Below, in pieces: positions 1-27,424 of a DNA stretch of 27,424 nt. Source of the DNA: a virus; the IMG/VR virus record IMGVR_UViG_3300050119_000079, positions 1-27,424 of that record. One strand, given 5' to 3'. The translations under genes and the position numbers were made by a program. Position 1 is the first letter of the stretch; the number at the start of each line of letters is the position of its first letter. The notes beneath the pieces are model-generated. The model saw nothing but the letters and a program-made list of their open reading frames with translations, was not told where the DNA came from and made no database searches.

Positions 1-639
1 TTCTAGATTAATTACATTCGAGGAAGGCGTAGTGATCCCGACGGTTGCACCCGCAGATTGAAAAGTAACATTTGGTCCGCTCTGTGAGTTAATCTGAGCA
101 ATACCCGTCCCGCTTGGAGTACTGCATGTACCATTAAACTGGAGATATCCGCTTGTGCAACTTGTCCAAAGCGATACAACGTCGTTATAAGTTGGCGCAC
201 GCCATGCGGAGCCCGTCGAAGCTGCGAGACCGGCCGATGGATACGCAAGAGCCCCGCCAATCTGCGTCCAATACGCCGTTTGGCTCACGGGATTTTGATT
301 CAAATTGCTTGACTGGATGCTCATGTAAAGCTGTCCGACATACTGGACAACATTCCCGGCCGCATAACTCGTGCTATTGACCCAAGTCCCTTTGAACTGT
401 GAGCCAACGCCCGCAAATGCTGTATCGATCTTCTGAAAATTGTAATTAGTGATCGCTCCCCAATTATTTGCATATTGCGGAGGAGTTTGAATCAAAAGGC
501 CAATGTTGGGCGTTACTTGCTGTCCGGACGCAACGACCGCGGCCGCCAACCAAAGAACGATAAGTTTCTTCATTTTCCTGATCGCGCGTCTTGATCTCCA
601 GGCCGTCCTTCGTCTTCTTGAAACGATAAGTTTCTTCAT
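1..639 (-). CDS. Secreted tail-fibre-like protein, C-terminus cut by window edge
   Basis: The frame is open from 639 to the left edge (213 codons, no stop). An inner ATG at 573 gives a classical Sec signal peptide (MKKLIVLWLAAAVVASGQ). About residues 60-106 of that shorter form (FKGTW...YAAGNVVQY...YW) follow the pattern of the small aromatic-rich carbohydrate-binding modules (CBM5/12 type) found in phage tail fibres. The rest is Gly/Ser/Thr-rich, as in fibre shafts, with a Cys pair. I infer a receptor- or polysaccharide-binding accessory tail protein. The ATG at 639 overlaps the upstream stop (ATGA). Both ATGs carry the same AGGA ribosome site because the start region is duplicated, so the first 22 residues (Arg-rich) are an insertion. 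The 573 start gives the sensible signal peptide; the 639 start would bury it. Function confidence is moderate. Confidence 0.7.
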   Translation of the reverse strand, partial: MKKLIVSRRRRTAWRSRRAIRKMKKLIVLWLAAAVVASGQQVTPNIGLLIQTPPQYANNWGAITNYNFQKIDTAFAGVGSQFKGTWVNSTSYAAGNVVQYVGQLYMSIQSSNLNQNPVSQTAYWTQIGGALAYPSAGLAASTGSAWRAPTYNDVVSLWTSCTSGYLQFNGTCSTPSGTGIAQINSQSGPNVTFQSAGATVGITTPSSNVINLE

Positions 640-646
640 TTTCCTG
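556..646. repeat. 25-base direct repeat flanking a terS-derived fragment
   Basis: A 25-base sequence occurs at 556-580 and again at 622-646, 66 bases apart. Each copy contains the AGGA ribosome site and the ATG plus first codons (MKKLIV) of the tail gene. The segment between them (579-621) matches 5341-5383 inside terS at 42 of 43 positions, in the same orientation; the only difference is 601 versus 5363. The extra 66 bases keep the reading frame (22 codons). This looks like a duplication with templated filler. Confidence 0.9.
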
Positions 647-1325
647 TCACCACGCACGAAGCATTCATGAGCGTACCGCTTCCGCCCGTATTGCTCAAAA
701 GTTGAATGTTGGAAAGTCCGTCCTTTTCCGCTCCAACTGGACCCGGATTACCGCCCGGCCGATAAGTTGAGCAAGCGATGCTCGCCACGAAGCTCGTAAA
801 TGGATACGGTAAAGCATATACATCATAACTATTGTCATTCGGCAATGAAGAGATGTTTACATGATTAATAATCGTCCCATTGCTCAAGATCTCATAATAT
901 CCATTCGTCCCGGATGTAAGTGGCGTCGATGTGAGGCATGTTCCCGCGGTTGCTGCCGTCGCTCGTCCCCAAACGTCAAAGGTAATTGTCGTTGGACAGG
1001 CATACGCGGCCGGCCCAACTCCCGATTCATTCAAAGATACGACCGGAGCACCTGTTGTAGGAGTAACAGTAATGGGAGAAGTACCACTAACAGAACTAAT
1101 CGTTCCGCCAGTTGCACAGGCACTATCGAACTTTGAACCCGTCGAAGTGCAAAGTGCATAACCGCTCGTGCCAGCCGTGCCATTAAGCGTGTATCCACCC
1201 TGTGCATCAACGTTGTTAAAGAGCCCGTTGACGCGGCCAGCCGCCATACTTACAAGGCAGCACACAATAATGAGTGGGACGAGAGTAATCGGCTTCTTGA
1301 GCCAATTGCGAAGCTTATTCATCAT
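636..1325 (-). CDS. Membrane-anchored or secreted fibre-like protein
   Basis: 229 residues. The start is the ATG pair just before the end of the portal gene, with GAGG about ten bases upstream and an 11-base overlap with the portal gene. Residues 1-10 are basic, then PITLVPLIIVCCLVSMAAG forms a signal or anchor segment. The rest is a low-complexity Gly/Ser/Thr beta-rich region (SSVSGTSPITVTPTTGAPVVS), typical of phage fibre shafts, and a Cys-containing C-terminal domain. Cysteines come in pairs, suggesting disulfides formed outside the cytoplasm. Its stop overlaps the next gene's first ATG. No enzymatic motif is visible. It is most likely a fibre or surface-exposed accessory protein paired with the gene to its left; the family is not identified. 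Confidence 0.75.
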   Translation of the reverse strand: MMNKLRNWLKKPITLVPLIIVCCLVSMAAGRVNGLFNNVDAQGGYTLNGTAGTSGYALCTSTGSKFDSACATGGTISSVSGTSPITVTPTTGAPVVSLNESGVGPAAYACPTTITFDVWGRATAATAGTCLTSTPLTSGTNGYYEILSNGTIINHVNISSLPNDNSYDVYALPYPFTSFVASIACSTYRPGGNPGPVGAEKDGLSNIQLLSNTGGSGTLMNASCVVTGK

Positions 1326-2727
1326 TTGGGTTATCCTCTTCAACTTGAGTGCTCTCAATCGTAACCGAGAGATCCAATCCTTCATATCCGCTCTCTGGAT
1401 CTCGTGCGATGCGTTCGCGTTCTTCTTCGGGAGCAATTACCGCACGGTCGATATAAACGCCGGCCGATTCTGCATCGCTCTTCCGAATTTCCGACTTCTC
1501 TTTGGCGGTCATGGTCTCCAAGGGATTCCAGACATACGTGATATCCGGATCAATAGAGCCATAAAGCGAAAGTTGCATCAATTCGAGAGCGGTCTTAACG
1601 AGCGGACTCCAAAAAGCATTTTGCTGCGCATGAATCCATTGCGCACGAATCTTACGTTCGCCTTCGGAGACGTTCCCAAAGCCGCTGGGAGCTACGCCAA
1701 GAAGCTCCGTTGCTGGCGTACGACTTACGGTACACATTCCCTCTTGTGCCTGCGCCTGAAGCTCGTGGAGCCCGCCGAGCGGCGCGGAAAGGCTTTCCAA
1801 TGTCTCAGAATCCTTGTCGATAACGGCCGCGCTCTTGTTGCTCCGCAATGCATTGAACAAATCGACGCGCGCGAAGAGATCTCCGCCTGCATCGCCTTGT
1901 TGCAAGACTTGATCCATATGCGTACCCAAGACAATGATCGAATACATATTAATCATGTCCGATACTGCCGAGCGCGTGCGAAGCCAATTGTTTACATAAG
2001 GCTCTGCAAGCTGCGACATACTAATACCGGAGAAATTGAACGCCGGTTTAAGCATGTCGGGAACTTCGCGCGTCGTGATCGTCAGCAAGCGGGTTGCGTG
2101 TACTTCCTGTCCAAGCATCCACCAGCGCCGCGGCTTATAAAACCAAGGATCAAGCGGATCGAGTGCATTATATGTGACGGGACTTGTCCACATTGGCTCC
2201 ACATTAACGAGCCGGAACATTTGACCTTTACGAAGAGTGCGCCCCTTCTTGTCGAGAATGAACGGATCCGCACGATCATGATCTTCGATATCGATTACAA
2301 CTTGTCCGCGACCATAAAACGAGTCATGAATCGCCGCTTGTTGGACGATACCTTTCAAATTCAATTCGTCGCAGGCTTTGGTAAGCTCCGTAATCTTTTC
2401 CGCGTTGTTGTCTTTGTCCGTCGATGTGCTGCGAATCGTAATCCACTCGCGCGTAATCTCTGACGAGTAAGTATCCGCAAATGAGCGATACTCCGGCTTT
2501 ACCGCGAGCTGCGCCAAATATTGATATCCTGGAAAACCTTCGAAGAGATAATTTCCGCCAAAAAGAGCCGCCGCATAATCGTAACAAGCTGCAAACGGAC
2601 CATCCATTGCAAGAACAGGAGCACGCTTGCGCGCCGGTACGACTCCAGGGAACAACTCCGGTCGTTTGATTGGGAAACGTCTTGCTTGCGGCTCGTTGGC
2701 GCGGTCTATAACGCTTTGGCTGATCAT
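1315..2727 (-). CDS. Phage portal protein, DUF1073/HI1409 type
   Basis: 470 residues, the usual length for this family. The central motifs (YSSEITREW, IHDSFYGRGQVVIDIED, TRLLTI, ATELLGVAPSGFGNVSEGE, WNPLETMTAKEKSEIRKSDAES) fit the DUF1073 portal family (the Pfam entry shared with an Acb1-like N-terminal domain). Portals form the dodecameric ring at one capsid vertex, through which the terminase pumps DNA and to which the tail attaches. Position between terL and the tail-like genes supports this. The C-terminus is acidic (VEEDNPNDE) and its TAA overlaps the next gene's start region. No strong ribosome site precedes the ATG, so translation is probably coupled to the small gene upstream, which ends 16 bases earlier. 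Confidence 0.9.
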   Translation of the reverse strand: MISQSVIDRANEPQARRFPIKRPELFPGVVPARKRAPVLAMDGPFAACYDYAAALFGGNYLFEGFPGYQYLAQLAVKPEYRSFADTYSSEITREWITIRSTSTDKDNNAEKITELTKACDELNLKGIVQQAAIHDSFYGRGQVVIDIEDHDRADPFILDKKGRTLRKGQMFRLVNVEPMWTSPVTYNALDPLDPWFYKPRRWWMLGQEVHATRLLTITTREVPDMLKPAFNFSGISMSQLAEPYVNNWLRTRSAVSDMINMYSIIVLGTHMDQVLQQGDAGGDLFARVDLFNALRSNKSAAVIDKDSETLESLSAPLGGLHELQAQAQEGMCTVSRTPATELLGVAPSGFGNVSEGERKIRAQWIHAQQNAFWSPLVKTALELMQLSLYGSIDPDITYVWNPLETMTAKEKSEIRKSDAESAGVYIDRAVIAPEEERERIARDPESGYEGLDLSVTIESTQVEEDNPNDE

Positions 2728-2743
2728 ACCGGTTTTATCATAC

Positions 2744-3007
2744 TTATATCGTCTTCCTAAAGCGAGTTTGGATTATTTCCTGCATCTCTCCAAGTCCCAA
2801 ATAATCATCGCAAAAGAACTCGCGGAGCCGAGTCCAACCGTTTTTGTAATCAAATGCTTCGCCGCACCAATCATGCGGGAAACTGGAGGGCAGGAGCGTA
2901 CTCACGTCTTCGCCGCGGTCGTTGTAATAATGGCCGCCAGCTCGACGGAGAAGGATGGGGCGGCTCGCTTCAAAAAGTTCTTCTTCACTACTTCTGTGAC
3001 GTGGCAT
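2744..3007 (-). CDS. Small hypothetical protein between terL and portal
   Basis: 87 residues starting MPRHRSSEEELFEASRP. The start is fixed by an AGGAG five bases upstream inside the end of the preceding 39-aa gene, which it overlaps by 20 bases; longer frames lack a comparable site. The N-terminus is basic then acidic; the C-terminal half (WTRLREFFCDDYLGLGEMQ) is predicted helical. I recognise no family and no catalytic motif. Its place in the packaging block suggests a head or packaging accessory, but that is inference from position only. Confidence 0.65.
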   Translation of the reverse strand: MPRHRSSEEELFEASRPILLRRAGGHYYNDRGEDVSTLLPSSFPHDWCGEAFDYKNGWTRLREFFCDDYLGLGEMQEIIQTRFRKTI

Positions 3008-3107
3008 TGATCTCCTGTGCGAGTGCCGGCTGTAAAGTGCCTCCATCGTCGCAACCGCGCGCCAAAAAGCCAATGAGAATAATAAGACCGTACTTTAAAT
3101 TTCTCAT
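2988..3107 (-). CDS. 39-residue protein with signal-like hydrophobic N-terminus
   Basis: The sequence begins MRNLKYGLIILIGFLARGC and ends in a short polar tail. The start is supported by GAGG eight bases upstream and by ATGA overlap with the preceding gene's stop. The basic n-region, hydrophobic core and a single Cys after LARG resemble a lipoprotein signal, though the lipobox is imperfect (Arg at -2). It could be a tiny lipoprotein or a single-pass membrane peptide. It lacks the proline-rich tail of Rz1-type spanins, so I do not call it one. Confidence 0.6.
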   Translation of the reverse strand: MRNLKYGLIILIGFLARGCDDGGTLQPALAQEINATSQK

Positions 3108-3271
3108 ATCAATTGCCTCAATCCCGCGCGCCGCATTTCCAGCAATGTTACAACACTCGCTTTGTCGCACGCTTCTCTAAATGTCTTGTAAAGAACTCCG
3201 TTCGATCCGTCTCCATCCCAACTATAAACTAGCCAACGGCCATCGTAACGGCTGATGCGAGCTTTATACAT
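3104..3271 (-). CDS. Small conserved-looking phage protein after terL
   Basis: 55 residues starting MYKARISRYDGRWLVYSW. The ATG overlaps the terL stop (ATGTATAA), so translation is probably coupled to terL; there is no strong ribosome site of its own. The pattern of a short basic strand, Trp/Tyr-rich beta hairpin, then a helix (TFREACDKASVVTLLEMRRAG) is common among small phage proteins of unknown role. A longer frame reaching 3385 would lie inside terL and is not supported. Function unknown. Confidence 0.6.
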   Translation of the reverse strand: MYKARISRYDGRWLVYSWDGDGSNGVLYKTFREACDKASVVTLLEMRRAGLRQLI

Positions 3272-4754
3272 TACCCGAAACACGGAATCCCCTTGCGGCC
3301 GCGATAGCTTCGGCCGAAATGTTGAGTCTACCCATAAGCGGATAGAGTTTACGCAACGCTTGAGATAAGGCATCAACTTGATCATCGTGCGCTGCGGCCG
3401 GAAAATGTGTTAACTCCGAAATAAAATGCTTGAGCGTACTCGTTGCAGCCGGTTGGAATACCGTACTAGCAATTCCCTCATGCGGCAAGAATATATTACG
3501 CGCTTCCCAAACCCAAGTGACAGCATATGCACGCGCGAGCTTTGATCCGTCCGGCTCGACGGCTTCGATACCTGGAATCTGTCCTTTGAGAAAATCGATG
3601 ATTGCGGGTCCGTTTGCCTTGTCTTCAATGAGGATTGTACGAATCTCCGGAAAGCGGTTTCGGATATCAATCACGGCTTGGCACGTCTCAGTAAAGCCCA
3701 TTCGCTTGAGCCATTGATAACGCAGATACGAGCGCGCGCCTTTCTTGCCCCATACCTGCATCGCAACGAAGTCCGTTCCATCCGTGTCTTTAAACGTCGC
3801 GTCGATACTGAGAATGGTCGTATCGAAGACGGGCGGGAGATCCTTCGGCAAATAATATTGAATGAATTCTTCTTTGAAGACATTTCCGCCGAGCGGCTTT
3901 GCGCTTTGCTGATAAATCGCGCTCCACCAATAATCACTGTAAAGCGCTTTGGTCTCGTAAAGCTTCTCCAGGCTGTGAAGCTGAGGAACAAGCGCGCCTT
4001 GAGCAAGCACGGGGTTATAACCAACTTCATCCGGCAAATTGATCGCAGGGAACGAAAGATGGGTCAAACGCCCGGAGCCGGCATATTGTTTCAAGATCCG
4101 GCCGGGAAGATCGTCTTCTGCCCATGATGTAGCCATGATGATTTGGCCGCTATTCTCGGAGAGTCGAGACGTGAAGACAGTTTGATACCAGTTCCAATGA
4201 TTCTCTTTCGTTACGGAAGATAAAGCTTCTTGCTGATCTTTTGTTGGGTCGTCAATGATGCCGATATCAATAGGCTTGCCCGTGAGTCCGCCGCCGATGC
4301 CCACTCCGACATACGAGCCCGTATCGTTGGGCGAATCAAATTCTTCCATCGTATGCCGCGCAAATTTATTCTTCTCCTTCGTGACCGGAAATAATCGCAA
4401 GTATTCATCGCTCGCCAAGGTGCGGCGCACGTCACGCGCCATCGTGCGTGCAAGATCGATTGCATAGCTCGCCGCGCCAATACGCCAGTCCGGAAATCTT
4501 CCCAAAATATACGCCGGCAATTTACGGGAGACGATCTCCGACTTTCCATGTTGTGGAGGAGCCTGGAAAACAATAATCGGTCGTTTGCCGGCTTGCATGT
4601 CTTCCAGGAATTTATCGAGCGCGAGACAGACGGGAATTGAGAATGAGTCGGAAGGCTTGTACTTTTTATTTGAATACAGAATGAACTCGTGCAACTGAGT
4701 TCGCGCTCGACGGCGTTCTAAGAGCTTCTGAGCGGCTTCTTCCCGTGTCATCAT
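3264..4754 (-). CDS. terL: Terminase large subunit (TerL)
   Basis: 496 residues. It powers DNA packaging into the prohead through the portal and cuts the genome concatemer. The N-terminal ATPase shows Walker A QAPPQHGKSE (residues 64-73) and Walker B IGIIDDPT (about 164-171), followed by a coupling segment (IIMATSWAEDDLPG). The C-terminal RNase H-like nuclease begins at LSIDATFKDTDGTDF (about 314-328) and contains ILIEDKANG and AHDDQVDALSQAL with the expected acidic residues. All main motifs are present and the length is typical. The ATG is doubled (MMTREE); no clear ribosome site is seen. TerS lies upstream but is separated by a rightward island at 4848-5193, so the two terminase genes are not directly adjacent. 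Confidence 0.95.
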   Translation of the reverse strand: MMTREEAAQKLLERRRARTQLHEFILYSNKKYKPSDSFSIPVCLALDKFLEDMQAGKRPIIVFQAPPQHGKSEIVSRKLPAYILGRFPDWRIGAASYAIDLARTMARDVRRTLASDEYLRLFPVTKEKNKFARHTMEEFDSPNDTGSYVGVGIGGGLTGKPIDIGIIDDPTKDQQEALSSVTKENHWNWYQTVFTSRLSENSGQIIMATSWAEDDLPGRILKQYAGSGRLTHLSFPAINLPDEVGYNPVLAQGALVPQLHSLEKLYETKALYSDYWWSAIYQQSAKPLGGNVFKEEFIQYYLPKDLPPVFDTTILSIDATFKDTDGTDFVAMQVWGKKGARSYLRYQWLKRMGFTETCQAVIDIRNRFPEIRTILIEDKANGPAIIDFLKGQIPGIEAVEPDGSKLARAYAVTWVWEARNIFLPHEGIASTVFQPAATSTLKHFISELTHFPAAAHDDQVDALSQALRKLYPLMGRLNISAEAIAAARGFRVSGNV

Positions 4755-4847
4755 GCGCTAAGAGTAACGCAGACAAGAGAAAGCCCCAAACGGCTTAACG
4801 CCGGATCTCCCGCCCGTCAAATACCCCAAAAGTTGTAAGCTGCGCTA

Positions 4848-4876
4848 TTGACAAGCTACTAGAAGCCTGTTATTCT
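4848..4876 (+). promoter_or_regulatory. Sigma70-type promoter P1 with shared TACTAG element
   Basis: TTGACA at 4848-4853, a 17-base spacer, then TATTCT at 4871-4876. The first 19 bases from TTGACA (TTGACAAGCTACTAGAAGC) are identical to the promoter at 7387 and close to that at 7837. The TACTAG block lies in the spacer, so it may be an operator. It drives the rightward micro-operon starting at 4964. Confidence 0.75.
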
Positions 4877-4880
4877 AGTC

Positions 4881-4946
4881 TTGCAGTCGGGGAGAGACGA
4901 TAGAAGCCGAGTCCGAAAGATTTGGAACGTTATCCCCGAACTGCAA
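4881..4946 (+). ncRNA. Structured 5' leader with long stem
   Basis: TTGCAGTCGGGG at 4881-4892 pairs with CCCCGAACTGCAA at 4934-4946, giving about 12 base pairs with one bulge and an internal loop of about 41 bases. The predicted transcription start from P1 falls at the 5' foot of the stem, so the mRNA would begin as a hairpin. The stem ends before the ribosome site (AAAAGGAG) of the 4964 gene. It could stabilise the message, act as a regulatory leader, or be a small RNA; no known riboswitch class is recognised. Confidence 0.5.
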
Positions 4947-4963
4947 ATTGAAAAGGAGACAAC

Positions 4964-5113
4964 ATGCAAACCCTTCTCATCATCGCCGTAATCTTCTTCG
5001 TGATTGCTTTCCCGGTTTATGGTTTTCTCATGCGCTTTTCAGTGAGCCGGGAAGATCGCCGCAAACAGAAGCATTTTGATGGAGCCATCAAGCATACAGG
5101 GCGGTATCTGTGA
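4964..5113 (+). CDS. 49-residue single-pass membrane protein
   Basis: The protein starts MQTLLIIAVIFFVIAFPVYG, continues FLMRFSVSREDRRKQKHF and ends in a polar tail. The start has a strong AAAAGGAG site seven bases upstream. One transmembrane segment (about residues 3-23) is followed by a basic cytoplasmic tail, suggesting an N-out, C-in orientation. It is transcribed opposite to terL and terS from its own promoter. Small phage membrane proteins of this size serve as holins, antiholins, exclusion factors or inner-membrane host modulators; nothing in the sequence decides between these. The stop is overlapped by the next start (GTGA). Confidence 0.75.
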   Translation: MQTLLIIAVIFFVIAFPVYGFLMRFSVSREDRRKQKHFDGAIKHTGRYL

Positions 5114-5193
5114 ATCCCCGCCCATACATCATTCCCCTTCGCTATTGGCTCGTGTTCGCAGCCGGGATGCTGGCAGGTATATTGCTCCCGTGA
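5110..5193 (+). CDS. 27-residue membrane microprotein, antisense to the end of terS
   Basis: A GTG start overlaps the previous stop (GTGA) and has AGGG about eight bases upstream. The product is MNPRPYIIPLRYW followed by LVFAAGMLAGILLP: a short basic or aromatic head and one hydrophobic segment. The last 52 bases overlap the terS coding end on the other strand. The coupling, ribosome site and clean membrane profile argue that it is real; the small size and antisense overlap argue for caution. Function unknown. It may act with the 49-aa protein. Confidence 0.45.
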   Translation: MNPRPYIIPLRYWLVFAAGMLAGILLP

Positions 5194-5813
5194 CCGGCTG
5201 CGATAGCAGCAAGCTCATCATCACTCAAATCATCTGCCGTTAGATTGGCGAGCGAAATGGGCTTACCGCCCGGTCCGCTCAACTCGCGCCGCTCGACGCT
5301 CATCCCCAAATAAGCCGAAAGATTCTTAAGCGCCGCGTCTTGATCGCGCGTCTTGATCTCCAAGCCGTCCTTCGTCTTCTTGACACCGGCAAAGAGCTTC
5401 CGACCCCGGGAGTTCTTGAAAATCGTTACAACCTGCCCTTGACCCATACAGAGCGCGCAACCTGGATTCGGCTCGTCATATTCGAGACCGGAAGGCCAGC
5501 ATTGCGAGCATGGCTTATTGCGCGTCTCCATCAAATCGTTCGGATCTTCTTCGACGATCTCACGCCATTTGGAAAGTATCCATTGCGGAGTAATCGAAGC
5601 GGCCGCAGCGCAGTCTGCCATGTGACGATTGATCGCATTTTCAATTTCAAGATTCTTTAATAATTCATGACCGATTTGTCCGGACGTTTCGGGAGAATAG
5701 CCCGCACGGATCGCCGCTTGCGTGGCGTTGTAATCCACACAATATTCGATGGCGAAGCGCGTTTGGCGGGCATTGAGCGACATACAAAGAGTTTGGCAAT
5801 ATCCCGCGCTCAT
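5142..5813 (-). CDS. terS: Terminase small subunit (TerS) with Cys-rich insert
   Basis: 223 residues. It recognises phage DNA and stimulates TerL to start packaging. Residues 11-45 (MSLNARQTRFAIEYCVDYNA, TQAAIRAGYSPET) match the helix-turn-helix N-terminus of the Terminase_2 family. After a central helical region, residues about 102-123 contain PCSQCW...GCALC, a CxxC/CxxC pair that could bind zinc and is unusual for TerS. The KKTKDGLEIKTRDQDAALK segment and the C-terminal AYLGM are typical. The first ATG at 5813 has only a weak GGAA ribosome site; the ATG at 5783 (residue 11) begins at the conserved domain but has none. A 43-base stretch at 5341-5383 is copied into the tail gene near 600. Confidence 0.9.
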   Translation of the reverse strand: MSAGYCQTLCMSLNARQTRFAIEYCVDYNATQAAIRAGYSPETSGQIGHELLKNLEIENAINRHMADCAAAASITPQWILSKWREIVEEDPNDLMETRNKPCSQCWPSGLEYDEPNPGCALCMGQGQVVTIFKNSRGRKLFAGVKKTKDGLEIKTRDQDAALKNLSAYLGMSVERRELSGPGGKPISLANLTADDLSDDELAAIAAGHGSNIPASIPAANTSQ

Positions 5814-6079
5814 GTCAAATATTCCACAAATCGACCAAAAGACAATCTAAGTACCATTTTATACAGTACTATCATCAGCGCTCTACTATAAACCACCCCA
5901 TAAAAAAAAGAGAAGAATAGGTTTTTACAAAAAGGGCTATTAAGTAGTATACTAATTAGAAAGGGAGAAAAAGGGAAAAGTACAATCGTCTCTTTTTTTC
6001 CCCCAGTAGTATAGAGTGGTAAGCCGATGAAAAGTTGTCAAAGATTGACATTCATTTCTAAATACGATACTATTCGGGA
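5814..6079. promoter_or_regulatory. AT-rich divergent control region
   Basis: This 266-base gap separates terS (leftward) from the 6080 gene (rightward). It is rich in A and T runs. TACTAT/ATAGTA-type motifs recur at 5867-5872, 5884-5890, inside the 10-base palindrome TAGTATACTA at 5945-5954, at 6007-6013 and at 6068-6073. AGTAGTATA occurs twice (5943-5951, 6005-6013). A purine-rich stretch (5961-5980) faces a T/C-rich one (5990-6004) and could pair imperfectly. I see no coding frame worth calling. It is likely to hold promoters for both directions and repressor sites. Confidence 0.5.
6045..6073 (+). promoter_or_regulatory. Promoter P4, places transcription start at the ATG
   Basis: TTGACA at 6045-6050, a 17-base spacer, and TACTAT at 6068-6073. 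Seven bases after the -10 is 6080, the A of the ATG of the next gene, so the message would be leaderless unless a later start is used. Confidence 0.6.
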
Positions 6080-6685
6080 ATGCAGACCATTATCAGTCGC
6101 AATGAAGCTGAAAGAATGAACCTTAAGTTCTATTTCAGCAATCACTTCTGCCACAACGGCCATAACACAATTCGCTACGTCAAGAGCGGTGAATGTCTTC
6201 AATGTCTGAAGGAAAAGAAACCGCCCTTGAGTGAAGAAGAAAAGAAATATGAGGCATTGAGTCGCAAGGAGGCCGCACGCAGAGGAGTTGAGTTTTATCT
6301 CAGCAATTATTTCTGCCGTAATGCACACAATAGAATTCGCTACGTCAAGAATGCACGATGCGTTCAATGCGTAGAGGATGAGAAACCTAAACCGACCGAA
6401 GAAGAAATGAAAGCGTTAGGTCGTGACGAAGCCTTGAATCGCTATGAAGCCGCTCAAGGGGGATTTAAATTTTATCTCAGCCAGCATTTTTGCCGTAATA
6501 GACACAATAGAATTCGCTACGTGAGCAGTACTCAATGCGTTCAATGTGTAGAGAATCGGAAATCTTTTACGGACCGAGACAAAGCACTTCGTCTAGAACT
6601 TCAAAGACTTCGAAAACGTTTAAAAGAAATACAAGCAGCGGAGAGAAAATTACAAGCAGAGGAGAGAAAATGGAAAAGGAAATAA
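6080..6685 (+). CDS. Protein with three tandem Cys/His zinc motifs
   Basis: 201 residues. Three copies of one module (about residues 7-50, 60-105, 120-165) share the pattern EA...G..FY.S..FC.N.HN.IRYV....C.QC. Each has Cys-x3-His and Cys-x2-Cys ligand sets, the signature of the small treble-clef-like motif seen at the N-terminus of many phage HNH or endonuclease VII-like proteins. A charged, coiled-coil C-terminus follows (LRLELQRLRKRLKEIQAAER). No HNH catalytic residues are present, so I infer nucleic-acid or protein binding rather than cleavage. Promoter P4 makes the first ATG leaderless; an ATG at 6116 with weak GAAAG is the alternative. The 3' end overlaps the next gene, which carries a fourth copy. 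Confidence 0.75.
   Translation: MQTIISRNEAERMNLKFYFSNHFCHNGHNTIRYVKSGECLQCLKEKKPPLSEEEKKYEALSRKEAARRGVEFYLSNYFCRNAHNRIRYVKNARCVQCVEDEKPKPTEEEMKALGRDEALNRYEAAQGGFKFYLSQHFCRNRHNRIRYVSSTQCVQCVENRKSFTDRDKALRLELQRLRKRLKEIQAAERKLQAEERKWKRK
6116..6558 (+). repeat. Three tandem gene-internal repeats, about 165 and 177 bases apart
   Basis: The units coding the Cys/His modules are also similar in DNA. ACACAATAGAATTCGCTACG is shared exactly at 6325 and 6502, and ACACAATTCGCTACGT occurs at 6165. Copies two and three are the closest, suggesting the most recent duplication. Spacing of 55 then 59 codons reflects small indels in the linkers. Confidence 0.8.
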
Positions 6686-7383
6686 TTAGCCACGAAGAAG
6701 CATCCGACAAAGGCATGACCCGATATTTTACCGGCCGTGTTTGCCGAAACAATCATATTGCCGACCGCTATGTGAATGGCGGGGCCTGCGTCGAATGTAT
6801 TAATGGCGACAAGATCATCACGGATGCGCAGCGTGAAACTCGCGTTGCAGAACGACAAGCAAAAATCGCTAACGAAACCGCCCGCATTCAGCTCGCCAAG
6901 GAACGTCTTAAACAACGGCAGGAAGAGCAAGCGCAACGGCTCCAAATGGCCGCAGAACGGTTAGAACTCAAGAAGCAAGCCGCATCCATCACCGATGACA
7001 ACCGCGCCGTACGGGGCGTCTCAACGGTCGCAAAGAGCGAGTTTATTAAGATCAAGCTTCGTGTACAACCAAATGATGTGACGGCTATGAGAGCATTCAT
7101 TCATGGACTCGCAATCATGCGGATTCCAGGTATCCGCCTTATCGACGTTTGCCCGGATATAAATTTTAAAGGTTACTCGGTCCATACCTTCTTAGTGCAT
7201 CCGGAAGATCGAGATTTAGCTTTCAAAGCGCAAGATGACTTTGAGAGAACAAACATGGCTCGCAAAGAAGAACGCCGCCTTGATATCGAACGTGTGACTC
7301 TCAATTTGGAGATCGAGCGCCGGAAACAACAGGAAGACAACAACGGAGATCCTGGCGACACTCTAGAGAATTTGATGCGATAA
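6670..7383 (+). CDS. Cys/His zinc-motif protein with coiled coil and C-terminal domain
   Basis: 237 residues. The ATG at 6670 has GAGGAGAG just upstream and overlaps the previous gene by 16 bases; longer upstream frames are not supported. Residues 15-45 (GMTRYFTGRVCRNNHIADRY, then CVECING) are a fourth and more canonical copy of the Cys/His motif. Residues 55-110 form a highly charged coiled coil (RQAKIANETARIQLAKERL). Residues 120-190 make an alpha/beta domain (FIKIKLRVQPNDVTAMRAF...GIRLIDVCPDINF), and a second charged helix ends the chain. I recognise no enzyme motif. A DNA- or RNA-associated scaffold is possible. The codons for QQED...GDPGD near the end resemble the end of the next gene. 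Confidence 0.75.
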   Translation: MEKEIISHEEASDKGMTRYFTGRVCRNNHIADRYVNGGACVECINGDKIITDAQRETRVAERQAKIANETARIQLAKERLKQRQEEQAQRLQMAAERLELKKQAASITDDNRAVRGVSTVAKSEFIKIKLRVQPNDVTAMRAFIHGLAIMRIPGIRLIDVCPDINFKGYSVHTFLVHPEDRDLAFKAQDDFERTNMARKEERRLDIERVTLNLEIERRKQQEDNNGDPGDTLENLMR

Positions 7384-7386
7384 TCC

Positions 7387-7415
7387 TTGACAAGCTACTA
7401 GAAGCATGTCATCAT
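7387..7415 (+). promoter_or_regulatory. Promoter P2 with shared TACTAG element
   Basis: TTGACA at 7387-7392, a 17-base spacer, CATCAT at 7410-7415. Its first 19 bases equal P1. A second TACTAG lies at 7415-7420. It starts the small-gene cassette at 7438. Confidence 0.65.
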
Positions 7416-7437
7416 ACTAGACATAAGGAGAAACGTT

Positions 7438-7644
7438 ATGACCAAATATGACATGGCCGAGCGAATCGCTTACACAATTCAGAGAACGCCTAATGCTATT
7501 GTCGGAATTAATGCCGGCAGTTTAACTGTAGCTTTTGCATCCCTGCGCGTTAATGAATTGGTTCCGCTCTATGAGCACTATTGTGTAGTCGGAAGCGAAC
7601 AACAGGAAGACGATCCTGGCGACAAGGTAAAGGAGTCCAAATGA
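7438..7644 (+). CDS. 68-residue small phage protein
   Basis: Starts MTKYDMAERIAYTIQRTP after a good AAGGAG site nine bases upstream. A short helix is followed by two beta strands (NAIVGINAGSLTVAFASL) and a helix, then an acidic tail (EQQEDDPGDKVKESK). The DNA of the tail shares AACAACAGGAAGAC and GATCCTGGCGACA with the end of the 6670 gene. No family recognised; likely an early accessory protein given its own promoter. The stop overlaps the next ATG. Confidence 0.7.
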   Translation: MTKYDMAERIAYTIQRTPNAIVGINAGSLTVAFASLRVNELVPLYEHYCVVGSEQQEDDPGDKVKESK

Positions 7645-7823
7645 CACACAAAATCGCAGACGCCCGGGTCGTCCACTATGCAGTCGGACAATATCCGACA
7701 ACAATCGTCCTTTGTGACCGGCATCGCCAATCGTTCTATTCGCTCCATTCGGACGCCTGGGATTACGGGGAGTACCGGCCGGTAGAAGAGTGTGCACATT
7801 GCGCCATTGATGTACCACGTTAG
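7641..7823 (+). CDS. 60-residue Cys/His-rich protein
   Basis: Start MTHKIADARVVHYAVGQY, with AAGGAG six bases upstream inside the previous gene and ATGA overlap. The chain contains CDRHRQ and CAHC about 30 residues apart, a plausible zinc-binding CxxH/CxxC arrangement within a small beta-rich fold. No known family recognised. It closes the P2 unit; P3 follows immediately. Confidence 0.65.
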   Translation: MTHKIADARVVHYAVGQYPTTIVLCDRHRQSFYSLHSDAWDYGEYRPVEECAHCAIDVPR

Positions 7824-7836
7824 TAATCTTTTGGGC

Positions 7837-7865
7837 TTGACAAGATACTAGTAAGATTGCATCAT
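7837..7865 (+). promoter_or_regulatory. Promoter P3 with shared TACTAG element
   Basis: TTGACA at 7837-7842, a 17-base spacer, CATCAT at 7860-7865, with TACTAG in the spacer at the same place as in P1 and P2. It starts the unit headed by the Imm-like gene at 7884. Confidence 0.65.
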
Positions 7866-7883
7866 GCTTATCAGGAGGGAAAT

Positions 7884-8084
7884 ATGTCCGATGTAGCGTT
7901 GCCAATTATTGCAATTGCATTACTGGGAGCCCTAACCATCGGGCTCTTACCAACATGGATAGCCTTTGGACGCGACTGCAATTCGCGATGGGGCATCTTC
8001 GTTATTAACTTTTTTCTTGGATTCACGGGGATAGGCTGGGTCGTTGCACTCGCATGGGCAGCCTGTGGCGAGAAGAAGTCATGA
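7884..8084 (+). CDS. imm: Superinfection immunity protein, Imm family
   Basis: 66 residues with CAGGAGGG seven bases before the ATG. Two transmembrane segments (about residues 4-26 and 38-60) bracket FGRDCNSRWGIFVINFFLG and GFTGIGWVVALAWA, which fits the superinfection-immunity family (PF14373, T4 Imm): a Leu-Pro-rich first helix, a basic turn with Asn-Arg, then the N-x3-G-x-T-x2-GW motif. Imm sits in the inner membrane and blocks DNA entry of later-arriving related phages. Placement right behind its own promoter suggests early expression. Its stop overlaps the next start (ATGA). Confidence 0.8.
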   Translation: MSDVALPIIAIALLGALTIGLLPTWIAFGRDCNSRWGIFVINFFLGFTGIGWVVALAWAACGEKKS

Positions 8085-8266
8085 TCATATGGATTGCATT
8101 TCTAATCGTGGCGGTCGGATATCTCCGACACGAGAGCATCAAAGAAGCGGAACGGCATAACGCCGCACTCCAAGACATTTTGGACGTACCACGAATGCCA
8201 ATCATTGAGCCGGATCGGATTCCCAATCCAGGCGGTTGGAGGGATAATGTATCTACCACTCGTTAA
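8081..8266 (+). CDS. 61-residue single-pass membrane protein
   Basis: Starts MIIWIAFLIVAVGYL, an N-terminal membrane segment, then a charged helix (RHESIKEAERHNAALQDIL) and a Pro-rich tail. The ATG overlaps the Imm stop and has a GAGAAGAAG purine stretch upstream, so translation is coupled to Imm. It could assist Imm at the membrane; that is inference from position. No family recognised. Confidence 0.7.
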   Translation: MIIWIAFLIVAVGYLRHESIKEAERHNAALQDILDVPRMPIIEPDRIPNPGGWRDNVSTTR

Positions 8267-8435
8267 GTGTTATTGGTGCGAGAACTGCCAATCGGTCATC
8301 GATTCCGCCAAGACGTGCGAAGGCTGCGGCTCGTCTATAAGCATCGTCGCTCTCAGTATTTGGATGGGCCGTGAGCGCAGAAACAATACTCTCGCGATTG
8401 TCACAAACTCGGTAAGGCCATTCCTCTATGATTGA
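8247..8435 (+). CDS. 62-residue zinc-ribbon protein
   Basis: Start MYLPLVKCYWCENC, with GGAGG seven bases upstream and a 20-base overlap with the previous gene. The Cys pairs CYWC/ENC and CEGC about 13 residues apart make a zinc ribbon; the rest is beta-rich and basic (WMGRERRNN). Small phage zinc ribbons often bind host polymerase or nucleic acid, but nothing more specific can be said here. Confidence 0.7.
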   Translation: MYLPLVKCYWCENCQSVIDSAKTCEGCGSSISIVALSIWMGRERRNNTLAIVTNSVRPFLYD

Positions 8436-8586
8436 CTGGCACACTGCAAAGCCGATGAGTAATTTGGATGCTCAACTTTTGATGGAGCATAAACTTGATC
8501 TCATGCGCGAACGTGTCCATGCTAAGCGTATGAAATTTGTTTGGTATAAGTACATTTTTCCACTTTGGGCAGAGGAAACAAAATGA
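8428..8586 (+). CDS. 52-residue basic helical protein
   Basis: ATG at 8428 overlaps the end of the previous gene; AAGG lies about eleven bases upstream (weak). The sequence MIDWHTAKPMSNLDAQLLM leads into a basic amphipathic helix (KLDLMRERVHAKRMKF) and a hydrophobic, aromatic end (VWYKYIFPLW). It fills the space between two well-supported genes and ends with an ATGA overlap, which supports it. An inner ATG at 8455 is possible but lacks a ribosome site. Function unknown. Confidence 0.6.
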   Translation: MIDWHTAKPMSNLDAQLLMEHKLDLMRERVHAKRMKFVWYKYIFPLWAEETK

Positions 8587-8822
8587 GCAAGTATCAATCC
8601 TATTGGGATCTCGCCACAATTCCCGATTCTCAATGGGCATCGGAGAACGGGCGCCGGCAACGCACCAAGGCTCCCGCCCGCACATATGTCAAGCTCGCTC
8701 CATGCAAGGGATGCAAGCGCAACCTGACGGCAACCGAACGGCGCGGAGTATGCCCAAACTGTGGCACGCGTAACAGGGCACAATCTATTTGCGGCCAAAC
8801 GCAGCAACCGCCGAGCAATTGA
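8583..8822 (+). CDS. 79-residue zinc-ribbon protein
   Basis: Start MSKYQSYWDLATIPDSQW, with GAGG nine bases upstream and ATGA overlap. The C-terminal half holds CKGCKRN and CPNCGTRN about 17 residues apart, a classic zinc ribbon, on a basic background (RRQRTK). It ends the rightward cassette and overlaps the leftward primase gene by 38 bases at their 3' ends. A long inverted repeat follows 20 bases later. Function unknown; nucleic-acid binding is likely. Confidence 0.7.
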   Translation: MSKYQSYWDLATIPDSQWASENGRRQRTKAPARTYVKLAPCKGCKRNLTATERRGVCPNCGTRNRAQSICGQTQQPPSN

Positions 8823-11133
8823 TATTTGCCTTCTCATAAGCCTTCCCCACTGCTTCCGGATCGGTAATTTGAAGCAGTGGGGAATCCTTCTTAACGAAGA
8901 GCTTTGGGCGGGCGCCTTCAGGCAGTACGGACGAATGAGCGCGGCCGCCCTGCAACGCCGGATGGAGAATATATCCCATCACTTCGAGCATGTCCTTGCG
9001 CTTCGTGTACGAGATCTTTCGGGCGAGCTGCATTTGCTGTAGCATCCTATCCAACCAAATTGAAGAAATGAAGCCGCCATTAAAGCCCTGAAAGCCTTGC
9101 GCGATACATTCGGCAATCTCTTGTTCAACGCCGCCCGTGCTCGCTTCAATTGCTTGAGCGTTCGTGCTCGTCATTGGCGCACGTTGGCATTCGCCGGCAG
9201 GATTGTACTCTGCGGGAATAGCGAACGTATGGAGGAATTCAGAAACGATTGCGTAACCGTCAGCTTTGAGCCATTCATAGAGATTCGGGAAATAATCGCC
9301 CGTGAGTCCATCCCGTGCAAGATCATCAACGCTCTGTTGAGCAGAAAAGAAAACGGCAAACCGCCGATCATTAGCAGTTTTCTTGATAGCGTCTTTATGA
9401 TTCGAATTGAACATAAAATTGCCACAGATATCCGTACTTACTTGATCAATACCTTTTGCTTCGATCTCTAATCCATCGCCGCCGGTAATCATCGGTTTCA
9501 ATTCTTCGATCACTTCGCGCCTGGAGTCCGGAACGTAAATATCTTCCACTGCATAGAATACTTTTCCGACCATCCAAGCGTTAAATTCTTTTGCGAGTTT
9601 GGAAGCTTTGGGCCAGTGGACATAACGTTTACCAACCGCTTCGGCAACACATCTCGTAAAGAGCGTTTTTCCGTTTCCTTCAACTCCTTGAAGTAACGGG
9701 GCCCATTGAAATTTGATGCCCTGATGTTGCACACAAGCGGCCATGTAACTCAACAAGATTAAGCGGTCGCGGTCATCGGGAAGCACGATAGCTAGATGAT
9801 TCAAGAACGGGCTCGCATCGCCCTGGATCCGCGCAACTTCAATCGGCATGTACGTATTGACGAACGAGAGCCCGTTGCGCTCGACGATAGCGCCGGCCGC
9901 AAGATCCGGACGGAAACACATCCCGTCAACCTTGGGACACACGAAACAATGGTTTTGCGTAAAAGCTTCCCATGCGTCCCGTGTTTGCTTTGCGTTTGCT
10001 TCGTCTAGCACAAACATATGAGCGCCAAAATGAACTTTGAATTGCTCTGGCTTGAGCAAAGTACCGCCACGAATGAGCACGCGGTGTGACTCGCGGATAT
10101 AGATGCATCCTTTGAAATGCTCCATTTGCTCGATTGGGGAGAGCTCTTGCCATCCTGTCTTTACCGTAGGACGTATAAAGCCATCGGTCGCGGGCTCCTC
10201 CGGAGCGTCCGGTGTCTTGTCCTGCAATACTTCATGCTGACGTCCTACGGCTCCCCGAATCGTGCGGGGAAGGTAGTCCTCGCGCTCCCATTTGTCACGC
10301 TTGAGCGCGCTCAAGAGCATAAGAGAACGTATCCGCTCGCAGTTCTTTCCTGTCCAGAAGGCGAGATGCTGTGCGAGAGCGGCATCCGCGGCCGATTCGT
10401 CATAAGCGCGGCCGTTTGGATCGGGATAATTCGTCCCTAGAACGGCTGTGTTCGCTGTCCACAAATCCGCGAAGGAAGCTTTGCCGGCGAAGACCGAAGC
10501 CGTTGAGCGCGATTGCATCGCGCGGCGGATGAGATCCGCATCATCCGTGGAACCGTTCCATTCTTCGACCGGCTCGTTTGTCCAACCTATGTCGCTAGTG
10601 TCCGCATCGGGCGGAAAGAACTTCGCAACCAATCCAGGTAAGAGTGCAGATGCATCATATGATGCATCTCCTTGTGCGCCGAGACCATTCAAAGCAACAA
10701 AGCGGCCGGCATGATAGAACTCCAAACCAAGCGCTTTATTGGTGCATCCATGTGCGGGCGGCTTGCCGGTCCCGAAGATATGAAGCCCGCGGCCGGATCG
10801 GGAAACTTCGATAGCACAACCGGCAAGCGCTCCGCAGAGCTGCAAAGCGAGTGGACTCCAGGTATTGTCTGCTTGCAGGCAATTGTCTATGTCAAGGAAA
10901 AAGAACGGGTCGTGCTCCGTAAAAACGAAGCCAACGCCATATTCTATGCCCCACCGTGCTGCTGCCGCTTCCGCAGTCGCAACGTCCGTCCAAATCTCCG
11001 GATCGTGAGCATTTCTAATCTTGCCGTCGATATAACTGACAGGAAGTTTATCGCTCTTATGTTCGCCGCGCGGGACAAGTCTATATAAGATCCATTGCCG
11101 ATAATCGGCAAATGCATTTAATGAGGGATGCAC
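8785..11133 (-). CDS. Primase-polymerase/helicase fusion, NrS-1 type
   Basis: 782 residues with a GTG start and AGGATGGGG upstream. The N-terminal prim-pol domain shows the metal motif FFFLDIDN (residues 77-84), SRSGRGLHIFG (111-121) and HAGRFVALNG (141-150). A helical middle follows. The C-terminal SF3/DUF5906-type helicase shows Walker A VEGNGKTLF (484-492), Walker B VFYAVEDIY (525-533) and the sensor segment GNFMFNSNHKDAIK. This architecture matches the bifunctional NrS-1-like replication proteins, which make primers, can extend DNA and unwind it. Since a family B polymerase is also present, this one probably primes and unwinds. The gene contains a 22-base palindrome (10648-10669) and, near its 3' end, a perfect 14-base inverted repeat. 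Confidence 0.88.
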   Translation of the reverse strand: MHPSLNAFADYRQWILYRLVPRGEHKSDKLPVSYIDGKIRNAHDPEIWTDVATAEAAAARWGIEYGVGFVFTEHDPFFFLDIDNCLQADNTWSPLALQLCGALAGCAIEVSRSGRGLHIFGTGKPPAHGCTNKALGLEFYHAGRFVALNGLGAQGDASYDASALLPGLVAKFFPPDADTSDIGWTNEPVEEWNGSTDDADLIRRAMQSRSTASVFAGKASFADLWTANTAVLGTNYPDPNGRAYDESAADAALAQHLAFWTGKNCERIRSLMLLSALKRDKWEREDYLPRTIRGAVGRQHEVLQDKTPDAPEEPATDGFIRPTVKTGWQELSPIEQMEHFKGCIYIRESHRVLIRGGTLLKPEQFKVHFGAHMFVLDEANAKQTRDAWEAFTQNHCFVCPKVDGMCFRPDLAAGAIVERNGLSFVNTYMPIEVARIQGDASPFLNHLAIVLPDDRDRLILLSYMAACVQHQGIKFQWAPLLQGVEGNGKTLFTRCVAEAVGKRYVHWPKASKLAKEFNAWMVGKVFYAVEDIYVPDSRREVIEELKPMITGGDGLEIEAKGIDQVSTDICGNFMFNSNHKDAIKKTANDRRFAVFFSAQQSVDDLARDGLTGDYFPNLYEWLKADGYAIVSEFLHTFAIPAEYNPAGECQRAPMTSTNAQAIEASTGGVEQEIAECIAQGFQGFNGGFISSIWLDRMLQQMQLARKISYTKRKDMLEVMGYILHPALQGGRAHSSVLPEGARPKLFVKKDSPLLQITDPEAVGKAYEKANINCSAVAAFGRK
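8843..8884 (+). terminator. 14-base perfect inverted repeat, candidate terminator
   Basis: TTCCCCACTGCTTC (8843-8856) and GAAGCAGTGGGGAA (8871-8884) are perfect complements with a 14-base loop. It lies 20 bases after the last rightward cassette gene and is followed by TCCTTCTT, weakly U-rich in the rightward transcript. It sits inside the 3' coding end of the leftward primase gene. Confidence 0.5.
10648..10669. repeat. 22-base perfect palindrome
   Basis: AGATGCATCAT at 10648-10658 is followed directly by its exact complement ATGATGCATCT at 10659-10669, with no loop. It lies in codons for GDASYDAS in the prim-pol part of the helicase gene. Such uninterrupted symmetry is typical of a dimer-binding site, but function is unknown. 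Confidence 0.85.
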
Positions 11134-11158
11134 CGTTACCCCATCCTGTGTGCTGATT

Positions 11159-11236
11159 CTAGAGCTTTTTGGAATTTCGCTTCTTCAAATCGGGAACGAG
11201 AGCACTTACATTATCACCTTGATAGAGTGTATACAC
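11159..11236 (-). CDS. Possible 25-residue microprotein between tetR-like gene and primase
   Basis: A GTG start two bases after the TetR-like stop codon opens a frame reading MYTLYQGDNVSALVPDLKKR and ending in a basic Asn/Ser/Lys tail. Its start context (TGGGGTAA then GGTG) is nearly identical to that of the primase start just downstream. It fills most of an otherwise empty 105-base gap. The short length means chance cannot be excluded; there is no recognised family. Confidence 0.3.
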   Translation of the reverse strand: MYTLYQGDNVSALVPDLKKRNSKKL

Positions 11237-11238
11237 CC

Positions 11239-11553
11239 TTACCCCACTATTGCATTAACCGCTTTGAGCCGCAACTCCGGCGAGATGGTGAGATTCACTC
11301 CGGATGCGAGAGCCTGCCCAACGATGGGCGCATATTCGTGTTTGATCGCATAGCGCAAGATACGACGCTTGAGCCCGATAATGTCTCCGAGATATAGAGA
11401 AACGAGCCCTTCAGAACATTTAGCGCGCTTGGCAATCTTGGCACGAGTAAGAGCACTCCAGCCGCCAAGCTCACAGCACAGTTCGACCGCGGCATTGAAG
11501 ATCTTCAATTTGCGCTCCCCAGGCAGCAATCGTTCGCGTTTGTAAATTGTCAT
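11239..11553 (-). CDS. TetR-like helix-turn-helix protein
   Basis: 104 residues. Residues 15-60 (KIFNAAVELCCELG, LTRAKIAKRAKCSEGLVSLY) match the TetR N-terminal DNA-binding domain: helix 1, then a helix-turn-helix with the typical A-x2-A-x-CSEG-x-V-x2-Y pattern. The usual ligand-binding C-terminal domain is reduced to about 45 residues, so it is a truncated or minimal form. The ATG overlaps the stop of the PAPS-reductase-like gene within the 22-base repeat. It may regulate the adjacent primase gene; the palindrome GTGTATACAC at 11227-11236, just past its stop, is a possible site. Confidence 0.65.
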   Translation of the reverse strand: MTIYKRERLLPGERKLKIFNAAVELCCELGGWSALTRAKIAKRAKCSEGLVSLYLGDIIGLKRRILRYAIKHEYAPIVGQALASGVNLTISPELRLKAVNAIVG

Positions 11554-11568
11554 AAGCTTCCTTCTCCC
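11547..11568. repeat. 22-base direct repeat, copy at TetR-like start
   Basis: Identical to 12424-12445. On the coding strand it reads GGGAGAAGGAAGCTTATGAC plus AA, holding the last codons and stop of one gene and the ribosome site and ATG of the next. Confidence 0.9.
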
Positions 11569-12299
11569 TCACGGCGGCAAATAACACCACATTCGATATC
11601 TTCTTCTGGTTTTGTATCACAATAATCTGCTGGCAATTCGTCAAGAAACAATCTAACATCCAAAATTTTTACTAACTTGCATCCAATTTTTCGAGACTGA
11701 GTTGCGCGAGCTTCAAAAACTTCTGGAAAGTATTTCCTAACTCGATTCCAATATGCCGGAGAAGATGATTTTACGCATCCGATGCAGTTATTGTTTTTAA
11801 ATCCTAACTTATACATCATCGGAAGATCAATTTTGAAATATTCTAAGATGTGATAACAGAGAGCTTTTGTAATGTCATGATCTCGAAGATTCCATTCCAG
11901 TTCTAAATCTTGATTGGCTTCTTCAAAAAGACGAATGCGATTCTTTTCGTCTGCCGTCAATCCGAAGATATGAAGATCGTTTGGAAGTTGGAAATCTAAC
12001 CGAGGAACCTTTTTCATTTCACGACTACAAGGAGCCCAGTTAATACCACTCATGTATTGTGCTTTTTCCCAAACTTCCGTGACATTTTTAAACTTTTTCG
12101 AAGCGATAATTTCAATTGGATGTTCAATCCAGGATTCGATTTTTTTCAAAAATCTAAGATTGTCGGAATGCTCTTCAGCAAGTGTATCGCAGTAAACAAC
12201 TTTGACGTTTTTGTAAGCGCGGACGGCCATGTATGCAGAAACCGCGGAAGCGGCTCCGCACGAAAACCAAGCAACAACACGACCGTCCATCGAATCCAT
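11550..12299 (-). CDS. PAPS-reductase/PP-loop family protein, degenerate loop
   Basis: 249 residues from the ATG with GAGAGAG upstream; in-frame starts at 12350 (coupled) or residue MDGRVV are alternatives. Its N-terminus, VVAWFSCGAASAVSAYMAVR, is the altered PP-loop typical of phage PAPS-reductase-like proteins (SCGAAS in place of SGGKDS). Further motifs are NWAPCSREMKKVPRL, FGLTADEKNRIRLFEE, and NNCIGCVKSSSPAYW with a CxxC. Relatives activate substrates with ATP or handle sulfur, but the substrate is unknown. The gene is more AT-rich than its neighbours and is bracketed by 22-base direct repeats, suggesting recent insertion between the nuclease and TetR-like genes. Activity is uncertain because of the altered loop. 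Confidence 0.75.
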   Translation of the reverse strand: MDSMDGRVVAWFSCGAASAVSAYMAVRAYKNVKVVYCDTLAEEHSDNLRFLKKIESWIEHPIEIIASKKFKNVTEVWEKAQYMSGINWAPCSREMKKVPRLDFQLPNDLHIFGLTADEKNRIRLFEEANQDLELEWNLRDHDITKALCYHILEYFKIDLPMMYKLGFKNNNCIGCVKSSSPAYWNRVRKYFPEVFEARATQSRKIGCKLVKILDVRLFLDELPADYCDTKPEEDIECGVICRREGEGSL

Positions 12300-12349
12300 T
12301 ATTGCTCTCTCTCTCTTCGTGATCCAAATTGATTCTTCTGGAGTAACCA

Positions 12350-12430
12350 TCAACGCTGAATGTTGGAATGTTGAATCGAGCCAGATAGATACAAAGAAAT
12401 TTGATAGGTTGAGACTGTGATACTTGTCAT
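12350..12430 (-). CDS. Possible 26-residue leader peptide
   Basis: The ATG lies in the 22-base repeat, with GGAGAAGG upstream, overlapping the nuclease stop. The frame reads MTSITVSTYQISLYLSGS and ends at TGATG, overlapping a possible start of the PAPS-reductase-like gene. It may only be filler left by the insertion that replaced the original TetR-like reading frame here. Low confidence. Confidence 0.25.
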   Translation of the reverse strand: MTSITVSTYQISLYLSGSIQHSNIQR

Positions 12431-12445
12431 AAGCTTCCTTCTCCC
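12424..12445. repeat. 22-base direct repeat, copy at nuclease gene end
   Basis: Matches 11547-11568 exactly; the two copies are 877 bases apart and enclose the PAPS-reductase-like gene. Both upstream proteins end in GEGSL as a result. Confidence 0.9.
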
Positions 12446-12909
12446 GTGCAAAACTTGGCGTCTCCGCCGTCTTTTACAACCGCGGCCGCCCATTTCGCTT
12501 GTGCGGTCTCGCGTTCTGTTCCGGTAAATATCCAATCCCGTCGCTTGCATTCTCTCGATACGAATTGTGCGACCGTCGATCCAACATGCGCCGGCGTAAT
12601 AAGTATAGGTCTCCATCCGATGAGATCGCCACTCTTGATCGTGGCATTTAATTGCTTCGAATCGTTCGCAAGTCCATAGCGTACAGGAACGCCGCGCGAG
12701 TCTTCTAATACTCCGACATTGTTGCGCCAAAGCTTCAGACCTTTACGACCGGCTTCCAGGCGTACCAAGCTCTGTACCCATGCTTCGGTATGTGGCGCAG
12801 CGTGCGAGATTGGTGCATCAACGGGAATTCCGAAGATGCGTTGTAAGTCCGTCAGAGCTTGCACGCTCACCCGATGCTTGATCGCCCAATTGATAATTTC
12901 ACTTGTCAC
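12427..12909 (-). CDS. VRR-NUC nuclease (PD-(D/E)xK fold)
   Basis: 160 residues from a GTG with GGGGG four bases upstream; the GTG overlaps the previous gene. An upstream GTG at 12936 would add nine residues. The segment KSGDLIGWRPILI followed by FVSRECKRRDW provides the Asp and E-x-K of the nuclease core, and AQAKWAAAVVKDGGDAKF is the conserved C-terminal helix and strand of phage VRR-NUC proteins. The GLKLWRNNVGVLEDSRG segment is also typical. Family members are structure-specific or resolvase-like nucleases acting on replication or recombination intermediates. The last codons lie in the 22-base direct repeat. Confidence 0.8.
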   Translation of the reverse strand: MTSEIINWAIKHRVSVQALTDLQRIFGIPVDAPISHAAPHTEAWVQSLVRLEAGRKGLKLWRNNVGVLEDSRGVPVRYGLANDSKQLNATIKSGDLIGWRPILITPAHVGSTVAQFVSRECKRRDWIFTGTERETAQAKWAAAVVKDGGDAKFCTGEGSL

Positions 12910-13033
12910 GGTTCCCCCAAAGGTTTGCAATTGCACAAGCGAAACGAAAAGAATGGATTCCGTGTACGGTTTGACCGTCTGCGAATGTAACGTACCAACT
13001 CCAAACGGCTCGCTTTATAAGTGGTTTGGTCAT
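12899..13033 (-). CDS. 44-residue small phage protein
   Basis: Start MTKPLIKRAVWSWYVTFADG: GGAG six bases upstream and ATGA overlap with the methyltransferase stop. The product is a small beta-rich protein (WYVTFADGQTVHGIHSF) followed by a short helix. It overlaps the nuclease start region. No family recognised, but start signals and gap-filling position make it credible. Confidence 0.6.
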   Translation of the reverse strand: MTKPLIKRAVWSWYVTFADGQTVHGIHSFRFACAIANLWGNRDK

Positions 13034-13932
13034 TGCAACTCCATAAATGCTCTTATAACTTCCGCCGCGACTTCCGGGACGATAGCGTTACCAGCACCCC
13101 GCAATAACCCCACTCGATTGGGTATCCCATGAGCCAAAGGGAAAATAGAGGATTCAATTGGCCGCGCTTTTCCATCGGCACACTTGATAAAGCTTGGGTT
13201 CTTCCAAGGATTTGGGATACAGCATCCTCCGCATCCGAATCGTGAGCCATTGGCACAGTCGGAGTTGCCCAACTCGCTTGAGCCGATAAAGCTCCGCCCG
13301 CTTGATTCGGTCCCCCATTTGATCCGTCCGTTGCTCTTGGAGTGATCCAACTTGCTAAGAGAGCCGCCCCTTCCGGAGTTATTCCTCTTGTTGTCCCGTC
13401 CGATGGACCCGAACCATGAGGACCGTGCGGAGTCGGCCAGCCAGAAGAGTCTTTGCCGGATGTGCGGAGCCCCGACGCTCGCAGCGCATAAATCGATCGC
13501 CGCCGTGGTATATCCCGAAGCTTCCAAGTCATTTTGAACAAGGGAGAGCCATTTGAGCCCATCTTTGCTTGCAACTTGTTCCCCAAAGATTGTTGAAGGT
13601 TTGTGCTGCGTAATGAGATGAAAGAGGGCGGGCCAAAGATGCCGCTCGTCAGCAAATCCAATTCCTTTGCCTGCCGCGCTGAAAGGTTGGCAGGGGCAAG
13701 AGCCTGTCCAAACTGGAGTGCTATCGGGCCATCCTGCGAGTCTGAGCGCGTAACTCCATCCTCCGATACCCGCGAAGAAATGGCATTGAGTGTATCCGGC
13801 AAGTTCGGAAGGTTTAACATCATCAATGCTCCTTGTGTCTACGTCACCATCTGCAATATGTCCGCAAGCAATGAGCATCTTTAGCCATTCTGCGGCGAAT
13901 GGATCGAACTCATTGTAATAAGCCCTATGCAT
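13030..13932 (-). CDS. DNA C5-cytosine methyltransferase
   Basis: 300 residues. Transfers a methyl group from S-adenosylmethionine to carbon 5 of cytosine. Motif I is HFFAGIGGWSYAL (51-63), motif IV is TGSCPCQPFSAAGKG (76-90) with catalytic Cys81, motif VI is reduced to FGEQV (116-120), motif VIII is GAPHIRQRLFWLADS (154-168), and motifs IX-X end in GAGNAIVPEVAAEVIRAFM. The region between VIII and IX, the target recognition domain, is short and Gly/Ser-rich. The ATG overlaps the helicase stop (TAATG). It may protect phage DNA from host restriction. A second long frame (13053-13826) runs on the same strand inside this gene; see findings. Confidence 0.9.
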   Translation of the reverse strand: MHRAYYNEFDPFAAEWLKMLIACGHIADGDVDTRSIDDVKPSELAGYTQCHFFAGIGGWSYALRLAGWPDSTPVWTGSCPCQPFSAAGKGIGFADERHLWPALFHLITQHKPSTIFGEQVASKDGLKWLSLVQNDLEASGYTTAAIDLCAASVGAPHIRQRLFWLADSARSSWFGSIGRDNKRNNSGRGGSLSKLDHSKSNGRIKWGTESSGRSFIGSSELGNSDCANGSRFGCGGCCIPNPWKNPSFIKCADGKARPIESSIFPLAHGIPNRVGLLRGAGNAIVPEVAAEVIRAFMELQ

Positions 13933-15665
13933 TATTTATCAAAGTATATGCCGGGATTAACTATAGCGTCAATACCGTGTAAGTCCAGCTCTCGCTGGAT
14001 ACGATCCGATAACTCTTCAGCTTCGCGCGCGCCGAGCGTTTGTGCATTTGCAACGTCAATTCCATAGTGGAAGAAGAAGCGGCGATAACTCTCGCTCTCT
14101 TTGTATCCGCGATGCGCGTCGAGCCCTGCCCAATATGCAATTTTGTTGCGAAGCTCTTTTTGTGCTTCCTGCCGATTCATCCAATTCGCGCGGGCTCCAC
14201 GCTGCGCCGCAATATCCAATCCATGTGGAGCATAAAAATCTCCGTCGATACGCTCGATATCTCCACGTAATGCTGCCAATACGTCCGCACTCAACTCCGT
14301 AAGATCACCGTCTACATATTCCGGACCGCCGCGGCTCGTGGGCGGTATATAGAATCCGCAGAAGGGACATGTTTTGTAAATGCGCTCATAGGGAGACAAG
14401 CATTCGGTACAGACACGAAGCGGAATTACATCGCTCTTATTCTTGGATCGTCTCTCACGTCTATCTAAGCTCCATTCGCGACATGCATCGGGAAGCCCAT
14501 GCCGAACAACATTATTAACATGATCGATGATTAATGCGCGCGGCTTCGAACTGCAAGCAATAACGGTGCGGCGTTGCTCGTTCGTGAGTGCGTCAAATCC
14601 GCGCATCTCTTCTGGAGAAAGCATAAGTCGCAAAGCGCGGCCAAATTGCTGACAGTAGAGTGCGAACGATGCCGTTGGACGTGCAAAGCTTACGACTTCA
14701 ATTGCCGGGAGATCGAAGCCTTCTCCGAAAAGATCAACATTGACGAGTTGGAGAACTTCTCGATTACGGAATCGTCGAAGAATAGAAGCTCGTAAGGTGT
14801 CGGGGGTTTTGGCGCTAACAACTTCAGCCGGGACACCTTGTTCTCTAAACGCCGCCGCCGTGCGCGTTGCTTCTTGGACATCCACCGCAAAAGTAACTCC
14901 GAGCTTACCGCGAGCAAGACGAAGATAATGCAACACCACATCGCCTGTAACAGTGGATTCATGGACTGCATTCCTTACTTGATTTGGATTGTAATCGCCG
15001 GTTGTTTGTGAAATCGTTATTCCTGAAAGATTGAGATTAGAAGGAGGAGCAAAAATCCGATAATCAGTAAGATACCCCATATTGATGATATCCCGCATAG
15101 ATGGAGCAAGAACCAAAGCATCCGTAAGACCATCAGCGTGACGCCCCAAGCCGCGACCGTCAGCACGTAAAGGAGTGGCTGTAGGAAACAACCAACGGGC
15201 ATTGGGGAACAATTGTGCGGCTCTTCCCCATTTATTCTCTTTGAGAACATGATGACCTTCATCTTGTACCCCCAATCGGACTTGTTTAAACCAATCCTCA
15301 TTTTGCATTCGAACAACAGTATCGACTCCACCAACGCCATTCTTGGCGGATGGGTCAAAAAAGCTATATCCTAACTCTGCAACCTGAAGAGCCGTAATAA
15401 CTCGCACGAGCGGAGATCCTTTACGGGCTCCCACTAATCGGTGTCGGACGCCATACCGAGCGAGAGCCACTGATATTTGCGAGACAAGTTCCTGCCGATG
15501 AGCAATGGCGATAGAGGCTCCCGGTTCGTCGAACATGATCTTAGAGAGCACAACAGTTTTACCGCTCCCCGTGGCAGCCACGGGCATAACGTTGCGTGCA
15601 TGTTGCCATGCAGACCAAACATTGCGCTCTAGTTCTAGCTGGAACGGTCTAAGCTTTGGAAGCAC
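13932..15665 (-). CDS. SF2 DNA helicase with zinc finger
   Basis: 577 residues, GTG start with GGAG eight bases upstream, overlapping the previous gene by 17 bases. Motif I is AATGSGKTVVLSKI (about 30-43), motif II is DEGHH (variant DExH), motif III is PTATPLRADGRG, and motif VI is QQFGRALRLM. After the helicase core, CTECLSPYERIYKTCPFCG forms a four-Cys zinc finger. This is the DEAD/ResIII-type phage helicase used for recombination-dependent replication or branch migration (UvsW/RecG-like roles are typical). Its place between a PAPS-reductase-like enzyme and a methyltransferase could also link it to a modification system, which is inference. Confidence 0.88.
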   Translation of the reverse strand: MLPKLRPFQLELERNVWSAWQHARNVMPVAATGSGKTVVLSKIMFDEPGASIAIAHRQELVSQISVALARYGVRHRLVGARKGSPLVRVITALQVAELGYSFFDPSAKNGVGGVDTVVRMQNEDWFKQVRLGVQDEGHHVLKENKWGRAAQLFPNARWLFPTATPLRADGRGLGRHADGLTDALVLAPSMRDIINMGYLTDYRIFAPPSNLNLSGITISQTTGDYNPNQVRNAVHESTVTGDVVLHYLRLARGKLGVTFAVDVQEATRTAAAFREQGVPAEVVSAKTPDTLRASILRRFRNREVLQLVNVDLFGEGFDLPAIEVVSFARPTASFALYCQQFGRALRLMLSPEEMRGFDALTNEQRRTVIACSSKPRALIIDHVNNVVRHGLPDACREWSLDRRERRSKNKSDVIPLRVCTECLSPYERIYKTCPFCGFYIPPTSRGGPEYVDGDLTELSADVLAALRGDIERIDGDFYAPHGLDIAAQRGARANWMNRQEAQKELRNKIAYWAGLDAHRGYKESESYRRFFFHYGIDVANAQTLGAREAEELSDRIQRELDLHGIDAIVNPGIYFDK

Positions 15666-16839
15666 GTTTCATCTCCAAATACTTTCCGTATGCTTCGCTC
15701 TTTGGCTGCGTCATTCCGAGTCCCTTGCACCAATAGTCATTACGAAGCAATACTTTGCACATGCGCCGCCATGAGGGAGCCCAATGAGCGTCTTCTAAAA
15801 CCTTCGGAGCTTCTTCGGGAATCGCGGCATATCCTCGCGACCGCCATCCTTTGATAAAAGACTGAAAGCGTTTGACGAAGTGTTCGCGTGACTTTTTCGG
15901 AAGAGACTGGAGAAGCAAGTTACAGAAGGACTTCCAGGTATGACCGGCAGGCTTCGTAATTTTGTTGTATCCCATAATGTTACCGTTTTGCTCGACATAA
16001 AGAGCGCCAAAGTTAGCACCATTTACGCGCGCAATGAGTTTGTACCATGTTGCAGGCTCAAGAATGTGATAGAGCCAAAGCCCTTTGCGTTGATCGTCTC
16101 CGTAAGGCTGGCATAGCCGTTGCTGACTTAGCTTGACGCCGGCTCGATACATTTGGTCATAGATTGGGTTGTGCGAGAGCTTAGGGTAGCGAGCATGAAA
16201 CCGCCAAATGTCTTCTGTCTTCCAATCATAGATTGGATATACATTGTAGAGTTGTTCGTCGATTCGAGTTGTATACCTACGTCCTTCGAAGGTTTCTTTA
16301 TCGAAGACAGCAATAGTGCGAAATCGGTTGAGACTTTCGTCCGCTCGAATGCCGATGAATCCGGCGGTTCTTTTTCCTTGCGCGTACCAGAGCCCCCAAA
16401 GTACGATAATCTCCTCAAACTCCATACCTGGAACGAACCAAGGGTATTCGGTTTTGGCGCACTTTGGCATCGGGCGAACCCAGATATCTTGTTTTGCAGA
16501 ATCCCACGGAGTCCAACGCGGCTCGAAACTCGTAACTGCGTTTCGCAAGAGAATCGGCAAGCAGCACCAATGGAGATCAATATGCGATTTGTAAAACCCG
16601 ACTATTTCTTCGATGTGTCGGATTGTGGCGCTATATTGGGCCTCAAGATCGACGATGAGAACTCCGACAATTCGATTGCGTCGAATAGCCTCCTCCATGA
16701 CCAAATGGAAAGTTACCGTCGAATCCTTTCCGCCGCTGAACGAAACGTAGACCCGCTCAAAATTGTCAAAGATGAATGAAACGCGCTCGCGTGCGGCCGT
16801 CAACACATCAATCGTTTGATATTGCTTGAGGTTTGGCAT
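15649..16839 (-). CDS. PAPS-reductase-like ATP-PPase, IbrA/DUF3440 type
   Basis: 396 residues. An intact PP-loop, VYVSFSGGKDSTVTFHLVM (about 31-49), is followed by VLIVDLEAQYSATIRHIEE, GFIGIRADESLNRFRTI, YPIYDWKTEDIWRFHARY, and SQQRLCQPYGDDQRKGLWL. The DWKTEDIW and long C-terminal part match the DUF3440 family that includes IbrA, which is encoded beside the ParB-like IbrB in some prophages. The family binds ATP and is predicted to adenylate a substrate; the reaction is unknown. Start TAATG overlaps the ParB-like stop, so the two are translationally coupled. A CxxxC zinc or iron-sulfur arrangement as in true PAPS reductases is not evident. Confidence 0.85.
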   Translation of the reverse strand: MPNLKQYQTIDVLTAARERVSFIFDNFERVYVSFSGGKDSTVTFHLVMEEAIRRNRIVGVLIVDLEAQYSATIRHIEEIVGFYKSHIDLHWCCLPILLRNAVTSFEPRWTPWDSAKQDIWVRPMPKCAKTEYPWFVPGMEFEEIIVLWGLWYAQGKRTAGFIGIRADESLNRFRTIAVFDKETFEGRRYTTRIDEQLYNVYPIYDWKTEDIWRFHARYPKLSHNPIYDQMYRAGVKLSQQRLCQPYGDDQRKGLWLYHILEPATWYKLIARVNGANFGALYVEQNGNIMGYNKITKPAGHTWKSFCNLLLQSLPKKSREHFVKRFQSFIKGWRSRGYAAIPEEAPKVLEDAHWAPSWRRMCKVLLRNDYWCKGLGMTQPKSEAYGKYLEMKRASKA

Positions 16840-17936
16840 TAGTAGAGATTTGCCTCCGTTTTAGACTGCGCTTCGTTGAGATTCAAACTCTTGCGCTCAT
16901 TCAAATTCAGCCAAACGTTAAGCCATTGCAAAGCAAGCTCGTTTGCGGTTTGTTGCTCTTCGGGACTGAGCAAATTGAAACCGCCGCGAAAGATCGCCGG
17001 TATCCCATGAGCGATACAAAGGGAAGCTTGTCCAAGCCACGCGATACGATTCATACGTTCGTTGGTTAGATAGTGTTCGCAGCTTCGCGGCCACTCGGCA
17101 ACGACTCGCATAAGCGCAGCTTCAAACGCATCGCTGTTTCGAAGCATCTCGTAATAGATTCGCTCGCAATCTTCTTTGGTCATTCCGTCCGGAGCATTCG
17201 TTTCATAGAAGCCGGCCGGATAGCATTCCCAATGTTCCCAGGTGTGAAGAATACGGCCGGCTTCTATCGATAAAGGTTCGCCGTCTTCCTGCAAAGGAAC
17301 AAAATCATCCTGCAAATCTTCCACGTCCCAAGACTTTGAGAACTCCTGATCGGTAAACAATTCAGCAAGTCCGGTAATCTGGCAAAGCCGTAAAACTTCA
17401 TCGGGTTCCATACCGAGATTCTTCGAAATCTTTTCGTCGCTCCAATTGCGTCGTTTAAGTTCGATCACGATATCACTCATCGAATCGACTTTATGTTTTC
17501 CGCGCGCACGATTGTGCCGGATAGTGGCCGCCATGCGGTCCGCTTTATCCCAGCGCTCTTTGTTGATTAGAACGACCGGCAAGTATCCATGAATGCGCTC
17601 CCGTACGTCTGGCAACTCTTTACCTACCCGATGCCGATGAAAGCCGTCTACGACTTCATGTTGTCCTTCGAGAGGCATCGTAACGATTGGTTGCGTATAT
17701 CCGTCAGCCTGGATCGAAACGCGAAGGAGTTCCATTTCTGGAGGTGCAACTTCGTTCGGGTTGTAATCGTTCGCATAAACGCGATCAATCGGAACCCATT
17801 TAACGAAGTCCACTGGCTCTGTTTTAAACGGACTGATCTCATGGAGCGCCGCGCGAATCGTATTTATTGCTTCGACGCGATCCGCCAGTTCAAGAGAGCC
17901 CAGATTGGCGATTAGTTCGACGATGACGTCAATCAT
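16839..17936 (-). CDS. ParB-like nucleotide-binding protein, IbrB type
   Basis: 365 residues. A ParB/sulfiredoxin-fold domain occupies about 45-150: VPIDRVYANDYNPNEV, LRVSIQADGYTQPIV, then EVVDGFHRHRVGKEL (the DGxHR nucleotide motif) and IRHNRARGKH. A helix-turn-helix-like segment follows (NWSDEKISKNLGMEPDEVLRL). The C-terminal 180 residues lack a recognised domain. The family partner of DUF3440 enzymes is IbrB. The ATG directly abuts the clamp-like stop. ParB folds bind CTP or ATP; a regulatory or DNA-modifying role with its enzyme partner is likely but unproven. Confidence 0.82.
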   Translation of the reverse strand: MIDVIVELIANLGSLELADRVEAINTIRAALHEISPFKTEPVDFVKWVPIDRVYANDYNPNEVAPPEMELLRVSIQADGYTQPIVTMPLEGQHEVVDGFHRHRVGKELPDVRERIHGYLPVVLINKERWDKADRMAATIRHNRARGKHKVDSMSDIVIELKRRNWSDEKISKNLGMEPDEVLRLCQITGLAELFTDQEFSKSWDVEDLQDDFVPLQEDGEPLSIEAGRILHTWEHWECYPAGFYETNAPDGMTKEDCERIYYEMLRNSDAFEAALMRVVAEWPRSCEHYLTNERMNRIAWLGQASLCIAHGIPAIFRGGFNLLSPEEQQTANELALQWLNVWLNLNERKSLNLNEAQSKTEANLY

Positions 17937-18554
17937 TTACATCTCCGCCGCAAGTCGCAATGCTTTGGCAAACTCATCTTCTTCAACGGGTGCAGGAGCG
18001 GGCGGAGCCGGCACGGTTGACGCGGGCGGGATGAGGTGATCATGCGACCGTGGCATTAAAAAGGCATCCCATGTTTGCTTTTCTGCGTTGATTGAATCCA
18101 TGCGAAGCGGTTGATCTCGACGATAAAAGCGAAAGCGAACGACTTCGCCGCCGAACTCATTTACCGATTGCGCGAGATGAAGAAGGAATCGAGCATCAAC
18201 GGTAAATTCCCAAGAGCTATCCTTGAGCCGGTCCCAATAAGCGTCGAGATTGGGAAACTTTCCTTCGACGGCAATCGCTTTAAGTGCGGACGGATCGCCG
18301 GGACTAGCCGCAAGAGCATCTTCCTTCGTCAATAAAAACTGCTCTCCGCCGCCCTGGAGCGTCGAAACGGAGATGGAGTAAGCATTATTTGTGACTGTCG
18401 TGCGTTCCGGCCGTATTTCTAAAGTGTTGGTTGCAAAGGTTTTACCGCTTTGAACAGTAGGTTTATTCGTGCAATACTTCGCGATCTGCAAATTTTTCTT
18501 ATTGATGAGCAATTTTGACCATCCTTCTCCAGGGACCGCAGCATTTTTACCCAT
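17937..18554 (-). CDS. Sliding-clamp-like (beta-clamp fold) protein
   Basis: 205 residues from the ATG at 18554; a TTG four codons earlier is possible, and no good ribosome site is visible for either. Residues about 110-165 (EFTVDARFLLHLAQSV, VVRFRFYRRDQPLRM, then AFLMPRSHD) look like the last domain of bacterial beta clamps, which ends with a conserved Met-Pro. The whole chain is shorter than a three-domain clamp (about 370), so it would be a two-domain or reduced form. A Pro/Ala linker (PASTVPAPPAPAPVEEDEF) leads to a final helix FAKALRLAAEM. It heads the leftward replication operon. Assignment is by pattern only and is moderate. Confidence 0.5.
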   Translation of the reverse strand: MGKNAAVPGEGWSKLLINKKNLQIAKYCTNKPTVQSGKTFATNTLEIRPERTTVTNNAYSISVSTLQGGGEQFLLTKEDALAASPGDPSALKAIAVEGKFPNLDAYWDRLKDSSWEFTVDARFLLHLAQSVNEFGGEVVRFRFYRRDQPLRMDSINAEKQTWDAFLMPRSHDHLIPPASTVPAPPAPAPVEEDEFAKALRLAAEM

Positions 18555-18572
18555 TAAAAGAGCCAAAGCCGC

Positions 18573-18689
18573 TTAAACGTATCCTTCTTTTCTCTCCCCG
18601 GCTTCGGCCGGGGATTCTTTTTGCGCTTCATACTTGGCGTAAATAGCGAGTGTTACACGCATGATCCATATCATCACGGGTTCGTTCAA
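18573..18689 (-). CDS. 38-residue microprotein with TTG start
   Basis: A perfect GGAGG lies eight bases before a TTG that opens a frame reading MNEPVMIWIMRVTLAIYAKY, followed by a charged tail (EAQKESPAEAGERKEGYV). A short hydrophobic helix suggests a membrane or amphipathic peptide. It is the first gene of the leftward operon, 18 bases ahead of the clamp-like gene. The coding sequence contains the UUCG-type hairpin on the other strand (18596-18613). The ribosome site is the main argument for it; no family is recognised. Confidence 0.5.
   Translation of the reverse strand: MNEPVMIWIMRVTLAIYAKYEAQKESPAEAGERKEGYV
18596..18622 (+). terminator. UUCG hairpin with T-run, rightward
   Basis: CCCCGGC, loop TTCG, GCCGGGG (18596-18613), then ATTCTTTTT. 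On the rightward strand this is a textbook intrinsic terminator with an extra-stable tetraloop. No rightward gene lies upstream, so it would stop antisense transcription into the 18690-18771 promoter region. Confidence 0.6.
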
Positions 18690-18712
18690 AATAATACCTC
18701 CGAAAATTATTA

Positions 18713-18742
18713 TTGACGTCGATGTCATTTGTAGACTATATT
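18713..18742 (+). promoter_or_regulatory. Promoter for the rightward replication operon, with palindrome
   Basis: TTGACG at 18713-18718, an 18-base spacer, TATATT at 18737-18742. The sequence TGACGTCGATGTCA (18714-18727) is an imperfect palindrome over the -35, a plausible operator. The leftward operon must start in the same 82-base gap. Confidence 0.6.
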
Positions 18743-18771
18743 TTTCTCATCGTCAAGGAGCGATTTAAAAA

Positions 18772-19467
18772 GTGCTAAAAATCAACTCTGATGAATTGTC
18801 CGCAATGAACACCGCGCAACGTGAATTTGTTGCAGGCTTCATTATGAATTATCCCGCAACGCCTGGCATTGCCGAGCCCATTCCGGAACCAGCCGCGCCT
18901 GGCATTGCCGAGCCCATTCCGGAACCGGCCGCAGTCTTTGCACCCCTTCCCGTTCCGCCTGTGCCGCAACTCGTACCGGCTCCGCCTGTTCCTATCGTTG
19001 CGGCAACCGGACCGCAGTTGATAATTCCGCCCACTGTCGAGATTGAAACTCCGAAGCTTGATAAATCCGGCTTGCCTTGGGATGAGCGCATTCATTCCAG
19101 TACCAAGGGCTTTACCGGCAATGGCCTTTGGAGACGCAAACGCGGCGTATCGGATAGCGATTATGATTACGTTACAGCGCAGCTTCACCAATTGATGAAC
19201 CTTCCCGATCCATTCCCTTCCGCGCCGGCTGTCCCCGTGGCAATCCCGGCTGTAACCGAAGCCATTGATAATCGCAAAGCGTACATTGATCTTGTGGGTA
19301 AATGCGGCGCGGCTATTGCTGCCGGCAAGCTCACGAAAGAAGACGTAAACAATGCTTGTGCGACAGCAACGGGCGGAGTTGCGGCAACACTTCCGATGCT
19401 TGGAAATCGGCCGGAGTTTGTTCCGTCCGTTGCTCAAATCATTACAACGCTTGTCGAGAGCCGGTAA
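18772..19467 (+). CDS. Conserved phage protein with Pro-rich repeat region
   Basis: 231 residues from a GTG with AAGGAG eleven bases upstream; an inner ATG at residue 12 has none. Residues 1-25 are polar, 26-90 are Pro/Ala-rich, including the tandem 12-residue repeat PGIAEPIPEPAA, and 95-145 hold the conserved core LPWDERIHSSTKG, NGLWRRKRGVSDSDYD. A short helical C-terminal region follows. The LPWD-x-RIH-S and W-R-x-RRG motifs recur in phage replication-region proteins of unknown role. It is the first gene of the rightward replication operon, so a replication-accessory role is inferred. Confidence 0.75.
   Translation: MLKINSDELSAMNTAQREFVAGFIMNYPATPGIAEPIPEPAAPGIAEPIPEPAAVFAPLPVPPVPQLVPAPPVPIVAATGPQLIIPPTVEIETPKLDKSGLPWDERIHSSTKGFTGNGLWRRKRGVSDSDYDYVTAQLHQLMNLPDPFPSAPAVPVAIPAVTEAIDNRKAYIDLVGKCGAAIAAGKLTKEDVNNACATATGGVAATLPMLGNRPEFVPSVAQIITTLVESR
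18862..18933 (+). repeat. 36-base tandem repeat, two copies
   Basis: Copies at 18862-18897 and 18898-18933 differ at two positions only. They code the duplicated PGIAEPIPEPAA block of the Pro-rich linker. Confidence 0.9.
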
Positions 19468-19471
19468 GCCG

Positions 19472-20590
19472 ATGCACTCGTTGTTATCGCCGTCCGGTGC
19501 TTCCGCTTGGAGCCAATGTGCGCTTTGGCCTACGATGAATGCCCGCTTCCCTCAAGAAGCAAGCGCGTATGCCATTGAAGGAACAGGCGCCCATTGGGTA
19601 GCTTGGGAGATTATCGCAATGCGTGCGATCTCCGAAGGTGTATCAACTCCAAACGGATTGATTGTTACTGGCGAAATGCTAGACGGCGGGGAATTGATTG
19701 CGGAAGTAGTTGAACAGCGCATTCGCCGCGGGCTTGAACTCCACATCGAAGAGCCCGTTAGAATTGCCCAAATATCGGCGGACTGTTGCGGTACGCCGGA
19801 TCTTTGGGCATATGATGCAGCGCGAGCGCATATTGAAATCATAGATTACAAATTCGGTCATAGATTTGTCGATGAATACTTTAACTTACAAGGCATTTCC
19901 TACTTGCTTGGCATTCTCGCCAAGCTCGTCCACGAGGGGGCCATTCTCGGAAAGCCCGAAGCGGTTTCCGTCTCCTTCACTATCGTACAACCGCGCTGCT
20001 ATCATCGCGGATCGCCTGTCCGGACGCATTCCTATAGAGTTTCTGACATTATTCCTTACATACAAAAGCTCCAAGAAGCTGCACGCCTTGCGTTGCTTCC
20101 AGATCCGGCCGGGACAGTCAATGAGCATTGCACCGACTGTCCCGGCCGTCACACATGCTCCGCACTTCAAAAAGCAGCATATAGCGGCGCAGAATTCAGC
20201 ATGACGCAGCAAGCACTTGAGATCTCTCCAGAAGCCGCCGCCCTTGAATTGCGCATGATGGAAAGAGCGCTTCAAGCTCTCAATGCACGCGTAGAAGGTT
20301 TGCGCGAGCTAGTGACCGCTAATCTAAAGGCCGGGAAGTCCGTTCCGTTTTATCGACTCGAAGAGAGCCGCGGACGATTGGCTTGGAATATCCCCAACGA
20401 TCAAATTATTGGGATTGGGCAAATCTTCGGAAAAGATCTTTCGAAGCCTGGAGTATTAACGCCGGCGCAGGCGAAGAAAGAAGGTATTGACGAAGCGGTT
20501 ATTAAGCAATACACTTCGAATCCATCCGGCAGTTTAAAACTGGTAGCAATTAACACCGCCAATGTGCGGCGAGTCTTTCAAGGAGAATAA
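19472..20590 (+). CDS. DUF2800 family nuclease (Cas4/RecB-like)
   Basis: 372 residues from the ATG five bases after the previous stop. The N-terminal MHSLLSPSGASAWSQCALWP, EGTGAHWVAWE, the acidic core CCGTPDLWAYD and IEIIDYKFGHRFVDEYFNLQ carry the Asp and D-x-K of a PD-(D/E)xK nuclease. CTDCPGRHTCSAL and the first Cys provide Cys ligands as in Cas4-like iron-sulfur nucleases. The family lies beside SSB and polymerase in many phages and likely acts in recombination. The C-terminal part (LTPAQAKKEGIDEAVIKQY) is the helical tail of the family. A 14-base inverted repeat lies within the gene (20106-20148). Confidence 0.85.
   Translation: MHSLLSPSGASAWSQCALWPTMNARFPQEASAYAIEGTGAHWVAWEIIAMRAISEGVSTPNGLIVTGEMLDGGELIAEVVEQRIRRGLELHIEEPVRIAQISADCCGTPDLWAYDAARAHIEIIDYKFGHRFVDEYFNLQGISYLLGILAKLVHEGAILGKPEAVSVSFTIVQPRCYHRGSPVRTHSYRVSDIIPYIQKLQEAARLALLPDPAGTVNEHCTDCPGRHTCSALQKAAYSGAEFSMTQQALEISPEAAALELRMMERALQALNARVEGLRELVTANLKAGKSVPFYRLEESRGRLAWNIPNDQIIGIGQIFGKDLSKPGVLTPAQAKKEGIDEAVIKQYTSNPSGSLKLVAINTANVRRVFQGE
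20106..20148. repeat. 14-base perfect inverted repeat inside DUF2800 gene
   Basis: CGGCCGGGACAGTC (20106-20119) and GACTGTCCCGGCCG (20135-20148) are perfect complements with a 15-base loop. No T-run follows. It lies in the codons for the Cys cluster. Confidence 0.85.
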
Positions 20591-20591
20591 A

Positions 20592-21479
20592 TTGACAACG
20601 CAATCAAATCGTATCAACCTGACAAGCCCTGTCGGGAGATTGGTACAAGGAGATCTTTACCGTGGATACACGAAGGATGCGGAAGGAAAAGATCTCGTGT
20701 ACAAGAACGGCGCAGATGCCGGCAAAGCGCGCGCGAACTTCTTTTTTGCGCTCGCCATTCCCAAGAATGCGGGCGAAACGCATTGGACAAATACTGAATG
20801 GGGCGCGAAGATTCTTCAAATCGGCGCGGCTGCATTCCCTGCCATGTATCAAAATCCAGCCTTCTCTTGGAAGGTCGAAGACGGCGATTCAAACGTTCCC
20901 AACAAGAAGGGAAAAGTTCCATCAGCGAATACCGGATGGAAAGGAAACTGGATTATCAAGTTTTCAACATCCATCGCCCCAAAAGTGTTCCGCGCAGAAG
21001 GCTCAGCTTTCTTCGAGACTGCCGATGTGAAATGCGGTTATTACGTCCAAGTGAACTTTGACGTTCAAGGAAATGAAAGCTCTCAGAATCCCGGCGTTTA
21101 TATCAATCCGACAATGGTTTGTTTCCGCGCCCCTGGAGAAGAGATCTCCTTCGGTCCGAACGTCGAAGACGCCGGTTTCGGTGCGGCTCCGCTGCCCGCT
21201 GGAGTGACCGCCGCTCCGCTTCCGGTTGCGTTGCCAATCCCTTCGTTGCCGGTCGTGGCTCCGGCGATTCCCGCGCTCAATGTCCAACCCAATCCGGGCT
21301 TCCTCACTGTCCCTTCTGTGGCAGTTCCCTCTGTGCCTTTACCCGCGGCGGTCCCTGCGACGATTCCTTCCCTTTCTAAGCGGATGACAGCGAAGGCAAA
21401 CGGCGCGACGTACGAAACGTTCATCGCCGCGAACTGGACCGATGCACAGATGATCGCGCAAGGATACCTGGAAGCGTAG
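20592..21479 (+). CDS. ssDNA-binding protein-like, DUF2815 type
   Basis: 295 residues from a TTG with AAGGAG seven bases upstream (an earlier frame start has no site). Residues 1-185 form the OB-fold-like body: LTSPVGRLVQGDLYRGYTKD, ANFFFALAIPKN, GNWIIKFSTSIAPKVF, VKCGYYVQVNFDVQGNES and NPGVYINPTMVCF, a pattern of the phage DUF2815/gp2.5-like single-strand DNA-binding family. Then comes a Pro/Ala-rich linker of about 70 residues and a C-terminal module ATYETFIAANWTDAQMIAQG, a repeated element seen in other phage proteins and probably a partner-binding tail. It coats single-stranded DNA during replication and recombination. Confidence 0.8.
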   Translation: MTTQSNRINLTSPVGRLVQGDLYRGYTKDAEGKDLVYKNGADAGKARANFFFALAIPKNAGETHWTNTEWGAKILQIGAAAFPAMYQNPAFSWKVEDGDSNVPNKKGKVPSANTGWKGNWIIKFSTSIAPKVFRAEGSAFFETADVKCGYYVQVNFDVQGNESSQNPGVYINPTMVCFRAPGEEISFGPNVEDAGFGAAPLPAGVTAAPLPVALPIPSLPVVAPAIPALNVQPNPGFLTVPSVAVPSVPLPAAVPATIPSLSKRMTAKANGATYETFIAANWTDAQMIAQGYLEA

Positions 21480-21482
21480 CAA

Positions 21483-21558
21483 GTTGCAGCGTATAAAAAC
21501 CAAAACGCGCAAGGTCCGTCTTTGACGGGGGAGCGTACCGGACCGCTCCAACTGCAAC
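21483..21558 (+). promoter_or_regulatory. Structured intergenic RNA element
   Basis: An outer stem GTTGCAG/CTGCAAC (21483-21489, 21552-21558) encloses three small hairpins: GCGT/ACGC, CCGTC-TTT-GACGG (21516-21528) and GGAGCG/CGCTCC (21530-21549). GGTCCG/CGGACC (21513, 21539) offers a competing pairing. The 105-base gap has no coding frame I would call. It precedes the ribosome site of the ParB-like gene and may be a leader or a processing site. It is not a tRNA. Confidence 0.45.
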
Positions 21559-21584
21559 ACTTTTGAGAAAAGAGGAATACGGAT

Positions 21585-22400
21585 ATGGCAGTTGAATTTA
21601 TCGTCAAAGGGGAAAAGGTCTCGCGCGGCAATACCGAGTACCGGCTTTATCCCGAACAACTCACAATCAAACATGAGATGAACGGACGTCACGAATTGCC
21701 GGACGTTTCGTATTTGGTTGCTGATATCGTCGCGCGTACCAATGCCGGCATCATTGGGCAAATCGAGCCTGTGACCATCCGCAAAGGTCCGAAGGACGAG
21801 CCAATTCTTGTCAACGGATTCTCTCGTTGGCGAGCTATCAGCGAGATTAACAAAAAGAAGCTTCTCCCGACTCCGATTCCGATCCGCTGCGTTTATACGA
21901 AACTCTCGGAAGCCGAAGCCTTCTTTACCAACATCAGTGAGAATCGTTTTCGGAATGCCACAACGCCGCTTGACGATGCTCATAACATCGTTCGTCTACG
22001 CGATGTATACATGAAGTCCGAAGAGGAAATTGCGCGGATATATCATCCAGGCGCGACGGATCTCAAATCTGCTATTGCCTGGATCAAGAAGACTGCCAAG
22101 CTCGCCAACATCACGAAAGAGATGGAGAAGGCCATACAGTCCGGGCGAGTCAAAGAATCGGCCGTTGCTACGATTGCTAAACTCTCCGAAGAGCAACAAA
22201 ACGCGCTTGCAAAAGGCGAAGGGGCAATCGAGAAGCCCGCGAAACCGAAAAAGGTGCAAACTTCGGATAAAGAGTTACTCCGGCTTGTTAACTCAGTTCT
22301 TGAAGATATATCCGGTGTTCTCAATGACGGCGGAACAGACGAATTTATCGAAGTCGAACGGAAGCTTCTCAAAGCGTTGAACGACTACGTGAGCAAATAA
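21585..22400 (+). CDS. ParB-like protein, second copy in the window
   Basis: 271 residues. An N-terminal ParB/Spo0J-like domain shows LYPEQLTIKHEMNGRHELPD, GQIEPVTIRKGPKDEP, LVNGFSRWRAISEI (the GxSRxxA-like box) and ISENRFRNATTPLDDA, followed by helix-turn-helix and helical parts (SEEEIARIYHPGATDLKSAI), then a Lys-rich linker (EKPAKPKKVQ) and a C-terminal helix. It is adjacent to the polymerase (TAATG overlap) and under the structured leader at 21483. It may bind origin or partition-like sites or act in replication initiation. It differs from the IbrB-type protein at 16839 in box sequence and partner. Confidence 0.8.
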   Translation: MAVEFIVKGEKVSRGNTEYRLYPEQLTIKHEMNGRHELPDVSYLVADIVARTNAGIIGQIEPVTIRKGPKDEPILVNGFSRWRAISEINKKKLLPTPIPIRCVYTKLSEAEAFFTNISENRFRNATTPLDDAHNIVRLRDVYMKSEEEIARIYHPGATDLKSAIAWIKKTAKLANITKEMEKAIQSGRVKESAVATIAKLSEEQQNALAKGEGAIEKPAKPKKVQTSDKELLRLVNSVLEDISGVLNDGGTDEFIEVERKLLKALNDYVSK

Positions 22401-24442
22401 TGATCATACCCGCCGCTCCGGACGGAAAGCCTGCCGCGGTTTTCGATACGGAATGCTACATCAATTTTTGGTTGCTCAAGATCCGGCCGCAAGGCGGAGC
22501 AGTCATTACTTTTGCTTTACGCGATGGAGCTCGTTTCGGTGCGGATACTCAAGCTCGAATCTATCAACTCTTGCAGCTCTTTACGATGGTGAGCTTCAAC
22601 GGAATTTACTACGATGTGCCGATGATCTCCGGCGTGCTCGCCGGATATACTACCGAGCAATTGAAATGGTTGAATGACAAGATCATCGTTGAAGGTTTGA
22701 AGCCTTGGGAACTGGAGTCAATAGGTCTCACGCTCTTACCGCCGCAAGATCATATCGACATTATCGAAGTGGCACCCGGCGCGGGCTCGCAGAAGCAATG
22801 CGCCGGCCGCATTCATTACAAGACGATGCGAGACCTTCCATACTCTCCGGATTCTTATCTTGACGCTGCGCAAATACAAAACGTCTCTGAATATTGTGAA
22901 AATGATCTTGAACAGCTCGAAGCTCTCTTTGATGCTCTGCGTCCGCAAATTTCCGTTCGTGAAGAATTGGGAAAACGTTACGGGATTGATCTTCGCTCGA
23001 AGTCCGATGCACAGATGGGCGAAGCAATTATCAAGACACTTTGCGAACGTGAGACCTGCTCCCGAATCTACAAACCCGATATCGATTGGAATCTTCGCTT
23101 TCGATATGAGCCGCCCCAATGGTTGAGCTTCCAGACTCCAGCGTTACGCGATGCTTTCGAGATCATCAAAGCATCGATTTTTGAGCTTGACGGGAGCGGA
23201 GCTGTCAAGATGCCAAAGCAACTTGAGGGACTCGAAATTCCTTTCGGTAAATCGGTTTATCGTCTCGGAATTGGCGGTTTGCACTCCTCGGAGAAACGTC
23301 GAGTCTACCGGTCGGATGAGACGCATGTAATCAGAGACGTAGATGTAGCGAGCTACTATCCGAATCTCATTCTCAATTCCGGTCGATATCCACTCGCGTG
23401 CGGTCCGGTCTTTCAGAAGGTATATCGCGGGCTCAAAGATGAGCGCTTGCATTGGAAGCATATCCAGAAGGATTTTGAAAAGCAACGCGTCAAAGTCAAA
23501 GATCCCGCGAGTGGAGAAGGATATCAAGCTTACTGCGCGAACGAAGGTTTGAAAATTGCTATCAATGGAAGTTTCGGAAAGCTTGGGAGTTTGTATAGCA
23601 TTCTCTTTGCGCCGGAGATGTTGATTCAAACAACTGTGACCGGACAACTTGCAATTCTCTTACTTATTGAATGGCACGAGATGCAAGGTATATCCGTTAT
23701 TTCAGCCAATACGGACGGGATCATTATCCACTGTGAGCGCGCCAAGCTACCCGTGATCGACAGCATCATAGATTATTGGCAGAAGACAACGGGATTAGAG
23801 TTGGAGCCTGCGGAATATGCCGCTATCTATTCACGGGATGTGAACAATTACTTTGCCGTCAAGATGGACGGAGAAGTAAAACGCAAAGGGGAATACAGCA
23901 AAGCCGGTCTCGTCGAGAAAAAGAATCCGGACGTTGAAATTTGCTCCGATGCCGTCGCGGAATTCTTAGCACATCGAACGCCAATCGAATACACAATTGC
24001 GATGTGCCGCGATATCCGTAAATTCGTCACGGTTCGTAAGGTTACAGGCGGAGCCGTCAAGCTTTGGGGCGAAGGACCGCGAAAGGAATTTCTTGTTCGG
24101 GATATGGTTCCGGTTTTGGAATCGAACGGATGGGAGAAGAGCGGCCGCGCCTGGACTCGTGACGGGCAAACAATGAAGGCGGGCGATGCATACAAAGCTT
24201 GCTTTCTACCGCAACGACCGGAGTATGTCGGGAAAGTCGTTCGATGGTATTATTCCACTCAATCTCCCGGTCCGATTGTTAGTAACGCAAATGGTAATAA
24301 CGTTAGTCTGTCTTACGGCGCAAAACCTTGCTTGATCTTGCCGGACGAATTCCCGCAAGATATCGACTATGAATGGTACGTCAACACTTCCCACGCGATG
24401 CTGGAAGAGATCGGATATAATGACAATGCCGCTAAAATTTAA
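22400..24442 (+). CDS. Family B DNA polymerase
   Basis: 680 residues. The 3'-5' exonuclease carries ExoI FDTECY (D16, E18), ExoII FNGIYYDVPM (67-75) and ExoIII YCENDLEQL (Y165, D169). The polymerase domain has motif A RDVDVASYYPNLIL (D315), motif B KIAINGSFGKLGS (385-397) and motif C ANTDGIII (T438-D439), where the usual first Asp of DTD is Asn. Length is that of a compact viral family B enzyme without protein-priming inserts that I can see. It is the replicative polymerase, acting with the prim-pol/helicase, clamp-like protein and SSB. Start overlaps the ParB-like stop (TAATG); the 3' end overlaps the next gene by 23 bases. Confidence 0.95.
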   Translation: MIIPAAPDGKPAAVFDTECYINFWLLKIRPQGGAVITFALRDGARFGADTQARIYQLLQLFTMVSFNGIYYDVPMISGVLAGYTTEQLKWLNDKIIVEGLKPWELESIGLTLLPPQDHIDIIEVAPGAGSQKQCAGRIHYKTMRDLPYSPDSYLDAAQIQNVSEYCENDLEQLEALFDALRPQISVREELGKRYGIDLRSKSDAQMGEAIIKTLCERETCSRIYKPDIDWNLRFRYEPPQWLSFQTPALRDAFEIIKASIFELDGSGAVKMPKQLEGLEIPFGKSVYRLGIGGLHSSEKRRVYRSDETHVIRDVDVASYYPNLILNSGRYPLACGPVFQKVYRGLKDERLHWKHIQKDFEKQRVKVKDPASGEGYQAYCANEGLKIAINGSFGKLGSLYSILFAPEMLIQTTVTGQLAILLLIEWHEMQGISVISANTDGIIIHCERAKLPVIDSIIDYWQKTTGLELEPAEYAAIYSRDVNNYFAVKMDGEVKRKGEYSKAGLVEKKNPDVEICSDAVAEFLAHRTPIEYTIAMCRDIRKFVTVRKVTGGAVKLWGEGPRKEFLVRDMVPVLESNGWEKSGRAWTRDGQTMKAGDAYKACFLPQRPEYVGKVVRWYYSTQSPGPIVSNANGNNVSLSYGAKPCLILPDEFPQDIDYEWYVNTSHAMLEEIGYNDNAAKI

Positions 24443-24713
24443 AGGTGAAACTTTCGATGCTCAAAAAATGGCACAACGCAACGGAAGCCCTGTCCAAGAT
24501 CGTTTGGAGAAGTATTTAAATACTCTTCCAAAAGATGAAATCTTCTTGAGCGAAGATATTGCGGATTCTTTGAAAATGTCTGTCAATGTTATTAAGTCAC
24601 AAATGCCAAGATATCATCGTTTCGATCCGTATATACTCGTTGTGAGCGGGCGCAGATTTTGGGGATCTCCGGCCGCAATCAAGCAACTTAAAAAGGAAAA
24701 CAATGAAAATTAA
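24420..24713 (+). CDS. Small winged-helix-like protein
   Basis: 97 residues starting MTMPLKFKGETFDAQKM; ATG at 24426 is also possible, and neither has a strong site, so translation is probably coupled to the polymerase end. The middle (DEIFLSEDIADSLKMSVNVIK) reads as a helix-turn-helix followed by a beta wing (YILVVSGRRFWGSP). It is likely a DNA-binding accessory of the replication operon. No specific family recognised. Confidence 0.65.
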   Translation: MTMPLKFKGETFDAQKMAQRNGSPVQDRLEKYLNTLPKDEIFLSEDIADSLKMSVNVIKSQMPRYHRFDPYILVVSGRRFWGSPAAIKQLKKENNEN

Positions 24714-25746
24714 AGACGCAGTAAAGCAGCCAACCATCGAAGCACAATCCGAAGTTGCACATCTGCGCGCCAAGGCACAACAACTCGAAACGAGTATGCG
24801 CGGGCTCCTTACGGAGCGCGGGAAGTACAAAGCTTTGGTTGATGAGCTTATCACGGCTGTAACCGCGATTGAGCCTTATCCACGCGTGGCTCTTCAGTTG
24901 AGCAAGAAGGCGAACAAGACACCCGTGGCAGCCGTGCTCAAGCTCTCCGATTGGCAGATTGGGGAAGTCATCAATCCGTCAGAGACGGAAGGCTTCGGAG
25001 CCTATACCTTCGCTCTTGCCGAAGAGCGCGTGAATACTCTCGTGCTGAAGGTTCATCAATGGATCAAGATGCACAGAGAAGCCGGTTATAACCTTCGCAA
25101 CCTTCATATCTTTTCAGAAGGGGATATTGTTTCCGGAAATATCCATTATGAGTTGGAAGTGACAAACGAATTTCCGGCTCCGGTCGCGACGGCCAAAGGG
25201 GGAATGTTACTCGCGCATTGTATCGCGCAGTTCGCTCCGCACTTCGATACCATCGATGTTTGGGAAATGAGTGCCGACAATCACGGTCGATTCACCCGCA
25301 AGAATCAGGCGAAGCAGGGAGCCCTAAATAACTGGGGATATCTCTCGCACGTCATCTGCAACGAGATGCTAAGTAAGCATCGCAACATCAATATCCACAT
25401 GGGCGAAGGAACGAAACTCCTTGCCGATGTGATGGGGAAAAAGTTCTTGATCTCCCACGGTCATCACATCTTGGGGCAGATGGGCATTCCCTATTATGGC
25501 TTCGCTCGCGACAAGGCCCGTGAAGCCGTCAAACGCGCTAAGACGCCAGACAAGATGTTTGACTACATCTCTATCGGGCATTGGCATGTGCCTGGAGTTA
25601 TCGAAGGGAATATCCTTGTAAACGGGAATCTTCCCGGCACGACCGAATACGATCATATGCAAGGTCGTCATGCCAATCCATCACAGGTTAGTTTTATGGT
25701 TCATCCGAAGTATGGCATATTCGATTGGACGGCATGGAGACTCTAG
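24703..25746 (+). CDS. Calcineurin-like metallophosphoesterase
   Basis: 347 residues, AAGGAAAACA upstream, overlapping the previous gene by 11 bases. An N-terminal coiled coil (about 15-50) precedes the catalytic domain: LSDWQIGEV, SEGDIVSG, SADNHGRF, ISHGHHIL and GHWHVPG supply the Asp/Asn/His metal ligands of the metallophosphatase fold (DxH, GDxV, GNHD-like, GHxH). Phage members resemble SbcD/Mre11-type nucleases or nucleotide phosphatases. No ATPase partner (SbcC) is adjacent, so it may act alone. Confidence 0.8.
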   Translation: MKIKDAVKQPTIEAQSEVAHLRAKAQQLETSMRGLLTERGKYKALVDELITAVTAIEPYPRVALQLSKKANKTPVAAVLKLSDWQIGEVINPSETEGFGAYTFALAEERVNTLVLKVHQWIKMHREAGYNLRNLHIFSEGDIVSGNIHYELEVTNEFPAPVATAKGGMLLAHCIAQFAPHFDTIDVWEMSADNHGRFTRKNQAKQGALNNWGYLSHVICNEMLSKHRNINIHMGEGTKLLADVMGKKFLISHGHHILGQMGIPYYGFARDKAREAVKRAKTPDKMFDYISIGHWHVPGVIEGNILVNGNLPGTTEYDHMQGRHANPSQVSFMVHPKYGIFDWTAWRL

Positions 25747-26114
25747 AACAATTCATTTGTACACGATGCAAAATTCCTAAAATCGATTCGGAGTTTTATC
25801 ATCGTCCGAGCGGATCTCGACGACCGCATTGCAAATCGTGTCACTATCGACAGGATTACAAACGTCTATGGGATTACAAACTTACTCCTGAGAAATATAA
25901 AGAATTGCTCGATTCACAAGGCGGCCATTGTGCAATGTGTTCTGAGACAGAAGGATTAGAAATTGATCATGACCACGCGTGTTGCCCGAAGCGTCCAACA
26001 TGCGGCAAATGCACACGGGGTTTACTTTGTGATAGGCATAACCGAGCCATAGGATTCTTTGAGACTTGGGAAGAATGGGTTATTGCCATTAACTACGTGC
26101 AAGGGAAACTGTAA
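25734..26114 (+). CDS. Recombination endonuclease VII
   Basis: 126 residues from the ATG inside the end of the previous gene; a TTG nine bases earlier is less likely. An N-terminal zinc module (CTRCKIPKIDSEF, CKSCHYRQD) is followed by the endonuclease VII core KLTPEKYKELLDSQGGHCAMC, LEIDHDHAC, TRGLLCDRHNRAIGFF. The DHDH and N residues form the HNH-type metal site. T4 endonuclease VII resolves Holliday junctions and branches before packaging; this protein likely does the same. Confidence 0.9.
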   Translation: METLEQFICTRCKIPKIDSEFYHRPSGSRRPHCKSCHYRQDYKRLWDYKLTPEKYKELLDSQGGHCAMCSETEGLEIDHDHACCPKRPTCGKCTRGLLCDRHNRAIGFFETWEEWVIAINYVQGKL

Positions 26115-26414
26115 ATGCAGAAGATGCCGGAAAGAGTGAAGATCGGACCGCACGTATATGCTATCGTGCGGACAGGCTTTCGAGATCGCATCGGCAACTG
26201 TGATTTTCAGGAACTCAAGATTTTCGTACAGGCTCGATTGCGCCGGAGTAAAGCTCAAGAAATTCTTTTGCATGAGGTATTGCACGGTTGCACTCATCCA
26301 ACCTTGAACGGAAATAAACGTTATACGGATGAAGATTTTGTTGAAGCTATCGCCCCAACTTTACAACAAGTCTTGCGAGACAATCCCGAATTGGTGAGGT
26401 ATCTATGCGAATAG
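26115..26414 (+). CDS. Small HExxH metallopeptidase-like protein
   Basis: 99 residues, ATG immediately after the previous stop. A beta-rich N-terminus (VKIGPHVYAIVRT) precedes an arginine-rich turn and LLHEVLHGCTH, with a zinc HExxH site, and a C-terminal helix with YTDEDFVEAIAPTLQQVL. This is the layout of small phage proteins related to ImmA/IrrE or SprT-type peptidases. Target unknown. The 3' end overlaps the next ATG. Confidence 0.7.
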   Translation: MQKMPERVKIGPHVYAIVRTGFRDRIGNCDFQELKIFVQARLRRSKAQEILLHEVLHGCTHPTLNGNKRYTDEDFVEAIAPTLQQVLRDNPELVRYLCE

Positions 26415-26965
26415 GAATTGACATAGATGGAGTGTTAGCAGATTTTACGCGCGTCTTCCGTGAAATCTGTTGCAAAGTTACCGGCCGGATCTTGCCGCTC
26501 CATTCCTTAACTTGGGAATTTGGAAATTGGAAGCTAACTCCGGACGAGTTGCGCGAAGCTTGGGAGATCGCAGGAGATACCCCTAATTTTCACATGAACT
26601 TACCGCTTATGCCGGATCTTTCGGATGCGTCTCTTTTAGAGTTGGGCTCTCATACGCTTGTCTTCATTACTAATCGCCGGCCGAGTGTGGGACTTACGAT
26701 TGAGCATCAGAGCGCGAGATGGTTGAACTATCGCTTCGGCCTGAAGTATCCGCAAGTTTGCGTTGTGAAAGATAAGGGGCCGGTCGTTGCCGCGCTCGGA
26801 TTAGATGTTTATATTGATGACTATCCAAAAAACTTGGAGAGCATTCGGAGGCATTCCCCGATAACACGTCTCTTCCTTCGCGATGCAAGTTACAATAAAG
26901 CAGAGACGCGATTCTTTCGTGCATATAACTTTCAGGAGTTTATAGCCCATGTCACTTCCGACTGA
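26405..26965 (+). CDS. HAD-family 5'(3')-deoxyribonucleotidase
   Basis: 186 residues. IGIDIDGVLADF (residues 3-14) is the catalytic DxD motif of HAD phosphatases; TLVFITNRRP is motif II and DKGPVVAALGLDVYIDDYPKN holds the Lys and Asp residues of motifs III-IV. The fit is to phage NT5C-like nucleotidases that remove phosphate from deoxynucleoside monophosphates and so tune nucleotide pools. GAGG lies upstream and the start overlaps the HExxH gene. Confidence 0.85.
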   Translation: MRIGIDIDGVLADFTRVFREICCKVTGRILPLHSLTWEFGNWKLTPDELREAWEIAGDTPNFHMNLPLMPDLSDASLLELGSHTLVFITNRRPSVGLTIEHQSARWLNYRFGLKYPQVCVVKDKGPVVAALGLDVYIDDYPKNLESIRRHSPITRLFLRDASYNKAETRFFRAYNFQEFIAHVTSD

Positions 26966-27332
26966 TGCCAAAGAACGCAAAGCAATTCCGATTACGACCG
27001 GCGTGCTCGATTACTTCCCCGATGCGCTCGCAGAAATCGCGCGAGTTTCACTTGCCGGCAACAAACAGCATTACGGACCGGACGCTCCGCTTCATTGGGA
27101 AAAGAAAATAGCCAATGATCATGCAGACTGTATCGTTCGGCATTTGATCGATCGAGGGACGCGCGATAAAGACGGACAACGGCATAGCGCCAAACTCGCA
27201 TGGAGAGCACTTGCGCTCTTACAAATCGAGTTAGATGAAGAAGCCAAATCCGTGAAGTGCGAAGTCCCAATGCTCGGAAAATGCTCAAAGGATTTCGGGC
27301 ATACTGGACCGTGTGAGCCAACCGAGCCTTAA
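26949..27332 (+). CDS. dATP/dGTP diphosphohydrolase-like protein
   Basis: 127 residues, AGGAG ten bases upstream, overlapping the nucleotidase by 17 bases. ITTGVLDYFPDALAEIARVS, GNKQHYGPDAPLHWEKK, HADCIVRHLIDRG and KLAWRALALLQIE match the all-helical family whose N-terminal domain is named dATP/dGTP diphosphohydrolase (DUF5664). It likely acts on deoxynucleotides together with the adjacent nucleotidase. The C-terminal CEVPMLGKCSKDFGHTGPC is Cys/His-rich. The end overlaps the leftward gene at the window edge by four bases. Confidence 0.7.
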   Translation: MSLPTDAKERKAIPITTGVLDYFPDALAEIARVSLAGNKQHYGPDAPLHWEKKIANDHADCIVRHLIDRGTRDKDGQRHSAKLAWRALALLQIELDEEAKSVKCEVPMLGKCSKDFGHTGPCEPTEP

Positions 27333-27424
27333 TGCTTGGCAGTGTAGTAATCAATCGCCGCCTGGAGAGCTACGCGCGGCACATCGGGCAACCAACGAAC
27401 GTACCAGGGCGAGAGCTTGGGATT
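27329..27424 (-). CDS. C-terminus of a leftward gene, cut by window edge
   Basis: The last 31 codons and stop are visible: NPKLSPWYVRWLPDVPRVAL, then QAAIDYYTAKH. The stop codon overlaps the convergent rightward gene. The frame is open to the window edge and the composition is protein-like. No function can be assigned from this piece. Confidence 0.55.
   Translation of the reverse strand, partial: NPKLSPWYVRWLPDVPRVALQAAIDYYTAKH

Follow-up and report, generated by a model that had tools for sequence, protein, structure and literature searches.

Organization of the Locus

The window, meaning the whole stretch of 27,424 nucleotides that was analysed (IMG/VR virus record IMGVR_UViG_3300050119_000079), begins within a tail-like gene whose start holds a short copy of a piece of another gene. 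The genes around this insert lie on the minus strand, and the features are listed in Table 1.

Table 1. Coordinates of the features of the insert and its donor in the window.
Feature	Position	Strand	Remarks
Insert-bearing gene, 5' part	1..639	-	Tail-fibre-like (a guess) or exported protein
Gene-start repeat, copy 2	556..580	-	ATG2 at 573-571; opens the signal-peptide-like N-terminus MKKLIVLWLAAAVVASGQQ
terS-derived 43 nt	579..621	-	Last 2 nt, CA, common with the second repeat copy (microhomology); 42/43 to the window terS, 43/43 to L003 and L005
Gene-start repeat, copy 1, CAGGAAAATGAAGAAACTTATCGTT (5' in transcription)	622..646	-	ATG1 at 639-637; overlaps the upstream TGA at 638-636 as ATGA
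Upstream gene, 229 aa, hydrophobic N-terminus	636..1325	-	Stop overlaps ATG1 (ATGA 639-636)
terS, terminase small subunit	5142..5813	-	PF03592, phrog_51
Donor segment inside terS	5341..5383	-	Codes KKTKDGLEIKTRDQ, within the best-conserved motif of the TerS family
Patch of 8 synonymous differences, window vs. L003 terS	5363..5442	-	Accounts for the one mismatch of the insert

The two copies of CAGGAAAATGAAGAAACTTATCGTT form an exact direct repeat of 25 nt with an offset of 66 (646-622 and 580-556 on the minus strand). Between them, 621-579 reads TCAAGAAGACGAAGGACGGCCTGGAGATCAAGACGCGCGATCA, a near-copy of terS 5383-5341. The single mismatch falls at terS 5363, the two segments have the same orientation and an offset of 4762, and the ungapped match family extends to 576-624/5338-5386 with 94% identity over 49 nt. 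The reading frame of the insert differs from that of terS (SRRRRTAWRSRRAI vs. VKKTKDGLEIKTRDQ). On the coding strand the allele consists of GGTGACAGGAAAATGAAGAAACTTATCGTT, followed by TCAAG...GATCA and then by GGAAAATGAAG, with a microhomology of 0 nt at the first junction and 2 nt (CA) at the second. When the window was shuffled 50 times (Markov-1), the longest exact direct repeat reached 18 nt (mean 14.3), so both the 25-nt repeat and the terS repeat are beyond chance. A preliminary description of this DNA had noted a gene start of 25 bases present twice, 66 apart, and between the copies 43 bases that match terS with one mismatch, in the same orientation and another frame, from a source about 4.8 kb away; all of this was reproduced here.

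A mobile element with target-site duplication was also considered and rejected. Terminal inverted repeats, a transposase of its own and multiple copies were not found, and the only ectopic copy of the segment is terS itself.

The terS Donor

The donor is intact in its place, as terS is open and is recognised by PF03592. The terS genes of two related contigs, L003 and L005, are identical to the insert at all 43 positions. Compared with L003, the window terS carries the eight synonymous changes of the patch given in Table 1 and also differs at its very start. The position at which the insert mismatches is the first of the eight. Since L003 and L005 match the insert completely, the mismatch arose later in the window terS, and the insert retains the letters of the donor. 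The window terS was probably altered by short-patch recombination with a diverged relative.

Differences among the near-identical contigs are in general clustered in short patches (5363-5442; 1521-2098 and 4549-4783 between L005 and the window) with near-identical sequence between them, which reflects short-patch recombination or consensus mixing. Next to terS, 5821-6786 is unmatched in L003, and 6080-7383 contains an array of three 138-nt repeats, 65-77% alike, which code CRNxHNxxRYV-type motifs.

Packaging recognition sites are located in or near terS in several phages. It is thus conceivable that 579-621 is a functional second copy of such a site, or of another terS DNA site, selected in the tail-like gene, and the segment is indeed the best-conserved terS DNA in distant relatives. 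When codon conservation was compared among six distant TerS genes, identical codons were found at 38 of the 72 conserved residues in the segment and at 148 of 360 elsewhere (Fisher p = 0.09), so that conservation at third positions was not clearly over background. A second copy was not seen in the loci of the distant relatives. The conservation of the donor segment is mainly that of the protein motif, and we consider the duplication of a packaging site highly improbable.

Occurrence in Related Contigs

IMG/VR was searched with TerS and with the tail-like protein as queries. The same allele was found in L003 (IMGVR_UViG_3300038456_000041; 99.7% to the window over 1-5820) and in L005 (IMGVR_UViG_3300045803_000039; 97.9% over 1-4792). 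The repeat and insert region is letter-for-letter equal in these three contigs, whose samples are possibly non-independent. Between L005 and the window there are 99 differences, which are clustered at 1521-2098 and 4549-4783, with one difference in 1-1520; L005 is therefore not a copy of the consensus of the window. An assembly chimera would be expected to have junctions private to one assembly, and here both junctions recur in two other contigs, one of them L005 with its 99 differences elsewhere. The contigs are metagenomic, and the mosaic patches between relatives could partly be consensus mixing; even so, a chimera is a very unlikely source of the allele.

Because L003 and L005 are nearly identical to the window around the insert, they say little on its age or on selection. 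No close relative with an empty site was found among the viral contigs or genome contigs, and no prophage or isolate relative with one was found for the tail-like protein in the genome contigs or in 50,697 phage records. The polarity of the event therefore rests on terS being a conserved gene and on the N-terminus of an outgroup. This outgroup is a homologue in L048, outside the insert-bearing group, which is 81% identical over residues 216-641 and has an unrelated, signal-like N-terminus directly at its ATGA start. As it has no 22-residue extension, the extension is not a family feature. In L019 the corresponding junction runs straight to ATGAAACGAA, as judged from about 10 nt of that gene. 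The preliminary description had proposed a comparison of the 66 bases with related phages and had named an ancestral intergenic sequence unrelated to terS as the finding that would speak against it. The comparison yielded identical junctions in two relatives, and none of the relatives examined shows an ancestral intergenic version of the segment.

When 66 sequences (541,532 bases) were scanned for direct repeats on either side of an ectopic copy, only this allele in its three contigs was returned, apart from low-complexity repeats in L027 and pairs that surround a promoter-like sequence present several times. In the window, three copies of a sequence like TTGACAAGCTACTAGAAGC are present at 4848-4873, 7387-7412 and 7837-7862, 69-100% alike, and they are probably a repeated phage promoter. 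In a pattern scan with the 17-mer AAGAAGACGAAGGACGG, the matches other than those in the two insert-bearing contigs fell in unrelated coding contexts.

The Tail-Like Gene and Its N-Terminal Extension

In L012 the tail-like gene has 874 codons from ATG1. The protein gave no match in Pfam or PDB (solved-structure) searches. For residues 675-840 of the query there is a match to one PHROG of unknown function, and a module around residues 62-127 of the window query resembles part of what appears to be a phage tail protein of 2116 aa in larger contigs. Homology thus lends weak support to the earlier label of a tail gene, and "tail-fibre-like" is our guess. Three consecutive genes between the portal and the head-morphogenesis gene (1-1325; L012:8633-9289) all start like signal peptides, one with a lipoprotein-like LTGC, which is unusual for virion genes.

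Included in the duplicated unit are the final bases of the upstream gene and the ATG with the next five codons. Since this unit holds the ATGA stop/start overlap together with the first six codons, both neighbouring genes stayed intact, the frame stayed open and the event survived. The added 66 bp can be read through in frame, and the event left two possible starts. Translation from ATG1 (A at 639) adds MKKLIVSRRRRTAWRSRRAIRK, which has 8 Arg and 3 Lys and agrees with the 22 Arg-rich residues described earlier. ATG1 is preceded by GGTGACAGGAAA with an anti-SD duplex of -7.2 kcal/mol, while ATG2 retains only CAGGAAA with a duplex of -4.3 kcal/mol. Given its original upstream context, its stronger Shine-Dalgarno sequence and its overlap with the upstream stop, ATG1 was judged the main start. 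Translation probably begins there, which would put MKKLIVSRRRRTAWRSRRAIRK ahead of the hydrophobic MKKLIVLWLAAAVVASGQQ.

It may be asked whether the Arg-rich 22-residue extension was selected because it changed the targeting of the protein, a reading that is compatible with a template switch as its origin. The extension is in frame and open, its start is favoured by the upstream context, and SRRAIRK before the hydrophobic stretch resembles a twin-arginine motif. This resemblance was judged by eye and carries little weight. Moreover, the frame is kept by a 1 in 3 chance, the contigs show no variation within the insert on which selection could be tested, and the L048 relative manages without the extension. 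We regard a selected change in targeting as improbable, and near-neutral persistence is taken as the default.

A Second Duplicated Junction

Another exact repeat, the 22-nt GGGAGAAGGAAGCTTATGACAA, is located at 12445-12424 and 11568-11547, each copy over an ATGA junction, and the two copies flank a PAPS-reductase-like gene at 11550-12353. Most relatives with the neighbouring endonuclease gene show the order endonuclease, HTH gene, primase and have no PAPS-reductase relative between the endonuclease and the HTH gene; in L004 and L053 the HTH gene directly follows the endonuclease. The PAPS-reductase gene looks like an insertion with junction duplication, similar to the terS event. What occupies this slot differs widely from relative to relative, and recombination at a junction that they share is therefore an alternative in this case.

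These two junction-duplicated insertions may mean no more than that an insertion among overlapping genes survives only when the junction is duplicated. On a bolder reading, a stop/start duplication of 22-25 nt could be a recurrent entry route into the tightly overlapping genes of this phage group that leaves the neighbours unbroken. Its products would include the 66-bp terS scrap and the 877-bp PAPS-reductase gene, and through the former the tail-like protein would have acquired a new N-terminus made from part of another gene read out of frame. We offer this generalisation speculatively and think it rather unlikely to hold.

Origin of the Insert

We consider it likely that the insert is a real, inherited templated insertion made by a template switch. 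The anatomy, the donor, the presence in three contigs and the in-frame product are observed, and the order of the jumps and the enzymes are inferred. In an ancestor phage, a nascent or broken strand would have come off its template after copying CAGGAAAATGAAGAAACTTATCGTT, where the tail-like gene starts. About 4.8 kb away it would have taken up 43 nt of terS in the same orientation (TCAAG...GATCA) before returning to the tail-like gene at CAGGAAAATG, 25 nt behind the exit point, by which 25 nt would be duplicated and 66 bp added. The simplest history would be one excursion with two jumps, or an equivalent annealing repair. The window genome codes a Gp2.5-like ssDNA-binding/annealing protein (20562-21479), two exonucleases (19352-20590 and 24703-25746), a DNA polymerase (22400-24442) and a primase (8785-11133), and this set would fit single-strand annealing as the enzymatic background.

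The preliminary description had suggested template switching during replication or recombination repair. The repeat, the ectopic 43 nt and the microhomology of 0 and 2 nt fit this suggestion, but they equally allow end joining, in which the overhangs of about 25 nt of a staggered double-strand break would be filled in and a short terS fragment captured. The same product is expected from it, one junction has 0 nt of microhomology, and the second event in the genome likewise shows a duplication (22 nt) at the insertion point. On the other hand, end joining requires a free fragment of 41-43 nt and an end-joining system, and a non-exhaustive look at the window genes revealed no Ku or ligase D. The two routes cannot be told apart by sequence alone; we hold end joining to be unlikely and retain the template switch as the preferred explanation.

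With the donor, the exit, the re-entry and the in-frame product all legible and common to three contigs, the terS insertion documents a natural templated insertion in an uncultivated phage with unusual clarity. It illustrates how a packaging gene, through a short scrap read out of frame, may supply a new N-terminus. Together with the PAPS-reductase case, it indicates that duplication of an ATGA junction lets insertions survive at overlapping genes.

Comparison with Known Systems

Short template switches have been described in which re-entry lies behind the exit point and a direct repeat is left as the signature (PMC7954356). The mutations described there are like the present one in their short ectopic copy, their two junctions, the re-entry behind the exit and the direct repeat. 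However, the models there concern ape genomes and reverse-complement copies of local sequence, whereas here a same-strand copy from 4.8 kb away is found in a phage.

In phages, switching is traced to Ripley 1982 and Schultz and Drake 2008, as cited in PMC8604942. The templated mutagenesis of T4 attributed there to Schultz and Drake 2008 is similar in that ectopic phage sequence templates a mutation. By its title that study concerns imperfect repeats, while the junctions described here have a homology of 0-2 nt and a whole segment of 43 nt was imported.

In E. coli, long-distance switching with little homology has been proposed (PMC3161906). In this MMBIR model a 3' end jumps to distant single-stranded DNA with little homology and leaves complex junctions, as would be the case here. 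The E. coli events span kilobases and concern amplification under starvation, but the present event comprises 66 bp. The terS insertion is thus a fresh example of an underlying principle that is already known.
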